Positions 1-54,982 of a stretch of 54,982 nucleotides of DNA are shown here, one piece after another (the first letter of the stretch is position 1; every line of letters starts with the position of its first letter). The notes beneath the pieces were generated by a model. It saw nothing but the letters and a program-made list of their open reading frames with translations. It was not told the origin of the DNA and ran no database searches. A program made the translations under genes and the position numbers. The stretch is from a virus, in the IMG/VR virus record IMGVR_UViG_3300028800_000115, positions 1-54,982 of that record, one strand, 5' to 3'.

Positions 1-1
1 C

Positions 2-328
2 GTGGTCTTCACCACGACCGGCGCGTTGCCGACCGGCCTCACGGCGGGCACGACCTATTACGTCAGCACCGTTGGCCTGACCGCGAACGCATTCAGCGTT
101 GCGGACACCAAGGCCCATGCTCTTGCCGGAACCAACACGATCACCACCAGCGGATCCCAAAGCGGCGTTCAGACCGCATGGGATGTCACGCTCCCGATCG
201 GCACGTTCTCGACCGCGGCGCAAGCCAATCTGCCCCTGGGCACGAATGGCGTTCTCTTCCAAAATGGTTTGATTGTGTCCGCGACCGATGGCGGCGGCGC
301 GGCGAATCTTACGATCCTTTGGCGCTGA
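2..328 (+). CDS. Partial phage virion protein (3' end only)
   Basis: This is the 3' end of a gene entering from the left; the GTG at position 2 is probably internal, not a start. The visible 108 residues are rich in Thr, Gly and Ala and look like beta structure. The stretch GALPTGLTAGTTYYV near residue 8 resembles modules repeated in phage virion proteins. It stops 8 bases before the Nudix-prohead gene, so a head or decoration protein is likely. The product cannot be named from this fragment. Confidence 0.5.
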   Translation: MVFTTTGALPTGLTAGTTYYVSTVGLTANAFSVADTKAHALAGTNTITTSGSQSGVQTAWDVTLPIGTFSTAAQANLPLGTNGVLFQNGLIVSATDGGGAANLTILWR

Positions 329-335
329 CCCGCGC

Positions 336-1535
336 ATGATGCGTGCGGCCGGAATTCTTTTCGTCGATCCAGATGGGCAGGTGCTTTTCCTGAAGCGCGG
401 CGCCGGCGGTGATCATCCTGGTGCCTGGTGCTTTCCCGGTGGCAAGGTTGAAGGCGAAGAGACCGCGGAACAGTGCGCCGTGCGTGAGGCGAAAGAGGAA
501 TGCGGCAGCGTACCGGACGGCTCGCGCATCCTGTGGACCCGGCGCGTTGCCATCGATCCCGTCACGATTCCCGGCGTTATGGCGCCGGCGCCCGATCAAT
601 CCGCCGCCGCGATCGAAGTCGCGCAGCAGGTCGCCGTGCCGGAAGAGGTCGATTTTTCGACGTTCCTGCAAAAAGTCGACGCGCAGTTCGTTCCGAAATT
701 TGACGGCGAGCATGTCGGCTTCGCCTGGGCCCCGATCGACCAACCGCCGGAACCGCTGCATCCCGGTTGCCGCATCGCTCTCGATCGGTTCGGCATGGAC
801 GAATTGGGCCTCGCGCGCGCGATTGCCGACGGAAGCCTGACGAGCCCGCAGAAGTACCAGAACATTTGGCTCTTCTGCATCCGCATCACCGGCACGGCGA
901 CGGCCTTTCGCCGCGCCAAGATGGCCCACGACGAGAAGACCGGCGAGCCGACGATCGATCCGAAGACCGGCAAACAGAAGATTCTCCGCGAGGCCGAATT
1001 CGTTTACCGCCGGCCGGAAAGCTATCTCACGCCGGACTTCCTGGCGCGCTGCAACGGCCTCCCGGTGATCGTCCTGCATCCGGAAAAGATGCCGATCCAA
1101 AGCGATGAATTCAGCAAGCGCATCATCGGCACCGTGTTCCTGCCATTCATCCGCGGCAACGAAGTCTGGGCGGTCGCCAAGATTTTCAATGAGCAGGCCG
1201 CTTACGAAATGTCGACCACGCAGCTTTCGACATCGCCCGGTGTGATCACCGGCGGCGAGGTCGAAAAGTTCCAGATGGAAGACGGCTCCAACGTCTTGAT
1301 CGAGGGCAGCCCGGCGCTGGTCGACCATATCGCGATCTGCCCGAATGGCGTTTGGGACAAGGGCGAAGGCCCGACGGGCGTCGAAACATCCAATATCCGC
1401 ATGGATTCTACCGAAGATGAACGGCCACGATCGCATGTTCCCGCGATCGTGCCGAACACTCGGAAACTTGACGCCGCGATGGTGATGATCGCCGGCCAGC
1501 GCGTCGCCAACATTCGTCGTTCGATGAACCGGTAG
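336..1535 (+). CDS. Nudix hydrolase fused to a prohead core/protease-like (DUF2213-type) domain
   Basis: Start taken at ATG 336, just after the upstream stop; the frame is open further up but overlaps the previous gene. Residues 1-130 form a Nudix domain with a complete Nudix box: G36, five residues, E42, seven residues, R50-E51, then E54-E55 and G57. Such domains hydrolyse nucleoside diphosphates linked to another moiety. Residues of about 165-375 resemble phage DUF2213 proteins, which act in prohead assembly: RRPESYLTPDFL, PVIVLHPEKM and a serine-rich ELS-like segment (STTQLSTSPGV). It lies before the coiled-coil and capsid genes, where a prohead protease or core protein is expected. The fusion is unusual. 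The Nudix call is firm; the prohead role rests on family resemblance and position. Confidence 0.75.
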   Translation: MMRAAGILFVDPDGQVLFLKRGAGGDHPGAWCFPGGKVEGEETAEQCAVREAKEECGSVPDGSRILWTRRVAIDPVTIPGVMAPAPDQSAAAIEVAQQVAVPEEVDFSTFLQKVDAQFVPKFDGEHVGFAWAPIDQPPEPLHPGCRIALDRFGMDELGLARAIADGSLTSPQKYQNIWLFCIRITGTATAFRRAKMAHDEKTGEPTIDPKTGKQKILREAEFVYRRPESYLTPDFLARCNGLPVIVLHPEKMPIQSDEFSKRIIGTVFLPFIRGNEVWAVAKIFNEQAAYEMSTTQLSTSPGVITGGEVEKFQMEDGSNVLIEGSPALVDHIAICPNGVWDKGEGPTGVETSNIRMDSTEDERPRSHVPAIVPNTRKLDAAMVMIAGQRVANIRRSMNR

Positions 1536-1564
1536 CGTTTCAATTTCCAACAGGAGTGAGCAGC

Positions 1565-2386
1565 ATGACCAAGGAAGAGGAAGAGAAGGCCCGTAAGGAC
1601 GCCGAAGAAAAATCGCGGGCCGATGCCGATGGCAAGATGCAGGCCATTCTCGACGGCATCAGCGCGATCTCGGGTGCGTGCGACAGCATGAAGACCGAGA
1701 TGGACGCCATGAAGGGCCGTATGGACGCCTTCGAAAAGGGCGATCCGGCGAAGGCCGCGGCGGACAAGAAAGACGCCGAAGAGAAAGAGGCCAAGGAGAA
1801 GGCCGACGCCGAAGAGAAAGAGCGCAAGGACGCCGAAGAGAAGGCCGAAAAAGAAAAGGCCGATGCCGAGGAAAAGGCGAAAGCCGACGCCGCGGCCGCT
1901 GGCGATGTCGTCGCCGGTCTCAGCCGTCAGATCGCCGCGCTCGATGCAGCGATCAAGCCGCGCGCCGACGCCGACTCCAATACCATCGCGACGTCCTGGA
2001 CGAAGGCGAATGCCGTGATGGTTGCGCTCGGCGACAGCGCGGGTGCCTCGATGGCGCTGCCCGGTGAGGCGACGAGTGCTTATCGTCGCCGCATCATCGC
2101 CCCGCTTCAGCCTCACAGCAATCGGTGGTCGAAGGTCGATCTTGCGACCCTTTCCGGCGCGACGTTCGACATCGCCGAAGAGCAGATCCGCGCCGATGCG
2201 ATGGATGCCGCGATGAGCCCCCTGTCGACGATCAATGCCGGCGGCTTGCGCGAAATTCGCAACAGCCATTCGTCCGGCCACACGATCGTCACCTGGGCCG
2301 GCCAGCCGAAGGGCTGGATGGACAGCTTCGCCGGTTCCGGTCAGCGGGCCGCCGGTGAATTCAAGACCCGCCAAGGAGTTCACTGA
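1565..2386 (+). CDS. Coiled-coil head protein, possible scaffold
   Basis: The start is ATG 1565, eight bases after an AGGAG ribosome site; a GTG at 1556 overlaps that site and is less likely. Residues 1-115 are almost entirely Lys, Glu, Ala and Asp in repeating EEK/ADAEEK units, a long charged alpha-helical coiled coil. Residues 115-273 look globular, with a QAALD-like start and a conserved-looking tail containing NSHSSGHTIVTW. It sits between the prohead-like gene and the capsid genes and its TGA overlaps the next ATG, so they are translationally coupled. A scaffold or internal head role fits; no catalytic motif is seen. Confidence 0.55.
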   Translation: MTKEEEEKARKDAEEKSRADADGKMQAILDGISAISGACDSMKTEMDAMKGRMDAFEKGDPAKAAADKKDAEEKEAKEKADAEEKERKDAEEKAEKEKADAEEKAKADAAAAGDVVAGLSRQIAALDAAIKPRADADSNTIATSWTKANAVMVALGDSAGASMALPGEATSAYRRRIIAPLQPHSNRWSKVDLATLSGATFDIAEEQIRADAMDAAMSPLSTINAGGLREIRNSHSSGHTIVTWAGQPKGWMDSFAGSGQRAAGEFKTRQGVH

Positions 2387-3240
2387 TGGTCGCCACGATC
2401 CCGTTCAACCCGAACGCGACCACGGTCGCTCAGGGCTCTTTCGACACCGTCTCGAATGGTCTGGTTCAGGGCGACGTGTTCCCCGATCCGGCCATCATCT
2501 ACAAGAAGGCGTCGGGCGTGCTCGCACAGACCGAGACCATCCCGATGTGGGGCGGTGTCGGCATCTTCACCGACGTTCCCGGCGCCGCCGGCACGCCAAA
2601 CGCGGCATTGGGCCCGACCGTCGGCCGTGCGACCAGCCTCGCCAATCTCGTCGCGTTCTCGACCTGGTCTTACGGCCAGATCAACACGCCGTCGTCGCCG
2701 GTTCCGCTCGCGGCATCCGGCATGCAGGTCGAATACTTCCGTCTCGGCTCCGGCGCCCGCATCGTTCTCGCGGCCGACCCGGCGCTGATCGGTCTGCAGG
2801 GCGGTCTCACCACGGCGCAAGTCGCGTGGGACTTCACTCAGCAGCGCCTCGTGCCCTATCTCGGCACGCTGACGATCTCGTCCGGCACCTACAACAACAC
2901 GACCGGCGTCGTCACCTTGACGATGAGCGCCCCGATCACGTTCAGCCCCGGCGACGAGATCGTTGTCTCGAGCCTCACGGGCAGCGGCCAGTTCGCCAGC
3001 CTGAATGGCACGTTCGAGGCTCTGGCCGGAACCACGGGCTCCACGGTCGTCTATAATGCCGGGGCCGGAATCGGTGCGTCGGCGATCACCGGCGGCAGTC
3101 TCACGGTCGGCGGTACGGCGAGTCAGGCGCTCCCCTGTCAGGTGCTCGAGATCTTGGCGAACAACTGCCAGGTCGTCAATTACAGCGCCCCCAACGCCTC
3201 ATGGAACTTCGACGGCGCTGCCGCCGTGGTTCTGATCTGA
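2386..3240 (+). CDS. Head decoration-like structural protein
   Basis: The ATG overlaps the preceding TGA (ATGA), so it is coupled to the coiled-coil gene. The 284-residue product is rich in Gly, Thr, Ser and Val, beta-type, without signal or membrane segment. Its N-terminal part (FPDPAIIYKKASGVLAQ, then VGRATSLANLVAFSTW) is probably the family core. Residues of about 160-245 are an inserted beta module beginning GTYNNTTGVVTLT and continuing PGDEIVVSSLTGSGQF; a clearly related module occurs in the tail sheath protein of this window. Position directly before the major capsid gene suggests a decoration or cement protein. That role is inferred from position only. Confidence 0.5.
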   Translation: MVATIPFNPNATTVAQGSFDTVSNGLVQGDVFPDPAIIYKKASGVLAQTETIPMWGGVGIFTDVPGAAGTPNAALGPTVGRATSLANLVAFSTWSYGQINTPSSPVPLAASGMQVEYFRLGSGARIVLAADPALIGLQGGLTTAQVAWDFTQQRLVPYLGTLTISSGTYNNTTGVVTLTMSAPITFSPGDEIVVSSLTGSGQFASLNGTFEALAGTTGSTVVYNAGAGIGASAITGGSLTVGGTASQALPCQVLEILANNCQVVNYSAPNASWNFDGAAAVVLI

Positions 3241-3253
3241 TCGGAGAAAGAGC

Positions 3254-4276
3254 ATGACCCTTCAGGCATCCGCCTACGCACTCGTCCATCCGAGTTTCGT
3301 CGAGCCGGAGATCATCGTCCAGCAAAGCCAAGTTTCCGGCTTCGTCGATTTGCTGGCCGAATCTCAGGTCCGCGTTCGGCTCGCCGAGGACGATCTTCTC
3401 GTCTACATCAAGAGCATGAACCTGCGCACCCGCATTGCGGCCGGCACCACCGGCTTCAATGAACTGCCGGGCGTCGACATCTCGATGTCGATGATTTCGA
3501 CCGCGACGTATCTCCTTCAGGTCGCCGCGCAATACAACCACCACGACACCGCGGCAGCGGCGCGGTGGGGCTTCTCGGCGCCGGAAGCCTACCGGCTCGG
3601 CATGTGGCAAGCGAACTTCCAGCTTGTCCGCGACGCCTGTCTCTACGGCATGAACCCGCAGAACGGCGAGGGCCTCATCAATGCCCCCGGCGCGACTTCG
3701 GTCAATCTGCCGGCGGACAGCAACGGCAACGACACCGTGCTGACCTACGACAACGGCCAGATGGCGTTCTTCCTGTCGCAGCAGATCCAGGCGATCAAAA
3801 CCCGGACCCTGCAGATGGGCGTCGGCCGCGAGTTCACGATCCTCGGCCCGCAGCGCACGCTCGGCAGCTTCGAATACAACGTCGTCCAGTTGGTGCAGTT
3901 CCAGCGCGAAGGCGCCGGCACCGCCTCGACCAAGGAGACGTTGCAGAAGATCATCATGGCGAACGGCGACACCCTGAATTGGGTGTACGACGACACCCTG
4001 ATCGGCAAGGGCAACGGCGGCGCTGACATGGTCATCCTCGACATGCCGAAGATCGTTCGCCCGACCACGGCATCCTGGAACACGAACGCCGCGGCGGCCG
4101 TGTCTCCCGGAAACGACACCTGCATCACGCAATACTCGGACATGGCGGCACCGCGAGAGATCATCTCGCCGGGCCCGCGCGGCATGACCGATGTGCTGCA
4201 GGAACTTCGCATCACATCCGGATGGGCCCCGCGCAGTGCGGCACTCACCCTGATTTCGATGCCCTACTCGAGTTAA
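3254..4276 (+). CDS. Major capsid protein, DUF2184-type
   Basis: The 340-residue product resembles the DUF2184 family, the capsid proteins of several contractile- and long-tailed phages. Supporting features are an N-terminal segment anchoring to VEPEIIVQQSQVSGFVDLLA, the central run of aromatic and Ala-rich helices around residues 85-125 (AQYNHHDTAAAARWGF), and a C-terminal strand region ending in ITSGWAPRSAALTLISMPY. Length and neighbours (prohead gene upstream, connector genes downstream) fit. A ribosome site (GGAGAAAG) precedes ATG 3254. It should be the most abundant virion protein. Confidence 0.75.
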   Translation: MTLQASAYALVHPSFVEPEIIVQQSQVSGFVDLLAESQVRVRLAEDDLLVYIKSMNLRTRIAAGTTGFNELPGVDISMSMISTATYLLQVAAQYNHHDTAAAARWGFSAPEAYRLGMWQANFQLVRDACLYGMNPQNGEGLINAPGATSVNLPADSNGNDTVLTYDNGQMAFFLSQQIQAIKTRTLQMGVGREFTILGPQRTLGSFEYNVVQLVQFQREGAGTASTKETLQKIIMANGDTLNWVYDDTLIGKGNGGADMVILDMPKIVRPTTASWNTNAAAAVSPGNDTCITQYSDMAAPREIISPGPRGMTDVLQELRITSGWAPRSAALTLISMPYSS

Positions 4277-4301
4277 ACCCGAACCCGACGAAGGAAACCC
4301 C

Positions 4302-4838
4302 ATGCGCCTCCACATTGCGAATTGCACGAAGCAGAACCAACGCATCTACTACCGGCTCGACTTCGACCAGGCCGGCATGCCGCGCAGCCAGATGAACGTC
4401 CAGCCACGGCACCAGGATTTGTTGCCTGGCCGGCAGGCGGCGATCGGCGGCGACCTCGATCATATCAGCCAGGTCGAATCCATCGTCACGCAGTTGAACC
4501 GGTTTGGTCTCGCGGCGGTCAAAGACATCCCGCGGCTCAAGCAGTTCACACCGTACATCTACAACGTCGACAAGCCGGTGACGGCCGACCAAATCCGTAT
4601 CGTCGACGACCACAACCGCGGCGTGCTCGCCAATCAGGGCGCCGTGCGGCGCGAGGCGGCGGCGATCGCGGCGACCGAGGTCGTCGTTGGCACCGACAAA
4701 GTGACCATCGGCATCGAGCAGGTGTCGGAAAGCGAATACGGCGGAAAGCTTATCGCCGAGGGCGTCATCAACGATCGCACGGCAGCCGAACCGCCGAAAG
4801 GCCGTGGCGCTGGCCGGCGGAATCTTAACGTCGGATGA
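4302..4838 (+). CDS. Phage head-region protein of unknown function
   Basis: The 178-residue product begins MRLHIANCTKQNQ and contains RIYYRLDFDQAGMPRSQ, then a long helical middle (residues 60-120). It has no signal peptide or membrane segment. A GAAGGA site precedes ATG 4302. It lies between the capsid and connector genes and overlaps the next gene by four bases, so it is very probably virion-related: a head fibre, adaptor or minor head protein. I do not recognise the family with certainty. Confidence 0.55.
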   Translation: MRLHIANCTKQNQRIYYRLDFDQAGMPRSQMNVQPRHQDLLPGRQAAIGGDLDHISQVESIVTQLNRFGLAAVKDIPRLKQFTPYIYNVDKPVTADQIRIVDDHNRGVLANQGAVRREAAAIAATEVVVGTDKVTIGIEQVSESEYGGKLIAEGVINDRTAAEPPKGRGAGRRNLNVG

Positions 4839-5296
4839 GCCTGACCGATACGGGGGCGCCGACGCTCACCGGGTTCCAGACCTTCATCACGGAGATCATG
4901 GGCATCCCGGCGACCAGCCTGCCGCCGACGTCTCCCGTCATCGGCTTCGCCTTTGCCGTCGCGCTCGAAACCGTTCTGGTCATTATCCAGACGGTATCGC
5001 CGCTCTCATACAACACGGCCGTCTACAATCTGGCGGCCGATCTCCTGATCAATTACGCCCCGGACACGCTCGAGACTCCGACCTACTTTTCGGGTCTCCG
5101 CGAGAAATTCAAGATCGGTAATTTTTCCGCTGGCGTGATCACCAACGCCAGCGATGAGGCGACGTCGGCCGGCATCGAAGTGATCGAGGGCATGAAGAAT
5201 TTGACCCTCGACCAACTTCAAAACCTGAAGACGCCATACGGCCGGAACTATCTCGGCATCGCCATGAAGTACGGAACCGGTTGGGGAATGTCGTGA
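4835..5296 (+). CDS. Head-tail connector-like protein (DUF4054-like)
   Basis: The 153-residue product has a mostly helical profile: an N-terminal 30 residues, a hydrophobic helix near residue 40 (VIGFAFAVALETVLVIIQ), and a C-terminal part ending LKTPYGRNYLGIAMKYG. The TPYGR-type ending and size recall DUF4054/head-tail connector proteins found after DUF2184 capsid genes. Its ATG overlaps the previous stop, and its TGA overlaps the next GTG. The assignment is by resemblance and order, not by a catalytic motif. Confidence 0.5.
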   Translation: MSLTDTGAPTLTGFQTFITEIMGIPATSLPPTSPVIGFAFAVALETVLVIIQTVSPLSYNTAVYNLAADLLINYAPDTLETPTYFSGLREKFKIGNFSAGVITNASDEATSAGIEVIEGMKNLTLDQLQNLKTPYGRNYLGIAMKYGTGWGMS

Positions 5297-5790
5297 CGCT
5301 GATAAGTCTCGGAGTTGTCGACATCCCGTACGTCGACCGCGAAACCGATGCGCAGGCCCGTAGCCGCGTGAAGAAGAACCGCCGCGCCGCGAAACCGCAG
5401 CCTAAGACGAACACCATGTCGACCGGCGACGTCGCCGACATCCTCGAGGCCCAATATCACGTCATGGAAATCTTCGCGGAACACTGCGAAGACGACATCA
5501 TGGGATACCTCGAAACCTCGCTGGCAGGCTCGCTCGAAAGCATCATGCAGGGCGGCGGTAACGGTCCGCCGCCATTCGCTGAAGCCGAAAGCGCGATCAA
5601 GGAGCGGTTCGACCGCTTCATCACACAGAAGGAAATGGACGGCTTGGGCTATCCCGGCGTGCCGACGAAGGCGTCGCTTGCCGGCGTGAGCCACCGGTTC
5701 AAGCATCCCTATGCGCGTCGCCCGAGCCGGCCGAGTTTTGTGGATACGGGTCTCTGGCTTGCGTCGATGGTTGCTGAAATCGAGGGCTAG
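5293..5790 (+). CDS. Head completion or neck-region protein
   Basis: The start is GTG 5293, overlapping the upstream TGA (GTGA); the in-frame TTG at 5281 is less likely. The 165-residue product starts with a basic stretch (RSRVKKNRRAAKPQPK), then a helical acidic middle and a C-terminal segment ending FVDTGLWLASMVAEIEG. The RRPSRPSFVDTGLWL stretch resembles the ends of phage tail-completion proteins that act at the neck. It is followed by an inserted homing endonuclease gene. Function is inferred from position. Confidence 0.45.
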   Translation: MTLISLGVVDIPYVDRETDAQARSRVKKNRRAAKPQPKTNTMSTGDVADILEAQYHVMEIFAEHCEDDIMGYLETSLAGSLESIMQGGGNGPPPFAEAESAIKERFDRFITQKEMDGLGYPGVPTKASLAGVSHRFKHPYARRPSRPSFVDTGLWLASMVAEIEG

Positions 5791-5802
5791 ACGATATTAT
5801 CG

Positions 5803-6585
5803 GTGATGCGCGCCGATTTTATGGTCTATGTCTGGTTCCGTCCTTGGGACGCTTCGCCATGCTACGTCGGCAAGGGCCGCGGAAATCGGTATCGTAAGCT
5901 CAGCCGAACCCACAATGCACATCTGGCGGCGATAATAAAGAAAGCTGGCGGAAGCCTTCCGATCGTTGTCATCAGATGCGGTCTGACCGAATCCGAGGCG
6001 TTTGAAACCGAAATCGCGCTGATAAAGGCGATCGGCCGAAAGGCAAATGGCGGCCCGCTCGCGAACCTGACGGACGGCGGAGAAGGAACCTCCGGTGCGG
6101 TGATGTCTCCTGAGTGGCGCGCGCACCGAGGCGTAAAGGCGAGAGAAGCTTGGGCCGATCCGGTTTATCGCGCGACATTAACGAAGGCGCGCCTTGGAAA
6201 CCACCACAGCGCGGGGCATTCGCCTAGCGCCGAAGTAAGGGCGGTTGTCGCGGAGAAGATGCGAGGGAACACGCACACCCTCGGCCTTCGCCACAAGGAA
6301 AGCTCGAAGATCTTGATGAGCAAAGCGCGGAAGGGCGTTCCGAAAACCGAATCGCACAGAGCGGCTATCGGCGCTGGTCATCGAGGAAAGAAGAAATCTG
6401 AATCCCATCGCGCTGCGATGAGCGCGTGCAGAATAGGCGTCGCGATGGACGAAGACACGAAATTGAAAATTAGCGAGTCAACGACTGGCGTTCCTAAGTC
6501 CGCGGAAGCTCGGGAAAATATGCGTGCAGGTTGGGTGCGGCGGCACGCTTTTGCGGCCGCTCTTAACGCTGACTTTCCGATCTAA
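5803..6585 (+). CDS. GIY-YIG homing endonuclease with NUMOD3-like repeats
   Basis: The N-terminal 95 residues form a GIY-YIG nuclease: V8-Y9-V10, then Y21-V22-G23, a GKGRGNR segment with the catalytic-type arginine, and a glutamate in the helix ESEAFETEIALIKAIG. Residues 110-240 hold several short repeats of the type SAEVRAVVAEKMRG, KESSKILMSKARKG and ESHRAAIGAGHRG, which match the NUMOD3 DNA-binding repeats of free-standing homing endonucleases. Starts at GTG 5803, ATG 5806 or ATG 5821 are all possible. It interrupts the neck gene cluster without disrupting a recognisable gene, and is less GC-rich than its neighbours, consistent with lateral insertion. Such enzymes cut a target allele lacking the insertion, and the gene is copied in by repair. 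Confidence 0.8.
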   Translation: MMRADFMVYVWFRPWDASPCYVGKGRGNRYRKLSRTHNAHLAAIIKKAGGSLPIVVIRCGLTESEAFETEIALIKAIGRKANGGPLANLTDGGEGTSGAVMSPEWRAHRGVKAREAWADPVYRATLTKARLGNHHSAGHSPSAEVRAVVAEKMRGNTHTLGLRHKESSKILMSKARKGVPKTESHRAAIGAGHRGKKKSESHRAAMSACRIGVAMDEDTKLKISESTTGVPKSAEARENMRAGWVRRHAFAAALNADFPI

Positions 6586-7601
6586 TGCCTTCCGTCGACG
6601 AGGCAGCAGCAGCGGCCGGCACATCGATCGGCTCTGTCCTGCAGGACGGCGTCGAGACCGTATCGCTTGGGCAGGAAATAGCGTTCGTTAAATACGTCCG
6701 CATGATCTTGCCGATCGATGGCTTCGTGTTCCTGGTGCGCGCCGATCTGGTGACGCCGCAAGCCCTGGCGATGGCCGCCGGCTCCGATGAATTCGCGCTG
6801 AAGGCGCCGCTGACGTTCACGCAGCAAGGCAGCCTGCATTACTCCACGGACACGCGCCAAGACGAGACGCAGACCTACACGTCTAACCAGGTCGTGTTTA
6901 CGTCCGAGGCCGAAGTCGCGGCGCTCAATCTCTCGACGCCGTCAATCGTCTATCTCGGATCGATCCATGACGTTCGGTTCGCCTTCTCGGCGCGCAAACC
7001 GTTCTATCGCCAAGCCGATACCTGGCACTATGTCGGCTCGACGCGCTGGTCAGATCTCGCCTCGCAGATCATCGACGACCCGGCGAAACTCGATCTGACA
7101 AACCGCGTCGTCAGCAACAGCCTGCCGATCTGGTTGTTCTTGCAAGCCTATGCGCCGCCGGTCGACATCATGCGCAACCCCGGCGTGGTGCTCTATCCAT
7201 CCTATCTCGTGCCGCGCAATCTGGTTCCGCCATATGGCGTCGTGCATATCGAGCCGAGTGGCACGAATGCGATCGCCGCGGCGACGACCTTCGCGTCGAA
7301 CTCGTCGCTCTATCAGCTTTGCATCGATCAGATAGAAGTGACGCTTTACGGCTACCGCAACGACGACGCGATCGACTTCATCGCCTGGGTTCAGCAGTTC
7401 GCCGAATTCAACCCATACACCCTGGGAATTATGAATATCCCGGTGGCGCGCGACGAGAAGCGCGGACAGGTCGAACTTCAGGCCATCGGCATGAAGAAGA
7501 CGATCGCCTTCGAAGTGAATTATTACCAATTCCGGGTCAACGACATCGCCCGCCAACTCATCAAGAAGGCCATCGTGGCCTACGTCGATCAACCCGTCTA
7601 A
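6585..7601 (+). CDS. Neck or tail-terminator region protein
   Basis: The ATG overlaps the TAA of the endonuclease gene. The 338-residue product is mixed alpha/beta with an Ile-rich core (FVKYVRMILPIDGFVFLVRAD) and a C-terminal stretch (YYQFRVNDIARQLIKKAIVAY). It lies just upstream of the beta-helix and sheath genes, where contractile-tail phages encode neck and tail-terminator proteins. The middle (NPGVVLYPSYLVPRNLVPPYG) is aromatic and proline-rich. No enzymatic motif is seen. The call is positional. Confidence 0.45.
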   Translation: MPSVDEAAAAAGTSIGSVLQDGVETVSLGQEIAFVKYVRMILPIDGFVFLVRADLVTPQALAMAAGSDEFALKAPLTFTQQGSLHYSTDTRQDETQTYTSNQVVFTSEAEVAALNLSTPSIVYLGSIHDVRFAFSARKPFYRQADTWHYVGSTRWSDLASQIIDDPAKLDLTNRVVSNSLPIWLFLQAYAPPVDIMRNPGVVLYPSYLVPRNLVPPYGVVHIEPSGTNAIAAATTFASNSSLYQLCIDQIEVTLYGYRNDDAIDFIAWVQQFAEFNPYTLGIMNIPVARDEKRGQVELQAIGMKKTIAFEVNYYQFRVNDIARQLIKKAIVAYVDQPV

Positions 7602-7612
7602 GGAGCGCAAGC

Positions 7613-8578
7613 ATGCCGCAAAATGCCATTCTTTTCACGTCCGTCGTCGGCCCGAATGGTCAGACCATCGTGCTTCGCGCAAACGCCCAAGGCGAACTTG
7701 TCGTCGCCGCGGCCCCCGGAAATTCCTGGTACGTCAACGAGGCGACCGGCTCGGACACCAATACCGGAAGCTCGAACGCGCCATTCAAGACACTCGCAGC
7801 CGCTCAAGCTGCGGCGGTCGCGAACAACGGCGATGTCGTCTATCTCTATGGCACGGCGCATCTGACGGCGACGCTGAATTGGGCCAAGAACGGCGTTTCG
7901 CTGATCGGCCTCAATGCGCCGTCGCAGAACGACCGCGCGCGGCTTTCCTCGTCCGGCACGACGGTCTTCACCCCGATGGTGAACGTGACCGCACAAGGCT
8001 GCTCGTTCAGCAACATCGGCACATTCTACGGCTACGTCGACGCGGTGGCGCAGGTCTGCTGGGCGGAAGCCGGTGGCCGCAATTTCTATGGCAACGTCGA
8101 ATTCTTCGGCGGCGGAAACGCAACCGGGGCGGCGCAGGCTGGTTGCCGCTCGCTAACCATCGCGGGCAACGGCGAAAACGAATTCGTCGATTGCACCTTC
8201 GGTCTCGACACCGTGGTGCGCGGCACGGCCGCAAACGCGACGGTCGAATTCCTTGGCGGTGTTCAGCGCAACAAGTTCGTCCGTCCGATCTTCCAGATGG
8301 ACAGTTCGTTGGCGACCAACGTGCATATCAAGGCGGCGGCGAGCGCCGTCGACCGCAACCAGTATATGTTCGATCCGATCTTCTCGAACACCGTCGATAG
8401 TGGCGCGACCGCGCTTAATGCTGACGTTCTGTGGGACGCAGCGGCGGGCGGCGGCTTGATTCTCGCCGGCAACACGATGAGTGTCGGCGCGACGGCAATC
8501 GCGGTGGCTGGCCCGGTCTATATCAACGGCCCGGTTCCGACGGCGACCACGTCCGGTATCGGCATCAAGGCGACCTGA
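7613..8578 (+). CDS. Pectate-lyase-fold (beta-helix) virion protein
   Basis: The start is ATG 7613 behind an AGGAG site (7601-7605); the open frame extends upstream over the previous gene but that part is not coding. The 321-residue product has an N-terminal adaptor of about 40 residues, then GNSWYVNEATGSDTNTGSSNAPFKTLAAA, the usual entry (shown here only in part: YVNEATGSDTNTG) to right-handed parallel beta-helix phage proteins. Short Asn/Gly-rich repeats follow. Such folds occur in tailspikes and depolymerases; position between neck and sheath genes instead suggests a neck whisker, collar or head-fibre component. No catalytic residues can be assigned. Confidence 0.6.
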   Translation: MPQNAILFTSVVGPNGQTIVLRANAQGELVVAAAPGNSWYVNEATGSDTNTGSSNAPFKTLAAAQAAAVANNGDVVYLYGTAHLTATLNWAKNGVSLIGLNAPSQNDRARLSSSGTTVFTPMVNVTAQGCSFSNIGTFYGYVDAVAQVCWAEAGGRNFYGNVEFFGGGNATGAAQAGCRSLTIAGNGENEFVDCTFGLDTVVRGTAANATVEFLGGVQRNKFVRPIFQMDSSLATNVHIKAAASAVDRNQYMFDPIFSNTVDSGATALNADVLWDAAAGGGLILAGNTMSVGATAIAVAGPVYINGPVPTATTSGIGIKAT

Positions 8579-8617
8579 TCGGCGCGAATCCCCGACACCA
8601 GATAACGGAGAGTTCGC

Positions 8618-10240
8618 ATGTCGAATCCAATCGTCCGCGTAAACGTCAACCTCATCGTCGCGCCGACGCCGGACACGCTTCAGCGCACCGGCGCGTTCAT
8701 CAGCCAAGGCGCGACCAATCTAGCGGCGGGCACCTATTCGCTCCTGACCGCGTTCAGCGATCTCGCGCCGCTTCTGCTCGCGCCGATCGTGCTGGCGAGC
8801 CTTGCCTGGTCCGGCGGCGTCGCCACGGCGACGTGCGCGGACGTCGGCGTCGGCACGGGCTCCTACAACGGAACCACCGGTCTCGTGACACTCACCGGCA
8901 CCGGGCCGCTCGGTCTCGTCCCCGGCGATCCTGTCTATGTCGCCTCCCTTGCCGGCACCGGCGCCTTCGCTTCGGCGGAAGGTATCTTCACCTGTGCCGC
9001 GGGCACCACGGGCGATGTCGTGACGTATTTCATCGCCAAGGCGCTGACGATGACGATCTCGAGCGCCACGGGCAACATCTATGCGACCCACGGCGCCTCG
9101 AATGGCGACACCTTCTTGACGACGATTTCCGGCGCGACGCCGGTGGATTACAACGTCACCGTGCTCGCCACAGCCACGTCGCCGACGGCGTTCACCTATC
9201 CGCTGGCCTCCGATGGCGGCACCACCCCGGCGACGGGCGCGCCCGCCTTCACGGTACGCAATCAGGTCGAGTTGATCTCGATGGCGACGACATTCTTCGG
9301 CCAGGGCGCCAACACGGCGGTTTACGTTCTCGAACTCGGCCCCGGCGAGGTTGCCGCTGGCGTCGCCGCGTTGAGCACGTTCATCAATGCCCAGGCGCAG
9401 ATTTTCTATGCCTATCTCGTTCCGCGCAATTGGGATGCCGCCGCGTCGTTCATGACGCTCATGGCGAGTTACGAGGCGCCGAACACCAAGACGTATTTCT
9501 ACATTACGACCACGACGGCGACTTACACCGATTACACCGATCTGATGAAGTGCGCCTTCTTGCAGGTCGAGGCGCCCGGCATTCCGCTGACCGAATTCTC
9601 GTGCGCGGCGGACTTCTATGTCCTGCTCCATTACCGCCCGTCATCGACGAACAAGGTGACGCCGTTCGAATACAGCTTCGTGTTCGGGGTGACGCCATAC
9701 CCGACCAAGGGCAACGGCGCGCTGCTCACCGAATTGTCGGCGGCCAATGTTTCCTACATCGGAACCGGCGCCGAGGGCGGGATCTCCGATGCGATCATCT
9801 TCGGCGGCAATTACGCCGACGGGAACCCGGTAAACTTCTGGTATTCCGTCGATTGGGCCCAGATCAACACGAACCTTTTCGTGTCGAACGCGGTGATCAA
9901 CGGCAGCAACGATCCGACAAACCCGCTCTACTACGACCAGCAGGGCATCAATCGGCTCGAGACCGTCGCCGCCGCCGTCATGCGCAACGGCATCACCTAT
10001 GGGCTCGTGCTCAATCCGGTGGTGCAGGTCGAACTCGATGCGGATGCGTTCGCACAGGCGCTCGACGCCGGCACCTATGCCAATCTGACGGTCGTCAACG
10101 CGATTCCGTTCGTGGACTATGTCACGGAGAATCCGAGCGACTACAAGATCGGCCTCTATGAAGGCTTCACGATCGCATACACGCCGCTGCGCGGGTTCGA
10201 TCAAATCATCTTCAATCTCGACGCATCGAACTTCGGCTGA
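8618..10240 (+). CDS. Contractile tail sheath protein (DUF3383-like)
   Basis: The 540-residue product is followed by a tube-size gene, chaperones and tape measure, the standard place of the sheath. The C-terminal half has sheath-like features: ELISMATTFFGQGANTAVYVLELG, a Rossmann-like middle (YAYLVPRNWDAAASFMTLM), and the ending GFTIAYTPLRGFDQIIFNLDASNFG (pieces quoted below 20 residues each: AYTPLRGFDQIIF). Residues of about 65-210 carry two inserted beta modules, GSYNGTTGLVTLT with PGDPVYVASLAGTGAF, and ATPVDYNVTV with AFTYPLASDGG, related to modules in other virion proteins here. It would polymerise around the tube and contract on infection. Confidence 0.7.
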   Translation: MSNPIVRVNVNLIVAPTPDTLQRTGAFISQGATNLAAGTYSLLTAFSDLAPLLLAPIVLASLAWSGGVATATCADVGVGTGSYNGTTGLVTLTGTGPLGLVPGDPVYVASLAGTGAFASAEGIFTCAAGTTGDVVTYFIAKALTMTISSATGNIYATHGASNGDTFLTTISGATPVDYNVTVLATATSPTAFTYPLASDGGTTPATGAPAFTVRNQVELISMATTFFGQGANTAVYVLELGPGEVAAGVAALSTFINAQAQIFYAYLVPRNWDAAASFMTLMASYEAPNTKTYFYITTTTATYTDYTDLMKCAFLQVEAPGIPLTEFSCAADFYVLLHYRPSSTNKVTPFEYSFVFGVTPYPTKGNGALLTELSAANVSYIGTGAEGGISDAIIFGGNYADGNPVNFWYSVDWAQINTNLFVSNAVINGSNDPTNPLYYDQQGINRLETVAAAVMRNGITYGLVLNPVVQVELDADAFAQALDAGTYANLTVVNAIPFVDYVTENPSDYKIGLYEGFTIAYTPLRGFDQIIFNLDASNFG

Positions 10241-10254
10241 CCGGGAGACGATAG

Positions 10255-10692
10255 ATGGCAAATCCGAATATCCCGCAAGGCACGCTGAATCGCGTCCGCG
10301 GCTCGATCTCCTTCGACGACAACTCCGCGCTCAACGTCATCGCCGGCAATCTCGGTCCCGAGGGCATCTCGGTTTCCTTCGGCGGCGGCGCGACGACACG
10401 CATCGACACGCTGACTGGTCAGGTAACTTCGCCGGAGCCCTTCGTCCCGGTGAAGCTGACCGTGAACCTCTTGCGCACGCAGGCGCTCGCGAATTCCTTC
10501 AAGACGCAGCAGGAATTGAATTCGCTTCTCGGCGATCTTTCCTTCCGCACGGACGCGGTGACGCTTGGCGTCTATCAGTTCCAGAATTCCAGCATCGGCC
10601 GCATCGGCGACATGCGCGTCAACGGCAAGGACGCCGGCTACGCGCTCGAGATCGACGGCACCTATCAGATCAACAGTTCCTTGTGGGGCTGA
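10255..10692 (+). CDS. Tail tube protein
   Basis: The 145-residue product starts MANPNIPQGTLNRVRGSI and is beta-rich, with PVKLTVNLLRTQALANSF and a C-terminal DAGYALEIDGTYQINSSLWG. Size, position between sheath and chaperone genes, and this fold pattern match contractile-phage tail tube proteins. A GGGAGACG site precedes ATG 10255. It would form the inner tube through which DNA passes. I see no unusual feature. Confidence 0.7.
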   Translation: MANPNIPQGTLNRVRGSISFDDNSALNVIAGNLGPEGISVSFGGGATTRIDTLTGQVTSPEPFVPVKLTVNLLRTQALANSFKTQQELNSLLGDLSFRTDAVTLGVYQFQNSSIGRIGDMRVNGKDAGYALEIDGTYQINSSLWG

Positions 10693-10695
10693 TGA

Positions 10696-11295
10696 ATGGC
10701 CGTAACGCTTGACCGAAATCTGAATCTCGTCGTCCCGATCTATGACGACGACGACAAGATCGTCGCCTGGGTCCATTCCACGCCGATCAGCGCCGAGGTC
10801 TACGAGACCTATTACAAGGTCATCGCGCGCACGGTGGAGATGATCTATTCCGACGTCGGCATGGGCGTCGGCCCGCAAGTCGCGTCGCTGGCGCTTCGCG
10901 ACGCCGCGAAGCAGATGGGAATATGGGACGGGCCAACAGGCGTCGAAGCCGGGCTTGTGAATGAAATCCGCCGGCTGACCATGGTCGTCGTCCCGGGCCC
11001 GAACGGCTGGCAGACCATCCCCTACGACGACATGATCCGCGGCAAGAAGATCGACGACGACGATGCGCGCGAGGTCAACAACGCCATCACTTTTTTTACC
11101 TTGGCTTTGTGGGGCCACGGCCAGAAGCGGGCCGGGCGGAAGATAGCGATGGAAGCGGCGCCCAAGTGGGGCGGGCATACCACGTCATCGAGCATTACGG
11201 CGTTCAAAGATGGCTTGCCGACATCGATCGCCAACGAGAATACCAACGATCTCGAGGCGGAAGTTCAGAAGACACGATCGTCGATTCCATCCTGA
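10696..11295 (+). CDS. Tail assembly chaperone, short form
   Basis: It starts at ATG 10696, overlapping the tube stop region, and reads 199 residues without frameshift. Residues 1-134 are shared with a longer -1 frameshift product. The shared part is acidic and helical (IDDDDAREVNNAITFF at its end). After the heptanucleotide at 11091 the zero frame continues 65 residues (TLALWGHGQKRAGRK and so on). The place between tube and tape-measure genes and the two-frame layout are the hallmark of tail assembly chaperones (lambda gpG/GT type; P2 gpE/E' type), which coat the tape measure during assembly and are absent from the virion. Confidence 0.65.
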   Translation: MAVTLDRNLNLVVPIYDDDDKIVAWVHSTPISAEVYETYYKVIARTVEMIYSDVGMGVGPQVASLALRDAAKQMGIWDGPTGVEAGLVNEIRRLTMVVVPGPNGWQTIPYDDMIRGKKIDDDDAREVNNAITFFTLALWGHGQKRAGRKIAMEAAPKWGGHTTSSSITAFKDGLPTSIANENTNDLEAEVQKTRSSIPS

Positions 11296-11417
11296 ATTGG
11301 GCCTCGAACGAGGGGTTCGGTGACATGATGGAACGGGTTGGCGTCAGCCAGTGGTCGGACGTGCATGAGTTTCGTCAGCGATATTTGGTACAGGCCGCAC
11401 GCCGGCGCAGCGAGTAA
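10696..11417 (+). CDS. Tail assembly chaperone, predicted -1 frameshift product
   Basis: If ribosomes slip back one base at 11091-11097, translation leaves the zero frame after residue 134 and continues in the overlapping frame to TGA-type stop 11417, giving about 240 residues. The extension begins YLGFVGPRPEAGR and ends with a convincing helical segment (SILNWASNEGFGDMMERVG, then VHEFRQRYLVQAARRRSE). The -1 frame past the zero-frame stop has no good start of its own, and it closes 6 bases before the tape-measure ATG, as expected of a gpGT-type extension. The product is inferred. Confidence 0.55.
11091..11097 (+). other. Programmed -1 ribosomal frameshift site (T TTT TTT)
   Basis: Seven consecutive T residues are placed so that the zero-frame codons are TTT TTT preceded by T, the ideal X XXY YYZ slippery heptamer for tandem -1 slippage. 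It lies in the chaperone gene at codons 133-134. The -1 frame is open from well before the site to 11417. I did not identify a downstream pseudoknot with confidence. Confidence 0.65.
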
Positions 11418-11422
11418 CCCGC

Positions 11423-13135
11423 ATGGCCGTAAAAACCGTCTACCAGATTGATGTCAACGATTCGGCCTTCGCGCGCTTCAAGGCGCAGTTCGAGGATTAC
11501 GAAAAGAAGCTTCAGGGCTCGCCTGGCCTGTGGGCCAAGACGACGACCGGCGTCGCCGGCACCGTAAAGTCGTTTCAGGAACTTGTCGCCGCGCAGATCG
11601 CGTCGATCGGCCAGCAGAAGCTTATGGCCGAAGCGCAGAAAGAGGCGCTGAAGCGGACCAAGGAAACCGAGACCGCGACGGCATCGATCTCGCGCAATTT
11701 CCGGAATTCGGCGGAATTCACCAAGCAGATCGCCGGCAACGTCGTCTCGGTCACGACCACGCTCTTGCGATGGGCATCGATCGGCGGCGCGCTGTCTGGC
11801 CTTCTCGGCGCCGGCGGCCTGTTCGGGCTCGACGCCCTTGCCGGCGGTGTTGGCGCTACCAGGCGCTCGGCGCAAGGCGTCGGCGCTTCCTATGGCGAGC
11901 AGAAGGCGTTCGGCCTGAATTTCGGCCGCTACGTCGACACCGATGCGCTGACCGGCGGCGTCAACGAGGCGCTGACAGATCCCCGCAAGTATTACGCGCT
12001 CATCGGCGCCGGCGCGAAGCAGGACGACATCAAGAGTGGCGACGCGGTCAAGGTCGCGGCCTCGCTCATCCCCCAACTGAAGCAGATCGCCGACTCGACC
12101 AAGGACCAATACCTCGCGCTCGAGATCGAGAAGCGCGGCCTGCAGGGCATTGTCTCCGTCGAAACCCTTCGCCGGCTCAAGGCGACGTCGCCGGAGGAAC
12201 TGGCGAAGGCGCAGCAGTCCTATGGGGCCGACGTGAAGGGACTTGGCCTGGACGACAAGAGTGCGCGTGTGTGGCAGGATTTTGCGGTCCAGATGTCGCG
12301 CGCCGGCCAGCAGATCGAAAACGTGCTGGTCAAGGGGCTAATCGGGCTTGCCGGGCCGCTGACATCGCTGTCGGAATCGGTTGTGAAATCGATCCAGTCG
12401 CTTGTGTCGTCGCCTAAGCTTGGCGAGTGGATTAAGGAATTCGGCGCAGGCATTGAAAGTGCTGCGAAATACGTCGGCTCCGATGACTTCCAGAAGGATG
12501 TAAAATCTTTCGCCGACGGTGTTGCATCCCTCGCCGAGTCGATCGTCTCCGCACTCCGGTTCCTGGGCGCCATCCCGAAACGCGAAGAGGACAAGACCGA
12601 ATTCGACCGCGCCGCGGAAGCCAACCGCAAGGCGGGCGGGGGTTTCTGGTCGACCGGGCGGCTCGGGCAGTGGTGGAACGGAACGCTCAACCAAGGCGGC
12701 GGAAGTGCGCAGGCACCCATCCCCGGGCAAGCGCCCGATGCCGATTCCACATTGGCCCTGTTCCGTAAGTTGGAGCATAGCGGCGACAGCGCCGTATCGC
12801 CGAAAGGTGCGATCGGCCGGTATCAGATCACGCCAGACACGGCTCGGACCTATGGCGCCGATCCGTCGCGGCTTACCGACCCCGATTACAACACTGCAAC
12901 TGCAAAGAAAATCCTCACGGATTTGGCCGCAAAATATAATGGCGATCTTGAGGCAATGGAGGTTGCCTACAACGCGGGCCCAAGACGTGCAGATCGCTGG
13001 ATTAGGGGCGGAAGAGATGATTCCACCCTTCCAAAAGAGACCCGAGATTACCTGGCAAACGGACGTGTGCAGGTAACGATTATGAACCAGACCGGTAGCA
13101 ATATCGTCGTCACCCAATCGCAGTTGCCGCAATGA
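11423..13135 (+). CDS. Tail tape measure protein with lytic transglycosylase domain
   Basis: The 570-residue product has a coiled N-terminal part, a hydrophobic segment near residues 115-150 (WASIGGALSGLLGAGGLFG), long helices, and a C-terminal lysozyme-like transglycosylase domain (about residues 440-540). That domain shows the catalytic glutamate E451 in KLEHSGDSAVSPKGAIGRYQ, the Q-x-TPDTA motif and the AYNAGP motif. It probably sets tail length and locally opens peptidoglycan during DNA entry. It is short for a tape measure, suggesting a short tail. Its start follows the chaperone stop closely and its stop overlaps the next ATG. Confidence 0.8.
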   Translation: MAVKTVYQIDVNDSAFARFKAQFEDYEKKLQGSPGLWAKTTTGVAGTVKSFQELVAAQIASIGQQKLMAEAQKEALKRTKETETATASISRNFRNSAEFTKQIAGNVVSVTTTLLRWASIGGALSGLLGAGGLFGLDALAGGVGATRRSAQGVGASYGEQKAFGLNFGRYVDTDALTGGVNEALTDPRKYYALIGAGAKQDDIKSGDAVKVAASLIPQLKQIADSTKDQYLALEIEKRGLQGIVSVETLRRLKATSPEELAKAQQSYGADVKGLGLDDKSARVWQDFAVQMSRAGQQIENVLVKGLIGLAGPLTSLSESVVKSIQSLVSSPKLGEWIKEFGAGIESAAKYVGSDDFQKDVKSFADGVASLAESIVSALRFLGAIPKREEDKTEFDRAAEANRKAGGGFWSTGRLGQWWNGTLNQGGGSAQAPIPGQAPDADSTLALFRKLEHSGDSAVSPKGAIGRYQITPDTARTYGADPSRLTDPDYNTATAKKILTDLAAKYNGDLEAMEVAYNAGPRRADRWIRGGRDDSTLPKETRDYLANGRVQVTIMNQTGSNIVVTQSQLPQ

Positions 13136-13878
13136 GTTTTTCGCTCGGTCAGTCCGCTTTCCAGTTGGCCTACGAACTTTCGCCGATCATCCTGACGAAC
13201 GGGATCGCGACGAATATTCCAGGCCAGATGCTTCCGATCATCTCGATCACGGAGGCGGCGAATTTCGTTGCCGGCATCCTGTCGGGCGCCGATATCACGC
13301 TCGACAATTTCTTTGCGCACTTCCGGCCTCTGCCGGGCGCCACGCTGATTTCGCAGGACGTCGCGCACTACCCGTTCGCGAACCAGGCCGTTGCGGCAAA
13401 CGCGGTGATCACCAAGCCGCTGCGCATCTCGATGCTCATGGTCTGCCCGGTGCGGAACCTTCTCGGCTACCCGCTGAAGCTTGCGACGATGACCGCGCTG
13501 CAATATGCGCTGGCGCAGCACAATGCGTCCGGCGGCACCTATACGGTGATCACGCCGTCCTACTACTACACGAATTGCCTGATGACCGAGATGACCGAGA
13601 CCGGCGACAACGGCAGCAGCAAGCAGACCCAGGTCTCGTGGAAACTCGATTTCGAGCAGCCGCTTTTGACGCAGCAGTCGGTTCAGGCAGCGCAGAACAG
13701 CTTGATGTCGAAGCTGACCAACGGCACGCAGATCAACGGGCAGCCGGCCTATAGCGGTCTCAGCAATGCCTCGGCGCAGTTGCCGTCCCTCGCGACACCA
13801 AGCGTTGTGCCGGCGGCGAGCGCGCTACCCGGCGCCAGCGTGAGCGCGCCTGGCTTCAACACCGGGCTCGGCCTATGA
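13132..13878 (+). CDS. Tail/baseplate protein downstream of tape measure
   Basis: The 248-residue product begins MSFSLGQSAFQLAYELSPI and contains a hydrophobic beta-type core (ITKPLRISMLMVCPVRNLLGYPLK, in part) and an aromatic stretch TPSYYYTNCLMTEM, followed by a low-complexity Ala/Ser/Pro C-terminus. The pattern of a hub-proximal protein between tape measure and baseplate plug is common in small contractile phages. ATG overlaps the previous TGA and its own stop overlaps the next ATG. Function is assigned by position and general profile. Confidence 0.5.
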   Translation: MSFSLGQSAFQLAYELSPIILTNGIATNIPGQMLPIISITEAANFVAGILSGADITLDNFFAHFRPLPGATLISQDVAHYPFANQAVAANAVITKPLRISMLMVCPVRNLLGYPLKLATMTALQYALAQHNASGGTYTVITPSYYYTNCLMTEMTETGDNGSSKQTQVSWKLDFEQPLLTQQSVQAAQNSLMSKLTNGTQINGQPAYSGLSNASAQLPSLATPSVVPAASALPGASVSAPGFNTGLGL

Positions 13879-14366
13879 CGGCGGTCTATCCGTTCGCGCC
13901 GTCGACTTCGGTCCTGTTCCAGTTCTCGCCGACGCTCGACGGCCAGGTCTACAATGTTGTCGTCAAGTGGAATGTCACCGGCCAGCGGTGGTATTTGACC
14001 TTGAGCGATCTCAGCAACAATCCGATTTTGACCTTGCCGCTCATCGGCTCGCCGAACGGCGCTTTGATCGAAAGCGCATCTTGGGAAAATGGGCTGGCGA
14101 CGGTTGTGACGTCGGCGCCGCACCGGTTCAAAGTCTATTCGACCATCGACATCGCCGTCGCCGGGTGCATGCCCGATGCCTACAACGGCAACGTCGAAGC
14201 CTTCATTGTCGATGCCGTGACGTTTCAATATCCGGTAGCATCGGATCCTGGCCTTTCGACGCAACTCGGCTCGGCGACATACAACATCAATCTCGTCGAG
14301 GGGTATTTCAACACGTCGACGCTGGTCTTTCGAGAGGCGAGTCAGCAGTTCGAAGTGTCGCCCTAA
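13875..14366 (+). CDS. Baseplate plug-like protein with inserted beta module
   Basis: Residues 1-65 match the pattern of cyanophage Pam3-type baseplate plug proteins: SVLFQFSPTLDGQVYNVVV, WNVTGQRWYLTLSD and NNPILTLPLIGSPNG. Residues 70-140 are a separate module, GLATVVTSAPHRF, IDIAVAGCMPDAYNG and VTFQYPVASDPG, resembling the FCCH-type beta domain also seen in the J protein of this window. The gene overlaps both neighbours by a few bases (ATGA-type coupling). Total 163 residues, longer than a bare plug protein because of the insert. Confidence 0.6.
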   Translation: MTAVYPFAPSTSVLFQFSPTLDGQVYNVVVKWNVTGQRWYLTLSDLSNNPILTLPLIGSPNGALIESASWENGLATVVTSAPHRFKVYSTIDIAVAGCMPDAYNGNVEAFIVDAVTFQYPVASDPGLSTQLGSATYNINLVEGYFNTSTLVFREASQQFEVSP

Positions 14367-15400
14367 TGCGGTATTATTCGATCATCATCACAAACCCGCA
14401 GACAGGCGCCATCATCCGACCGGCGCCTTTTGCGTCATTGGGGTTGCCAGCGAGTTACACGTCGTTCGTGAACGGCCGCAGCATCCCCGGCGCGCAGAAC
14501 ATCGAACTCGATTTTCCGGTCTTCAATTTCTCGACGCCGATGGGCCGCGCTTGGTTGCGTGTCTGGGGTATCTCGATCCAGGAGATAGCGCAGGCTCAAG
14601 ACCTTGTCGGCTGCAACATCTCGGTTTACGGCGGCATGCAGGCCGGTCTACCGCTCGCCAATCCGAAACAGGCCGGTCTTCTGGTTCAAGGCCAGATTTA
14701 TCAGGCCCTCGGGAATTGGGAAGGTCTCGACCAGACGCTCGACCTCTTCATCTATCCGAACGTCGGTACAAGCGAAGACCCGAAAAATATCGTCCTGACA
14801 TGGCCGGCGAACACGACGCTTGCATCGGCTCTTCAGGTGACGTGCCAAAATGCCTTCCCGACGCTAACGCCGAACATCGCGATTAGTGATAAGATCGTGC
14901 AGCCGAGAACGGACGTCGGCACGTTTGCGTCGCTTGATGGTCTCGCTCAATGGTGCCGCGACAAGAGCGTCGAAATCGTCGGCGGCTCGTACATCGGTGT
15001 CGCGATCGCCGTCAAAGGCTCCGAGATCAAAATATACGACAACGGCGTCGCGCCTCCCGATGGGCAGCAGACCAAGGCGATCGCCTTCCAGGATTTGATC
15101 GGGCAGCCGACGTGGATCGATGCTCCAACGATCAGTTTCAAGACCGTCATGCGCGCCGATATCGCAGTCGGCGATTACATCCAGATGTCGGGGGCGCTGG
15201 CGACGGCGACACCTGGCTCGCTCATCGGCACGCCGTTGCGCGCCAAGCCGACATTTGCCGGAACATTCCAAATCCAGATCGTTCGCCATCTCGGAAATTT
15301 CCGCCAGCCCGACGCCTCCTCATGGGTGACGGTCTTTAACGCCTATCCGGTTCCGTTTTCGACATCAGATATAAACGGCCCATCTGCGGCGGGAACCTGA
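14366..15400 (+). CDS. Baseplate hub protein (Mu gp44/P2 gpD-like)
   Basis: ATG 14366 overlaps the TAA of the plug gene; the open frame extends far upstream but out of coding phase there. The 344-residue product starts MRYYSIIITNPQTGAI and contains beta-barrel-like repeats (NIELDFPVFNFSTPMGRAW, IYQALGNWEGLDQTLDLF), a hub-type middle (AQWCRDKSVEIVGGSY) and a C-terminal GNFRQPDASSWVTVFNAY. The plug-hub-spike-wedge-J order supports hub identity. It would sit at the centre of the baseplate and bind the spike. Confidence 0.65.
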   Translation: MRYYSIIITNPQTGAIIRPAPFASLGLPASYTSFVNGRSIPGAQNIELDFPVFNFSTPMGRAWLRVWGISIQEIAQAQDLVGCNISVYGGMQAGLPLANPKQAGLLVQGQIYQALGNWEGLDQTLDLFIYPNVGTSEDPKNIVLTWPANTTLASALQVTCQNAFPTLTPNIAISDKIVQPRTDVGTFASLDGLAQWCRDKSVEIVGGSYIGVAIAVKGSEIKIYDNGVAPPDGQQTKAIAFQDLIGQPTWIDAPTISFKTVMRADIAVGDYIQMSGALATATPGSLIGTPLRAKPTFAGTFQIQIVRHLGNFRQPDASSWVTVFNAYPVPFSTSDINGPSAAGT

Positions 15401-15999
15401 TGGCTTCAAACGCTCAAAAGACCCATTTTGCACTCGAGCAAAATAAATTCGCGCAGCAGAAGGCTCTGCAAGCGATTGCGAAACTTGGTCGCGCGCTTCC
15501 ATGTCAGGTCATCGCGGTTTCTGGGTCTATCGTAACCGTCGAGCTTCAGGTCGACACGGCGCCCTATGTCATCGGCCCGCTCACCATGCCAGTCGCGACG
15601 TCGCACTACTTTTTCGAACCGATTCAGATCGGCGATCTTGGCGTAACGATTCCGGCCGACGCCTATCTCGGCGGTGTCGACGGTCTCGGTGGCGGCGCGC
15701 CGACGCTTCTTTTGCCGGCAACACTTTCAGCGCTGGTATTTCAGCCGGTAGCGAACAAAGCCTGGATTCCGACGGATCCGACTAAGGCCGAATTCTTCGG
15801 GCCGTCCGGTGTGATCTTGCGCGACGCGATGAATTTGTCGTCCATCGTCGTCGACACGACGTCGATAACGCTGACATGCGGTGGCCACACCATCCTCATC
15901 AATTCGACCGGCGTCATTATCGACGGCGTCGTTTTCCTGATCCACCAACACACCGAAGTTCAGACGGGCAGCGACGACACCGGTGGAGTTCTGGTCTGA
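15400..15999 (+). CDS. Baseplate central spike protein (gpV/Mu gp45-like)
   Basis: The 199-residue product has an N-terminal coiled start, an OB-type barrel (PCQVIAVSGSIVTVELQV), then a beta-helix-like C-terminus rich in Ile, Val and Thr. It ends HQHTEVQTGSDDTGGVLV. The H-x-H pair in this ending is the metal-binding tip motif of trimeric membrane-piercing spikes. The ATG overlaps the hub TGA and its stop overlaps the next ATG. Confidence 0.7.
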   Translation: MASNAQKTHFALEQNKFAQQKALQAIAKLGRALPCQVIAVSGSIVTVELQVDTAPYVIGPLTMPVATSHYFFEPIQIGDLGVTIPADAYLGGVDGLGGGAPTLLLPATLSALVFQPVANKAWIPTDPTKAEFFGPSGVILRDAMNLSSIVVDTTSITLTCGGHTILINSTGVIIDGVVFLIHQHTEVQTGSDDTGGVLV

Positions 16000-16385
16000 T
16001 GCGTACCTGGGGCAGAATTCTCGTATTCGATCCGGAGACAGATCTACCGGTGATCGACCCAAGGACCGGCGCGCAGCAACTCCAATGGGTAAAGGTCGAG
16101 ACCGCAGCAGACGGGAACAACAGTCTGGTGTGGCTCACGACGCTAATTCAGGTCTTGAAGTTAAACCTGAACGAATCTCCATTCTTCGCGAACTACGGAA
16201 TCCCTGCCCATCCAAGCGTCGTTCAGCAGGTCGCCCCCGACTTTTATGCGACGCTGACGCAGCAGTATTTTGCGCCCTACTTCGCCGCGCTGACCATCGC
16301 GAAAGTTCTCGATTTGCCGCCGACCTATAAGGTCAACGCGACCACGGTCGAGGGCACAAAATTTGAGGCGACGATAGCGACATGA
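15999..16385 (+). CDS. Baseplate wedge protein (gp25/Mu gp46-like)
   Basis: ATG 15999 overlaps the spike stop. The 128-residue product has the profile of gp25/W-type wedge proteins: WLTTLIQVLKLNLNESPFF then NYGIPAHPSVVQQVAPDFY. The KLNLNESPFFANYGIP segment parallels the R-L-x-G-E-x(n)-G sort of motif in this family. It sits between spike and J protein as in Mu and P2. Confidence 0.65.
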   Translation: MRTWGRILVFDPETDLPVIDPRTGAQQLQWVKVETAADGNNSLVWLTTLIQVLKLNLNESPFFANYGIPAHPSVVQQVAPDFYATLTQQYFAPYFAALTIAKVLDLPPTYKVNATTVEGTKFEATIAT

Positions 16386-17803
16386 CCGATTTACCGACCG
16401 TCATAACGTCCGCTGGATTGCAGCCACAGGCGCCCGCCGATCTTCGCGCGCAACTCGTCGCGATAGCCGAGGCGTCGGACCCCGGTCTTACGACCAATCT
16501 TCCTGCGGCGCTGATCGAAGACGTGGCTTCGACGGACACCGGCGCGCTTGTGGTGATCGACCAGGCGCGCGTTGACTTCGTGAATTCCCTGACGCCATTC
16601 GGTTCGAACCCGTTTCTGACGACGCAACTCGGGAACGTCTATGGCACGCAGCAGGGCACACAGTCGAATGCCAGTGTGCAGGTCGTGTTCTCGAGCACGA
16701 ATGTCGGCTTCGTTATCCCGCAGGGATTTGTTGTCTCCGACGGCGCCTACCAATACACCATACCGGATGGCGGTGTGATCGGCGCCGACGAGACCAGCGG
16801 TTCCCTCTTCGCGCTTTGCACGGTCTTTGCCGCATTCACGATCCCGGCGAATTCGGTGACGACGATCGTCACGCCACTTCCGACCGGCATCACCATGACG
16901 GTAACAAACCCCGCGGTGGGCACGCCGGCCGGCGATGCGGAAACGGAAGCCGAATACCGCGCCGCGGTGCTGCAGGCTGGTGTGGCCTCCGCTCAAGGCA
17001 TGACGACTTTCCTGAAGACCGTGTTGCGCAAGGTCAGCGGCGTCCAGGCGCGGCTCGTCACCGTGCGGCAGCGCATCGGCGCCGGATGGGAAGTCATCGT
17101 CGGGGGCGGCGATCCGTACCAGGTCGCCTATGCTATTTTCTTCGGCCTATTCGACATAAATAATCTGGTTGGTTCTGTTCTTAGCGTCACCGCCGTAACC
17201 AAGGCGACGCCCGGCGTGGTGACAACCGATCTCAATCATGGCTACGCGACGGGCCAGCAGGTCACGTTCAATGACGTCGGCGGCATGGTCGAACTGAACG
17301 GCAACACCTATACCGCGACCGTCATCACGGAAAAGACCTTCAGCATCGACCAGGACACCAGCGGCTACACTACCTACACGAGCGGAGGCGTGCTCACGCC
17401 AAACCTTCGCAACGAGGTCGTTTCGCTAAACAACTATCCTGACGTCTACGAAGTCCAATATGTCCAGCCTCCGCAGCAGTCGGTGAACATCTCGATCCTG
17501 TGGAACACGACGTCGACGAACCTTGTATCAAATGCCGCGGTGTCGCAACTCGCCGCGCCGGCGCTGATCGCTTATATCAACGCGATCACGGTCGGCCAGC
17601 CGATGAACCTGTTTCAGCTTCAGACCGTGTTCGCTGCCTCGATCGCCAGCATTGTTCCGCCCGCGCTTCTGACGCGCCGCGCATTCACTGTCTCGATCAA
17701 CGGCGAAGGCGTGAGCCCCGAAAGTGGCACTGGCATCATTGCCGGGGACCCGGAAAGTTATTTTTTCGCCACAGCCGATTCCATCGAAATCAGTCAGGGT
17801 TGA
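16382..17803 (+). CDS. Baseplate J-like protein
   Basis: The 473-residue product has J-family features: a helical N-terminus, VDFVNSLTPFGSNPFLTTQ, the stretch QVVFSSTNVGFVIPQG and the DAETEAEYRAAVLQAG helix typical of gpJ/Mu gp47 wedges. Residues of about 265-340 form an inserted beta module, including HGYATGQQVTFNDVGG, LNGNTYTATVI and DTSGYTTYTSGG, a classic phage FCCH-type domain. It connects baseplate wedges to fibres. ATG overlaps the upstream TGA. Confidence 0.75.
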   Translation: MTDLPTVITSAGLQPQAPADLRAQLVAIAEASDPGLTTNLPAALIEDVASTDTGALVVIDQARVDFVNSLTPFGSNPFLTTQLGNVYGTQQGTQSNASVQVVFSSTNVGFVIPQGFVVSDGAYQYTIPDGGVIGADETSGSLFALCTVFAAFTIPANSVTTIVTPLPTGITMTVTNPAVGTPAGDAETEAEYRAAVLQAGVASAQGMTTFLKTVLRKVSGVQARLVTVRQRIGAGWEVIVGGGDPYQVAYAIFFGLFDINNLVGSVLSVTAVTKATPGVVTTDLNHGYATGQQVTFNDVGGMVELNGNTYTATVITEKTFSIDQDTSGYTTYTSGGVLTPNLRNEVVSLNNYPDVYEVQYVQPPQQSVNISILWNTTSTNLVSNAAVSQLAAPALIAYINAITVGQPMNLFQLQTVFAASIASIVPPALLTRRAFTVSINGEGVSPESGTGIIAGDPESYFFATADSIEISQG

Positions 17804-17808
17804 ACGCC

Positions 17809-20523
17809 ATGATCCGCCGTGCGCTTCTCGCCGCATTTATTTGCCTCATCGCGTCCGCCGCGATCGCCGGAGGATCCAGCCCTGGATTGACGACCGGCCA
17901 GGTTCCGACCGCGGCTCAATGGAATTCGTACTTCGCCGCCAAGCAGGACTATGTCGTTGGTTCGTGGCCATTCGGCAGCGGCCCGGCGACGTCCGTCGCC
18001 ACGGCGCAGGCGGCGCTTTCGCTGACACCAGGCGTTAATATCCAAGCCTATAACTCTCAACTCACGCAGATCGCCGGCGGAACGTGGCCCGGCGCCGCGA
18101 GCATAACGACCATCGGTTCGCTGGCGGTCAAACTCAACACGCTGGCGTCGTCGACGTCGACGGCTGGCCTGAATTGTCCGCAAGGCGCGGCACCAACCAG
18201 CCCGGTGAATGGCGACGTTTGGTGTACGTCAGCCGGCATGTTTGTGCGGATCGCCGGTTCGACTGTCGGCCCCCTGATCGGGGCTTCAGGGGGGGCCGTC
18301 CTTTCCGTCTCGAATTCGGACTCGACCCTAACCATCTCGCCAACAACCGGCAATGTCGTCGCGTCGCTGAATCTTGCGCATGCGAATGCGTTCACTGCGC
18401 TTCAGGCCGTGAACCTAAATGCCGGCGCGCTTCCTTCGGCGCAGGTAGGCGCGGCTTTCCAGATCAGCAATGCCGCTGGCACGCAAGCGCGCTATGAAGC
18501 CGACAGCTACGCGGCAGCAGCCTATTTCTCCGGTGTCCGCCGCGATGGCACTGTGCTTTCCCCATCGACGCTTCAGTCCGGCGACGAGGTCACCGGCGTA
18601 AATCTCTGGGGCTATAACAGTTCGGCTGTCGTTGGCCCAAAAGCTGCGTTCCGACTTTTCGCCGATCAAAATTGGACGACTGGTGCCAACGGCACCTATG
18701 CGGACATTGCGACGACGCCTGATGGTTCGACCACGCTGACATCTGTCGTGAAGATCGGCAACGATGGATCGGTAAACCTTCTCACCGGATCGCTGCTCAA
18801 CAACGGCACTGTGCCGACAGGAACCGGCGGGTATGTCCGTGCCACGACGCCATCGCTTGTGACGCCGGTTCTTGGTGCGGCGACGGGGACATCGCTGGCT
18901 CTCGGCGGCGCCTCCATCGGCGGCAACGCGCTCGCCGTCACCGGCACGACGCTATTCAACAGTTCGGTGACCTACGCTGACGCCAGCGTCTACAGCGGCA
19001 CCGGCCTCGCCGGACTTCTCTCGCTGACGATCACGCCGACTGCTGCGGCAACGATCAGCACAGATCAGGCTCAGGCTTCGGGCGGTAGCACCACGCTGGC
19101 GTTCTCGACGGTCTCCGGCGTGGTGGCGGGGCAGATCGTCGCCGGCACGAATATCCCGCTTGGCGATCAGGTGTCGTCGACGCAAGGCACCGTGCAGGTC
19201 ACGCTGACCGGTTCCGGGACTTCAGCCTCGGGCCAGAAGGTCATCACGACCACGAACACGACTGGCGCGGTTGTCGGTCAGCAGGTCGCGGATATCACGT
19301 CGCCGAGCGCAATCGGCGCGGGCAACGTCATCGCCTCGATCAGCGCCGGCGTCTCGATCACGATGACGAGCAACCTGACCGGCAACGTCAGCGGTTCGGA
19401 CGTTCTCCATCTCGATCCGACCGTAACGCTGACGACGGCTTCGACTGGAACCATCGGTGCGTCCGCATCGATTACGTTCACGACAAACCATACCGCGCTT
19501 TCGTCGGCCGCCGCGCTTTATACAACCGGCGATGCGAGCGTGAACGGGAACTTGAATGTTGGTGGGCCTATTTTCCTAAACTCCGGGAAAGGCACTTCGG
19601 GGCTGCAAATCGGCGCGACGAATAACACGATCTATGCGACCTCAACAAACCAGATAAATTTCAATGCTGGTGGCGTAAACCTTCTAAATTTATTTGCGTC
19701 CCCCACCGTTAGCATTTCATCAAACGACCACGGGTTGCAAAAGGTATTAAACGGTTCTTCGCAGCCGTTGCTAGAGGTACTTAACAATAGCGCGACGTTA
19801 GGTAATAACGGCGCATCTATATTGTCGTACCGCGCATCGGCTACCGTTCCTGCAACTCTAATATTCGGCCAATCCAATTCCTCGACGCTAGGCACTCAAG
19901 CCGCCGTCGCTTCCGGCACTCGCCTCGGTGACATAAACACCGAAGGCTCTGACGGCACGAACTTCCAAGATGCGACGAGCATCCGTGGGCTCGTCGACGG
20001 TTCGGTGAGCGCGGGTATCGTCCCGGGCAAGCTCTCGTTCCTCACCGCGAACTCCAGCGGAGTCCTCACCGACGCGATGGATATTCGCGCCGATCAAGGC
20101 GTCATCGTCGGGGCCGCCACCGACCAAGGCGCGGGTACTCTCGCCGCGTTGAACGGCCTCTATGACGGCGCGAACCGCGTCGCCACGCTGGCTGCGACGA
20201 GTCAGGCGTTGACCGGCGGCGTCCTCGTGACCGGTGCAAACCTGGGTACTGTCTCGTCCGGCACCACCACCATCGTCTGCGGTTCGTCGCCGCAGCAATA
20301 CCTGACGGATAACGGTGCCTTCACTCTGGCGGCACCAGCGGCGGATTCGAACTGCATCGTGAAGATAACGAACGGTGCGAGCGCAGGCGCGATCACATTC
20401 TCCGGCTTCTCCGTCGGCTCGAACACCGGCGACGCGCTCGACACGACGAACGGGCACAAGTTCATGATCTTTATCGCCCGGATTAACGGCGATTCGACAT
20501 ACAGCGTGAAGGCCCTCCAATGA
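17809..20523 (+). CDS. Large tail fibre-like protein with N-terminal signal-peptide-like segment
   Basis: ATG 17809 follows the J stop by a few bases; the frame is open upstream but overlaps J. The 904-residue product starts MIRRALLAAFICLIASAAIAG, in which residues 3-21 look like a Sec signal with an AIA/G cleavage site (quoted as two overlapping pieces: RALLAAFICLIASAAIA). Then comes TTGQVPTAAQWNSYFAAKQ, common at the start of alphaproteobacterial phage fibres, long Gly/Thr/Ser beta repeats, and a C-terminal domain after residue 690. Bases 19560-19900 are distinctly AT-richer. It would be a trimeric host-contact fibre. Confidence 0.65.
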   Translation: MIRRALLAAFICLIASAAIAGGSSPGLTTGQVPTAAQWNSYFAAKQDYVVGSWPFGSGPATSVATAQAALSLTPGVNIQAYNSQLTQIAGGTWPGAASITTIGSLAVKLNTLASSTSTAGLNCPQGAAPTSPVNGDVWCTSAGMFVRIAGSTVGPLIGASGGAVLSVSNSDSTLTISPTTGNVVASLNLAHANAFTALQAVNLNAGALPSAQVGAAFQISNAAGTQARYEADSYAAAAYFSGVRRDGTVLSPSTLQSGDEVTGVNLWGYNSSAVVGPKAAFRLFADQNWTTGANGTYADIATTPDGSTTLTSVVKIGNDGSVNLLTGSLLNNGTVPTGTGGYVRATTPSLVTPVLGAATGTSLALGGASIGGNALAVTGTTLFNSSVTYADASVYSGTGLAGLLSLTITPTAAATISTDQAQASGGSTTLAFSTVSGVVAGQIVAGTNIPLGDQVSSTQGTVQVTLTGSGTSASGQKVITTTNTTGAVVGQQVADITSPSAIGAGNVIASISAGVSITMTSNLTGNVSGSDVLHLDPTVTLTTASTGTIGASASITFTTNHTALSSAAALYTTGDASVNGNLNVGGPIFLNSGKGTSGLQIGATNNTIYATSTNQINFNAGGVNLLNLFASPTVSISSNDHGLQKVLNGSSQPLLEVLNNSATLGNNGASILSYRASATVPATLIFGQSNSSTLGTQAAVASGTRLGDINTEGSDGTNFQDATSIRGLVDGSVSAGIVPGKLSFLTANSSGVLTDAMDIRADQGVIVGAATDQGAGTLAALNGLYDGANRVATLAATSQALTGGVLVTGANLGTVSSGTTTIVCGSSPQQYLTDNGAFTLAAPAADSNCIVKITNGASAGAITFSGFSVGSNTGDALDTTNGHKFMIFIARINGDSTYSVKALQ

Positions 20524-21608
20524 TCTTCCGCCGGATCGCAGCCGGAGCCGCCCTAGCCCTCGGCATTTTCGTCGCCCCGTCGCTCGCGCTCGCGGCGGCC
20601 TGCACGCTCAACTTGATCACGCTTGGGCCTCCGACCGTCTACACATGCACCGATCCGACCGCGACGACGCTGAACGTCCCGGCTAACTACTCGGCGTCCG
20701 GTGCGGACTGGTACGCCTTCGGAGGCGGCGCGGGCGGCCAGAAACCGACCGGGCTTACCGGCGGCGTCGGCGGTGGCGGTGGTGCGTTCGCAAAATCGGT
20801 GGGCCTTACGCTCACGCCAGGTGCCTCGGTCAATATTCAGGTCGGCCTCGGCGGCGCATTCAATACATCGGGGGCCGATACTTACGTCAATCCAAGCGCC
20901 GGGGTTTTTCCTTCATCCGGGCAGGCTGTAGGCGCGAAGGCCGGACAGGCCGGTAGCGGCTCGACCGGGGGCGCAGGGGGCGATGCGAGTTCTTCCTACG
21001 CGATCGGCACTGGCAGCGCGACGGCGTCCGGCGGCGCGGGGGGAAGCCAAGTCGCGGGCATCGCGGGTAACGGTGGTGGTGGCGCTGGCGGCCCGAACGG
21101 GACGGGCGGCGCGGGCGGCGCGAATACCGGGGGTAACGCTGCAGGCACAGGCGGCGGCGGCAACGGCGGCGGCTCGGCCGGAGCCGATCCGGGGGGTGGC
21201 CTGACCGGCGGCAACGGCGGTAATAATTTTGCAGGCGCTGGCGCTGGTATTGGAGCGACGAACGGGATCGGCGGGGCTGGCACGGTCGGCGGCGGCGGCG
21301 GTGGGGGTGCCGGTCCTGTAGGTGGGACAGGAGTCTATACTGGCGGCGCGGGTGGCCCAGGCGCTGACCTCGGAAATGGGCTCGGCGGCGGCGGTGGCGG
21401 CGGCGGCGCGGGCAGCGGCACAAATACCGGCTCCGGTGTTCCAGCGCTCGGCGGCGCTGGGGGTGCCTGCGGTGGCGGTGGCGGCGGCGGTTCGGCTGCA
21501 GCGGCAGGTGATGCTAATGGCGGCATCGGCGGTAACGGCTGCATCGTGATCTCTTATACCCCTGCGGTTGCGGGAAATTTTGTATTCACTCCGGCTTTCG
21601 TCCCATGA
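20520..21608 (+). CDS. Glycine-rich adhesin-like protein with signal-like N-terminus
   Basis: ATG 20520 overlaps the fibre TGA. Residues 1-29 resemble a signal peptide (RRIAAGAALALGIFVAPSLA, then ALAA). From about residue 60 to 345 it is dominated by Gly with Ala, Ser, Asn and short runs such as GGGGGGGAG, ending NGCIVISYTPAVAG. The end resembles glycine-rich phage domains terminating in a hydrophobic strand, and the composition recalls the polyglycine tip adhesins of T2/S16 gp38 type. Receptor binding is likely but unproven. A second frame with repeats on the other strand is a GC-driven shadow. Confidence 0.5.
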   Translation: MIFRRIAAGAALALGIFVAPSLALAAACTLNLITLGPPTVYTCTDPTATTLNVPANYSASGADWYAFGGGAGGQKPTGLTGGVGGGGGAFAKSVGLTLTPGASVNIQVGLGGAFNTSGADTYVNPSAGVFPSSGQAVGAKAGQAGSGSTGGAGGDASSSYAIGTGSATASGGAGGSQVAGIAGNGGGGAGGPNGTGGAGGANTGGNAAGTGGGGNGGGSAGADPGGGLTGGNGGNNFAGAGAGIGATNGIGGAGTVGGGGGGGAGPVGGTGVYTGGAGGPGADLGNGLGGGGGGGGAGSGTNTGSGVPALGGAGGACGGGGGGGSAAAAGDANGGIGGNGCIVISYTPAVAGNFVFTPAFVP

Positions 21609-21618
21609 GGATACAGCA

Positions 21619-23139
21619 ATGACCTACGGTGGCAGGCTTACCAACCAACCTGGAACCCCCGTACTGACCGGCGACGTCACGAGTCAGGCCGTCGCCTATT
21701 CTCCATGCGGGGATTCTGTCGTATCGATCTTCGACGGCACGACCATGTCGCCGCGCAACTTCCTAGCGACCACGCTCGATCAAGTGGGGCCTACGCTTGC
21801 TATGGGCGGCGCCTTAGCCTGGGCTGCCGATACGGTCTATGACGTGTTCGCGGCGCTCATTGGCGGCGCGGTAATACTCGGCACCGGGCCGGGATGGAAC
21901 AACCTGACCGGCGGATCAGCGCCGCCACCGCCGCCGCCAAGTTCCGGCAGTTATTCGCAGATCACGTCTTTCGCCGCTTTCTTCACGTCAGGCCCAGGCG
22001 TCGGCGGGAACCCATGGACCCGGCTGTCGGCCGCGTTCGACGGCGTCCGCAGCAAGACCGCAGGGGCATGCGCGTGGAACTATCCATCGAACAGCGGCAT
22101 GGCGAACTACATCGGTGTCGACTTGGGTGCCGTCGCCTCGGCCCCTGTCACGCAGATCATCATGTACGGGCCGAGCGACGACGGCTACCGTGGTGATGAG
22201 GGTTCGGCGCTGCCCGCAGAATTTCTTGGATCGCTCGATGGCGTGAACTTCGTCACCCTCTGGTCCGGCACCGTCGACGCCGCCGCGCCGTTCTCCAACA
22301 TTGACACGATCAACTCCGCGCTGATCGCAACGACACCCTATCGGTACTATGTCTGGGGATTCGCCGGTAACGGCATCAACGCGGTGAAAGTCGCGCAACT
22401 CGAGCTTTACCAGACCGCCGCTACGGGTGGAGGCTCGTCCGCACCGCCGCCACCGCCTCCCGCTCCTGGGTCGACACGACAGATCCTTACAAATTACGAT
22501 GGTGTGATCGTCAACGCCGCGCCGATCACTCTACAGACTGGTCCGTCGACATCGATCGCCGTCCCGGCATATCAGGCTACCTTCCTCGGTTCGATCTTGA
22601 TCGACGCGACGCCCGGCACTGTGACCGTGAACCTTTCCTACGGTCTCAATCGAAAGGTCGGAGTCTCGAACGCGTTCAACCGGCGCCCGATCTGCCTTCA
22701 GGCCGGCGAACCCGGGACCGGCGCGCACTACGAGTATTCCGTCGTCACGCAGACTACGACCTCGCCACCCTACCTGTTCGAGCCATCGCACGCCCAGCCG
22801 GGCAACATGCTGACCGTCCTGAGCACGCTGGCCGATCAATCTATACCTGTGCGCTATAGCCAGTCATTCTTCCTGAATAGCAGCGGGGCCGCTGCTGCCT
22901 ATTGGGCTGGTATCGGACGCGACGGATCGCTCACGCCGTCGAGCACATGGATACAAGGCAATTACGATGTCACCGGCATCGACGCCGGGTCATCACAGAT
23001 CGCCGCGATCGACGCGCCGCCGTTTGCAGGCATCGCACAATTCCAAGCAATCGAGGGCGGTCGCGGCAACGTCTCAGCGGCTTGGGGTAACACCCCGGCC
23101 GGTGGTAACATGCTGCTCGGCGCCTGCTTCGATTATTGA
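21619..23139 (+). CDS. Receptor-binding-type protein with F5/8C (discoidin)-like domain
   Basis: Start ATG 21619 is preceded by a GAGG-type site; an in-frame ATG 51 bases upstream overlaps the previous gene. The 506-residue product has an N-terminal adaptor, a proline-rich linker (APPPPPPSSG), a discoidin-type domain of about residues 120-275 with FDGVRSKTAGACAWNYP, IGVDLGAVASAPVTQI, SLDGVNFVTLWSG and YRYYVWGFAGNGINAV, another proline linker, then a C-terminal beta domain. Discoidin domains bind carbohydrate, so a surface-polysaccharide receptor is suggested. No catalytic site is seen. Confidence 0.6.
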   Translation: MTYGGRLTNQPGTPVLTGDVTSQAVAYSPCGDSVVSIFDGTTMSPRNFLATTLDQVGPTLAMGGALAWAADTVYDVFAALIGGAVILGTGPGWNNLTGGSAPPPPPPSSGSYSQITSFAAFFTSGPGVGGNPWTRLSAAFDGVRSKTAGACAWNYPSNSGMANYIGVDLGAVASAPVTQIIMYGPSDDGYRGDEGSALPAEFLGSLDGVNFVTLWSGTVDAAAPFSNIDTINSALIATTPYRYYVWGFAGNGINAVKVAQLELYQTAATGGGSSAPPPPPPAPGSTRQILTNYDGVIVNAAPITLQTGPSTSIAVPAYQATFLGSILIDATPGTVTVNLSYGLNRKVGVSNAFNRRPICLQAGEPGTGAHYEYSVVTQTTTSPPYLFEPSHAQPGNMLTVLSTLADQSIPVRYSQSFFLNSSGAAAAYWAGIGRDGSLTPSSTWIQGNYDVTGIDAGSSQIAAIDAPPFAGIAQFQAIEGGRGNVSAAWGNTPAGGNMLLGACFDY

Positions 23140-23142
23140 TCG

Positions 23143-23949
23143 ATGTCCGTCCCGTCGAGTGCCATTGGTGATTTTGTAATCGGGGAAAGCCCGATCGGCG
23201 GCGCCGCGCCGCCGGTTCCGCCGCCGTTCCCGCCTTCGGGACCGACGGGCATCTCGCAGATCATCGCCGCATATCTTTACAAAGAATATGACGACGATGA
23301 GGATTTGCAGGCTCTCGTCGATTCCTACAACGAGATCGCGCAGCAATATCTCGACTGGTTCAACAACATAAATTTGCCGATCTATACCGGTCCGAACGTA
23401 TCGGATCTTCTGCTCGATTGGGTCGGCACGAATCTCTATGGCACCGCGCGTCCGGTTTTGCCAAGCGGCCAGAACCAAAATATCGGCCTGATCAATACCT
23501 ACATGCTCAATGAACTTGAGCCGAATCAGACCGTCGTTATCGGCCCGCAGAATTATTATTCGACGACGGACGACGTCTACCGTCGCGTGATTACCTGGGC
23601 TTTCTTCAAGGGCGACGGAAAGTATTTCACGCTGCAATGGTTGAAGCGCCGCGTCATGCGCTTCCTGTTCGGCGAGAACGGAATCAATTTCAACGTCGAT
23701 CAGACATACCAGGTCAGTGTTTCGTTCGGCCTCGATCGTCAGGTGAACATAAGGATATTGGCGGGGATTCGTACCATCGTCGGCGGCGCGTTCCCGAACG
23801 CATGCATGATGAACGACGTCATGCCAAACCAAGTAATATCGACCTTTCAGGACTTGCCGGCTGTGCCTCTCGCGCCAATCTTTCAGGCTGCGGTAGAGGC
23901 TGGCGTTCTCGAACTTCCGTTCCAATACGATTGGGTCGTCACCGTCTAA
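23143..23949 (+). CDS. Tail protein I/baseplate wedge-to-fibre connector-like protein
   Basis: The 268-residue product begins with a proline-rich stretch (APPVPPPFPPSGPTG), then IIAAYLYKEYDDDEDLQALV and YLDWFNNINLPIYTGP. The helical LLLDWVGTNLYG segment and TWAFFKGDGKYFTLQWLKRR resemble tail protein I or Mu gp48-type connectors. Unusually it lies after three fibre/adhesin genes instead of directly after J. Function is inferred from these parts and position. Confidence 0.5.
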   Translation: MSVPSSAIGDFVIGESPIGGAAPPVPPPFPPSGPTGISQIIAAYLYKEYDDDEDLQALVDSYNEIAQQYLDWFNNINLPIYTGPNVSDLLLDWVGTNLYGTARPVLPSGQNQNIGLINTYMLNELEPNQTVVIGPQNYYSTTDDVYRRVITWAFFKGDGKYFTLQWLKRRVMRFLFGENGINFNVDQTYQVSVSFGLDRQVNIRILAGIRTIVGGAFPNACMMNDVMPNQVISTFQDLPAVPLAPIFQAAVEAGVLELPFQYDWVVTV

Positions 23950-23963
23950 CCGGGGAAATCTAA

Positions 23964-25595
23964 ATGAGCAACGTGTTCCTCTTCGCGAACAATGCCGGGT
24001 CGACATTGGCTGGCGCTATCAACTCGACGGCGACGACCGCGCTCCTTGCTGCGGGAACCGGCGTTCTATTCCCGGCGCCCGGGTCGGGCCAGCAGTTCGC
24101 CATGACGTTCATCAGCGCATCGAACAATCTGCTGAAGGAAATCGTGTACGTTACGTCGATCAGCGGCGATACGATCACGATGGTTCGCGGCCAGGAGGGC
24201 ACCAACGCGCTGTCGTGGAGCGCCGGCGATTTTGCCAATGCTTTGATAACCGCTGGCATGCTGCAGTCAATGACTCAATACGGGCAACTCCCGATAACGT
24301 CGGTTGCCGGAAATCCCAATGGTGTTCTCGCCGGCACCGCCGGAACGCCTGGAACGAATGGATTTCCATCGCTTGCCTTCGACGTAACGAATCTAATCGG
24401 CTATTTTTGCACGGCCACCGGGTCTTCGTCGACGGCGGTATGGTCGCCAATGTCGGGCCAGGCGATCAACTTCAAGGGTGGCACTTCCACCGGAACCGCG
24501 AATGCCCAGACAGTGACACCCGTCACACCTGGCGGTTTCTCTGCGGCGTCCGGCGTATCGCTTACCTTCACGCCAGGCGCCACAAACACTGGCGACACAT
24601 TCTTGACTGCCGGTTCGACCGGATCGATCGAATGTAAAAAGGTCAGTGGCGCGTCTCTGGTAAATTTCGCCGGCAATGAATTCACCATCAACGTGCCGGT
24701 GACGGTCGTTTCGAATGGCACATATTGGGTTCTTCAGACATCGTCATTGGGCGCATTGGGTCTTCTGAATATTGGCTATGGCCTGAAGAACGACGGGTCC
24801 GGAAACGGCGCGGTTACGCCGACAACGCTTCCTCTGATTGCCGGTACGTCTGGCGTTCGCGCATCGGCGGCTGGCGGCGCATCCAGCGTCACGATCGCGC
24901 TGCAGGAGGCGATTCTCGGCGTCGCGCTTGGCGGCAATACCTACAAAATTTCCAGTCCATCACTTTCGTTCAACGGTTCCGGCACCGGAGCGAACGGGAT
25001 GGACACTGGCTCACTTCCGATCAGCGGATATCTCGACCTTTATGCGATCGTAAACGGTGCCGGAACGGTAGCAACGCTTGGGTGCAACAATGCGACCAGC
25101 GGTGGCGCCTCTGTCTATTCGTTCGGCCACATGCCGGCCGGTTACATCGCGTCGGCGTTCTTAGGAACCTACCCGACCGACGGTTCGGGTCATGTCATCG
25201 CATTTGCGCAAATCAACCGCGAAGTTTTCCTGAAGAACTTCGTTGTGGCGGCCTCGAATCTCGCGACTGGCACCACATCGCTAACGTCACTTTCGATCGC
25301 CAGTTCTGTTCCGCCAAACGCCATTCTGGTCAGCGGCAATATGGGATCGACCAGTTCCAGCGGTTCGAACGCTGGCCTCTTGGGTAGCATAGCTGGCGAT
25401 GCGTCTGGAACCGGCGCACAGATAATGATCAACGACAATGGGCCTGGGTCGGCGCCGAACATCGCGCCTGATGCAACGCTCTATGGGGCGGGGCCATTCC
25501 GCGATATCCCGCTATTGACTGCGCAGACCATCTTCTACACATGGAATGCCAACGGCAGCGCCGGCAAGATAAACATTCAGTCCTACAAGTTCTGA
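23964..25595 (+). CDS. Second tail fibre protein
   Basis: The 543-residue product starts MSNVFLFANNAGSTLAGAIN, with ITMVRGQEGTNALSWSAGD, a typical N-terminal fibre adaptor, followed by Gly/Ser/Thr-rich beta sequence and a C-terminal domain ending IFYTWNANGSAGKINIQSY. A GGGGAAATCT site precedes the ATG. It is the last structural gene before the lysis genes. No signal peptide. It probably assembles with the connector upstream. Confidence 0.65.
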   Translation: MSNVFLFANNAGSTLAGAINSTATTALLAAGTGVLFPAPGSGQQFAMTFISASNNLLKEIVYVTSISGDTITMVRGQEGTNALSWSAGDFANALITAGMLQSMTQYGQLPITSVAGNPNGVLAGTAGTPGTNGFPSLAFDVTNLIGYFCTATGSSSTAVWSPMSGQAINFKGGTSTGTANAQTVTPVTPGGFSAASGVSLTFTPGATNTGDTFLTAGSTGSIECKKVSGASLVNFAGNEFTINVPVTVVSNGTYWVLQTSSLGALGLLNIGYGLKNDGSGNGAVTPTTLPLIAGTSGVRASAAGGASSVTIALQEAILGVALGGNTYKISSPSLSFNGSGTGANGMDTGSLPISGYLDLYAIVNGAGTVATLGCNNATSGGASVYSFGHMPAGYIASAFLGTYPTDGSGHVIAFAQINREVFLKNFVVAASNLATGTTSLTSLSIASSVPPNAILVSGNMGSTSSSGSNAGLLGSIAGDASGTGAQIMINDNGPGSAPNIAPDATLYGAGPFRDIPLLTAQTIFYTWNANGSAGKINIQSYKF

Positions 25596-25607
25596 CCGAA
25601 AAAGTTA

Positions 25608-25622
25608 GGATCCAAAGGATCC
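25608..25622. repeat. GGATCC-AAA-GGATCC hairpin-capable repeat
   Basis: Two copies of the palindrome GGATCC are separated by AAA, in the 96-base gap between the fibre gene and the lysis cluster. It can form a 6-bp hairpin with a 3-base loop but has no T tract after it on the plus strand, so it is a poor terminator. The rest of this gap shows no gene or clear promoter. Confidence 0.4.
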
Positions 25623-25691
25623 AAAACGGTGGTGCTTTCCTATCCAGTTACGGCATCTGACGCAGTATCGTCTTGGTATCGGGGGATTTAT

Positions 25692-26096
25692 ATGAACGAC
25701 CACGGCGATCGATCTCATGTCGTTCCGCTGCGCGCGGAGGATTTTAGCGAGCCCGGCAAGGCGAGCGGGTACACGCATATCATTACGCTCGCGCTTGCCG
25801 CGGTGAGTTCGGCTCTCGGCGGTATTTGTTGGTCTCAGCTTTCCGACATTAAAGCGGCCCAGGTCGAATATGCGAAAGAGCAGCTTATCTCGGCCAAAGA
25901 GGTGGCGTCACTAAAGGGCCGGGCCGATGATCTAACGAGTAAGGTTTTCGCAATAGACGGCCTCGACGCTCTGCAGACAACCCGCATCGACAAGATTGCG
26001 GCGGCTTCCGCAGGCCTGGATGCTCGAACGTCATCGAACACGGCGCGCATCGATGAACTTGACCGGCGATCTCAGTCGCCTCCGGCGCGGAGATAG
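25692..26096 (+). CDS. Single-span membrane protein, lysis cluster
   Basis: The start is ATG 25692 behind a GGGGGA site; an upstream in-frame GTG lacks one. The 134-residue product has one hydrophobic segment, residues of about 25-45 (YTHIITLALAAVSSALGGI), followed by a coiled-coil-like tail (EYAKEQLISAKEVASLKG, then TTRIDKIAAASAGLDARTS). This layout fits a membrane-anchored coiled-coil protein such as a lysis regulator or holin-associated protein. I do not recognise a specific family. Confidence 0.5.
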   Translation: MNDHGDRSHVVPLRAEDFSEPGKASGYTHIITLALAAVSSALGGICWSQLSDIKAAQVEYAKEQLISAKEVASLKGRADDLTSKVFAIDGLDALQTTRIDKIAAASAGLDARTSSNTARIDELDRRSQSPPARR

Positions 26097-26131
26097 GGCG
26101 CCTCAGAAAGCGTTATCCGCACGGAGTTACG

Positions 26132-26419
26132 ATGAACCGAACATTGGCGCAGCGACGCAGGCGTCTTGTGCTGGTCGATCTGAACAGCAGCGCGACGAAA
26201 GTTATTCTTGCCGTTCTTTCGCTGCTGGCGGTTGCCGTGCCGAATGGCGTTGGATTGTTGGCGACGAAGGGGACTGCGGAACTCGCGGCCTCAAATGCCA
26301 GCGCGGCGGTCGATACCGGCAAGACCTCGCTCGGGAATGTCTACACCGTCCAGGATCAGATCAAGGCCGACCACCTTCTACTCGAGAAGATAGCGGCGAA
26401 GCTTGGAGTAAAACCGTGA
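26132..26419 (+). CDS. Small membrane protein, lysis cluster
   Basis: The 95-residue product begins with a strongly basic stretch (AQRRRRLVLVDL), then one transmembrane segment (residues 24-43, KVILAVLSLLAVAVPNGVGL), then a soluble helix ending EKIAAKLGVKP. ACGGAGTT precedes ATG 26132. Its stop overlaps the endolysin start. A holin or antiholin role is possible, but the single span and polarity do not prove it. Confidence 0.45.
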   Translation: MNRTLAQRRRRLVLVDLNSSATKVILAVLSLLAVAVPNGVGLLATKGTAELAASNASAAVDTGKTSLGNVYTVQDQIKADHLLLEKIAAKLGVKP

Positions 26420-26904
26420 GTCGTTTTTTAACCGGCAATCTCGGCGCCTTTACCGACATGCTCGGTTTCAGCGAGATCGGCCCGGCACTCTTGGCTGCGT
26501 CCGACGACGGCTACAATGTCATTGTTGGATCGACGCCGGCGAAGCCCGATCTCTTCACCAGCTATGCCGACCACCCGCGCAAACTCGTTCATCTCGGCGC
26601 GCACCTGCAAAGCACAGCGGCCGGCAAGTTCCAGATCCTCGAGCACATCTTCGACTTCTACAAGGCCAAGCTTCATCTCACCGACTTTCGCCCGGAATCG
26701 CAGGAGCGCATCGCGCAACGGATGATTTCCGAGCGCATCGGCGCAATGGCGGCGATCTCTGCCGGTCGCGTCGAAGATGCCATCGTTGCCGTCCGAACGC
26801 TTTGGGCGAGCCTGCCAGGCGCCGGGTACGGCCAGCGGGAAGTCGCGCTCGACGAACTCGAGCAAGCCTATCTCGACGCGGGCGGGATTATTTCGCCTTC
26901 CTGA
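26416..26904 (+). CDS. Endolysin, GH104/lysozyme-like
   Basis: The start is GTG 26416, overlapping the upstream TGA (GTGA). The 162-residue product matches phage glycoside-hydrolase lysins of the GH104 type: LGFSEIG with E20 as the probable catalytic acid, GYNVIVGST, SYADHPRKLVHL, STAAGKFQILEHIFDFY, DFRPESQERIAQRMI and WASLPGAGYGQREVALDEL. It degrades peptidoglycan glycan strands at the end of infection. No signal peptide, so it needs a holin. The gene is within a run of overlapping lysis genes. Confidence 0.85.
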   Translation: MSRFLTGNLGAFTDMLGFSEIGPALLAASDDGYNVIVGSTPAKPDLFTSYADHPRKLVHLGAHLQSTAAGKFQILEHIFDFYKAKLHLTDFRPESQERIAQRMISERIGAMAAISAGRVEDAIVAVRTLWASLPGAGYGQREVALDELEQAYLDAGGIISPS

Positions 26905-26935
26905 TTCCATCAATTTCCGGTAAATGGGGTTCAAC

Positions 26936-27400
26936 ATGAACATCGACCTGTCCTCGATCGAGACCGAAGTTCTGCAGGCGCTCGGCATCGTCCTGTTCTC
27001 GCTGCTGTCGCTGGCCGCCCAGAAATTCGTCGCGTGGCTGAAGCTGAAGAACGGCGCCCAGGTTCAGGCGGCGATCGACGGCGCCGCCGACAAGGCGATC
27101 AACTTCGGCGTGATGAAAGCGCAGGAAAAGATCAGAGCCGAGGGGTGGGATAGCGTCAGCGTGCAGAATCAGGTAGCGGCGACCGCCGTGTCCTACGTTG
27201 CCGATAAATTCCCCGAGGCGCTGAAGAGCGCCGGCATCGATCCGACGACGCCCGATGGTGCGCAGAAGATCGAAGATATCGTGACCAGATCGCTCCCGGC
27301 CAGCATGGCAGCTGCGGCCGCGAGCCCGACCACCCCGCAAGCACCGGGGACAACCACGACCGTCCTGCAAAGCACGGTCGCAACCGGAGACGCAAAATGA
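26936..27400 (+). CDS. Putative holin (LLH-like)
   Basis: Start ATG 26936 follows a GGGGT site; an in-frame ATG 12 bases upstream overlaps that site. The product of about 154 residues has one N-terminal membrane segment (ETEVLQALGIVLFSLLSLAAQ) then basic residues and amphipathic helices (INFGVMKAQEKIRAEGW). This arrangement resembles LLH-type phage holins. A Thr/Pro/Ala-rich tail ends the protein. It is followed by a gene overlapping by four bases. Confidence 0.5.
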   Translation: MNIDLSSIETEVLQALGIVLFSLLSLAAQKFVAWLKLKNGAQVQAAIDGAADKAINFGVMKAQEKIRAEGWDSVSVQNQVAATAVSYVADKFPEALKSAGIDPTTPDGAQKIEDIVTRSLPASMAAAAASPTTPQAPGTTTTVLQSTVATGDAK

Positions 27401-27777
27401 CCACTTCCGTCGACCAAGCCATCCAGAAGATCGGGGCGGCGCTTGCCGCGCTCGAAACCGATATCGTCGGGTTCGTGAAAGACACTGTCGAGCCTGCCGT
27501 TAAGGCCGAATTCGCCATTCTTGGACCGCAGGTTCTTGGTCTCGGCGAAACCGTGCTCGCGACCGTGTGGACCGCGGCTCAGACCTATCTCGAAACGGGC
27601 GGCCCCTCCACCCCAGGCGCGTCGGCATCTTTCGTGTCGTCGGTCGTGTCGCAGTTGCCGGCTGATCTGCAGGCGCTCGAGCATCTTGTCATGGCGGCGT
27701 TTGCCGGCGCCGTGCAGAGCATTCAGAGCAAGCCTCCTGCGGCTGCCGATAACGGAACGAGCGAAGCCGCAAGCTGA
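27397..27777 (+). CDS. Phage protein of unknown function, lysis cluster
   Basis: The 126-residue product is helical and acidic, with no signal peptide and no confident membrane span. The segment LALETDIVGFVKDTVEPAVK is amphipathic, followed by a longer helix and a Ser/Ala-rich tail. Both ends overlap neighbours (ATGA with the holin candidate; A of the spanin ATG). Its place between holin and spanin genes suggests a lysis or late accessory role. I do not recognise a family. Confidence 0.5.
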   Translation: MTTSVDQAIQKIGAALAALETDIVGFVKDTVEPAVKAEFAILGPQVLGLGETVLATVWTAAQTYLETGGPSTPGASASFVSSVVSQLPADLQALEHLVMAAFAGAVQSIQSKPPAAADNGTSEAAS

Positions 27778-27983
27778 TGTGGTGGCTCTCGGCCGCCGGC
27801 GCCGCGCTCAAGGCCGTTGCGGCCTTCTTTGGCTGGGTCTCAAAGGAACAGGACATCCAGAGCGGCGTCGACAAGCAGAAGGCGGCCGATCAAGCATCGA
27901 CAATCGCAACGCTCGACCGCGAAAATCGGGCGACAGCGAAAACGGAGGACACGGATGCGAAGCTTCGCGACGGGACTTTTTAG
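27777..27983 (+). CDS. Rz-like inner-membrane spanin
   Basis: The 68-residue product has an N-terminal membrane segment (WWLSAAGAALKAVAAFFGWV) and a short charged coiled-coil tail (SGVDKQKAADQASTIATLD). A lipoprotein gene starts inside its 3' end in another frame. Overlapping Rz/Rz1 pairs of this kind encode the inner and outer membrane spanins that fuse the envelope membranes at lysis. It is shorter than lambda Rz. Confidence 0.65.
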   Translation: MWWLSAAGAALKAVAAFFGWVSKEQDIQSGVDKQKAADQASTIATLDRENRATAKTEDTDAKLRDGTF

Positions 27984-28185
27984 CGTCACGGCTCTCGCCG
28001 CGCTCGGCGCCTGCACATCCCCACAGCCCGCGTCGGTGATTTGCCCGGTTCCGGTCGCCTATACGAAGTCGCAGGAGACGCAGGCCGCAGACGAGCGCGC
28101 GGCATTGCCGGCGAAGTCGATCTTGCGCACGTTTCTCGACGACTATGGCAAGGAGCGCGATAAACTCCGAGCCTGCCGCGGCTGA
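27955..28185 (+). CDS. Rz1-like outer-membrane spanin lipoprotein
   Basis: The start is ATG 27955 after a GGAGGAC site. The 76-residue product has a lipoprotein signal: residues 1-19 are basic then hydrophobic (FATGLFSVTALAALGA), with a lipobox LGAC and lipidated C20. The rest (YTKSQETQAADERAALP) is helical. It starts within the Rz-like gene in a different frame, the classic overlapping spanin arrangement. It would anchor in the outer membrane and complex with the Rz-like protein. It is the last late gene before a terminator. Confidence 0.7.
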   Translation: MRSFATGLFSVTALAALGACTSPQPASVICPVPVAYTKSQETQAADERAALPAKSILRTFLDDYGKERDKLRACRG

Positions 28186-28203
28186 TGCGCCGAACGAAGA
28201 GAA

Positions 28204-28236
28204 GCCCCGCCTGGGAAACCAGTGCGGGGCCCTTTT
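28204..28236 (+). terminator. Intrinsic terminator after the late operon
   Basis: GCCCCGC-CTGG pairs with CCAG-(T)-GCGGGGC around a GAAA tetraloop, giving an 11-bp GC-rich stem with one bulged T, followed by CCTTTTAA. It ends the spanin operon and overlaps the TAA of the convergent minus-strand gene. The minus-strand side is followed by TTCTCTTCG, so it may stop both operons, more weakly for the minus one. Confidence 0.8.
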
Positions 28237-29092
28237 AATGTTGGCGGTGCTTCGAGTTTGCGTGCTGGTCAACGTCCCATTTGCTCGCAAAGCGGCGCTC
28301 GCAATATAGGCAGGCAAAATTCTTGGCGCGCGGCGTTAAGTCTCCCGACGAGTGCCCATGAGCCGCAGGTTTCCCTTCCCCCGGGTTTGCGGGCAATTTT
28401 GCCGTTACCACCAATCGGGTGGCGCGATCCTGGCGAATGTCTGCGGGCCAGAGGGGCTTTCTCGTCGGGAGTTCGTCGGCCTCTAAATCCTCGCCTTCGC
28501 TTTCGTCATAAGGCTCGGAGTTGTCGGCAATTACATCGTAGAGCGGGCGCGCATCTTCGCCGCCAATCGGCGCGTCGAGCGATAGAAGCCCGTATTTGAT
28601 CGGGTGCATCTTCAAGACGTTGCGAAGATACGGCGTAACGGACGCGGCCAGCTTGTCGCGCTCAATCTCTCCCGAGAGAAGAGCAACCATCATGTCCTGA
28701 CAAATATCGGCGCGTATCCATTCGGGCAACCCACGCGGGACTAGGCTGTTGATTAGCATAATGTCGGCGTGTTCATCGCGCGGGCGAATGATGTATGGGT
28801 AGGCCACAGCGAACGATTTTGCTTTCGGCACAATCACGCCGCGCAAAGCTACTCGCCATGACGGCGGCATCTTCAATCGCATGTCGTGTGCGCGCTGCGC
28901 CACTGTGCGGGCCTCGCGCCCAAGAACATCGGCGCTTTTCTCAAGATCAACACCGGACGCAGCTAGCACACGCACGTTGTATTCTTCAACGCCAGTCCAA
29001 TGAAGCCCCTTGTACTGCACAGCGCCAATGTAGCGCGGCTGTAGAGCAGCGGCCTCGGCCTTTGTCAAAATATATACGCTGCTATCGGCCAT
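28235..29092 (-). CDS. Sigma-factor-like regulator with C-terminal C2H2 zinc finger
   Basis: The 285-residue product shows three parts. Residues 30-75 look like a helix-turn-helix (VDLEKSADVLGREARTVAQR). Residues of about 120-190 resemble sigma region 2 and its linker: EWIRADICQDMMVALLSGEI, then YLRNVLKMHPIKYGLLSLD, then an acidic spacer. Residues 260-283 are a classic zinc finger, CLYCERRF, 12 residues to H, then H, and a histidine-rich end. It is the last gene of the minus operon from the 31.4 kb promoter. The sigma resemblance is my reading of the pattern; it might switch transcription between operons. Confidence 0.5.
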   Translation of the reverse strand: MADSSVYILTKAEAAALQPRYIGAVQYKGLHWTGVEEYNVRVLAASGVDLEKSADVLGREARTVAQRAHDMRLKMPPSWRVALRGVIVPKAKSFAVAYPYIIRPRDEHADIMLINSLVPRGLPEWIRADICQDMMVALLSGEIERDKLAASVTPYLRNVLKMHPIKYGLLSLDAPIGGEDARPLYDVIADNSEPYDESEGEDLEADELPTRKPLWPADIRQDRATRLVVTAKLPANPGEGKPAAHGHSSGDLTPRAKNFACLYCERRFASKWDVDQHANSKHRQH

Positions 29093-29107
29093 GTGGCCCT
29101 TCCTGTG

Positions 29108-29506
29108 TTAGCCGCGCGCGGCGATATAGCGGTCGATGGCGTCGGCAACATCGCGCGGGGTTACGTTCCTCGGGTCCTTGCCGTAATTCTCGTTAGCCGA
29201 AGTTCTGGACGCCGAAAAGAGCCGGTAAGAATCATCTTGCGAAAGCCCGAGCATCGCGCCGAACACTACGGTTCCGAACATTGGATTAACGCACGCGACT
29301 GCCTCGACCTCGGGCCATACCGCGCAGCCCACGCCGATGGCGCATCCCACAGTGCCGCATTCATTTCGGTGGAAAGCCTCTCGAAAATTCCACACATGCG
29401 ACGGAGGCATCTGCCGCCGCAACAACCACGACAGCCCCTCAAGGCTTGGCTTGCTCAGATCGGGCTTCGTCTCGGCTGGCGTGTATGTCGTTTGGTCTAA
29501 TGGCAT
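29108..29506 (-). CDS. Conserved-looking phage protein, unknown function
   Basis: Start ATG 29506, behind an AGGAAGGGCC cassette; the frame is open further up but noncoding. The 132-residue product has a Cys-rich middle (NECGTVGCAIGVGCAVW), FGAMLGLSQDDSYRLF and an ending TPRDVADAIDRYIAARG. The CGTxGCAIG and LGLSxxxxxxLF pattern is like a recurrent family of phage proteins without known function. No membrane segment. Confidence 0.5.
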   Translation of the reverse strand: MPLDQTTYTPAETKPDLSKPSLEGLSWLLRRQMPPSHVWNFREAFHRNECGTVGCAIGVGCAVWPEVEAVACVNPMFGTVVFGAMLGLSQDDSYRLFSASRTSANENYGKDPRNVTPRDVADAIDRYIAARG

Positions 29507-29525
29507 GTGAGAGGCCCTTCCTGTG

Positions 29526-29810
29526 TCAGCGTGAGAGCGCGGCGTTGGCGCGAGAGGCCACATCGCGGAGTGTTTCGCGCAGCCGCTCGGTTTCGGATTC
29601 CATCTCGCCATTCAACAGCGCGACAAGACGATGCGCGAAGGTCTTTTGCTCTTCGGTCATGTCTTGAAGATCAGGCGCGGGCAACAAGCCGTAGCCACAG
29701 TCGAGGATCGCGCGCCGATCTGGACCGTAAATATATCGCCCATTCGTCGTGTAGCTCTTATCACGGGCGGCGAGCGTTGCGCCTTCTGGTGCTTTCAGAT
29801 GCGGGTTCAT
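29526..29810 (-). CDS. Small hypothetical phage protein
   Basis: The 94-residue product starts MNPHLKAPEGATLAARDKS and ends in a helical stretch (ESETERLRETLRDVASRA). RRAILDCGYGLLPAPDLQD is a central feature. It has cassettes on both sides (29507 and 29811). No family recognised. Confidence 0.45.
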   Translation of the reverse strand: MNPHLKAPEGATLAARDKSYTTNGRYIYGPDRRAILDCGYGLLPAPDLQDMTEEQKTFAHRLVALLNGEMESETERLRETLRDVASRANAALSR

Positions 29811-29828
29811 TGAGAGGCCCTTCCTGTG

Positions 29829-30143
29829 TCAGTGAGTGCTGGCGAGACGGATGCAAGTTTCGATCCCGTCGCGGAGTTTTATAAGACCTTCGCGGCGAGA
29901 CTGCGCCGGGTGTTCTTGGATCGTCTTTCCTATAACGCCGGAGATTTGCTTTGCCTCCGTCAACGTGAAAGCGTGATGCTCGCCGTCGATGCTGATACAA
30001 ACGCCTTTATCGTCCCCAGACACGGCCTCGCCAAGGCGCATTTCTATGTCGGCTGTCGGAGGCGCGGTTCGGTATGCGGATAGAAAATCGAGGACGCGGG
30101 TGAGCGGGCTTCCGCTGGTCGTAACTGTGAATTCGTCACTCAT
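29829..30143 (-). CDS. Small hypothetical phage protein
   Basis: The 104-residue product is mixed alpha/beta, with a beta-type part VCISIDGEHHAFTLTEAKQ and a helical tail (LIKLRDGIETCIRLAST). ATG 30143 follows a variant cassette (GGAAGGGCC). No signal or membrane segment, no recognised family. Confidence 0.45.
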   Translation of the reverse strand: MSDEFTVTTSGSPLTRVLDFLSAYRTAPPTADIEMRLGEAVSGDDKGVCISIDGEHHAFTLTEAKQISGVIGKTIQEHPAQSRREGLIKLRDGIETCIRLASTH

Positions 30144-30153
30144 GCGGCCCTTC

Positions 30154-30363
30154 CTATCTGATCCCCAAGCCGAACCGCTTGGCTAAATCTTTCTGCAATT
30201 CGATGTTGTTCATCACCGCCGCAAGACGCTCACCCTTCTGCGGGCTAGACGGCTCCTTGGCGACAGAATCGAAGTGACGGATGTTCGCTTCCAACACCTC
30301 GATCAAATCCTTGAGCGCCTTCTTGTAGTGCCGCGCCTTCTTTGCATCTTCGCTCAATGGCAC
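30154..30363 (-). CDS. Small helical hypothetical protein
   Basis: GTG 30363 is preferred over the long upstream open frame because it directly follows a TAAGGGCC cassette. The 69-residue product is helical and basic: KKARHYKKALKDLIEVLEAN, then IELQKDLAKRFGLGIR. No family recognised. It lies in the cassette-joined operon. Confidence 0.45.
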   Translation of the reverse strand: MPLSEDAKKARHYKKALKDLIEVLEANIRHFDSVAKEPSSPQKGERLAAVMNNIELQKDLAKRFGLGIR

Positions 30364-30374
30364 CTGAGAGGCCC

Positions 30375-30557
30375 TTATTGGTTCAAGTGTGCGCGAATTT
30401 TTCGGCCCATCTCGGCCGAGAGAAGATAACCACCATTGCCAGCATAGACGGCGGGCGTCTTGTCGAGTTTTGCTTTTAGAAATTTGCGGCACTTCGCTGC
30501 GACTGGCATCGCGTCGAATGCCTCCGCGCATAGCAAGAGAAGTTCTTTGTCGGTCAT
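30375..30557 (-). CDS. Small hypothetical protein
   Basis: ATG 30557 follows a GAAGGGGCC cassette variant; the longer frame upstream overlaps the neighbouring gene. The 60-residue product is MTDKELLLLCAEAFDAMPV then basic and aromatic residues (VYAGNGGYLLSAEMGRK). No family recognised. Confidence 0.45.
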   Translation of the reverse strand: MTDKELLLLCAEAFDAMPVAAKCRKFLKAKLDKTPAVYAGNGGYLLSAEMGRKIRAHLNQ

Positions 30558-30570
30558 CTGCGTGGCCCCT

Positions 30571-30966
30571 TCAGGTTTGTGCGTCGGACGCTGCGGTCGG
30601 GGTATCCGGCGCAGCACCATCTTGGCTTTCGTCCTCGTGGATCATCTCATCGTCCAAGGCAGAGAGAACCAGCAATTTCGCCACGCGCTTGTTTGCCGCG
30701 ATCAGGTAAGCCTCGATCTGCATGGCGGTATGAAACACCATGCTCATATCCAGCGGCATCATGTTGCGCCCCTCAAGCTTGTATTGCTGATAGAGCGTGC
30801 CGTCTTGAATGGTTGCGATGTCGTGATACTTCATCGCCATATTGAGCGCGATGGCGGCGACGCCGATGCAAGGGCCGATCTGGGCGTTATGCACTTCTTC
30901 CGGCATTCCTTCCAAAGCATCCGCCTTGTTGAACGTCATGCTTTTTGGTTGGTCGGATTGTTCCAT
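30571..30966 (-). CDS. Hypothetical phage protein
   Basis: The 131-residue product starts MEQSDQPKSMTFNKADALE, has a Met-rich helical middle (IALNMAMKYHDIATIQDG, MMPLDMSMVFHTAMQIE) and an acidic tail. A full cassette (30967-30990) precedes its start. No membrane span, no recognised family. Confidence 0.45.
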   Translation of the reverse strand: MEQSDQPKSMTFNKADALEGMPEEVHNAQIGPCIGVAAIALNMAMKYHDIATIQDGTLYQQYKLEGRNMMPLDMSMVFHTAMQIEAYLIAANKRVAKLLVLSALDDEMIHEDESQDGAAPDTPTAASDAQT

Positions 30967-30987
30967 GGTTCAGCGGCCCTTCCTGTG

Positions 30988-31158
30988 TCAGCCGCGTTCA
31001 ATTACGCGGCGCGCGATGTTGATCCACGTTGACCTGATCTCGGCCTGAGTTTCTCCGTCGATTCCTTCCCAGACATTTTGCAATCCGCCCCTGTCCGAGA
31101 GATCGAGCAAGATACAGTCAACGATGTATTCGGCCTGTAGTCCTACAGCGGTTGGCAT
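30988..31158 (-). CDS. Small hypothetical protein
   Basis: ATG 31158 follows a TAAGGGGCC cassette variant; the longer frame upstream is rejected as overlapping. The 56-residue product contains AEYIVDCILLDLSDRGGL and ends NIARRVIERG. No recognised family. Confidence 0.45.
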   Translation of the reverse strand: MPTAVGLQAEYIVDCILLDLSDRGGLQNVWEGIDGETQAEIRSTWINIARRVIERG

Positions 31159-31168
31159 GAGAGGCCCC

Positions 31169-31372
31169 TTACGGATGTGTCGGGGTGAGAGAAACGCGGT
31201 AGACGCCCGCGCCAAGATCGGCCAGCACGAAATCATACAGCCGACCGCGAGCAAGGATGTTGCCGCCGGTCTCTAGCAGCATCTCGCGCGCATCTTCCTG
31301 GCTCATGGTCGTATTGGCCCACGGCCCTGCGGAAGCGAGGAAGTTCAATTGTCGGCTGGTTTCCTTGTTCAT
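31169..31372 (-). CDS. First gene of the minus operon, small hypothetical protein
   Basis: The 67-residue product starts MNKETSRQLNFLASAGP and contains MSQEDAREMLLETGG. Its ATG is 6 bases from a -10-like element, so the transcript would be leaderless and the usual ribosome site is absent. No family recognised. It heads the nine-gene operon running to 28235. Confidence 0.5.
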   Translation of the reverse strand: MNKETSRQLNFLASAGPWANTTMSQEDAREMLLETGGNILARGRLYDFVLADLGAGVYRVSLTPTHP

Positions 31373-31378
31373 GCTCTA

Positions 31379-31406
31379 CAAATAAACCGCTCACGCAGGA
31401 AGTCAA
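31379..31406 (-). promoter_or_regulatory. Minus-strand promoter of the 31.4 kb divergent region (leaderless)
   Basis: On the minus strand, TTGACT (31406-31401) is followed after 16 bases by TATTTG (31384-31379). The A of the start codon at 31372 is the seventh base after the -10, the expected transcription start. The arm GTCAATA (31402-31408) inverts with TATTGAC in the opposing promoter. Confidence 0.6.
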
Positions 31407-31435
31407 TAGAAACTTTCCTATTAGGTTCAATCGTA

Positions 31436-31463
31436 TTGACAGCCGTTTTAACGGGCGTATAGT
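31436..31463 (+). promoter_or_regulatory. Plus-strand promoter of the 31.4 kb divergent region (leaderless)
   Basis: TTGACA (31436-31441), a 16-base spacer and TATAGT (31458-31463) are followed by 6 bases and ATG 31470, so the transcript should start at or next to the start codon. The geometry is the same as on the other strand. A GAAACTTTC palindrome (31410-31418) between the promoters could bind a regulator. Confidence 0.7.
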
Positions 31464-31469
31464 TCGGCC

Positions 31470-31664
31470 ATGAACCTGATCGCCGATATTGCAAAAATAG
31501 ACCGCTGGTTGAAAGCCGTGAAGATGGCCGAATCCCGGCTCGGGTTGCTGGCGTGCGCCAATCCCAAAGCCGTTGCCCGCGTCCGGTCTGGGGTGGCGAG
31601 GCTCGCCACGCTGCGTCAGGTTATGGAATACATTGCCGCCAACCCGCCCAAGAGGCGCAGATAG
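31470..31664 (+). CDS. First gene of plus operon, small basic hypothetical protein
   Basis: The 64-residue product is MNLIADIAKIDRWLKAVKMA then helices and a basic end (NPPKRRR). ATG 31470 has no ribosome site and lies 6 bases after TATAGT, so it is probably translated from a leaderless message. It overlaps the next open frame in another phase. No family recognised. Confidence 0.5.
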   Translation: MNLIADIAKIDRWLKAVKMAESRLGLLACANPKAVARVRSGVARLATLRQVMEYIAANPPKRRR

Positions 31665-32076
31665 GGCCAAATCGACATACCTCTATCTGGCCACGGACGG
31701 GAAGGCCCATAAGATCGGGATAGCCTCTGACGTGCATGTCCGGCGCTATACGTTGCAGTTAGACAACAAGCGCCCGGTTCGGATGCTCAGGTCGTGGCAT
31801 CGGCCCCGAGACGCCCAAGCTATCGAGACGATTATTAAGCACCATTTTTCGGATCAAGTCTGCCAAGGGCGGGAGTGGTTCACGGCGTCGAAAGACGAAA
31901 TATTGTTTCAAATCAACCGGATCGTTAAAATCCACGACCAATACCATGCGGATCGGTTCAAGCGAGCAAAACGGGTCAAGGCTCTCCGGGTTTCAATCTC
32001 GACGATCTATGCCAATTTTCAGGTTAGCCGCGATGGCGAAAAAGTCGTCATTAAGCGCAGGAAGAAAACCGGATGA
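31633..32076 (+). CDS. T5orf172/GIY-YIG-type protein with uncertain start
   Basis: The frame 31573-32076 encodes TYLYLATDGKAHKIGIASD, IETIIKHHFSDQVCQ and QGREWFTASKDEILFQINR, matching T5orf172-type GIY-YIG domains. There is no ATG in a sensible place. TTG 31633 is the nearest usual alternative start; in a cassette-like context (TAGGGCC) the codon where a start is expected reads AAA. It may use TTG, be coupled to or frameshifted from 31470, or have lost its start. The protein may be a defective nuclease. Stop overlaps the next ATG. Confidence 0.5.
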   Translation: MPPTRPRGADRAKSTYLYLATDGKAHKIGIASDVHVRRYTLQLDNKRPVRMLRSWHRPRDAQAIETIIKHHFSDQVCQGREWFTASKDEILFQINRIVKIHDQYHADRFKRAKRVKALRVSISTIYANFQVSRDGEKVVIKRRKKTG

Positions 32077-32864
32077 CGCGGGTGCTTGCATGGTTCTCTT
32101 GCGGCGACGCCAGCGCAGCGGCGGCATACTTGGCCGCGTGTAAATACGGCGACAATAGCGCTATCGGTTTCCAGGTTTGCTACTGCGACACCTTCGCCTA
32201 TGAGCATCCCGACAATCGCCGGTTCTTTGGCGACGTTGAACGCTGGCTTGGCTTCGACATAAAGATTCTGTGGTCGAAAGAGTACCGGGATATTTATGAC
32301 GTGTTCGAGCGGACGCGCTGGCTGGTCGGAATCGGCGGCGCACGCTGCACGACAGAACTGAAAAAGAACGTCCGCACGGCATATCAGCGCGTCGGGGATA
32401 TTCACGTCTTTGGCTTCACGGCTGACGAGCAACATCGCGTTGACCGCTTCCGCCGAGAGAACCCGGACTTGCTTGCCGAGTTTCCACTGATCGACGCCAA
32501 GATGACGAAGCGTGATTGTCACGCGATGGTGCGCGCTGCCGGGATCGAACTGCCGATGATGTACCGGCTCGGGTACAAAAATAATAACTGCATCGGGTGC
32601 GTCAAAGGACAGTCGGGCTACTGGAACAAAATCCGGCGAGACTTCCCCGAGGCGTTCGACAAGATGGCGAAGATGGAGCGCACCTTGAACGCGGCAATCT
32701 GCAAGCGCGAAGGCGTCAAAGACGGTAAGCGGTGGCGTGAGCGCGTGTTCCTTGACGAGCTTCCGCCAGATGCGGGACGGTACGAAGCCGAGCCTGACAT
32801 TGAGTGCGGCGTCTTGTGCATCCACGAGCCGACGCCAAATACGTTATCAATCACCCAGGATTAA
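32073..32864 (+). CDS. PAPS reductase-family ATP-pyrophosphatase-like protein
   Basis: The 263-residue product begins with a PP-loop-type motif FSCGDASAAAAYLA (S9 to S14), as in PAPS reductase and DndC-type enzymes. Cysteine-rich parts follow: GARCTTELKK, NNCIGCVKGQSGYW with a C-x2-C, and CGVLC at the end. This pattern is common in phage proteins of this family of unknown substrate, which may activate or thiolate a nucleic-acid target. ATG overlaps the upstream stop. Its C-terminal codons and stop form the first plus-strand junction cassette. Confidence 0.65.
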   Translation: MTRVLAWFSCGDASAAAAYLAACKYGDNSAIGFQVCYCDTFAYEHPDNRRFFGDVERWLGFDIKILWSKEYRDIYDVFERTRWLVGIGGARCTTELKKNVRTAYQRVGDIHVFGFTADEQHRVDRFRRENPDLLAEFPLIDAKMTKRDCHAMVRAAGIELPMMYRLGYKNNNCIGCVKGQSGYWNKIRRDFPEAFDKMAKMERTLNAAICKREGVKDGKRWRERVFLDELPPDAGRYEAEPDIECGVLCIHEPTPNTLSITQD

Positions 32865-32874
32865 GGGAGCGGAA

Positions 32875-33501
32875 GTGGCGAGGCGCGGATTTAACGCTGT
32901 GGATATGATCGTATCGCAGGGGGCGACCGTGAGCGCGGCGGCGTTGGCCGCTGGCGTGAGTCGTCAGAGAGTTTATCAAATCCTAAAGAGGATTGGCGTT
33001 AAAGCAGGCATGGCGATAACTAACGACGCGCTCGCGCGCTTTGCCGCGTATAAAGATATTCTGCCGCTACCGACTGGTGGGTTCACTATTGCTGGACACG
33101 GAGAAGCTACGCGCGCCGGAATGATGGCAGCAAAAGCGCGCGGTATCCACATTGGGCGGCCCAAAAAGTTTACAGCTTCGGTGAGTCGTCTTGTCAGGTG
33201 GAGACTAAGGCGCGGCGATCAGGTCGGTGATATTTCGCGTGGGCGGGAGTTTCAAAATCCCTCATCTATGATAATTTCTCGCGCCGATATGTTGACGGTA
33301 AATACATCGTCAAACGCAAACTTTGAAGGGAGCGCGGTCAGTGTCGGACCAGAAGCTAGAAGAAATCCGCAGGATATTGTCCAACATGGCCGAGGCCCAA
33401 CGTGTTCATGTCGCGGGCTGCATCTGCCCGCCAACTTCCGAACAGACTTGCGGCAATCAACTTTGCCCGCGCCGTCCAATTCAGTCGTCAATCGTGATTA
33501 A
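32875..33501 (+). CDS. HTH/AT-hook regulator-like protein, probably frameshifted near 33240
   Basis: The start is GTG 32875 behind a cassette (AGGGAGCGGAAG). The product has an N-terminal HTH (AALAAGVSRQRVYQILKR), then ATRAGMMAAKARGIHIGRPKKF, the hinge sequence of serine recombinases and an AT-hook-like GRPKK, then SRLVRWRLRRGDQVGDISR. As read, it continues as improbable sequence to 33501. The adjacent frame gives WAGVSKSLIYDNFSRR, then YVDGKYIVKRKL and stops at 33326 exactly at a cassette. A single missing base near 33240 would join the parts. I take it as one 150-residue HTH protein broken by a frameshift; only the nuclease part of a recombinase is absent. Confidence 0.5.
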   Translation: MARRGFNAVDMIVSQGATVSAAALAAGVSRQRVYQILKRIGVKAGMAITNDALARFAAYKDILPLPTGGFTIAGHGEATRAGMMAAKARGIHIGRPKKFTASVSRLVRWRLRRGDQVGDISRGREFQNPSSMIISRADMLTVNTSSNANFEGSAVSVGPEARRNPQDIVQHGRGPTCSCRGLHLPANFRTDLRQSTLPAPSNSVVNRD

Positions 33502-33505
33502 GTAA
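33341..33505 (+). CDS. Small cysteine-rich hypothetical protein
   Basis: GTG 33341 follows GAAGGGAGCGCGGTCA, the cassette after the corrected stop of the previous gene. The 54-residue product is helical then Cys-rich (CICPPTSEQTCGNQLCP), perhaps a metal site with four cysteines. It overlaps the nominal end of the previous open frame, supporting the frameshift reading. No family recognised. Confidence 0.45.
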   Translation: MSDQKLEEIRRILSNMAEAQRVHVAGCICPPTSEQTCGNQLCPRRPIQSSIVIK

Positions 33506-33517
33506 AGGAGCGGAAGC

Positions 33518-33706
33518 ATGGCATTAATTTTAGCGGGCGTAATTTTCATAGCGACGCTGGCGTTCTGCGCGCTGATGGCTTTCGCTGCGGGAATGAGCGA
33601 CAGCCAGAGCACATCATCTAATAACGTGGTGCTGACTTTCGTTACTGGGACGATCTTAGCGGTCCTGGTGGGGGCATCCCACTGGATGCCGCACGTTGGC
33701 TGGTAG
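33518..33706 (+). CDS. Small two-span membrane protein
   Basis: The 62-residue product has two hydrophobic segments, MALILAGVIFIATLAFCALM and VVLTFVTGTILAVLVGASHW. ATG 33518 follows AAAGGAGCGGAAGC, a full cassette. No known family; size and topology could fit a membrane accessory protein. Confidence 0.5.
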   Translation: MALILAGVIFIATLAFCALMAFAAGMSDSQSTSSNNVVLTFVTGTILAVLVGASHWMPHVGW

Positions 33707-33715
33707 GAGTCCAAG

Positions 33716-33910
33716 ATGCCATATGATCCGTCGCCTATCGAACTACTCGCGGGAGAGATTGCAAGCGACGTATTCCCGTGGGTGCCTGAGCAGACGCTCG
33801 ATAAGCTGACGGCGATCAGGGCGGCAATCGAGCGGCGTCTCAAATGCGCTGAAGGTCGCGACTATATCGCGCGCATCGCCGCAATGTCATCGTCAACCCC
33901 AACCGAATAA
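33716..33910 (+). CDS. Small hypothetical protein
   Basis: The 64-residue product contains SPIELLAGEIASDVFPWV and RAAIERRLKCAEGRDYIA and ends in SSSTPTE at a cassette. A GGAGTCC site precedes ATG 33716. No recognised family. Confidence 0.45.
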   Translation: MPYDPSPIELLAGEIASDVFPWVPEQTLDKLTAIRAAIERRLKCAEGRDYIARIAAMSSSTPTE

Positions 33911-33920
33911 CGGAGCCGGA

Positions 33921-34169
33921 ATGGTCGATCTGTCAATTCCGGCCTTCCAGGGTGACGCTGACGCGCTCGCGAAACTGACGCTCCAACAGCGCGAAGCGTT
34001 TGAGGCCTGGATGAAAGAACTCGACGCCGAACACGCGAAGGCCGGTTATCCATACGGCGAGCAAAGCCTATGGAAGGCGACAGGCGTTGAATGCTGGCTT
34101 GGCTATTTCAATGACGGCTATGAGCCGGATTACGCCATGTCCGAAGATATGTCTCAGGCAAGCGACTAA
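33921..34169 (+). CDS. Small hypothetical phage protein
   Basis: The 82-residue product starts MVDLSIPAFQGDADALAKL and contains QREAFEAWMKELDAEHAK, then YFNDGYEPDYAMSEDMS. It follows an ACGGAGCCGGA cassette site. Acidic, soluble, no recognised family. Confidence 0.45.
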   Translation: MVDLSIPAFQGDADALAKLTLQQREAFEAWMKELDAEHAKAGYPYGEQSLWKATGVECWLGYFNDGYEPDYAMSEDMSQASD

Positions 34170-34179
34170 CGGAAATCCC

Positions 34180-34344
34180 ATGCGCGAAGGTTGGCTTCGT
34201 CATTCATTGGAACACGCCCGCATCTACACCGAGGAAGTGGAGAAGGCGCGCGTGAGGACGAACCGGCGCATGAAGCGATACGAGAAAGAGCATCCGCTCG
34301 GGCCGGAAGAACCCGAAACCGATCATCAACACCTAGATTTTTAA
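34180..34344 (+). CDS. Small charged hypothetical protein
   Basis: Start ATG 34180 follows ACGGAAATCCC. The 54-residue product is highly charged and helical (IYTEEVEKARVRTNRRMKR, then KEHPLGPEEPETDH), with its end running into a cassette. The longer upstream frame is rejected. No recognised family. Confidence 0.4.
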   Translation: MREGWLRHSLEHARIYTEEVEKARVRTNRRMKRYEKEHPLGPEEPETDHQHLDF

Positions 34345-34353
34345 GGAGCCGGT

Positions 34354-34581
34354 ATGCGCGCACCATCTAGACTATGGCTATTACCGATACTTGCGGCACA
34401 GGCATGGGTGATGCTGGCGACAGAAGCATCGCATTGGAGGCGCGACCCTCACTGGAACGCCTCTCAGCGGGCATTTGATAGCGGCGATTACGCGACCTTC
34501 ACGCGAGAGGCGGCAGAGTGGAAAGCCGCCCCACGCTTTTGCCCGCTGATCGTAATTTGTTCACCATCAACCACAGAATAA
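34354..34581 (+). CDS. Small protein with N-terminal hydrophobic segment
   Basis: The 75-residue product has a hydrophobic N-terminus (LWLLPILAAQAWVMLATEA), perhaps a membrane anchor or signal, then a charged region (FTREAAEWKAAPRF) and a hydrophobic end. AAGGAGCCGGT precedes ATG 34354. No recognised family. Confidence 0.45.
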   Translation: MRAPSRLWLLPILAAQAWVMLATEASHWRRDPHWNASQRAFDSGDYATFTREAAEWKAAPRFCPLIVICSPSTTE

Positions 34582-34593
34582 CGGAGCGGCACC

Positions 34594-34767
34594 GTGCCCA
34601 ACATGGCTTTAGCGTTCTTCGGTGGCTTCGGCGCTGCTGTCGGAATTATCATCATGGTCCTTTTGACCGGGCAGACATTCGGTCAGCGGTGTGATCGTAT
34701 GTTCCCGTCCGATCCGCTCGCCGCCGATCGGTGCGTCCATCAACTCAATCACGGCATCGAGCCGTAG
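34594..34767 (+). CDS. Small membrane protein (57 residues)
   Basis: Starting at GTG 34594 after a CGGAGCGGCACC cassette site, this short frame encodes MPNMALAFFGGFGAAVGII, continuing IIMVLLTGQTFGQ, a single membrane span, then CDRMFPSDPLAADRCVHQ and a stop (TAG 34765) that lies in the next cassette. The fit of both ends to cassettes supports it despite its size. No family recognised. Confidence 0.5.
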   Translation: MPNMALAFFGGFGAAVGIIIMVLLTGQTFGQRCDRMFPSDPLAADRCVHQLNHGIEP

Positions 34768-34779
34768 AAGGGAGCCGTC

Positions 34780-35010
34780 GTGGGTGCTATCGACAACATG
34801 GTGGACATGCACGGCAATCTGCCGAAGTTTCTGCCAGGCGAGAGCGTTATCTGCTACGGCAAACATCGCGGCGTCGTGGTTAAACAGCGCCAGTCATACG
34901 ATGGCCCGGGCATCGATTGGTTCTGGGGGATGGTCGAAGTTAAAGACGAAGATGGCGAGATTCACGTCGTCCATAATTGGCAATGTCGTCACGAAACAGA
35001 ACGGAACTAA
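34780..35010 (+). CDS. Small hypothetical protein
   Basis: GTG 34780 follows AAGGGAGCCGTC. The 76-residue product is beta-like (SVICYGKHRGVVVKQRQS, then WFWGMVEVKDEDGEIHVVH) and looks like a compact barrel. No family recognised. A TAAGGAGC cassette leads to the next gene. Confidence 0.5.
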   Translation: MGAIDNMVDMHGNLPKFLPGESVICYGKHRGVVVKQRQSYDGPGIDWFWGMVEVKDEDGEIHVVHNWQCRHETERN

Positions 35011-35017
35011 GGAGCAG

Positions 35018-35752
35018 ATGCGCGTCCTCGATCTATTCAGCGGCATAGGCGGTTTCTCGCTTGGCCTAGAGCGCGCGGGGATGTGGACTGTGGCGTTCTG
35101 TGAGATTGATCCGTTCTGCCGTAAAGTCTTGGCGAAGCATTGGCCCGAGGTACCCTGTTACGATGACATCCGAACCCTCACCGCTGAGCGGCTCACCGCA
35201 GATGGAATTACTGCCGATACAATCTGCGGCGGATTCCCCTGCCAGGACATCAGCACAGCAGGGAACGGCGCAGGGATCGACGGTGAGCAATCGGGTTTAT
35301 GGCGCGAATATGCCCGACTTATTGGCGAGATACGACCGCAGCACGTCATTGTGGAGAACGTCGCAGCATTGCTTGGGCGGGGGCTTGGACGAGTTCTCGG
35401 AGACTTGGCCGCGCTCGGGTACGATGCGGAGTGGCATTGCATTCCAGCTTCCGCCGTTGGTCTACCTCATGAGCGAGATCGCGTGTGGATTATTGCCAAC
35501 GCCGAGAAAGGACCGGGCTTATCAAGCATACTCATCGCCGGGCTACGCACCTTCCCTCACCCAATATCTAACTGGCAAGATTGGGCGGGAGAACAATGGC
35601 CTGAAACCGAATCCAGAATTTGTAGAGTTGATGATGGGATTCCCGATCGGTCACACCGAATTGAAACCCTCGGAAACGCCGTCGTCCCGCAAATCCCCGA
35701 GATCATCGGGCGAGCGATAATGCAAATACATCATCAATCCTCGAATACATAG
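35018..35752 (+). CDS. DNA (cytosine-5) methyltransferase
   Basis: Start ATG 35018 after AAGGAGCAG. The 244-residue product has C5-methyltransferase motifs: DLFSGIGGFSLGLERAG (I), catalytic GGFPCQDIS with C75 (IV), VIVENVAALLGRG with E113-N114-V115 (VI), PHERDRVWIIA (VIII-like) and LGNAVVPQIPEIIGRAI (X). The target-recognition region is very short. It adds methyl groups to cytosine, probably to protect phage DNA or as the substrate for later base modification. A second protein-like frame overlaps it (see the separate entry). Confidence 0.85.
   Translation: MRVLDLFSGIGGFSLGLERAGMWTVAFCEIDPFCRKVLAKHWPEVPCYDDIRTLTAERLTADGITADTICGGFPCQDISTAGNGAGIDGEQSGLWREYARLIGEIRPQHVIVENVAALLGRGLGRVLGDLAALGYDAEWHCIPASAVGLPHERDRVWIIANAEKGPGLSSILIAGLRTFPHPISNWQDWAGEQWPETESRICRVDDGIPDRSHRIETLGNAVVPQIPEIIGRAIMQIHHQSSNT
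35100..35720 (+). CDS. Overlapping alternative-frame ORF inside the C5-methyltransferase gene
   Basis: In the frame one base off from the methyltransferase, an open frame of up to 206 residues runs almost the whole gene. A better start may be ATG 35163, with a GAGG upstream. It contains SPARTSAQQGTAQGS, DLLARYDRSTSLWRTSQ, FSETWPRSGTMRSGIAFQL, GLLPTPRKDRAYQ and NPEFVELMMGFPIGHTELK. These look like a recurrent phage-protein family I recall near or overlapping such methyltransferases. It could be a true overprinted gene, or merely a frame shadow of conserved methyltransferase codons. I cannot decide without selection analysis. Confidence 0.35.
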   Translation: MRLIRSAVKSWRSIGPRYPVTMTSEPSPLSGSPQMELLPIQSAADSPARTSAQQGTAQGSTVSNRVYGANMPDLLARYDRSTSLWRTSQHCLGGGLDEFSETWPRSGTMRSGIAFQLPPLVYLMSEIACGLLPTPRKDRAYQAYSSPGYAPSLTQYLTGKIGRENNGLKPNPEFVELMMGFPIGHTELKPSETPSSRKSPRSSGER

Positions 35753-35761
35753 GGAGCGGAA

Positions 35762-35836
35762 GTGGCGAATTGGTTCTATCTCGCTGGCTCGGTCTGCTTC
35801 GTGCTCGGCACGATTATCAACATGGTGGCACGTTGA
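35762..35836 (+). CDS. 24-residue membrane microprotein
   Basis: GTG 35762 follows a full AGGGAGCGGAAG cassette. The frame encodes MANWFYLAGSVCFVLGTII (first residue read as Met), continuing NMVAR and stop, a single hydrophobic span. Its TGA overlaps the TTG start of the next gene, so it may couple its translation. Its size makes it uncertain, but the cassette supports translation. Confidence 0.5.
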   Translation: MANWFYLAGSVCFVLGTIINMVAR

Positions 35837-36654
35837 GCGTTCGCATCCTCCAAGGTAACTGCCTCGACGTGCTGCGGACGCTGCCCGATGAATCCGTGCA
35901 TTGCATCGTCACGTCGCCCCCGTACTTCTGGCTGCGAGACTACGGGTGCGAGGGCCAGATCGGGCATGAGCCGGACGTGGCAAGTTTTATCGCCATCATT
36001 GGCGACGTGTTTGATGGGGCACGGCGCGTCCTGCGGGCCGATGGTGTTCTGTGGCTCAACCTCGGCGATAGCTACTACAGCGGCAACGGTCAGCCGATGG
36101 GCCGCGACCCGAAGTCGTCGTCGCGCAATTTCTCCCGCGGCAAACTCCGCCCTCTCGATGTTGGTGGGTGGGACATTCCAAAGAAAAGCTTGCTCGGCAT
36201 TCCTTGGCTCTGCGCTCTTGAATTGCAGCGCCGCGGCTGGACATTGCGATCGGATATCATCTGGTGCCGCTCGACCGCGCTGGCCGAGCCGTCCGTTACT
36301 GATAGACCTGGGCGGCAGCACGAATATCTGTTCCTACTCTCAAAGTCTCGCCGGTACTTTTTCAACAAGGCCGGGAACCCAGAGGCAAGCGTCTGGCATA
36401 TTGCCCACGAGCGAAACGTCAAAGGTCACAACGCCGCTTTCCCCGAAGAACTGGTCGAGCGTTGTATCGCCACTGGCTGCCCGCCGGCGGGAACCGTACT
36501 CGATCCATTCGGCGGATCGGGAACGTCTGGCCTTGTCGCAGATCGAATGGGACGCGACGCCATCCTGATCGAACTAAACCCGGAATATGCCGCGATGGCC
36601 GAGCGCCGGATTCGCGGCGACGCGCCAATGTTATCATCAATCACCACAGATTAA
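35833..36654 (+). CDS. DNA methyltransferase, N4-cytosine/N6-adenine type
   Basis: The start is TTG 35833, overlapping the stop of the microprotein gene; the upstream frame overlaps it wrongly. The 273-residue product has motif IV SPPY at residues 28-31 (TSPPYFWLRDYG), DILW-type helix WTLRSDIIWCRS and motif I DPFGGSGTSGLVADRMG (from D224). The SPPY variant points to N4-cytosine, but N6-adenine enzymes cannot be excluded. Order IV before I is the beta class. No restriction partner is seen, so it may be protective or regulatory. Confidence 0.8.
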   Translation: MSVRILQGNCLDVLRTLPDESVHCIVTSPPYFWLRDYGCEGQIGHEPDVASFIAIIGDVFDGARRVLRADGVLWLNLGDSYYSGNGQPMGRDPKSSSRNFSRGKLRPLDVGGWDIPKKSLLGIPWLCALELQRRGWTLRSDIIWCRSTALAEPSVTDRPGRQHEYLFLLSKSRRYFFNKAGNPEASVWHIAHERNVKGHNAAFPEELVERCIATGCPPAGTVLDPFGGSGTSGLVADRMGRDAILIELNPEYAAMAERRIRGDAPMLSSITTD

Positions 36655-36665
36655 CGGAGCGCCTC

Positions 36666-37046
36666 GTGGATAGCACGCCGATTCCGAAAGAAGTCTTGGA
36701 GCGAGCGCGGCGCGTTCTGTGTCGTCGCATGGGCGCGTGCGTTGTTTCTGCCATGGCGGATACCGATACGGACTTTGCCACGATTGCGGCGCGGCTCAGT
36801 ACGTCAGAGCGTGTGGTGTCGGGCTGGCTCGATACGCTCATTAGCGGGAGCGCAATATCGCTCGACAAGATTTCCGACTTGCTCTTTGCGATGGGCGCAG
36901 AGATGGAATTTTCTATCATCCCCGCAAACCCATCACGAAACCCGAAAACGAATAGGGAGCGCCCGTGCCGTACACCTACAGAGAACACCGCGAATTACTC
37001 CAAGACGTTGACCGGCGATTCCTTGAGAACGAGCCGGACCAAGTGA
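36666..37046 (+). CDS. HTH-like hypothetical protein overlapping next gene
   Basis: GTG 36666 follows ACGGAGCGCCTC. The 126-residue product has helical EVLERARRVLCRRMGACVV and an HTH-like stretch FATIAARLSTSERVVSGWLD, then SLDKISDLLFAMGAEMEFS. The annotated frame overlaps the next gene by 82 bases, while the cassette stop TAG at 36953 lies in another frame. A 1-base indel near the 3' end may have lengthened it. XRE-like DNA binding is possible. Confidence 0.5.
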   Translation: MDSTPIPKEVLERARRVLCRRMGACVVSAMADTDTDFATIAARLSTSERVVSGWLDTLISGSAISLDKISDLLFAMGAEMEFSIIPANPSRNPKTNRERPCRTPTENTANYSKTLTGDSLRTSRTK

Positions 37047-37240
37047 AGCCTGGAACGTGCGGCGCGTGCGTGTCATTCGACCCTCCGCAGAATGGACTGC
37101 TGTGGCGCAAGGTCACGCATCCGGTGGCGCTTGACGCTCGGATCGAAGGCTGGTGCAAAAACGGCGTAGCGTGTCTCGGGGCAGTTCTGCGAACGGCCCG
37201 CGACAGCACTTGCAAATACTTCGCCAAACGAGAGATTTGA
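36965..37240 (+). CDS. Small cysteine-containing hypothetical protein
   Basis: GTG 36965 follows AGGGAGCGCCC. The 91-residue product starts MPYTYREHRELLQDVDRRF and contains GTCGACVSFDPPQNG, WCKNGVACLGAVL and STCKYFAKREI, five cysteines that might bind metal. It is the last gene of the plus operon; its stop is followed by a cassette copy with no gene after it. Confidence 0.5.
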   Translation: MPYTYREHRELLQDVDRRFLENEPDQVKPGTCGACVSFDPPQNGLLWRKVTHPVALDARIEGWCKNGVACLGAVLRTARDSTCKYFAKREI

Positions 37241-37255
37241 AGGGAGCGCGGTTCG

Positions 37256-37447
37256 TTACGCCGCGTGCCCGACCCCGACCGCGCTATTGCGCAGGTATGT
37301 CTGCCATGGCAATGCCCACCCCCGTAATCCATTTGCATTTAATTCTGCGATCGCCGCGCGCGCATCATCAGCATCGTAGGCGAACCGATGAAAGGTCTCG
37401 ACCGCATCGAGATTGTAGACGACGGCATGCGTCGGATCGCCGCTCAC
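37256..37447 (-). CDS. Small hypothetical protein
   Basis: GTG 37447 overlaps the TGA of the upstream gene (GTGA). The 63-residue product contains VVYNLDAVETFHRFAYD and AAIAELNANGLRGWALP. No family recognised. It converges with the plus operon end at 37240. Confidence 0.45.
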   Translation of the reverse strand: MSGDPTHAVVYNLDAVETFHRFAYDADDARAAIAELNANGLRGWALPWQTYLRNSAVGVGHAA

Positions 37448-37737
37448 CGCTTTATCTGCTTCTTGGCCGGCGCATTTTTTGTCGCCGGTTTTGCCGTGTC
37501 GCCGACGTCGACCATCTGCGCATTCAATTGCGCCTGCAGATCGGCGATGATCGGTGCGGCCTGCTCGTAGGGCAGCTTCATCACACCCGCCGCAATCAGT
37601 TGGAGCTCGGCCGCGGGAATCTTTAGCGTCACGACATCGGGAGCGACCATCTTCGGCGCCGGTGCCGGCGCGTCTTGGGCGAACGACATAGCGGTTGCGG
37701 CGAGAATGCCGACGGCGGCGAGTGCGGCGATCTTCAT
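37444..37737 (-). CDS. Small periplasmic protein with signal peptide
   Basis: Start ATG 37737 follows AAGGAGAACGTC; a longer upstream frame is rejected. The 97-residue product begins MKIAALAAVGILAATAMSFA, a clear Sec signal with likely cleavage after SFA, then a Pro/Ala stretch and helices (LQLIAAGVMKLPYEQAAP). It is exported to the periplasm. Function unknown; superinfection exclusion or an envelope effect is possible. Confidence 0.55.
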   Translation of the reverse strand: MKIAALAAVGILAATAMSFAQDAPAPAPKMVAPDVVTLKIPAAELQLIAAGVMKLPYEQAAPIIADLQAQLNAQMVDVGDTAKPATKNAPAKKQIKR

Positions 37738-37781
37738 GGTGACGTTCTCCTTGGGGTTAAACGATATTTTCGTCGGGGTCG

Positions 37782-39548
37782 TCATCGTGGGAAGAGCCAG
37801 TCGCTTGCCTTGACGTGCCCCGGCGATGCCGTGGCGGCGAGGCCGAACTTCGCGATCTCAGCGAATCGCACACCAAGGGTGCTGGCTGTACGCGAATATC
37901 CGGTTTCGTCGGCGAGACGATCGCGTGAGACTTCATTCGGATAGGCACGATAAATGACATCGAAGACCTCCGCTTCTTTGCCGCTCAGGAGGCCGCGTGC
38001 CATGAGAAACAGGTCATTTTTGGTCGATGCCGTCGGCGAGTTTGCCGCCTCGCGCCCGGCGGCCGTCAGGGCGACGCAGCCCGGCGAGGTTTCGACAAGA
38101 CCGAGCTTTAGCGCCTCGGCGACGCGAACGCCGAAAGTCGACGCTTTGGGGCTATAGCCCGCGACGACGCAAGCTTGATCTCGCGGCACTGGATCGGTCC
38201 CGATGTGGTTCCAGAAGGCGATTGCGTCGATTGTCCGCTGAAGTGCCGGGGAAACGCCACCGGCGCTGGCGCGAGCGGGGCGAGGCCGGGCTGTCCGGGC
38301 GGTTGGCGCGGGCGGCGCCTGGTTGGCCTGGCTGCTGTTTCTGGCGCTATGCGCTGGTGCTAATGGCCGCGCATGGCTTGCCGGCGCCGGGCGGGCGGCC
38401 GCGATGGCGCGAAGAGCCGCGCCGAGCCCGTCTAGGGCCCCTTGGATGCCTGGAATGAGCCCTAGCCCCGTCTCCGTGGCTTGACGGATGCCGTCGGCGA
38501 AGCCGGACTCGAAGCCAGCCAGCTCGCCTTCCGCCCGTACCGCTTCCAGGGTTTCCGGGTCCGGCTCCGTCACGACACTTTTTGCCGCCTCATTTGATGC
38601 AGATTTTTGTGACATCTCGCGCCGCAGCGTTTCGATCTGCTTTTTCAGTTCGGCCGGGTCGTTGGCCTTCGCCACGGCGACCGCATCGCCGATGATCGCC
38701 GTAAGTTGGTTTTTGTCGACCGGTGCCGTTTTGACATCGCCGAAGTCGTCATCGCTGTCCGGCGTCCGGCTGTTGTCGAATGTCTTGATTCGCGGAAACT
38801 GCACGCGCTCGAAAATCTGCGCTTCGCCCGACACGATCCATGCCGTGCCCGTCGGCATCGATGACAGCTCCGCCGTGACGGCCTTGGCGGTTTCCTTCGG
38901 CGCGTTCGCCAGCAGCCATTTTTTGATCGGCTCCTGGTCAGCCGGTGCCGTCAGCCGGTGCTCGATGAGCGTATCGCAGCTTCCAAGCAGCGTATTGTGG
39001 AGAGCCTGGACACGCTGCGTCGCGACGATCAATCGAAAGCCCTTTGACCGGCCGCCGGTGGCGAGTTTCTTCGCCCAATGGATAGCCATGTTCTCGGCGC
39101 CGAAACCGGAGCGTTCCTTCGGCGCGAATTCATGGGCTTCCTCGATCACGAGATACAGCACGCCGCGCGCCGACTTGAACAGCGCCTCGGCGAAGTCGAC
39201 AAAGAATCGCTGGATCCCACCGGCTTCGAAGTCCGCCATATCGATGATCGACAGCGGCAATTTCCCGGTGCCGACGATCTCGCCGATGGCTTTGCCGCTC
39301 GATGAATGCAGCGGCACATGCCCGCGCGGGCCGCCGAGAATTGTGAACGGCAGACCGGCGTGCTTGCCGTCGGCGCTGGACGTGATGCCCCACCAGTCCG
39401 ATTTGATTGGGTCAAGGATGCAGACGCGGAAATCGGAACCGGCGATCTGTTCCACCATCAGCTTCGCGGTTGACGTTTTGCCGGAACCAGTTTTTCCGAT
39501 CACGGCGACGTGCTGCGTGAGGATGGCTGGCGGGATGGCGAGTTTCAT
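37782..39548 (-). CDS. HerA/VirB4-like ATPase with tandem winged-helix C-terminus
   Basis: Start ATG 39548 overlaps the TGA of the upstream gene; the frame is open further but noncoding there. The 588-residue product has Walker A GKTGSGKT at residues 18-25, Walker B-type VLYLVIEEAHEFAP, an arginine-containing SRTPDSDDDFGD region and a Pro/Ala linker (about 400-430). The C-terminus holds two related units, GYSPKASTFGVRVAEALKLG and GYSRTASTLGVRFAEIAKFG, which look like tandem winged-helix domains. HerA-type ATPases move DNA in recombination or resection; here a role with RecT-type recombination is likely but unproven. Confidence 0.65.
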   Translation of the reverse strand: MKLAIPPAILTQHVAVIGKTGSGKTSTAKLMVEQIAGSDFRVCILDPIKSDWWGITSSADGKHAGLPFTILGGPRGHVPLHSSSGKAIGEIVGTGKLPLSIIDMADFEAGGIQRFFVDFAEALFKSARGVLYLVIEEAHEFAPKERSGFGAENMAIHWAKKLATGGRSKGFRLIVATQRVQALHNTLLGSCDTLIEHRLTAPADQEPIKKWLLANAPKETAKAVTAELSSMPTGTAWIVSGEAQIFERVQFPRIKTFDNSRTPDSDDDFGDVKTAPVDKNQLTAIIGDAVAVAKANDPAELKKQIETLRREMSQKSASNEAAKSVVTEPDPETLEAVRAEGELAGFESGFADGIRQATETGLGLIPGIQGALDGLGAALRAIAAARPAPASHARPLAPAHSARNSSQANQAPPAPTARTARPRPARASAGGVSPALQRTIDAIAFWNHIGTDPVPRDQACVVAGYSPKASTFGVRVAEALKLGLVETSPGCVALTAAGREAANSPTASTKNDLFLMARGLLSGKEAEVFDVIYRAYPNEVSRDRLADETGYSRTASTLGVRFAEIAKFGLAATASPGHVKASDWLFPR

Positions 39549-39874
39549 TCGATCGATCCTTTTTCTTTCCAAAGTGCTGCAAGCCGGCGATTGGCGCGGC
39601 CCATCATTGCGACACGCGCCGGTGTCTCGTTCTCGCGGTACATGCCGACCCAGAGCGGCGGGTCGCGGTGCAGGTCGAAGTAAATCTTGCCGCCGAATCC
39701 GAGATCGCCGCCGAACCACCATTCTGTCGGCGGCTCGTCCCGTTCCGAGAACGCATAGGCAAAATCGATCTGATGACTTGACTGCGGCGCCGAACCGCAT
39801 TCTTCGACGAGGATTTGATAGATCGCGTCGGCGAGTTCGCGGGATAGGCGGCGCGTGGTCAAAAGTTTCTCCAT
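39545..39874 (-). CDS. Hypothetical protein upstream of HerA-like ATPase
   Basis: Start ATG 39874 is the first sensible one after the upstream zinc-ribbon gene. The 109-residue product contains LADAIYQILVEECGSA, WFGGDLGFGGKIYFDLH and ARVAMMGRANRRLAALW. Its TGA overlaps the ATPase ATG, so they are coupled. No family recognised; possibly a partner of the ATPase. Confidence 0.5.
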   Translation of the reverse strand: MEKLLTTRRLSRELADAIYQILVEECGSAPQSSHQIDFAYAFSERDEPPTEWWFGGDLGFGGKIYFDLHRDPPLWVGMYRENETPARVAMMGRANRRLAALWKEKGSIE

Positions 39875-39984
39875 CGTTCTTCGCGACCGCACATCCCGCA
39901 GGTTTTGACCTTCGTGAGATTGGCGCCACACTTCACGCATTCGTACCGCCAAAATCTGAGCAGCAAGCGCGCTATCCTTCTCAT
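39859..39984 (-). CDS. Zinc-ribbon microprotein (41 residues)
   Basis: A short frame missed by size filters: ATG 39984 overlaps the preceding TGA (ATGA). The product has a basic start (MRRIARLLLRFW) then CVKCGANLTKVKTCGMCG, a C-x2-C and C-x2-C zinc ribbon. It overlaps the next gene's start by 16 bases. Its coupled position and full metal site make it credible. Confidence 0.55.
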   Translation of the reverse strand: MRRIARLLLRFWRYECVKCGANLTKVKTCGMCGREERWRNF

Positions 39985-40223
39985 TTCATCTCCCCGATCA
40001 CCACCATATTCGCGCGGCACTTCTGCGTGACTCCATCGGCCGCGTGCGGATGCTTGACCGCGATACAGCGCGGAAATTTCTCGCCGTTCAATTCGTTCGT
40101 GCCGAAATAGACGAAGACTGAGCCGCGCGCGTTGACATCGGTTGCGCCGCCGTTTTGCTCGGCGCGGCGCGCGATGCGGTAGAAATCATCGACCGAGATA
40201 TCTGACCAGCCGGTCTCGCTCAT
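39981..40223 (-). CDS. Hypothetical protein
   Basis: The 80-residue product contains DISVDDFYRIARRAEQNGG and PRCIAVKHPHAADGVTQKC, with overlaps to both neighbours (ATGA-type). It may bind DNA or RNA via its basic C-terminus. No family recognised. Confidence 0.45.
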   Translation of the reverse strand: MSETGWSDISVDDFYRIARRAEQNGGATDVNARGSVFVYFGTNELNGEKFPRCIAVKHPHAADGVTQKCRANMVVIGEMK

Positions 40224-40453
40224 CGCGGCGCAACCTGAACACCAAGCGCATTGCCGTCTTTGAAAATGAACGTGACACCAGCCGCTGCAAAAGCCGCCGC
40301 AATTTTCTCGACGCTGGTATCGTGCGCGGCGCGCTTATGCGCGGATTGTTCGAACCGCTTTATCGTCTCGGCGCAGATCCCGGCGCGCTCGGCGAGAACC
40401 GGCTGCTTCCAGCGAAGCCATGCGCGGGCCGCGCGACACTGAGCCGGGCTCAT
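40220..40453 (-). CDS. XRE-family HTH regulator
   Basis: The 77-residue product is MSPAQCRAARAWLRWKQPV then LAERAGICAETIKRFEQ, a standard XRE helix-turn-helix, followed by a helical tail (EKIAAAFAAAGVTFIF). It sits in the minus operon between small genes and overlaps both. It could repress either divergent promoter. No peptidase domain, so not a classical SOS repressor. Confidence 0.65.
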   Translation of the reverse strand: MSPAQCRAARAWLRWKQPVLAERAGICAETIKRFEQSAHKRAAHDTSVEKIAAAFAAAGVTFIFKDGNALGVQVAPR

Positions 40454-40764
40454 GCTATCGCCGCCCGTACCGTCGCGATGAAGTTTGCTGCCATCTCACG
40501 CGGCGAGCCGTATCCGATCCTCTCGGCTTCATCGAACAGCGCGACGACCGCATCGACGCGCGCGCTTTCGGTGAGATACGGCGATTTCTTCTCGCCGGTC
40601 TTCTCGCCGATCGTGTCGACAGCCTCGCAGAATTCGCGCAACAGCGCCGCCGCCATGCTGATCGATGCTCTTTGCGGCTCGGAAAGCCCGCGAATGTTTG
40701 CGACGATGAAGTCCAGACTCGCGGCCTGCCGCGTCGCCTTGTCGATGAGATCGGAGAGTTTCAT
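40450..40764 (-). CDS. Helical hypothetical protein
   Basis: Start ATG 40764, rather than the longer frame overlapping the next gene. The 104-residue product is helical: LSDLIDKATRQAASLDFIV, LSEPQRASISMAAALLREF and VDAVVALFDEAERIGYG. No membrane span or family recognised. ATG overlap couples it with the XRE gene. Confidence 0.45.
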   Translation of the reverse strand: MKLSDLIDKATRQAASLDFIVANIRGLSEPQRASISMAAALLREFCEAVDTIGEKTGEKKSPYLTESARVDAVVALFDEAERIGYGSPREMAANFIATVRAAIA

Positions 40765-40973
40765 CGCGCCGGCTCCCATACCGGAATGACTTTCGACTTG
40801 CACACCAGTTCGACGGTGCCGGCCTTAAATCCGCCGACGGGCCCAAATGCCGGTTCGATCTTTGTCCGCGCTCGGTCGCAATCATCAAGCGTTTGATAGG
40901 ACGAGCCGTAGACCTGCATGCACGGGAGTTGCGAGCCGATGAAGCAGTAGAACACGGCGTAGATGGTGATCAT
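40761..40973 (-). CDS. Small protein with hydrophobic N-terminus
   Basis: ATG 40973 starts a 70-residue product with MITIYAVFYCFIGSQLPCM, possibly a short signal or anchor, then DDCDRARTKIEPAFGPVGG and a final VIPVWEPAR. Three cysteines occur after it. No recognised family. Confidence 0.45.
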   Translation of the reverse strand: MITIYAVFYCFIGSQLPCMQVYGSSYQTLDDCDRARTKIEPAFGPVGGFKAGTVELVCKSKVIPVWEPAR

Positions 40974-41015
40974 CTTCGAAGTCCTACCTAGCAGCAAATT
41001 TGAGAGAGAAAGTTT

Positions 41016-41036
41016 GAAAACCGAGAGTTGGTTTTC
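41016..41036 (-). terminator. 7-bp hairpin between two minus-strand genes
   Basis: GAAAACC (41016-41022) pairs with GGTTTTC (41030-41036), loop of seven bases. On the minus strand it follows the 41041 gene. The stem is AT-rich and the following T run is weak, so it may be an attenuator or pause site rather than a full terminator. Confidence 0.35.
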
Positions 41037-41040
41037 ATTC

Positions 41041-41217
41041 TTACTTTTTCCTGAAACCCAGGGGGTTATTAGGGGGATTTTCTGAAACGCTCACAAGTGC
41101 TCGTTCGTCATGGCTGCGCTGCGCAAGACGCTGGCGGAAAATCGTTTCCACGGTCGCCGCAATGCCATCGAGGCATGGCAGATATGCGGCATCCGCATGA
41201 CTTTCGTCGCCGCCCAT
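41041..41217 (-). CDS. Small hypothetical protein after RecT
   Basis: ATG 41217 lies 4 bases after the RecT stop region and follows TAGGACG, a usable SD. The 58-residue product starts MGGDESHADAAYLPCLDGI and ends NPPNNPLGFRKK. The longer upstream frame is the shadow of RecT. No recognised family. Confidence 0.45.
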   Translation of the reverse strand: MGGDESHADAAYLPCLDGIAATVETIFRQRLAQRSHDERALVSVSENPPNNPLGFRKK

Positions 41218-41221
41218 CGTC

Positions 41222-42562
41222 CTACCCCATGCGCCTATCGTCGAGAATCGCGTTGACCTGATCACGGTCGCCGCTGCGATGCTCGGCGATGAAATCGTAT
41301 TCGCGCTTCCATTGCGCGAGGAATGGCTGGATCTCATCGGGCCGGATGATGCGCAGGACCGCCGTGAACCAGCGCATGAACGTCGGCCAGTCACCTTTCC
41401 CGGTGACGGGCGACTTCGGTGCCGGCGCGATTTCGGTGGGCTTCTGGGTGGCGGCGGCCGGGGCATCGTTCGCCGGCTGTTCGCCTTCGGCCGCCGCGTC
41501 TTGCCGCCGCTTCGCGTCTTCGGCCGCGCGCTCTTCCGCAGCCTTGCGTTCGGTCTCTTCGGTCTCGCGAACGGCCGCATCTTTTTTACGCGCTTCGGCT
41601 TCCTTCGCGGCGAGGTCTTTCGACTTCGCCTCGCATGCCGCGATCACGGCGTCGGCCAGATCGGCATAACCGCGGTCGCGGAGCTGGCCCGACAGCGTGT
41701 TCGATTCCCACATATCATTGAGCGTTTTCGTGTCGCGGCATCCGTCGATCAGGGCCATGAACGCCTCGGTTGCCTCTTTGGCGACCGTCAGATTGTTCGT
41801 GATCACGCCTTCGGTATCCTGGAATTCGAAGGGTTCGGCGGTGTCTTCGCGATCGACAACGACTCCGCGTTCTGGCCGCTCTTCGATCGCAAGCGGCATC
41901 GCCGGGCGGTCATCTTCCTCATCGCGGGCCAGAAGCCGGTCCAGGTCGGCCGAATCGGGAGCGGCTTTCGAGCATCGGCGCAACACGGTTTTGCGGGCCA
42001 TTTCTTCCCACCACGATACCCACGGCCCGTTGCTTTTCGCGCGGCTGACGGCGCGGACCTTTTCGATCTCCGCCTTGCTCATAAATTCGCGCAAAATCTC
42101 GCCATTCGTGAGTTTGATTATGGCGTAGGCGCCGATGGCATCGCCGCGATCGATCAGTGCCGGCTTGTGCTCGATATGCGGATTATCGCCGAGTTCGTAA
42201 TCGAAGTGGTCCTTCGAAAACACGACATAAGCATCGGCGGATTTCACTTCGCCGGTGTTGCGCATGCGTTTCCTGATCCCGTGTATCATCGGCATGTATT
42301 GGACTTTGTCGCCGAAGATCACGAGTGCAGCATCGCGACCGTCGGGGAACAGGCCATCTTGTGCTGCCTTGATGCAGGACGTGAACAGTGATCTACGGTC
42401 GGCCTTGACCAGATCGGGGTTCGAGTTGATTGCCGTCACGACCACGCGGCGGAATTTCTCCGGCGTGATGTGTGATGGTAGCGCGGCGGCGAATTGCGGT
42501 TCGTATTGCGCGAGTTCGATTTCGAAATTCGACGGGCGATGTTCGGCGACAGCGGTTGCCAT
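41222..42562 (-). CDS. RecT-family single-strand annealing protein
   Basis: The 446-residue product has a RecT core (about residues 30-215): VVVTAINSNPDLVKADRRS, LFTSCIKAAQDGLFPDGRDA, QYMPMIHGIRKRMRNTGEV, FSKAEIEKVRAVSRAKSNG in the variant seen and EEMARKTVLRRCSKAAP. Residues 320-390 are a charged coiled-coil with Pro/Ala, and the end (WPTFMRWFTAVLRIIRPDE) may bind a partner. RecT anneals complementary strands in phage recombination. The usual exonuclease is not obvious in the window. Confidence 0.85.
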   Translation of the reverse strand: MATAVAEHRPSNFEIELAQYEPQFAAALPSHITPEKFRRVVVTAINSNPDLVKADRRSLFTSCIKAAQDGLFPDGRDAALVIFGDKVQYMPMIHGIRKRMRNTGEVKSADAYVVFSKDHFDYELGDNPHIEHKPALIDRGDAIGAYAIIKLTNGEILREFMSKAEIEKVRAVSRAKSNGPWVSWWEEMARKTVLRRCSKAAPDSADLDRLLARDEEDDRPAMPLAIEERPERGVVVDREDTAEPFEFQDTEGVITNNLTVAKEATEAFMALIDGCRDTKTLNDMWESNTLSGQLRDRGYADLADAVIAACEAKSKDLAAKEAEARKKDAAVRETEETERKAAEERAAEDAKRRQDAAAEGEQPANDAPAAATQKPTEIAPAPKSPVTGKGDWPTFMRWFTAVLRIIRPDEIQPFLAQWKREYDFIAEHRSGDRDQVNAILDDRRMG

Positions 42563-42590
42563 GAGTGCTCCTGATCAAAACGGGGTGAAT

Positions 42591-43853
42591 TTAGCGGATT
42601 TGAGCTATATCTTGCTCGAAAATGTCCGCGCCGACGAGCTCGCGGCCGCCAGCCTTCACGAAGCTGCGCACGGCGGAATCGAGCGCGTCTTGCGGAAGGT
42701 GCTGGCGAAGTTTCTCGAGATCGAGCGTTGCACGATCGACGTTCGCGAAGGTCCATTCGCGCCGCAGCGTCGCCAAGGCACCATAGTCTCCCCTGGTCCT
42801 GGCATGGTCCGACGGCAGCGAATTCTCGACCGCGGTTTCGCGCGCCACGGCCGCCGTCTCGCGCCGCGCGGCATCATCCACGGTGCGCTCGGCCCGGTTG
42901 ACGCCACGATCGGCCGCCTTGACGGCGCGCTCGTTCTCTTCGCGGACTCGCGCCGCCTCGCGCTCGGCGTCCTTTTCGCGCTTCTCGCGCGCCTTGCGCT
43001 CGCGCTCTTCGTCTTCGCGCGCGACCTGAGCCTTGTATTCGTCTTCGCGGCGCCGTTCCTCGGCGAGGCGTTCGGCCTCTTCGCGGTCACGGATAGCCTG
43101 TTTCTCGGCGCGCTTGGCAGCGGCGACTTCCTCATCCCTTTTGCGGCCGGCAGCGGCAGCAGCCTCGGTGGCGAGCCGGGTGCGCTCGCGCGCGGCGGCG
43201 AGATCGGCTTCGGCCTGGCGCTGGCGTTCCTGTTCGGCCGCAGCGGCCTCATCGGCTTCGCGCTGGATGCGTTCGCGTTCGGCCTTGGCGGCGGCCTCAT
43301 CGGCGAGCCGTTTCCGTTCGCGTTCCGCGCGCTCGGCGGCAAGCTTGCGCTCGGCTTCCTCCGCATCGCGCCGGACCTGTTCGGCGGCCTCGCGCTCCTT
43401 GCGCGCGGTCTCTTCGGCGACACGCTTGCGCTCTTCGGCGGCCTCACGCTCGATACGCGCCTTTTCCTCGGCAGCGCGACGTTCGCGTTCCTGTTTGGCG
43501 TCGAGCACGGGCTGAAGGCGCGCGGTGAGGTCTTCGATCATCTTTTCGATCGGTGCGCCCATATTTTTGAAGACGCCATCGATCGTCCGGCCGGTGCGAA
43601 GGCTCTCTTCCTTCTCAGCCGTTCGCGACACGTTGATGACCTTCACCTGGGTCTTAAGCGTCTTCACGAAGTCCGACACCTTGCCGATCAGATCCTCGGT
43701 GATCGTCTCGGGAACCTTCGCGGCTTCCTCGAGCAATTCCTTATTCCTCGGCGCAAGGTGCTTGTATTTTTCGAGAATGTTGTCGCGCACCTGCTGTTCG
43801 AGCGGCGGCGCGTTCGTCAGTTCGTGCGTCAGGTTGCCGGTGGCTTCGGGCAT
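42591..43853 (-). CDS. Coiled-coil recombination-associated protein
   Basis: The 420-residue product has an N-terminal helical domain (residues 1-105), a very long Glu/Arg/Lys/Ala coiled coil (about 110-330) with repeated RRAAEEK and REREE patterns, then a C-terminal globular end: TRGDYGALATLRREWTFANV then RDALDS-like helix and DIFEQDIAQIR. A similar C-terminal end occurs in phage proteins encoded beside RecT. It likely acts with the recombinase; the call is by neighbourhood and general pattern. Confidence 0.55.
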   Translation of the reverse strand: MPEATGNLTHELTNAPPLEQQVRDNILEKYKHLAPRNKELLEEAAKVPETITEDLIGKVSDFVKTLKTQVKVINVSRTAEKEESLRTGRTIDGVFKNMGAPIEKMIEDLTARLQPVLDAKQERERRAAEEKARIEREAAEERKRVAEETARKEREAAEQVRRDAEEAERKLAAERAERERKRLADEAAAKAERERIQREADEAAAAEQERQRQAEADLAAARERTRLATEAAAAAGRKRDEEVAAAKRAEKQAIRDREEAERLAEERRREDEYKAQVAREDEERERKAREKREKDAEREAARVREENERAVKAADRGVNRAERTVDDAARRETAAVARETAVENSLPSDHARTRGDYGALATLRREWTFANVDRATLDLEKLRQHLPQDALDSAVRSFVKAGGRELVGADIFEQDIAQIR

Positions 43854-43862
43854 GATGGTTCC

Positions 43863-44207
43863 TTAAAAGCGAATTTGAAGCGTTGAAAAATCGACCGCCC
43901 TGCGCGGCGCGGCCTTCGGATCACTCGGAAAGTTTTGCTTCGCCCAGGCGGAATCGCGAATGAGAAACTGGTACTCTCGTTCGTCGATCGGATCGCCGTA
44001 GCGCAGCCAGACCTTCATCGGGTCGCACATTTCCCCGTCGATATAGCCGGTGAGGATCGGCGACCGATCCATCGCGTTCAGCACATTGCCGGGTTCGTAT
44101 GTCGTGTGATGCCGCACGATAGCGGCGGCGACGAAAGGCCCGTCTTTGATAAGACGTATGCGCCAAAAACCTGGCGCCGGCCGCGCGATGTCGCGGGTCT
44201 CGGTCAC
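43863..44207 (-). CDS. Hypothetical phage protein
   Basis: The 114-residue product starts MTETRDIARPAPGFWRIRL and contains GPFVAAAIVRHHTTYEPGN, GYIDGEMCDPMKVWLRYG and AWAKQNFPSDPKAAPRR. Beta-rich, soluble. Overlaps the next gene by four bases. No recognised family. Confidence 0.5.
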   Translation of the reverse strand: MTETRDIARPAPGFWRIRLIKDGPFVAAAIVRHHTTYEPGNVLNAMDRSPILTGYIDGEMCDPMKVWLRYGDPIDEREYQFLIRDSAWAKQNFPSDPKAAPRRAVDFSTLQIRF

Positions 44208-44443
44208 GGCAGCTTGTCCGCGTTCTTTTCAAAGCGCGCGTTGTATTCCGCGTGTTCAGCCGGCGTCATCATCCGATAGCGGGCCTCGCCGATCTTTGGA
44301 TGCGTAATCTCCGCGACAGTGCCGAGCATTTCGTCCCAACAAAGGCGGTCGCAACTCCGCTCGCCTTCGGCGATGGTGAAATCATTTGGCGCGAAGACCG
44401 AAATCGTGATCGTGCGCAGCGGCTCGCGCTTAGGATCGCTCAC
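44204..44443 (-). CDS. Small hypothetical protein
   Basis: The 79-residue product starts MSDPKREPLRTITISVFAPN and contains RSCDRLCWDEMLGTVAEI and MMTPAEHAEYNARFEKN. No recognised family. Overlaps its neighbours. Confidence 0.45.
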   Translation of the reverse strand: MSDPKREPLRTITISVFAPNDFTIAEGERSCDRLCWDEMLGTVAEITHPKIGEARYRMMTPAEHAEYNARFEKNADKLP

Positions 44444-44832
44444 TCGCCGGCCGCCGCAGCGAGCCGCGCCGCGTCCGCGCGATCCTTGATGCGCCGATCA
44501 TGCGCGCGGCCGAGACCGGCGCGACCAGTGCGCGCGCCGAAGTTATCGCGGATCGAGATATGAAGATCATCGTATGAGCGCGGCAGGTCTTCGCTGTACA
44601 TCTCGAGAATGGCATCGGCGCATAGATCCGCGGGCGGGCGCGTCGCCTCTTTCGTGCCGGCGCCGGACTCCGCTGGCTTGCCGCCGACGAGCACCAGCGC
44701 GCGGTGAAGTGCCTGAGCGTGAATTTTAAGCCGCTCGTGACGCCCCATCGCGTCTTTCATCTCGTGTTCGGCTGCCGCGACGTTCCTGTCCGCCTCATCG
44801 ATCTCGGCGAGCAGTTTCGAAAGTTCGGTCAT
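44440..44832 (-). CDS. Hypothetical coiled protein
   Basis: Start ATG 44832 follows GGAGGATACC, a strong site that also ends the upstream microprotein. The 130-residue product is helical: MTELSKLLAEIDEADRNV then ALHRALVLVGGKPAESG and a C-terminal basic region (GRAHDRRIKDRADAARLA). No recognised family. Confidence 0.5.
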   Translation of the reverse strand: MTELSKLLAEIDEADRNVAAAEHEMKDAMGRHERLKIHAQALHRALVLVGGKPAESGAGTKEATRPPADLCADAILEMYSEDLPRSYDDLHISIRDNFGARTGRAGLGRAHDRRIKDRADAARLAAAAGE

Positions 44833-44912
44833 AGGTATCCTCCAATTGCCGCGGCGGCGAGCCCGATCGCCAGCGCGAACGTAAATTTTCGAAGCGTCCA
44901 ATCGGCTGTCAT
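44829..44912 (-). CDS. 27-residue membrane microprotein, first gene of the minus operon
   Basis: ATG 44912 follows GCCGGAGACCACG. It encodes MTADWTLRKFTFALAIGLA, continuing AAAIGGYL, a single membrane span, and its TGA overlaps the next ATG. Short but with a good SD, good coupling and a sensible span. Function unknown. Confidence 0.5.
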   Translation of the reverse strand: MTADWTLRKFTFALAIGLAAAAIGGYL

Positions 44913-44938
44913 CGTGGTCTCCGGCTGCGAATTTCGTG

Positions 44939-44967
44939 ACGCTATGGCAAACCTAATCGTTTGGCAA
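44939..44967 (-). promoter_or_regulatory. Possible minus-strand promoter of the 45 kb control region
   Basis: On the minus strand TTGCCA (44967-44962), 17 bases and TAGCGT (44944-44939) form a weak promoter pair upstream of the microprotein gene. TGGCAA repeats overlap it. The -10 is poor, so confidence is limited; regulation by the Cro-like protein is possible. Confidence 0.35.
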
Positions 44968-44970
44968 TCC
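44945..44970. repeat. Direct repeat TGGCAAACC / TGGCAATCC, candidate operator
   Basis: Two 9-base copies differing at one base start 17 bases apart (44945 and 44962), about one and a half helical turns, inside the control region. This looks like a repressor operator half-site pair, perhaps for the Cro-like product of 45017 or the XRE protein of 40220. Confidence 0.45.
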
Positions 44971-44981
44971 AAAAATTTCAT

Positions 44982-45009
44982 TTGACGAATTTATTTCCTA
45001 GCGTACTGT
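44982..45009 (+). promoter_or_regulatory. Plus-strand promoter of the early region (leaderless)
   Basis: TTGACG (44982-44987), a 16-base spacer and TACTGT (45004-45009) are followed by 7 bases and ATG 45017. This matches the layout of the 31.4 kb promoter, so the Cro-like gene may also be leaderless. Confidence 0.6.
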
Positions 45010-45016
45010 GCCGCGC

Positions 45017-45217
45017 ATGGCAGATCATCCCGACGACGCTTTAATTGAAGAACTCGGCGGAACCGGCGCCGTCGCCCGACTTTGCGAAATCACCGCCGGC
45101 TCGGTTTCCGAATGGCGCGCGAAGGGAATCCCGACGCCACGCCGGTTCGAAATCGCCGTGCGGCTGAAGCGCGCCGGCAAGCCAATCCCTAAAGCCCTGA
45201 AGGGCTACGCCGCCTAA
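45017..45217 (+). CDS. Cro/YdaS-like HTH regulator
   Basis: Start ATG 45017; a GTG at 45008 overlaps the -10 box. The 66-residue product contains LIEELGGTGAVARLCEITA and GSVSEWRAKGIPTPRRFEI, a Cro-like helix-turn-helix, with a basic end. It lies directly at the divergent promoter and is the first gene of the plus early operon, where a Cro-type repressor is expected. Confidence 0.65.
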   Translation: MADHPDDALIEELGGTGAVARLCEITAGSVSEWRAKGIPTPRRFEIAVRLKRAGKPIPKALKGYAA

Positions 45218-45255
45218 CCATTCCGCGGGCAAGCCCGCACCATCGAGGGGACATC

Positions 45256-45843
45256 ATGGCACGCACTCTAAACAGACAATCGGCCGCCGAACGCAAAACC
45301 CGCGGCGCCGACGGGAAGGCCGATTCGGCGGACCCCGAGCGCGCGCAGATCGTCGGGCACAACGCCAAGGCGCGGCGGGCGATGTATCGCGACAAGCACC
45401 GCGAGTTGACCGCGATCGAGGCCAAGGAAGACGATCTTCGCGTCAAGATGAAGGCGTTCGGCAAAGAAAAGTCCAACATCTATCGCGAGGTAAAGTCCGA
45501 ACTTGGCGTGTCGCGGACAGACTTCGAAGTCATGCGCCGCGTCGTCCAGTTGAGCAAGGACGAGCGCGAAGAAACCGTGAGCCATTTCCAGGAGATATAC
45601 GAATCTCTTCGCCCTGGCGAGCAGATGTCGTTTTTGCAGGACACGGCCGCCGAACTCACCGCCACGGCTCGCATCGAGATTCATGCCGCTGGTGTCGCGG
45701 CCGGGAAGGCCGGGAAAAATCTTTCCGATTGCCCGCACGAAGACGGCGAGGCCGCCGAATTGTGGCAGAACGGGTGGACGGCTGCGCAGCGCGAAATGGC
45801 CGAAGGTCTCGGCGGCGGTCAGGAACACGCCGGAACAGCCTGA
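45256..45843 (+). CDS. Phage protein with Rmf-like C-terminus and GapR-like middle
   Basis: The 195-residue product has a basic coiled N-terminus, a GapR/DUF2312-like helical pattern (KSNIYREVKSELGVSRTDF, EVMRRVVQLSKDEREE), then a C-terminal stretch resembling ribosome modulation factor: AAGVAAGKAGKNLSDCPHE and AAELWQNGWTAAQREMAEG. It might bind DNA or ribosomes; the two parts are my pattern match only. Good SD (GAGGGG) upstream. Confidence 0.5.
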   Translation: MARTLNRQSAAERKTRGADGKADSADPERAQIVGHNAKARRAMYRDKHRELTAIEAKEDDLRVKMKAFGKEKSNIYREVKSELGVSRTDFEVMRRVVQLSKDEREETVSHFQEIYESLRPGEQMSFLQDTAAELTATARIEIHAAGVAAGKAGKNLSDCPHEDGEAAELWQNGWTAAQREMAEGLGGGQEHAGTA

Positions 45844-45869
45844 TTTAATTCGTTCTATCGGGGTTCGGA

Positions 45870-46427
45870 ATGGCAGAAGTTGTGCTTGCCTTGGACATCG
45901 CCGGGCGCACCGGTTGGGCTCACACGGGCGCGACCGCCGGTGTTCCAAAGATCGGGAGTTGGGACGGCCCGACCCCCGACAAGGCTGAAGACGGCAGCTA
46001 CGTCTACGGGGCATGCTTCGCCAGCTTCAATCGCTTCGTGCGCTGGAAACTCGCCGAGATAAAGCCGACCATCTTCGTGTTCGAAGCCCCGATTCCGACC
46101 GTCGGCCCCGGCACGAAGGCGAGCCAGTTTCAGACCACCAGCCACACGATCCGCTATCTCAGCGGCCTGATCGCGCATGCCGAATGCGCCGCTTTTGATG
46201 CTGGCGTCGACTCCTATGAAAAATCCCCGCAGGCGATCAAGCACTATTTTGTCGGCGACCGCGGCGCGAAAAAGGAACAGATGATGGCTCGTTGCCGGCA
46301 GTTGCGATGGCCCATCAAGAACGATGACGAGGCCGACGCCGCCGCGCTTTGGGCGATGGCATCGAGCATCGTGGATCCGAAGTTCTCGCTCGCCAGCGGT
46401 CCGCTCTTCGCCGGTGCGGCGCGGTGA
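45870..46427 (+). CDS. RuvC-like Holliday junction resolvase
   Basis: The 185-residue product has RNase H-fold residues: D9 in VVLALDIAGRTGWA, E72 in IFVFEAPIPTVG, and acidic D152-D153-E154-D156 in PIKNDDEADAAALWAM. A helix with K-rich residues (GAKKEQMMARCRQLRW) precedes the last acids. It would resolve four-way DNA junctions before packaging. Its stop overlaps the next GTG. Confidence 0.8.
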   Translation: MAEVVLALDIAGRTGWAHTGATAGVPKIGSWDGPTPDKAEDGSYVYGACFASFNRFVRWKLAEIKPTIFVFEAPIPTVGPGTKASQFQTTSHTIRYLSGLIAHAECAAFDAGVDSYEKSPQAIKHYFVGDRGAKKEQMMARCRQLRWPIKNDDEADAAALWAMASSIVDPKFSLASGPLFAGAAR

Positions 46428-47041
46428 GCCAGAACCGGTCTCACGCTGTCATGGCGCAGCGGCACGAGCCGCCCGACAGTTTTGATTTTTTCCCAACACC
46501 CGCCTGGGCCACGCGCGCGCTTTACACGCACGTCGTCGGCCTGGCCGGCATGGTCATTCTCGAGCCCGCATGTGGTGACGGCGCGATGGTGAAACCGCTT
46601 GAAGAAGTCGCGCTAAATGTTTTTGCCAGCGACGTTTTCGACTATGGCGCCGGATACCATGTTGATGATTTTTTGATACCTGGCGGCGCACCCGGGTGCG
46701 ATTGGGTTGTGACGAATCCGCCCTTCGCTTTGGCCGAGCAGTTTATCGAGCGCGGCCTTGAGTTGGCCGAATTTGGCGTTGCCGTGCTCGTCCGGTCCGT
46801 CTTCGTCGAAAGCGTCGGCCGATATGAGCGGCTTTTTCGTGACCGCCCGCCGGCTGTTGTCGCGCAGTTCGTTGAGCGCGTGCCGATGGTCAAAGGCCGG
46901 CTCGACCGCAAGGCGTCCACGGCGACGTCCTACGCCTGGTTGGTCTGGACGCGCGCGCCGGTGAAGGAAAGCCGCATAGTCTGGATACCGCCCTGCCGCG
47001 CCGTTTTGGACCGCGACACCGATTGGCCGGCCGCCCCATGA
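46424..47041 (+). CDS. DNA methyltransferase, NPPF-type
   Basis: GTG 46424 overlaps the previous TGA (GTGA); an ATG at 46451 is also possible. The 205-residue product has DFFPTPAWATRALYTHV, motif I EPACGDGAM (residues 47-55), and motif IV NPPF (98-101). NPPF enzymes methylate N6 of adenine. It may modify host or phage DNA, or be a partner of the GcrA-like protein after it. Confidence 0.7.
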   Translation: MSQNRSHAVMAQRHEPPDSFDFFPTPAWATRALYTHVVGLAGMVILEPACGDGAMVKPLEEVALNVFASDVFDYGAGYHVDDFLIPGGAPGCDWVVTNPPFALAEQFIERGLELAEFGVAVLVRSVFVESVGRYERLFRDRPPAVVAQFVERVPMVKGRLDRKASTATSYAWLVWTRAPVKESRIVWIPPCRAVLDRDTDWPAAP

Positions 47042-47670
47042 AACCCTCGCAAGAATTCCTCGACGACGTCGCGCGGCGCTGGAACGACAAGCAATCCATG
47101 TCCGCGATCGCCGACGCCAAGGGCGTTTCGAAAGGCGTCATCGCCGGCACGATCCACCGCATGCGCGAAGCCGGCGCAAAACTCGATATTCGCGGCGTTG
47201 TTCGATTATCGAAGGCGAACGCCGCCCGGAAGGCGAAAAAGGCCGCGTCTTCGCGCAAGACGAAGCGCGCCGAGACCGACGCGATTGCCGCGGCGATCGA
47301 TGCGCAGCCGGCGCCGCGAGAGAAACCCGTGCCGGTTTCGGCCGCCAGATCGGTGCCGTTGGCGCGCGTTCGCATCAAACAGCGCGCGCTCGAGCCTGGC
47401 GTCGTTCCTGTGGTGCCGCGCCCGGCGCTGGCCGCGCCCGTGGCGATGCCGGTGCGAGTCCCGGTGGTTGCGCTGGCCCCTGGCGGCTGCCACTTCATCG
47501 ACGGCCATCCCGTTGAAGAGATGCGCGCCGGCAAGGATCCATTCTGCGGCAAGAAGCGCGCGCCGGGCTCGCCTTATTGCGAGCGACACCATGCCATCTG
47601 CTATCGGCCGGCGAAAGAGCGTCCGGTTGCCGAGTTCGCGACGGTCTACATTCCGAAAGCGCACCACTGA
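47038..47670 (+). CDS. GcrA-like cell-cycle regulator
   Basis: ATG 47038 overlaps the previous stop. The 210-residue product has an N-terminal HTH like GcrA: FLDDVARRWNDKQSMSAIA then GVSKGVIAGTIHRMREAG. A basic linker follows and the C-terminus carries a CHFIDGHP and FCGKKRAPGSPYCERHH metal-like motif. GcrA works with sigma70 at promoters methylated by CcrM in Alphaproteobacteria. A phage copy could steer host or phage promoters. Confidence 0.65.
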   Translation: MKPSQEFLDDVARRWNDKQSMSAIADAKGVSKGVIAGTIHRMREAGAKLDIRGVVRLSKANAARKAKKAASSRKTKRAETDAIAAAIDAQPAPREKPVPVSAARSVPLARVRIKQRALEPGVVPVVPRPALAAPVAMPVRVPVVALAPGGCHFIDGHPVEEMRAGKDPFCGKKRAPGSPYCERHHAICYRPAKERPVAEFATVYIPKAHH

Positions 47671-49148
47671 TGGACGGCACTGGGATCATCGGGCGATCAC
47701 CGCCGGTTAATCTGGAAGCCGAGATGGCGCTGCTTGGCTCGATTCTCGTGCGCCCCGCCGCGTTCGATCGCGTCGTCGACTTCCTGAAGCCGGAGCACTT
47801 CGCCGAGCCCGTGCACGGCCGGATTTTCGAGGCGATGGCGACTCTCATCGACCGCGGCTCCAAGCCGGACCCGGTCGCGCTGAAAAACGTGTTCGAGCGC
47901 GACGGCGCGCTGCGGGATGTCGGCGGCGCCGCCTATCTTGCGCGTCTTGCCGGCGGCGCCGGTTCGTTCGCCAATGCGGAAAGCTACGGCCGAACCATCT
48001 TCGACCTTTGGAAACGCCGCAAGATCATCGAAGTCACCCGCGAAGTCGGCGACCGTGCACACGAGTTTTCGCTGACCGAATCGGCGGACGATATCACCCG
48101 GGACGCCGAGGAATTGCTTTACGGCATCACCGCGACCGAGGGCCTGGGTGGCGGCGCGGTCTCGTCCAGCGAGGCCGTGTCGGCCGCCCTGACGCAGATG
48201 GACGAGGCATTCCATCGTGCCGGCGGCATCCCCGGGGCCCCGTCGGGCATTCAGAAGCTTGACCAGCTTGTTGGCGGATTTGAGCCGCAAAAGCTTTATG
48301 TTCTTGGCGGCCGGCCATCGAGCGGCAAGAGCCTGCTCGCCGACACCTGCGCGCAAGCGATCGCCTGGGCCGCGATGGACGCCGCGACCACCGGAAAACC
48401 GCCGGCGCGCGTGCTCATGTTCAGTCTCGAAATGTCCGTTGCGCAGCTTGCGATGCGGCGCCTGTCCGCCGGTACCGGCATCAACCACGACGATATCCGC
48501 TTCGGCCGGGTTCACGGCGAGCCGATGAATGCCATCGTTGATTTTGGCGCCCGTCTGGCGGCGATGCCGATGTCGATCGATGACACCGCCGGCCTGACGA
48601 TCTCAGACCTTCGCACCCGGGCACGCCGGCAATCGCGCCAGCCCGGCGGGCTCGCCGCGGTCGTCGTCGACTATCTGCAGTTGATCGAGCCGCCGGCCGA
48701 ATTGTTGGGCCAGGGTGAAACGGCTCAGATCACCTATATTTCGAAGGCGCTCAAACGCTTGGCGAAGGAACTTAACGTCCCGGTGATAGCCCTGTCTCAA
48801 CTATCTCGCGATCTCGAAAAGCGTGACGACAAGCGGCCGATGCTCTCGGATTTGCGCTCGTCAGGATCCATCGAGCAGGACGCCGACGTCGTCATGTTCG
48901 TCTACCGCGAATTTTATTACCTGTCGCGCACCGAGCCCCAGAAGCGCAGCGGCGAAAGCCCGCTGGCCTTCGATGCGCGGCACTCCGAATGGGCGATGGC
49001 GCGCGACCGCGCCGAGTTTTTGGCGGAAATCATCGTCGCCAAGCAGCGCGCCGGTCGAATCGGGACCGTCACCACGCACTTCGACGGCGCTCACATGGTC
49101 TTCGGAAATGTCCCGGAATGGGATCAGAAGTTGGTGCTGCCGTTATGA
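47670..49148 (+). CDS. dnaB: Replicative DNA helicase DnaB
   Basis: The 492-residue product has the DnaB N-terminal domain (NLEAEMALLGSILVRPAAF) and a RecA-type ATPase: Walker A GGRPSSGKS at 213-221, Walker B AVVVDYLQLIEPP, LSQLSRDLEKRDDKRPMLSD and LRSSGSIEQDADVVMFVYR. Its length matches the family. ATG overlaps the previous TGA. It unwinds DNA at the replication fork. Confidence 0.85.
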   Translation: MDGTGIIGRSPPVNLEAEMALLGSILVRPAAFDRVVDFLKPEHFAEPVHGRIFEAMATLIDRGSKPDPVALKNVFERDGALRDVGGAAYLARLAGGAGSFANAESYGRTIFDLWKRRKIIEVTREVGDRAHEFSLTESADDITRDAEELLYGITATEGLGGGAVSSSEAVSAALTQMDEAFHRAGGIPGAPSGIQKLDQLVGGFEPQKLYVLGGRPSSGKSLLADTCAQAIAWAAMDAATTGKPPARVLMFSLEMSVAQLAMRRLSAGTGINHDDIRFGRVHGEPMNAIVDFGARLAAMPMSIDDTAGLTISDLRTRARRQSRQPGGLAAVVVDYLQLIEPPAELLGQGETAQITYISKALKRLAKELNVPVIALSQLSRDLEKRDDKRPMLSDLRSSGSIEQDADVVMFVYREFYYLSRTEPQKRSGESPLAFDARHSEWAMARDRAEFLAEIIVAKQRAGRIGTVTTHFDGAHMVFGNVPEWDQKLVLPL

Positions 49149-49165
49149 ATTCCGGAATTAATTAA

Positions 49166-50224
49166 ATGGCCGAAAAGCGACGCCCGTGGGGAAAATGGTA
49201 TTGGACAGACTGGCGCGGTGACGCACGGCTCCGTCGCGTCTCGTTTGCCGCACGCGGATTGTGGGCCGACATGCTCAGTCTCATGGGCGGCGAATGCGAG
49301 CCCTTCGGGTTCCTTTTCATGGAGGGAGAACCACTCGCGGCACCCGATCTCGCGAAGCTTTTGGGTGGGTCCGAACGCGAGGTTCAGTCCCTTCTCGACG
49401 TTCTCGAGGCCAAAAATGTCTTCTCAAAGGTCGGAGATTCCGGCCTCCCGGGCGATGTTTTGGAGTTGATACCGGACGGCATTAAGCATGGCACAATATT
49501 CTCTCGGCGCATGTTGCGTGATGAGCAAAAACATATACTTAGCCAAAAACACGGCAAGACTGGCGGCAACCCATCCCTAAAAGGTGAGACCAAGGGTGGG
49601 GTTAACCCCCGTGATAAAGCCCAGAGACCAGAGGCTAGAGACCAGAGACCAGATAAGAAAGAAACAGCTAGAGGGCTTGGGGAATTTTCGGACGAGGCGA
49701 AGGCCATCGTGGCTTGCTTCGACCGCGTCAGGTCGGACGTCTTCGGGCCCGAGCAGGCTCGACCGTTTCGGAATGCCACGGACATCACCTTCGCCCAACG
49801 GTGGGTCGATCTGGGTTGCACCGAAGAATTCGCCCGTGCCGAGTTCGATCGTGCTTTCACGGCGGCGAAGCGCGACAGTCGACAGCCGATCGGCTCGTTG
49901 AAATACTTCCAGAACGCCATCCCGGATGCGCTGAAAGCGGCGAACGCGGCACCACCGGCCGCCGATCTCGCCGCAAACAGCGCCGAAATAGCCGTCCCAG
50001 GCATCACCGATTGCCCCTTCCCGGACGGCCGGCTGCAGATGTGGTTCTACAAATGCACGAAGTATTTCCAAGGGATGCGTTGGTTGAGCATGGACGGCGA
50101 ACCACCTGATAGCACGAATAAATTGATGATCGATGTCCCGCCTGAAGTGCTGAAGCTTTTCGAAGGTCGCGAAAGAAAACCGGCTGGAAGCGTGGCCGGT
50201 TTGCTTGAGCGAACCTCCCCCTAG
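49166..50224 (+). CDS. Replication initiator-like protein
   Basis: The 352-residue product begins MAEKRRPWGKWYWTDWRGD and continues LRRVSFAARGLWADMLSLMG, a winged-helix type start common to phage O-like initiators placed beside DnaB. A basic linker (QRPEARDQRPDKKE) is encoded by iteron-like repeats. The second half contains FAQRWVDLGCTEEFARAEF. An initiator role is inferred from position and pattern. Confidence 0.6.
   Translation: MAEKRRPWGKWYWTDWRGDARLRRVSFAARGLWADMLSLMGGECEPFGFLFMEGEPLAAPDLAKLLGGSEREVQSLLDVLEAKNVFSKVGDSGLPGDVLELIPDGIKHGTIFSRRMLRDEQKHILSQKHGKTGGNPSLKGETKGGVNPRDKAQRPEARDQRPDKKETARGLGEFSDEAKAIVACFDRVRSDVFGPEQARPFRNATDITFAQRWVDLGCTEEFARAEFDRAFTAAKRDSRQPIGSLKYFQNAIPDALKAANAAPPAADLAANSAEIAVPGITDCPFPDGRLQMWFYKCTKYFQGMRWLSMDGEPPDSTNKLMIDVPPEVLKLFEGRERKPAGSVAGLLERTSP
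49623..49653 (+). repeat. Three AGAGACCAGA repeats, candidate replication origin iterons
   Basis: AGAGACCAGA occurs at 49623-49632, 49637-49646 and 49644-49653, the last two overlapping. They lie within the initiator gene, as the lambda origin iterons lie in gene O. Confidence 0.45.
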
Positions 50225-50266
50225 GAAATACGTTTTGCGCGTTAATTGCACGCAAGGAGCATACGG

Positions 50267-50653
50267 ATGAGCACGGAAATCGATTGGCTGGCGCACGGCA
50301 GAGCATCACCAGCGGAAGTCGCCGCGCTCGAACGGCGCCACGCGATTCTGCGCGAAGCGAAGCCATCGGCGGTGATCTCGTCCGCCGCCGCGTCGAATGT
50401 TTCACGGGAAACATTGGGGGACGCCGGTGTCTGGAATCCGGTGCAGGACGCGACGCCGCGCCTGTCGCACTACCGCGCCGCCGCCGACGAGCCCCGGAAC
50501 GCGCGGGAACGCCTGGAACGCACGATCGATGCCGCCGCGGGAAACGTGCCGCTTCCGCCGGCCAAGCCTCCCGTCGTCGAACTGGTGGGCCCGGTGAAGC
50601 ATCCCGCCGGCGCCCTTCCGGCGCGCGCGCTGGCGAAGTGGGGCGAGCGGTGA
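50267..50653 (+). CDS. Hypothetical protein carrying a parS-like site
   Basis: Start ATG 50267 behind AAGGAGC. The 128-residue product is helical then low-complexity, with SAAASNVSRETLGDAGVWN and a Pro/Ala end. The codons of NVSRET are those expected of a parS-type 16-mer. No enzyme motif. It overlaps the next gene by four bases. Confidence 0.5.
   Translation: MSTEIDWLAHGRASPAEVAALERRHAILREAKPSAVISSAAASNVSRETLGDAGVWNPVQDATPRLSHYRAAADEPRNARERLERTIDAAAGNVPLPPAKPPVVELVGPVKHPAGALPARALAKWGER
50398..50413. other. parS-like 16-mer (one mismatch)
   Basis: TGTTTCACGGGAAACA differs from the bacterial parS consensus TGTTTCACGTGAAACA at one base and is flanked by A and T that extend the palindrome. It lies inside the 50267 gene, where it encodes NVSRET. 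Confidence 0.5.
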
Positions 50654-50832
50654 GTCTGGCGAAAGTCGCCCGCGGCCGTCCGCGCGTTCCGGCCGATCAG
50701 AAAAAAAGCGCGATGGTTGGCGTCCGAATGTTGCCGGCGCTGCGGGACCGGCTCAAACAGGTGGCCACGTCGAACGACAAATCCTTGAGTGCGGAAATCG
50801 AGAATCGGCTTGAACAATCATTTAATGTTTAA
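50650..50832 (+). CDS. Ribbon-helix-helix (Arc-like) protein with AT-hook-like start
   Basis: GTG 50650 overlaps the previous TGA (GTGA). The 60-residue product has RGRPRVPADQKKS, an AT-hook-like start, then VGVRMLPALRDRLKQVA and SLSAEIENRLEQSF, the Arc/MetJ ribbon-helix-helix pattern. It is probably a DNA-binding repressor. Confidence 0.65.
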   Translation: MSLAKVARGRPRVPADQKKSAMVGVRMLPALRDRLKQVATSNDKSLSAEIENRLEQSFNV

Positions 50833-50892
50833 CATAATCTCGCGCGGTATTGTTCGGGGCCATCGATGCCCTAACACGTCGGCGGTCTCCTA

Positions 50893-51609
50893 ATGGCCGC
50901 CCGCCGCCCGCAACGCCGAACTCGCCACCAGGCCGACACCCCGACGATGGTCGACGAAGTCCGCCCGGCGATCGCCTTCCGCGACCGCGTCGTCGACTTC
51001 AAGCGCGTCAAGGCCAGCGAGTTGCGCGCCAACATGAAAAACTGGCGCATCCATCCCGAAAGCCAGAAGGGCGCGCTCGGCGGCGTGCTGAAGGAAATCG
51101 GCTTCGTCGGCGCGCTGGTCGCCCGCATCGTGCCGGACGGGCTCGAACTGCTCGACGGCCACTTGCGGCAAGACCTGGCCGGCGACGCCGAAGTGCCGGT
51201 GCTCATCACCGATCTCAACGATGCCGAGGCGGCGAAGGTGCTCGCAACCTACGATCCGCTGACATCGATGGCGCTGCACGACGACGACATGCTGCGTTCG
51301 CTGCTCGGCGAGATCAGCCTGGACGACAATGCCGAACTGCGCCGCTTGATGGCCGACCTGCAGGACAAGCTTGTCGACGAGGAAACCGCCGGCGAACTGG
51401 ACGACTTCGAAGTCCCGGGCATGGCGCTGCAGCCTCACGAGCACTACGATTATCTCGTCGTCCTCGCCACGACGTCGCAGGAGTGGAACATGATCTGTGA
51501 AAAGCTGAAACTGGTCCCGGAGATTCGCCGCGGCCGCATGGGGACATGCCGCGCGATTCGCGCCGACAGGCTGCTCGAGGCGCTGAAGGCCGCCGCGGTG
51601 AAGGCGTGA
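50893..51609 (+). CDS. ParB-like N-terminal-domain protein
   Basis: The 238-residue product starts with a basic tail and continues KASELRANMKNWRIHPESQ then GALVARIVPDGLELLDGHLR, the ParB N-terminal fold with a GHLR variant of the GEHRxxA motif, and LITDLNDAEAAKVLATYDPL. No HTH DNA-binding domain follows as in a true ParB; residues 160-238 are different. It may use nucleotide chemistry or bind another protein. SD before ATG 50893 is weak. Confidence 0.6.
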   Translation: MAARRPQRRTRHQADTPTMVDEVRPAIAFRDRVVDFKRVKASELRANMKNWRIHPESQKGALGGVLKEIGFVGALVARIVPDGLELLDGHLRQDLAGDAEVPVLITDLNDAEAAKVLATYDPLTSMALHDDDMLRSLLGEISLDDNAELRRLMADLQDKLVDEETAGELDDFEVPGMALQPHEHYDYLVVLATTSQEWNMICEKLKLVPEIRRGRMGTCRAIRADRLLEALKAAAVKA

Positions 51610-51791
51610 GCGTCGCCAACGACACCGCCGCGCTCGATCGCAAGGCCGCCCGCGTCGCGAACACCATGCTCGATTACCGCGTTCCGCCGCCGGCCGTGGA
51701 GGCGCTGAAAAAGCTGATCATCGTTCTCGCCGAACAGCACGCGGCCGACCAGCTTCAGATCGTGCTCGACAAGGTCAAGGTCAGGCGATGA
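51606..51791 (+). CDS. Small helical hypothetical protein
   Basis: GTG 51606 overlaps the previous TGA. The 61-residue product contains AALDRKAARVANTMLDYRV and AVEALKKLIIVLAEQHAAD. Helical, soluble. No recognised family. Confidence 0.45.
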   Translation: MSVANDTAALDRKAARVANTMLDYRVPPPAVEALKKLIIVLAEQHAADQLQIVLDKVKVRR

Positions 51792-51991
51792 CCGACACCG
51801 AAATGCTCGACATCGTGGAGCGGCGCCAACTGGTAATTATGCCGATGAAGGATGGCGGATGGTGCGTTGTGCATGGGCCGTCGCGAATCGTCATCGGTCA
51901 ACCGACGCCTCGCCTGCGTGACGCGCTGCGGCTGGCGTGTGCTCTGCCCGAGTTCGTGAGTGACAGCGGGAATCTTGGCGGGTTCGTATGA
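51788..51991 (+). CDS. Small hypothetical protein
   Basis: The 67-residue product contains MLDIVERRQLVIMPMKDGG and WCVVHGPSRIVIGQPTPRL, a beta-type fragment. Overlaps both neighbours. No recognised family. Confidence 0.45.
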   Translation: MTDTEMLDIVERRQLVIMPMKDGGWCVVHGPSRIVIGQPTPRLRDALRLACALPEFVSDSGNLGGFV

Positions 51992-52227
51992 GCATCCCGG
52001 AGATCACCGCAGAAGATATCGCCGAAAATATTCTAGCTCCGGAAATTGAATCCGCGCTCTATGCGTTGATCGTGAATTCCGGCCCTATCCGATACGACGA
52101 TGCTGGCCTCGCGAGAATCCACAATGCCGCGCGCAAGGTTTTTGACGGGATGAGCCTTGGCGACCTAGATGGGCTGCGTGCCCGCGCCGACGATGAAATC
52201 AAGAAATTATTTGGCGAAGACCGATGA
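51988..52227 (+). CDS. Small hypothetical protein
   Basis: The 79-residue product starts MSIPEITAEDIAENILAPE and contains RIHNAARKVFDGMSLGDL. Acidic and helical. ATG overlaps the previous stop. No recognised family. Confidence 0.45.
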   Translation: MSIPEITAEDIAENILAPEIESALYALIVNSGPIRYDDAGLARIHNAARKVFDGMSLGDLDGLRARADDEIKKLFGEDR

Positions 52228-52991
52228 CCGCGCTCGACATCGCCATCGTCGTCCCGTCCCGCCGGCGCGCCCACAACATGCCGCTCATTCGCGAATTGCT
52301 TCCGACCGCGGTGATCTGCATCGAAGACGAAGAGGCGCGCGACTATGCCGGCATGGTGCCGGAGAGCAATATCCTGCTCCACCCGTCGCTGCCGAACGCG
52401 GCCGCGGTGCGGAATTGGATGCTCGAGCACGTCGAACAGCCGATCCTGGTGATGATCGATGACGACTTCTGCGGCGTGAAGGTCACGACCGGCTCGAGGC
52501 GCTTCATCACCGATCCCGACGAAATCCTCGCCATCATCGAAAACGCGGCGCGCTGCTGCAATGATCTCGGGCTCGGCGCGTTCTGCTTTTCAGGCACGCC
52601 GAACACCACCATCATCCGGCCCGATGAGCGGCCGATTTATCCGACGCAACCCGTCTTTCGCGTCTTCGGCGTCATGGGCCCGGCGCGGCATCGCAAGTGG
52701 CGCGTCGATCTGCCTGGCCGCGCCGATGTCGACTGGACGCTGCGCACCCTGAAGCTTGACCGCTGCGTCTATGCCGACATCCGGTTTTTCTTCGACTGCG
52801 GTGCCGTCTTCAGCGGCCGCGGCGGCGCCGTCGGCCAGATATCGCCGGAGCAATTCGACAACTCGAGCCGCGAACTGCGGCGGACCTGGGGCCGCTCGCT
52901 GTCGTTCAAGGCGCCGGCCTACGTCAAGAAGCGCGAGGTCTCGAGCATCAGCATCCGGGTGTCGCGGACGAACAAGACGGCGCAGAAATGA
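52224..52991 (+). CDS. Glycosyltransferase resembling TET-associated (TAGT) family
   Basis: The 255-residue product starts ALDIAIVVPSRRRAHNMPL, has a DDD-type metal motif D79-D81 in ILVMIDDDFCGV, RNWMLEHV before it, and later RADVDWTLRTLKLDRCVYA and DIRFFFDCGAVFSGRGGAVG. This order matches TET-associated glycosyltransferases, which glycosylate 5-hydroxymethylpyrimidine in phage DNA. No TET oxygenase is seen in the window. It overlaps its upstream gene and lies 1.2 kb before the UDP-galactopyranose mutase. The alternative is a surface glycan enzyme. Confidence 0.6.
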   Translation: MTALDIAIVVPSRRRAHNMPLIRELLPTAVICIEDEEARDYAGMVPESNILLHPSLPNAAAVRNWMLEHVEQPILVMIDDDFCGVKVTTGSRRFITDPDEILAIIENAARCCNDLGLGAFCFSGTPNTTIIRPDERPIYPTQPVFRVFGVMGPARHRKWRVDLPGRADVDWTLRTLKLDRCVYADIRFFFDCGAVFSGRGGAVGQISPEQFDNSSRELRRTWGRSLSFKAPAYVKKREVSSISIRVSRTNKTAQK

Positions 52992-52998
52992 GGGGGAT

Positions 52999-53322
52999 AT
53001 GTCGAAGCATCCGCGCGACCGGTGGGGCCAGAAATACACGCATGCGGAAGCCGACGGAACGATCGTCGAATCGCAGATCGAATACGTCGGGTACGGCTTC
53101 ACCGAATACACGATAACCGGTTCGGTCGAAGGCGTGACCGCCGCCGTTGGCTCGATCCTTCTCCGCTATCCGAGCAATCCGTATGGCACATGGTTCAACT
53201 GGCCTCCTGGCCCCGATGGCCCGAAGAATTTCGACGGAAAGCGCACCGAGCATCGCCCCCCAGTTGAAATCTCGCCCGGCGTCTGGAAGTTGACCGGCCG
53301 CCACTCAAACTCGAGCGATTAA
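52999..53322 (+). CDS. Hypothetical protein
   Basis: ATG 52999 follows GAGGGGGAT, a strong site. The 107-residue product contains YTHAEADGTIVESQIEYVG, EYTITGSVEGVTAAVGSIL and NPYGTWFNWPPGPDG. Beta-type. No recognised family. Its place between glycosyltransferase and mutase may link it to modification, unproven. Confidence 0.45.
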   Translation: MSKHPRDRWGQKYTHAEADGTIVESQIEYVGYGFTEYTITGSVEGVTAAVGSILLRYPSNPYGTWFNWPPGPDGPKNFDGKRTEHRPPVEISPGVWKLTGRHSNSSD

Positions 53323-53323
53323 C

Positions 53324-53596
53324 ATGACCACGTCAGGCACACCGCTCGCCGCGCTTCGCGCGCAAGCCGACACCATCGCCGCCGGCCTGAAGTCGATGGA
53401 GCGCGGAACCGCCCATGACCCCGACGGCAAGATCGCCATCGCGCGCGCCAAGGCAACCATAACGTTCGGTATCGTCCAGGACGACAAGGTGATAAAAGTC
53501 ACGATCGATTGGGAACGGATTCGAACGTCCGATGAAGCCGGCATCGCCGAGTGGATCGTCGGATACATGAGCGGCGAGAGTAAGGCGGTTCATTGA
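53324..53596 (+). CDS. Small hypothetical protein
   Basis: The 90-residue product contains TIAAGLKSMERGTAHDPDG and VQDDKVIKVTIDWERIRTS. No membrane segment or family recognised. Starts 2 bases after the previous stop. Confidence 0.45.
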   Translation: MTTSGTPLAALRAQADTIAAGLKSMERGTAHDPDGKIAIARAKATITFGIVQDDKVIKVTIDWERIRTSDEAGIAEWIVGYMSGESKAVH

Positions 53597-53603
53597 GGGG
53601 CCG

Positions 53604-54164
53604 ATGATTCCCTGTGCGTTCTGTGGGGTTAAGTTCAAGCCAAAGGCTCGCCGGCTAAAGCGCTGCTCGCGCGGATGTGGCATCGCCTACAAGCGCACGC
53701 CGGAATACCGCGAACGACTGCGCCTGATAACGGCGCGCGATTGGGAAACGAACCCCCGTCGGGCTGAGGCTGCGATTCGGGCGGCCGATGCGTGCCGCTC
53801 GCCGGAGAACCGCCAGAGATGCTCGGAAGAAAACCGGCGGCGCTTTGCCGATCCATCTTACCGCGCAAAGGTCGGCGCGACGAATGCCGCCGTGCAGGGC
53901 GACGATGCCCATCGTACGGCCGCTAGCCAGCGAATGACGGCGAATTGGTACGATCCAGAGTGGCGCGCCAGCACCATCAGATTGATGCGCGGCGTCAAAA
54001 AAGGCGAAGGATCGCCGCGGCAATTGTTGAAGGTTTTTATCGACGGCGGCCTATCCTTGGCCCAGATTGCGGAAGAATTGGCGCTTCCGGTCGAACGGGT
54101 TGAACAGACCGCTAGGCGGCGAGGATGGTGGCCGCGCGTGATTGTCGAAACGGGGGAGCGATGA
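53604..54164 (+). CDS. Zinc-finger protein with NUMOD-like repeats and C-terminal HTH
   Basis: The 186-residue product starts with CAFCGVKFKPKARRLKRC and a second cysteine pair (a zinc ribbon), then repeats such as SPENRQRCSEENRRRFADP and DPEWRASTIRLMRGVKKG that recall homing-endonuclease NUMOD repeats, then SLAQIAEELALPVERVEQT, an HTH. No nuclease catalytic motif is seen. It may be a DNA-binding regulator or remnant of a mobile element. Confidence 0.5.
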   Translation: MIPCAFCGVKFKPKARRLKRCSRGCGIAYKRTPEYRERLRLITARDWETNPRRAEAAIRAADACRSPENRQRCSEENRRRFADPSYRAKVGATNAAVQGDDAHRTAASQRMTANWYDPEWRASTIRLMRGVKKGEGSPRQLLKVFIDGGLSLAQIAEELALPVERVEQTARRRGWWPRVIVETGER

Positions 54165-54982
54165 AAATCCTGATCGCCGGTGCGGGTATCTTCGGCGCGA
54201 CCTGCACCCGCGTGCTGACCGAGGCCGGCCACGAATGCGTCGTCGTCGAGGCGCGCCAGCACGTCGCCGGGAACGTCTATACGCGATGGAGCGACGAGGC
54301 CGGCTGCAACGTCCACAAATACGGCGCCCACATCTTCCACACGAAACGGCCGGACGTCTGGGCCTTCGTGAACCGGTTCGCCGACTTCAGCCGGTACACC
54401 CATCGCGTGAAGGCGTGGGCGGAAGACGCGGTTTATCCGCTCCCGATAAATCTCGCGACGATCAGTCGACTGTGGGATGCCGATACCCCGTCGCAGATGC
54501 AAGCCGTCCTCGATTACCATGCTCGCGGCGCTGACGAGCCGACTAACATGCGCGATGCCTGTATCGCGAAGATGGGACCAGAACTCTTTCGCCTATTCGT
54601 CGCCGGTTACACCCGCAAGCAATGGGGCCGCGACGCCGCCGATCTCCCCGCATCGCTGGCCGATCGCGTGAAGGTGCGCACCACCTTCGATGACCAGTAT
54701 TTCGACGACCCGTACCAAGGCATTCCGCGATCGGGCTATACGCCGCTAATTCGCCGCATGCTCGAATGCGCCGTGACGCGCCTTGGGTTCAAGGTCGACT
54801 TCGAAGCTGCTCACGCCGCGCTGACGACGGGATATGACCGAATCATCTATACCGGCGCGATCGATGAATTCTTCGGCTACAGGCTCGGCGCGCTCGAGTA
54901 CCGCTCGCTGCGGTTCGAGCATGACGTCGTCGACGTCGACGACTACCAGGGCTGCGCCGTGATGAATTACTGCGACGCCGAC
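54161..54982 (+). CDS. glf: UDP-galactopyranose mutase (3' end outside window)
   Basis: ATG 54161 overlaps the previous TGA; the 274 visible residues run off the right edge. The product has the FAD site GAGIFGAT (residues 7-14), VHKYGAHIFHT (51-61), GYTRKQWGRD (149-158), ITGYDRIIY-type helix, YTGAIDEFFGYRLGALEYR and QGCAVMNYCDAD. These match UDP-galactopyranose mutase, which turns UDP-galactopyranose into UDP-galactofuranose. A phage copy beside a glycosyltransferase suggests galactofuranose transfer to DNA or to a surface glycan. Confidence 0.8.
   Translation, partial: MKILIAGAGIFGATCTRVLTEAGHECVVVEARQHVAGNVYTRWSDEAGCNVHKYGAHIFHTKRPDVWAFVNRFADFSRYTHRVKAWAEDAVYPLPINLATISRLWDADTPSQMQAVLDYHARGADEPTNMRDACIAKMGPELFRLFVAGYTRKQWGRDAADLPASLADRVKVRTTFDDQYFDDPYQGIPRSGYTPLIRRMLECAVTRLGFKVDFEAAHAALTTGYDRIIYTGAIDEFFGYRLGALEYRSLRFEHDVVDVDDYQGCAVMNYCDAD

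Follow-up and report, generated by a model that had tools for sequence, protein, structure and literature searches.

A probable start-associated sequence, holding the upstream stop codon, at the small-gene junctions of one phage operon

Start-associated sequences (SAS) have been described in actinobacterial phages. Cluster K mycobacteriophages carry a 13-bp SAS, GGGATAGGAGCCC, at the ribosome binding site (RBS) before many small non-structural genes; it is asymmetric, occurs in one orientation, is conserved beyond the Shine-Dalgarno (SD) sequence and sometimes holds the stop codon of the upstream gene (PMC3203893). The Microbacterium phages of Cluster EF have an unrelated, unusually conserved SAS 13-mer, GGGAAAGGACCCC, of similar anatomy, also located at the RBS and with SD complementarity, and in these phages every SAS is linked to an ESAS (PMC7302621). 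The role of SAS is still ill-defined (PMC11373665), and Pope et al. (2011) leave open whether a factor binds them (PMC3203893). Short common sequences at gene boundaries are known in another connection: Cluster O phages gain and lose small genes between short direct repeats at these boundaries (PMC4351075), and boundary sequences have been discussed for the lambdoid phages (PMC3029335).

The junctions described here belong to an unrelated, contractile-tailed phage. They share with the Cluster K SAS the position at the RBS, asymmetry and orientation with the coding strand, conservation beyond the SD, and association with unrelated genes, and so appear to be an element of that kind, in a sequence private to the phage. 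The sequence is different (more than two changes from GGGATAGGAGCCC, so that this is not the Cluster K SAS proper), and it is limited to one operon, the opposite operon having another. With the Cluster EF SAS it shares RBS location and SD complementarity but neither sequence nor ESAS: upstream of the copies there is no 17-bp imperfect inverted repeat, and identity there is at the random level. Like the boundaries of lambdoid and Cluster O phages, these junctions place a short common sequence between different genes; gene movement is documented in those phages by related genomes, and for the present phage no relative with the operon was found.

The operon and its eight junctions

The window (the whole stretch of DNA that was analysed, all 54,982 bases of virus record IMGVR_UViG_3300028800_000115) comes from a tailed phage of the contractile-tailed kind. 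On its minus strand, from 31372 to 28235, lies an operon of nine small genes with eight internal junctions:

8618-10240: tail sheath
28235..29092, minus strand: the operon's last gene, 285 aa
29108-29506, 29526-29810, 29829-30143, 30154-30363, minus strand: small-gene open reading frames
30375-30557, 30571-30966, 30988-31158, 31169-31372, minus strand: small-gene open reading frames
31373..31469: intergenic region separating the divergent operons; no cassette copy
32838..36964, plus strand: operon with another cassette, the comparison set
41222-42562: RecT-family protein
47577-49148: DnaB-like helicase

The eight small genes from 29108 to 31372 yield only two weak PHROG matches, both of unknown function. 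The proteins encoded between cassette copies show no mutual homology and are not paralogues, bearing out an earlier reading of the sequence alone (the sequence-only reading) that these genes are unrelated.

The common element has a 16-nt core, TGACACAGGAAGGGCC, which is exact at 29513, 29816 and 30975. The copy at 29095 departs from it by one mismatch and the copy at 30146 by three; all five are on the minus strand. The individual copies are listed below, each with the gene whose start it precedes. Ranks come from leave-one-out matrices, in which the held-out site cannot score itself and 2,944 start codons are ranked.

29095..29110, minus strand, gene 28235-29092: TAACACAGGAAGGGCC, then AC-ATG; one mismatch to the core; its TAA is the upstream gene's stop
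29507..29528, minus strand, gene 29108-29506: exact core + TCTCAC, followed by ATG; the upstream gene stops at the TGA
29811..29831, minus strand, gene 29526-29810: exact core + TCTCA, followed by ATG; the upstream gene stops at the TGA
30146..30161, minus strand, gene 29829-30143: TCAGATAGGAAGGGCC; three mismatches; upstream stop TAG within the core (TAGGAAGGGCC); rank 8/2944
30364..30385, minus strand, gene 30154-30363 (GTG start): short form, ACCAATAAGGGCC + TCTCAG; the upstream gene ends on a TAA that overlaps the SD; rank 9/2944 (16-nt matrix)
30564..30579, minus strand, gene 30375-30557: short form, CAAACCTGAAGGGGCC; the upstream gene ends on a TGA that overlaps the SD; rank 11/2944
30975..30990, minus strand, gene 30571-30966: exact core; TGA is the upstream stop
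31159..31178, minus strand, gene 30988-31158: short form, the most diverged, TAAGGGGCC + TCTC; the upstream gene ends on a TAA that overlaps the SD; rank between 19 and 108, depending on matrix length

No cassette precedes the first gene of the operon, which starts at 31372. The sequence-only reading had the core at all eight junctions. That is right for the 3' half, AAGG(G)GCC, and the linker; the full core is present at four or five. The junctions at starts 30363, 30557 and 31158 have the 3' half alone, as AAGGGCC or AAGGGGCC, followed at two of them by TCTC(A).

At all eight junctions the cassette has the upstream stop within it or on its 5' border, at a distance of 10-21 nt from the next start, and 4-10 nt separate the end of the AAGGG part from that start. 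In four long copies the stop sits at the 5' end, within TRA-CACAGGAAGGGCC; in the four others the SD bases themselves form it (TAGGAAGGGCC, TAAGGGCC, TGAAGGGGCC, TAAGGGGCC), the short-form overlaps of stop and SD being TAAGGG, TGAAGGG and TAGGAAGGG. Counting from the first G of GGCC, the bases invariant in all eight copies are A at -10, A at -3, G at -1, GGCC itself, and C at +5.

The SD sequence is the core part AGGAAGGG. Alphaproteobacterial-type 16S tails read …CCUCCUUUCU. Against such a tail, which is an assumption here, AGGAAGGG would form eight contiguous pairs, two of them G-U. Predicted median energies of the anti-SD duplex, which likewise depend on the tail assumed, are -8.6 kcal/mol for minus-operon junctions, -7.5 for plus-operon junctions and -6.4 for other genes with the alpha-type tail, and -7.2, -8.0 and -6.1, respectively, with the E. 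coli tail. The minus cassette is, on these predictions, a good SD. The start at 30363, with a predicted pairing of only -3.9 kcal/mol to the alpha tail, is a weak member of the family, as is 31158.

Conservation exceeds what an SD needs, since TRACAC and GGCC-N-C are also kept. There is no conserved hairpin or shared RNA structure among the minus cassettes and no dyad symmetry, and no Rfam family is found in the region; a hairpin or Rfam element is thereby ruled out.

Distinctness, edges and distribution

How far beyond chance is this likeness? Shuffled sequence is expected to give 0.30 matches to the core at three or fewer mismatches, and none of 100 shuffles reached the five that are found. 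The only 12-mers that recur at least four times on one strand are ACACAGGAAGGG, CACAGGAAGGGC and ACAGGAAGGGCC; GGAAGGGCC occurs on the minus strand only and at these junctions only, asymmetric and oriented with the gene. Within the 28 nt upstream of the start, the mean pairwise longest shared word is 9.75 for the eight junctions; eight other genes drawn at random give 4.56±0.21 (a distance of 25 sd), and column shuffles that keep the SD composition give 4.71±0.19. Among ~1,480 six-gene blocks of the window and the fetched viral contigs, the minus operon ranks first with a score of 10.4 (the 99th percentile, from the first viral set, is 7.2).

The likeness stops sharply. Immediately past the start codon, and immediately ahead of the stop codon, identity is 0.26-0.27, and random columns give 0.263. 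The proteins between copies have no homology, so the genes were not duplicated together with the linker; unrelated proteins and flanks at random identity rule out an origin by gene duplication. Sharp-edged identity of this kind fits either copying of a short linker or common selection, and the "amplified element" of the sequence-only reading is a possibility.

The cassette is also confined to its own operon. Seven held-out starts rank 2-11 with the 16-nt leave-one-out matrix; the eighth, 31158, ranks 108 with that matrix, 19 with the 9-nt matrix and 20 with the 21-nt matrix. No start outside the minus operon, in the whole window, scores like the eight. The window-wide motif search proposed by the sequence-only reading thus finds the cassette absent from ordinary junctions, and the shuffles dispose of chance.

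The plus-strand cassette, approximately ATCATCAA-N-CACAGA-TAACGGAGCGG before the start, is a different sequence. Mean shared words are 9.75 within the minus family, 6.22 within the plus family and 4.72 between the two, and unrelated genes give 4.57: the sequence-only reading was correct in holding the families distinct. (A technical note: the plus-family comparisons include position 35763, a TGG one base past a GTG, which leaves the comparison unaltered.) That two operon-specific, sequence-unrelated cassettes share one genome is a mildly new aspect. The divergent promoter that was proposed to serve both operons is half supported: on the plus strand there is a sigma-70-like, promoter-like TTGACA-16-TATAGT (11/12) at 31436-31463, and none is reported on the minus side.

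Beyond the window, 84,980 genomes of bacteria and archaea were scanned and gave 112 chance-like stretches, each with a single copy of ACACAGGAAGGGCC..ATG; among the matches listed no stretch has two copies, and 11 of the 112 lie at predicted starts. Six viral contigs have one 16-mer match each, none at a predicted gene start, and the longer cassette pattern has no match in the viral contigs. Relatives found by tail sheath or helicase carry no copy. The minus-operon genes are themselves missing from nearly all fetched relatives; the closest relative by tail sheath, a 30-kb fragment, lacks both the cassette and any homologue of the operon. An IMG/VR protein search found no relatives of 28235-29092 or 29108-29506 and two of 30571-30966; a tail-sheath search in bacterial genomes found no match. 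Within the collections searched, the cassette is private to this phage.

Private cassettes are themselves not private to this phage. They occur in other phage contigs: L017 (CCGCGAAAGGAAACG), L070 (ACAACCAGGAGGAT) and above all L216 (IMGVR_UViG_3300021066_000068), which encodes a homologue (57%) of gene 30571-30966. In its plus-strand operon of small genes, nine junctions carry GTCAAAATAAGGCCCGAGCC-ATG, with a stop inside, or a variant of it (mean shared word 7.3); Anaya, a known SAS phage taken as positive control, reaches 6.5 by the same scoring. L216 resembles the window in its divergent small-gene operons and its stop-containing junction cassette. The opposite operon of L216 has only weakly shared sequence. 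The cassette sequence differs from that of the window: the L216 consensus is identical to the window core at 11 of 16 positions (P ~0.025), and cross sharing, at 4.75, is at the null level. Four phages, each with a cassette of its own, suggest that phages repeatedly make a standard junction for a genome or an operon.

What the cassette may do

Why should eight junctions be alike well beyond the requirements of ribosome binding? The eight units are probably a start-associated sequence, that is, an enlarged, nearly invariant RBS in which the preceding gene's stop codon is also contained, and the most likely mechanism is coupling of termination to reinitiation through the enlarged SD. The ribosome would finish the upstream gene at the SD (AGGAAGGG or AAGGGG) or immediately before it, and the same subunit, or one nearby, would restart 10-21 nt downstream. 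Small unrelated genes might in this way be tied into a chain and translated at similar rates. The stop geometry is observed directly, the pairing of the cassettes with the anti-SD is predicted, and we infer coupling from the two. Selection for an SD alone leaves TRACAC, 8-13 nt upstream, and the GGCC-TCTCA side unexplained. The uniformity beyond the SD (TRACAC, CC-TCTCA) probably comes from copying of linkers between junctions or from a common constraint.

The first of these sources can be made the principal one. The units might be mainly recombination linkers, short homologous boundaries at which modules of small genes are inserted, lost or swapped; we give this a substantial chance, somewhat short of even. 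The phage's own recombinase would act on them, and the SD would lie inside because a junction without a start signal would not survive, a corollary that we hold with the same reserve. Identical linkers of 16-22 nt with unrelated genes between them, and the sharp edges of the cassette, are what such a process should leave behind; the RecT-family protein that the phage encodes makes recombination plausible, and gene gain and loss between boundary repeats (PMC4351075), together with boundary sequences (PMC3029335), have been published for other phages. Against it, no related genome with an empty or a swapped junction was found, and half of the junctions share only ~9 nt, which is short for homologous exchange. 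Linkers and translational coupling are mutually compatible, so confidence in the one overlaps with confidence in the other.

A common binding factor is an unlikelier source of uniformity. The units could be operators at which a regulator encoded by the phage binds RNA or DNA and so controls the whole operon, one that would by analogy act like a translational repressor or use its sites like the asymmetric stoperators of Cluster A phages, an analogy we consider equally unlikely to hold. Bases outside the SD (A at -10; GGCC-N-C) are invariant across copies, and a binding factor is what Pope et al. left open for SAS (PMC3203893). The cassette has neither dyad symmetry nor conserved RNA structure, though, its spacing to the start varies, and neither the divergent promoter region nor any other part of the window outside the operon has a copy, all of which speaks against an operator. 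Which of the three maintains uniformity (selection acting on translation, copying from junction to junction, or a binding factor common to all) is a testable question.

The existence of two sequence-unrelated families, one for each operon, had suggested to the sequence-only reading that the two site types might be tuned to different translation strengths or favor different forms of the ribosome. This is improbable: predicted anti-SD pairing overlaps widely between the families, and their order flips with the 16S tail that is assumed. With no consistent anti-SD difference, a difference in strength is unsupported, and the existence of private cassettes in other phages implies that a difference in sequence needs no special ribosome. 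One can also think of the divergent operons as two translation "addresses", each read by its own trans-acting phage factor. The odds are, if anything, slightly longer still; if it were so, translation of one operon could be switched without touching the other. Finally, the view that gene duplication left the repeats behind, or that they are an ordinary convergence of SD sequences, is hardly tenable, for although every copy includes an SD-like stretch, the shuffles that keep SD composition fall far short of the sharing observed.

Two further observations concern the distal end of the operon. The last gene (28235-29092), which has no match in a family search, appears on reading by eye to encode a zinc-finger-like motif, C-x2-C-x12-H-x4-H, at its C-terminus. 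At 28203..28235, between convergent plus-strand genes and the point where the minus operon ends, direct reading of the sequence gives a hairpin, GCCCCGC-CTGGGAAACCAG-TGCGGGGC followed by CCTTTT, which is a candidate terminator.

Junction sequences of the plus-strand operon

The cassette of the plus-strand operon (32838-36964) reaches approximately 40 nt 5' of the start and enters the 3' ends of the upstream genes, which consequently encode similar C-terminal peptides: SSSTPTE*, CSPSTTE* and SITQD*. The gene at 36666-37046, with its start at 36666, continues across the following plus-strand cassette, in which the TAG (near 36951) does not lie in its reading frame, and overlaps the gene at 36965-37240; a frameshift or a sequence error possibly accounts for this read-through.

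Start-associated repeats in other viral contigs

A second phage contig, L216 (IMGVR_UViG_3300021066_000068), also has small-gene operons in divergent arrangement (19-6270). Its plus-strand junctions have GTCAAAATAAGGCCCGAGCC-ATG in common (long variant: TAGTCAAGGAAACCCCCGAGCC-ATG), and three of its minus-strand starts share part of GTCAAATAAGGAGAGGCA; taken whole, the minus-strand operon has a sharing score (mean longest shared word upstream of starts) of 5.1, near null. Start-associated repeats private to the contig also occur in two further viral contigs: in L017:5861-9103, 4-5 of 6 genes carry ACCGCGAAAGGAAACG, and in L070:3494-5523 several genes carry ACAACCAGGAGGA.

Other genes of the window

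The minus operon's last gene (28235-29092) encodes a zinc-finger-like C-x2-C-x12-H-x4-H at its end (CLYCERRFASKWDVDQHANSKH); a family search with the protein gave no match, and a phage contig has no more than a weak homologue (33-35% over about 70 aa). Further genes are:

27777-27983 and 27955-28185, overlapping genes downstream of the structural region
35018 and 35770, methyltransferases
37782-39548, HerA/DUF87 ATPase
50893-51609, ParB-like/DNA methyltransferase-like protein
52224-52991, glucosyltransferase-like protein (phrog_842)

The overlapping genes look like a spanin pair; 27955-28185 has a lipoprotein-like signal. The glucosyltransferase-like and ParB-like/DNA methyltransferase-like proteins, together with the two methyltransferases, suggest DNA modification. 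Relatives of the ATPase, at 44-67%, are found in 25 viral contigs, several of them >100 kb.

Follow-up and report, generated by a model that had tools for sequence, protein, structure and literature searches.

The 97-bp gap at 31373-31469, which lies between a leftward operon (28235-31372) and a rightward operon (31470 to about 37240), raises the question of how two divergent sets of phage genes are started and controlled and how their first genes are translated. The window, i.e. the whole stretch of DNA analysed, is one viral contig (G000, 54982 bases) with the tailed-phage genes for sheath, baseplate, RecT and a DnaB-like helicase. We consider it reasonably probable that the gap holds two divergent early promoters under the control of an operator, with their regulators translated from leaderless mRNA. 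This reading builds on what can be taken from the sequence, namely the promoter boxes, their spacing, the absence of Shine-Dalgarno (SD) ribosome sites, the start of the right-hand gene and the predicted helix-turn-helix (HTH)-type fold of its product. The features are collected in Table 1.

Table 1. Coordinates of the features of the divergent region at 31 kb, its operons and the related site at 45 kb.
Feature	Position	Strand	Remarks
Remaining leftward operon	28235-31158	-	8 genes; SD at every start (GGAAGGGCC-type)
First leftward gene	31169-31372	-	67 aa; no SD; predicted mRNA 5' end A31372
-10 box TATTTG, leftward promoter	31379-31384	-	weak; 16-nt spacer; 6 nt to ATG31372
-35 box TTGACT, leftward promoter	31401-31406	-	read from sequence
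Inverted repeat GTCAATA ... TATTGAC	31402-31440		arms over both -35 boxes; centre 31421
Palindrome GAAACTTTC	31409-31417		4-bp arms; unremarkable by chance
Weak palindrome CCTATTAGG	31417-31425		exactly on centre 31421, midway between promoters; candidate operator
-35 box TTGACA, rightward promoter	31436-31441	+	read from sequence
-10 box TATAGT, rightward promoter	31458-31463	+	16-nt spacer; 6 nt to ATG31470
First rightward gene	31470-31664	+	64 aa; predicted HTH regulator; no SD; predicted mRNA 5' end A31470
Remaining rightward operon	31665-37240	+	MUG113/T5orf172 ORF, PAPS-reductase-like, small genes, two DNA methylases
Third promoter, same kind	44982-45009	+	TTGACG 44982-44987, 16-nt spacer, TACTGT 45004-45009, 7 nt to ATG45017
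Cro gene	45017-45217	+	Pfam P22_Cro PF14549; no SD; predicted leaderless

The initial annotation had described both strands as carrying a TTGAC -35, a spacer of 16 bases, a -10 (TATAGT or TATTTG) and six bases to the ATG, and these coordinates and spacings proved correct. Sigma-70-type promoters were scored on 12 consensus bases, ending 5-8 nt before the start codon, for all 4404 ATG, GTG and TTG codons of the window on both strands. With 11/12 bases the promoter of ATG31470 ranks at the top of the 4404 (the runners-up reach 9), and its score was matched by none of 5000 shuffles of the 60 nt upstream. The rightward promoter is therefore solid; a better one was not found within 150 nt upstream of ATG31470. 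Likeness to a promoter might also arise by chance in an AT-richer gap, the real promoters lying elsewhere, and the general promoter scan of the region indeed gave no excess over shuffles (7 matches vs 5.5 expected). Since the rightward site is the best match of that scan as well as of all start codons, and since the lack of an SD coincides with it, we regard chance likeness as extremely unlikely.

The leftward promoter, taken alone, is marginal. It scores 8/12 (top ~1.2% of the 4404 start codons; shuffle P = 0.066) with a weak -10, it was not called by the general promoter scan, and within 150 nt upstream of ATG31372 two other sites, about 121-123 nt away, tie with it at 8/12. TTGACT and TATTTG could thus be partly a product of chance, and only the rightward promoter would then be leaderless, the leftward transcript starting further upstream or a downstream start codon being used. 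We consider this rather unlikely, since the left site shares the 16/6 geometry of the right promoter, ATG31372 has no SD that could serve a leadered start, and the coding signal of the gene runs through its first 22 codons, its codon usage resembling that of trusted phage genes right from the beginning. Moreover, scores of at least 8 at both ends of the 97-bp gap have a shuffle P of 0.0014. It is mainly the identical geometry and the missing SD that make the leftward promoter credible. The earlier claim of divergent promoters with two leaderless transcripts has, accordingly, good sequence support on the right and moderate support on the left.

That neither first ATG has a ribosome site, as previously stated, was confirmed by the anti-SD pairing energies computed for 27 hand-checked (curated) gene starts. 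ATG31372 and ATG31470 reach -2.0 and -2.4 kcal/mol and a third start, ATG45017, 0 kcal/mol, whereas the remaining 24 lie between -3.5 and -8.0 kcal/mol, all with an SD. The three SD-less starts fall below the threshold used for S. meliloti in strength (-3.45 kcal/mol, PMC3616915). A promoter score of at least 8 at leaderless distance is found at 3/27 curated starts, which are exactly the SD-less three, and the other 24/27 score 6 or less, in a set that is not independent for ATG45017, which was chosen by its promoter score. The signal of the leaderless TA-led class is a -10-like TANNNT some 10-12 bp before the start codon (PMC3160421). TATAGT, which occupies the stretch from 12 to 7 nt before ATG31470, and TACTGT, from 13 to 8 nt before ATG45017, fit this signal; TATTTG of ATG31372 fits in position but lacks the final T.

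At each of the three SD-less starts, a C precedes the ATG and the A stands 7-8 nt after the -10. This is an ordinary position for initiation, and a variation of 1-3 nt in the start site is known to occur. Transcripts with heterogeneous 5' ends, or with leaders of only 1-5 nt, that are translated by non-SD initiation would not be strictly leaderless, and the G at -2 in the left gap TAGAGC could serve such a start. Since C(-1)A(+1) at the ATG reads as the best initiator 5-9 nt from the -10 at both 31-kb sites, we hold short leaders to be improbable.

A strong ribosome site had been claimed for every following gene. This applies to the starts that were checked, which in the rightward operon are of the SD type (A)AGGGAGC/CGGAGC, however, not to the T5orf172/MUG113 ORF after 31664, which has no clear start or SD. 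This ORF (31640-32076, +), which follows the HTH gene, is in the +1 frame and has no ATG, GTG or TTG near the start of its domain; the equivalent ORF of a related viral contig (L007) occupies the alternative shifted frame. Possible reasons are initiation at a TTG within gene 1, a fusion of the HTH and nuclease-like domains by frameshifting, or a sequence error. Start-site motifs recur in a strand-specific manner in both operons, CACAGGAAGGGCC(TCTC) at 28235-31158 (-) and (A)AGGGAGCGG or TAACGGAGC at 32875-36965 (+), and we take them to resemble start-associated sequences of some mycobacteriophages. Some longer upstream stretches are also repeated (32836-32881 and 35723-35768 are 78% alike). 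Elsewhere, the product of 52224-52991 (+) matches the PHROG beta-glucosyl-HMC-alpha-glucosyltransferase (E 4.6e-09), which together with the two DNA methylases at 35018-36654 hints at DNA modification.

The start at ATG31470 is supported by the alignment with four homologues (51-58% identity). AlphaFold predicts a four-helix bundle for the product with confidence (pLDDT 91). The fold matches are weak: Foldseek places 434 Cro nearest, at an E of 2.2 that is not significant, and VIA-align, with Z values of 5-7, includes several HTH regulators at Z about 5-6. No Pfam match was found. The predicted structure supports an HTH-type regulator, to which we give no family. The first leftward product has no Pfam match either, its best PHROG match has an E of 0.48, and no relative of the gene was found in named phages or IMG/VR viral contigs.

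The GTCAATA/TATTGAC inverted repeat reported for this gap is present, with perfect 7-bp arms at 31402-31408 and 31434-31440. Its symmetry is largely explained by the -35 boxes, since each arm contains or overlaps one. The palindrome GAAACTTTC noticed between the arms is also present; having arms of only 4 bp, lying 8 bp off the symmetry centre and being unremarkable by chance, it was rejected as an operator. The initial annotation had missed CCTATTAGG. The dyad at 31421 amounts to 14/23, just over the 95th percentile of shuffle maxima (13), so that CCTATTAGG is a modest operator candidate.

The third SD-less start, found in this analysis, belongs to a Cro gene that heads another rightward gene set. 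Its product scores 33.2 bits against Pfam P22_Cro, above the curated cut-off of 30.2, and no relative was found among viral contigs. Picked using its promoter score, ATG45017 is supporting rather than independent evidence; nevertheless, that a Cro gene of this genome also has a leaderless-type start strengthens the reading of the transcripts as leaderless. The divergent neighbour, ATG44912, has an SD (-6.6 kcal/mol), and a possible promoter precedes it, the -10 ending 26 nt before the ATG. Between the P22_Cro gene on the right and this small SD-bearing protein on the left lies TTTGGCAATCCAAA, with perfect 5-bp arms; this second divergent region (44912-45017) is probably the lytic control region. 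Directly after the putatively leaderless cro, the gene at 45256-45843 (+) encodes a C-terminal ribosome modulation factor (RMF) domain (PF04957, above cut-off). Leaderless initiation might conceivably be a class switch, the regulators of early operons being leaderless and all other genes using SD, and the phage, with its RMF-domain protein, might in this way make ribosomes more or less prone to 70S initiation and adjust how much regulator is made relative to other early proteins; we consider this very unlikely.

Homologues of gene 31470 were found in four distantly related viral contigs (L004, L005, L007 and L008). Three of them have TTGTTA-N17-TATGCC upstream in common, and L007 has TTGACA-N17-TAGATT. 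In all four, 22-33 nt separate the -10 from the start, which makes the leader about 16-26 nt long, and an SD-like sequence precedes the start (e.g. GGGAGG in L004). L004 and L005 also have a leftward promoter on the divergent side, likewise with a leader, and L008 ends on that side. Since the homologues have leaders and SD, leaderlessness appears to be specific to this phage and not conserved; the promoter before the regulator gene is retained, and this phage differs in its leader. The next gene is, by eye, a T5orf172/MUG113-like ORF in L005 and L007 too. The leftward operon of L004 encodes an AP2-domain protein (3347-4081, -; weak match, below cut-off), the N-terminal part of which looks, by eye, like an RNA polymerase sigma-type protein. 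When the retrieved relatives were scanned for strong promoters at leaderless distance, three contigs had one score-9 site in common, with TATAAC, a weak -35 (TGGAGA) and a GTG start, and another contig had one further site. In 11 capsid-related contigs (L013-L023, 63-77% identity), no homologue of the 31470, first leftward, 28235-29092 or 45256 genes was found, an empty answer that without a positive control shows little; the control region can thus not be traced among the structural relatives. A profile search of bacterial genomes with gene 31470 and a capsid search for host prophages gave no match.

Taken as an operator-controlled divergent pair, the gap might work as follows. A host sigma-70-type RNA polymerase would start in both directions from the back-to-back promoters, with start points on the A of each ATG, so that the first gene of each operon would be leaderless and the later genes would be translated via their SD sites. 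The 64-aa HTH protein probably binds the symmetric DNA between the -35 boxes and would control both promoters in a Cro-like manner, the gap serving as a putative early control region. The benefit suggested in the initial annotation, production of the first genes early or under stress, finds no support in these results. The region is a clear example, at the sequence level, of symmetric leaderless control by an uncultured phage, in which a leader has been lost or gained between distant relatives. If the start sites are confirmed, it could provide a system for asking if leaderless initiation brings phage regulators any advantage.

In phage lambda only the cI side is leaderless, and the arrangement of cro and of the operators OR1-OR3 is unlike that of the present region. 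The lambda cI mRNA from PRM resembles the transcripts predicted here in being a phage regulator mRNA that begins at the AUG, according to citations in PMC8630535 and PMC9031893. A close parallel, with leaderlessness on both sides, is immB of phage PY54, where RACE placed the beginning of both the cI and the cro mRNA at the AUG (PMC4488713). As in the present gap, promoters diverge from a short intergenic region (116 bp in PY54), with a palindromic operator between them in PY54; unlike here, where the left product is without a known relative, one side of PY54 encodes the CI prophage repressor, and cI of PY54 has a second, far stronger promoter, located at the 5' end of cro (PMC4488713). The paaR2/ydaS pair of prophage regulators in a cryptic prophage of E. 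coli O157:H7 similarly diverges from an intergenic region of 97 bp, and paaR2 was found to be leaderless by RACE and protein mass; in contrast to the pair described here, only paaR2 is described as leaderless, and it lies in a toxin-antitoxin operon (PMC8630535). In bacteria, 171 leaderless mRNAs have been mapped in S. meliloti (PMC3616915) and 375 in Caulobacter, where they are translated about like leadered ones in normal growth (PMC4117421). The arrangement in this phage is real but ordinary in kind, leaderless phage regulators having already been shown experimentally.

Follow-up and report, generated by a model that had tools for sequence, protein, structure and literature searches.

A conserved ParB-TAGT gene pair with exchangeable sugar enzymes, a candidate DNA glycosylation module of phages

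Introduction

Which molecule receives the sugar when a phage encodes a TAGT-type glycosyltransferase together with an enzyme that produces activated galactofuranose (Galf)? In a published survey, a solitary TAGT of unknown function, present without any alpha- or beta-glucosyltransferase, was found in 288 of 753 phage genomes (PMC13216743), and here we address the question at one locus that combines such a transferase with a UDP-galactopyranose mutase (UGM/Glf). The window comprises the entire record IMGVR_UViG_3300028800_000115, a linear viral fragment ending at position 54982, from a tailed phage, probably with an alphaproteobacterial host. An earlier note had proposed a pathway in which 5-methylcytosine is oxidized by a TET enzyme and then glycosylated with Galf, possibly with participation of a ParB-like protein, and had named LPS modification as the main alternative.

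Results

Between 51788 and 54982 the genes are tightly packed, with ATGA-type overlaps at 51788, 51988, 52224 and 54161 and gaps of 1-7 bp at the other junctions. The features considered are listed below.

50893-51609, + strand: ParB/Srx-like protein (PHROG ParB matches, partners in related phages, low-confidence model)
51546-52227, + strand: three small ORFs between ParB and TAGT, with ATGA overlaps and without Pfam match
52224-52991, + strand: TAGT-family GT-A glycosyltransferase, 255 aa (PF20691, phrog_842, invariant residues, AF2 model)
52999-53596, + strand: two small ORFs (52999-53322 and 53324-53596) without matches
53604-54164, + strand: small protein with a Cys-rich N-terminus and an HTH-like C-terminus (weak Sigma70_r4 and HNH matches only)
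54161-54982, + strand: UDP-galactopyranose mutase (PF03275, PDB UGMs, tree clade)
35018-35752, outside the module: C5-methyltransferase (PF00145, 148 bits), as the earlier note had called it

Profile searches confirmed the glycosyltransferase as a TAGT, with a score of 34.2 bits against PF20691 (Pfam cut-off 27.5) and a PHROG match to phrog_842 (beta-glucosyl-HMC-alpha-glucosyltransferase; E 4.6e-9). As a single-sequence scan of viral contigs returned no close relative of this TAGT, an alignment query was used instead. Across 13 relatives, residues P11, R15, Y41, W65, D79-81, G116, P137, D170, G200, G201, W222 and G223 are invariant, and they include the acidic DxD-type motif, which reads DDD (D79-D80-D81) in the window protein. 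TAGT proteins were the nearest viral models to its AF2 model (pLDDT 79), and GT-A enzymes were also among the closest structures; assignment of a donor sugar from these was rejected because the GT-A matches, WrtF and PcManGT, were too distant (TM ~0.5). No TAGT was returned by a scan of bacterial genomes, although the ParB-TAGT pair of E. coli indicates that distant TAGTs do exist in genomes.

The upstream ORF matched ParB PHROGs. It had no match in the Pfam scan, where the ParB_N (PF02195) cut-off was passed by its homologues in Microbacterium phage Teamocil and E. coli but not by the window protein itself, and Foldseek with its low-confidence model retrieved ParB CTPases/Srx (E 3e-6). The protein is laid out as a ParB_N-type domain with a GHxR motif, followed by a C-terminal domain whose conservation is limited to the TAGT partners; the GxxR motif of the ParB/Srx superfamily is present, and N50, R52, G89 and R92 are invariant. 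Partners directly 5' of TAGT in related phages are 59-60% identical to it, and it also matched the ParB part of phrog_498, a family of ParB-methyltransferase fusions. A scan with the ParB alignment returned a single record (G052) and was therefore not taken as an independent test. The mutase call held as well, as the UGM ORF scored 149 bits against PF03275 (GLF) and up to 247 bits against solved UGMs in the PDB, with its FAD, KYGAHIFHT, GYTxKQWG and YQGIPxxGYT motifs intact. This ORF encodes 274 aa and is open at the contig end, whereas full-length UGMs have ~370 aa. On the UGM tree it sits on a long branch.

All 18 loci that had been identified with TAGT alone have ParB as the immediate 5' neighbor of TAGT, which lends substance to the suggested participation of the ParB-like protein. 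The pair was present in 56 Microbacterium phage records and was also adjacent in Streptococcus Javan291, Lactobacillus c5 and jlb1, halovirus HHTV-2 and E. coli phage and prophages. It usually lies just 5' of the terminase, and TerS/TerL follow immediately downstream in L060, L034, L122, L125, c5, jlb1, Javan291 and E. coli 683R6. Many E. coli prophages carry the ParB-TAGT core as ynaK and an unnamed gene.

While the ParB and TAGT core is conserved, the neighboring sugar-donor or tailoring enzyme is exchanged between phages, suggesting that different phages probably attach different sugars. Genes in place of UGM at other loci encode UDP-glucose dehydrogenase, UDP-xylose synthase, two SDR epimerases or a sulfotransferase-like PNSGSTW protein, the last so termed, and not called a sulfotransferase, because its matches to sulfotransferase families were under the cut-off (PF13469, E 0.007; PF00685, E 0.017) and a PDB search gave no match. 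In a related phage (G059), TAGT lies inside a 5-hmdU hypermodification cluster, and a huge phage (G008) encodes TS-kinase, kinase, TAGT and UGM consecutively.

Contiguous ParB-TAGT-UGM arrangements were identified at seven non-redundant loci (window, L148, L153, L034, L067, L047 and L060), so that the proposed coupling of TAGT and UGM is borne out by other phages in which the two again abut or overlap. In L060, ParB/TAGT/UGM/TerS/TerL follow one another without interruption and with overlaps, and ParB, TAGT and UGM likewise overlap or abut in L148 and L153; the window differs in having three small genes between its TAGT and UGM. On the UGM tree, the window UGM forms a clade with those of L148 and L153 (support 100/98). 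The association label changed (gains or losses) at least three times on the UGM tree and at least twice on the TAGT tree, indicating that the association arose repeatedly. TAGT was located <2 kb from UGM in 7/8 UGM loci holding a TAGT (P 1.7e-4; P 0.0026 without two loci first found through TAGT). Conversely, UGM is missing from most ParB-TAGT loci, 144/155 phage UGM loci have no TAGT, and the count enrichment of TAGT in UGM loci was not significant (11/155 vs 0/39 control loci, P 0.12); the argument for coupling consequently rests on position and repeated gain.

The TET/5mC part of the earlier proposal found no such backing. Searches for TET (PF12851) covered the window, 27 related records and 12 more (11 new) and gave no match, though no positive control matched either, and Pfam scans of the 77 window ORFs together with PF12851, PF00145 and PF00303 gave no TET, oxygenase or TS-family gene. 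A thymidylate-synthase-family hydroxymethylase was likewise absent from the scanned window ORFs, as was PF00303 from ParB-TAGT records, and five complete cultured ParB-TAGT genomes yielded no TET (again with no positive control matched), C5-methyltransferase or thymidylate-synthase-family enzyme. The TAGT family does owe its name to an association with TET, and the window does hold a C5-methyltransferase, which together would fit a route from 5mC through TET-made 5hmC to Galf addition by TAGT. However, besides the lack of a TET match in these searches, C5-methyltransferases occurred in just 2/24 and 0/12 ParB-TAGT records, and the window enzyme is separated from the module by 15 kb and lies beside an N6/N4 methyltransferase, in a window that also carries a GcrA-type regulator gene. 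We therefore rejected this methyltransferase as a part of the module, given its distance and its absence in relatives, and regard the TET route as very improbable. Judged from relatives, the sequence beyond 54982 is more likely to hold an MgsA_C-like gene and/or a terminase than a TET gene.

Discussion

We propose, with a probability of roughly one half, that the locus encodes a modular post-replicative DNA glycosylation system in which Galf is the sugar used by the window phage. UGM would convert UDP-galactopyranose to UDP-galactofuranose, from which the TAGT-family transferase would move Galf onto its acceptor, and the ParB-like partner, with its DNA/nucleotide-binding fold, could deliver the transferase to phage DNA, either ahead of packaging or while it proceeds. 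The pathway of the earlier note is thus retained in its TAGT identity, TAGT-UGM coupling and ParB partner and abandoned in its TET/5mC route; phage DNA is the most likely acceptor, reached by other means. This reading is supported by the identity and fold of the TAGT, its adjacency to ParB, the recurrent ParB-TAGT-UGM units and DNA-acting relatives such as the T2/T6 enzyme that makes gentiobiosyl-hmC (PMC13216743). It is also consistent with the ParBc genes that accompany CmoX cytosine carboxymethylation loci (PMC12783734), the phrog_498 match, the G059 and G008 clusters and the swapped-in UDP-xylose synthase and UDP-glucose dehydrogenase. Weighing against it are the lack, in the window and in five complete ParB-TAGT genomes, of a recognizable enzyme that would equip a base with a hydroxyl or other handle, the three small genes interposed between the window TAGT and UGM, the absence of UGM from most ParB-TAGT loci and the non-significant enrichment.

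Without a recognizable handle enzyme, DNA could serve as acceptor only through its backbone, through an unmodified base or through a base that some unknown enzyme had modified beforehand, and since the module contains no known base-preparing route, its chemistry may be new. A bolder and tentative version is that ParB-TAGT glycosylates a canonical base or the backbone of phage DNA, with no need for a hydroxymethyl, hydroxy or 5mC-derived handle made beforehand; the site would be chosen by ParB and the sugar by the exchangeable cassette (galactofuranose here, glucuronate or xylose-type elsewhere), and in some phages the sugar would be sulfated afterwards.

UGM usually serves surface Galf polymers, and phage UGM is common without TAGT, as expected if UGM and TAGT modified host LPS or wall Galf and thereby blocked other phages. 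The anatomy for this is absent, however: none of the gtr O-antigen conversion genes (flippase GtrA, bactoprenol transferase GtrB, multi-pass Gtr) is found in the module, and ParB, TAGT and UGM have no membrane-spanning segment, the largest 19-residue hydropathy being 0.94, in TAGT. The transferase is moreover a TAGT and not a member of a Galf-transferase family, and the constant ParB partner and terminase neighborhood also speak against a surface role, so that the LPS alternative of the earlier note appears improbable. An independent auxiliary UGM that became the neighbor of ParB-TAGT by chance would agree with the intervening small ORFs and the long branch of the window UGM, but is hardly expected given the overlapping or abutting genes in L060, L148 and L153 and the UGM clade shared with the latter two. 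Glycosylation of a phage protein (terminase, portal or another packaging or virion protein), with ParB recruiting the transferase to the packaging complex, is unlikely but would account for the position immediately 5' of TerS/TerL in the loci named above and for the missing base-handle enzyme; against it, TAGT-family members characterized in the cited literature work on DNA, ParB-like proteins have links to DNA modification, and TAGT sits in the nucleotide-modification clusters of G059 and G008.

If DNA is the acceptor, galactofuranose is predicted to be a new DNA-modification sugar, attached by a system independent of known base-preparing enzymes. Solitary TAGT orphans gain a testable role from their pairing with ParB and from the interchangeable sugar cassettes, in a unit that spans cultured Microbacterium and Lactobacillus phages, a haloarchaeal virus and widespread E. 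coli prophages.

TET-TAGT hypermodification systems, reportedly described by Iyer et al. in 2013, have the TAGT family enzyme in common with the window, where no TET was found and the core partner is ParB. The T2/T6 beta-glucosyl-HMC-alpha-glucosyltransferase (PMC13216743, PMC13390438) shares PF20691, the GT-A fold, the DDD motif and phage origin with the window TAGT. Its substrate, however, is glucosyl-hmC from a dCMP hydroxymethylase pathway that the window module lacks, and the latter instead has a ParB partner and a private sugar-donor enzyme. CmoA-CmoX-CmoY 5-carboxymethylcytosine loci (PMC12783734) likewise have a ParBc protein, with no role assigned, next to the DNA-modification genes of phages, but encode a cytosine carboxymethyltransferase and an amide ligase where the window has a glycosyltransferase and a mutase. 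The RB69-type arabinosyl-hydroxycytosine pathway (PMC13390438, PMC6024577) resembles our proposal in combining an unusual DNA sugar with phage-encoded sugar-nucleotide enzymes, but requires a TS-family 5-hydroxy-dCMP synthase and has no ParB-TAGT unit. The Quhwahvirus operon of Microbacterium phages, to which PMC7302621 assigns no function, has ParB, a TAGT-like GT, an NDP-sugar enzyme and an MgsA_C-like gene in the same order, with UDP-glucose dehydrogenase where the window has UGM. Overall, a ParB-like protein and a sugar transferase, accompanied in the window by an enzyme for the rare sugar donor UDP-galactofuranose, constitute a gene set common to many unrelated phages, which probably coats phage DNA with sugar.

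Gene content at the right end of the window

The window takes in the whole record of a single uncultivated virus; it is linear, 54,982 bases long and has 61% GC. Every gene named in the earlier note was recovered by ORF, Pfam and PHROG checks, including the TAGT glycosyltransferase, the UDP-galactopyranose mutase (UGM) and the ParB-like protein.

35018-35752, C5-methyltransferase (Pfam)
35770-36654, N6/N4 methyltransferase, adjoining the C5-methyltransferase
50893-51609, ParB-like protein (PHROG matches, no Pfam match)
52224-52991, + strand, TAGT glycosyltransferase (PF20691, 34.2 bits against a cut-off of 27.5)
54161-54982, + strand, UGM (Pfam, 149 bits), incomplete, as the contig ends at residue 274

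TAGT also matched phrog_842 (beta-glucosyl-HMC-alpha-glucosyltransferase, E 4.6e-9), and UGM scored 247 bits to solved UGM, with the FAD, KYGAHIFHT, GYTxKQWG and YQGIPxxGYT motifs present. From 51788 to the right edge, genes form a single tight + strand run with ATGA overlaps at 51788, 51988, 52224 and 54161, so TAGT, UGM and ParB are probably in a common operon. The left edge falls within head genes (protease/nudix, major head protein); neither terminase nor portal was recognised among the scanned ORFs of window 1-54982, and both probably lie in the stretch absent between the right and left edges. A gene resembling PAPS reductase (phrog_424) was observed at 32073-32864 and a GcrA-like regulator at 47023-47670, the latter, together with the N6/N4 methyltransferase, pointing to an alphaproteobacterial host.

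Across 13 TAGT relatives, P11, R15, Y41, W65, D79-D80-D81, G116, P137, D170, G200-G201 and W222-G223 were invariant. The predicted structure of the window TAGT (pLDDT 79, pTM 0.81) had TAGT-named proteins and the Klebsiella phage PKO111 beta-glucosyl-HMC-alpha-glucosyltransferase as its nearest viral models (TM 0.66-0.76), with solved GT-A enzymes as more remote matches.

Conserved pairing of ParB and TAGT

IMG/VR was scanned using a two-sequence TAGT alignment, a search in which ParB played no part. In all 18 loci found, a homologue of the window ParB lay upstream of TAGT, normally as the adjacent gene, and ParB was present in 5/5 further close loci from a second scan (L146, L148, L150, L153 and L155; L and G numbers denote compared loci and virus records). 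The pair recurred in 56 Microbacterium phage records, Streptococcus phage Javan291, Lactobacillus phages c5 and phi jlb1, halovirus HHTV-2 and Escherichia phage vB_EcoS-683R6, and TAGT scored above cut-off in proteins of E. coli, c5, HHTV-2, L060, L047, Javan291 and jlb1. Terminase genes usually followed directly downstream (L060, L034, L122, L125, c5, jlb1, 683R6 and Javan291).

Of 5426 complete E. coli genomes, 1575 gave megablast matches to the E. coli pair, and in 887 of them the match covered 80% or more of the pair; these are DNA matches and not a count of intact pairs. The ParB gene of the pair is annotated as ynaK, given as a broken gene in at least one strain (M18), and its TAGT as hypothetical. 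In locus L266 (3196-4912) and in E. coli genomes such as L268, prophage ynaK (ParB/Srx) was accompanied by an unannotated TAGT gene, with terminase downstream.

UGM as part of an exchangeable cassette

The genes after TAGT varied among 13 close loci, window included, with TAGT identity of at least 54%.

Genes after TAGT in the 13 close loci (sulfotransferase-like assignments rest on weak matches)
Window, L148, L153: UGM
L119: UDP-glucuronate decarboxylase (306 bits to solved UDP-glucuronate decarboxylases) and sulfotransferase-like gene
L121, L150: two SDR epimerases
L120, L122, L123, L124, L146, L155: only sulfotransferase-like genes
L125: no cassette gene

Directly behind a sulfotransferase-like gene, L153 (10542-11363) encodes a fusion of an APS-kinase domain (52 bits) with a cytidylyltransferase-like domain, which could provide PAPS or another activated group. 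A Mom-family gene directly upstream of ParB-TAGT in L120 (8603-9157; record G052) hints at several DNA modifications combined in one phage, and Microbacterium phage Teamocil has a UDP-glucose dehydrogenase homologue with the pair. An MgsA_C-like (RarA C-terminus-like) gene lay near the module in 12/12 close loci besides the window and in Teamocil (phrog_16866), usually convergent (L119-L125, L146-L155, L088 6549-7169); in the window its position would be past the right edge.

Local profile searches covered 155 UGM loci, among which ParB, TAGT and UGM were contiguous in L034 (and copies L032 and L033), L067, L047, L060, L148 and L153. The genes of L060 overlap serially (ParB 423-1139, TAGT 1132-1968, UGM 1961-3070, TerS 3067-3423, TerL from 3398); in records G018 and G019 the pair is present with UGM ~10 kb away. 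The UGM tree requires the triad label to have been gained or lost at least three times across its supported branches. In that tree the UGMs of L148, L153 and the window formed one clade (100/98), with L034/L067, L047 and L060 placed elsewhere. The TAGT tree grouped the window with L119 and L146, both lacking UGM, apart from L148/L153; the cassette has therefore moved relative to TAGT.

That UGM is an accidental neighbour of the pair is quite improbable. By plain count, TAGT was not significantly enriched in UGM loci (11/155 versus 0/39 control loci, P 0.12). TAGT lay within 2 kb of UGM in 7/8 non-redundant TAGT-bearing UGM loci (P 1.7e-4, uniform placement within 9 kb), and in 5/6 when two loci first found via TAGT were removed (P 0.0026). 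UGM is a true member of the exchangeable cassette.

Acceptor and proposed function

Gene content, the constant pairing and the swapping of cassettes are directly observed. Which acceptor is used, which sugar is in fact moved and what ParB does are inferred as follows: TAGT would glycosylate DNA, UGM would provide galactofuranose for transfer, and ParB would target the transferase (probability about 0.5). Several observations favour DNA as the acceptor. The TAGT-family enzyme of T2/T6 glycosylates DNA (PMC13216743), the window ParB matches the ParB portion of phage ParB-methyltransferase proteins (phrog_498), and ParBc proteins occur alongside CmoX carboxymethylcytosine loci (PMC12783734). In G059 (L108 1824-10151), related to the window through its capsid protein (63% identical), TAGT belongs to a 5-hmdU hypermodification cluster, beside thymidylate synthase (TS), 5-hmdU DNA kinase (HMUDK_hel), radical SAM/SPASM and YfbR-like genes. 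The 394 kb phage G008 (L008 5356-11101) encodes consecutively, without ParB, a TS-kinase fusion, a kinase-like gene, TAGT, a GT47-like gene (another candidate transferase) and UGM.

The earlier note had proposed that TET oxidises 5-methylcytosine before glycosylation, a route now very improbable. Speaking against a DNA acceptor, no oxygenase or TS was found among 77 window or 61 Teamocil ORFs, and neither TET nor a C5-methyltransferase nor a TS-family enzyme was detected in the complete genomes of five cultured viruses (c5, jlb1, HHTV-2, Javan291 and Teamocil), though the TET search gave no signal in a control genome either. ParB-associated systems thus carry no recognised enzyme for making a handle on the base, and the acceptor would therefore be an unmodified part of DNA, a base prepared by an unrecognised enzyme, or a protein of the packaging machinery. 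The last of these, protein glycosylation, is an unlikely alternative to DNA glycosylation; modification of the surface is improbable.

In the open literature, we found no report tying UGM or galactofuranose to phage DNA; the 2013 paper defining TAGT, outside that scope, may already mention ParB neighbours. Glycosyltransferases and a UDP-glucose dehydrogenase have been named in Microbacterium phage Quhwah without an assigned role (PMC7302621). Solitary TAGTs have been described as a group that may yield novel transferases (PMC13216743).
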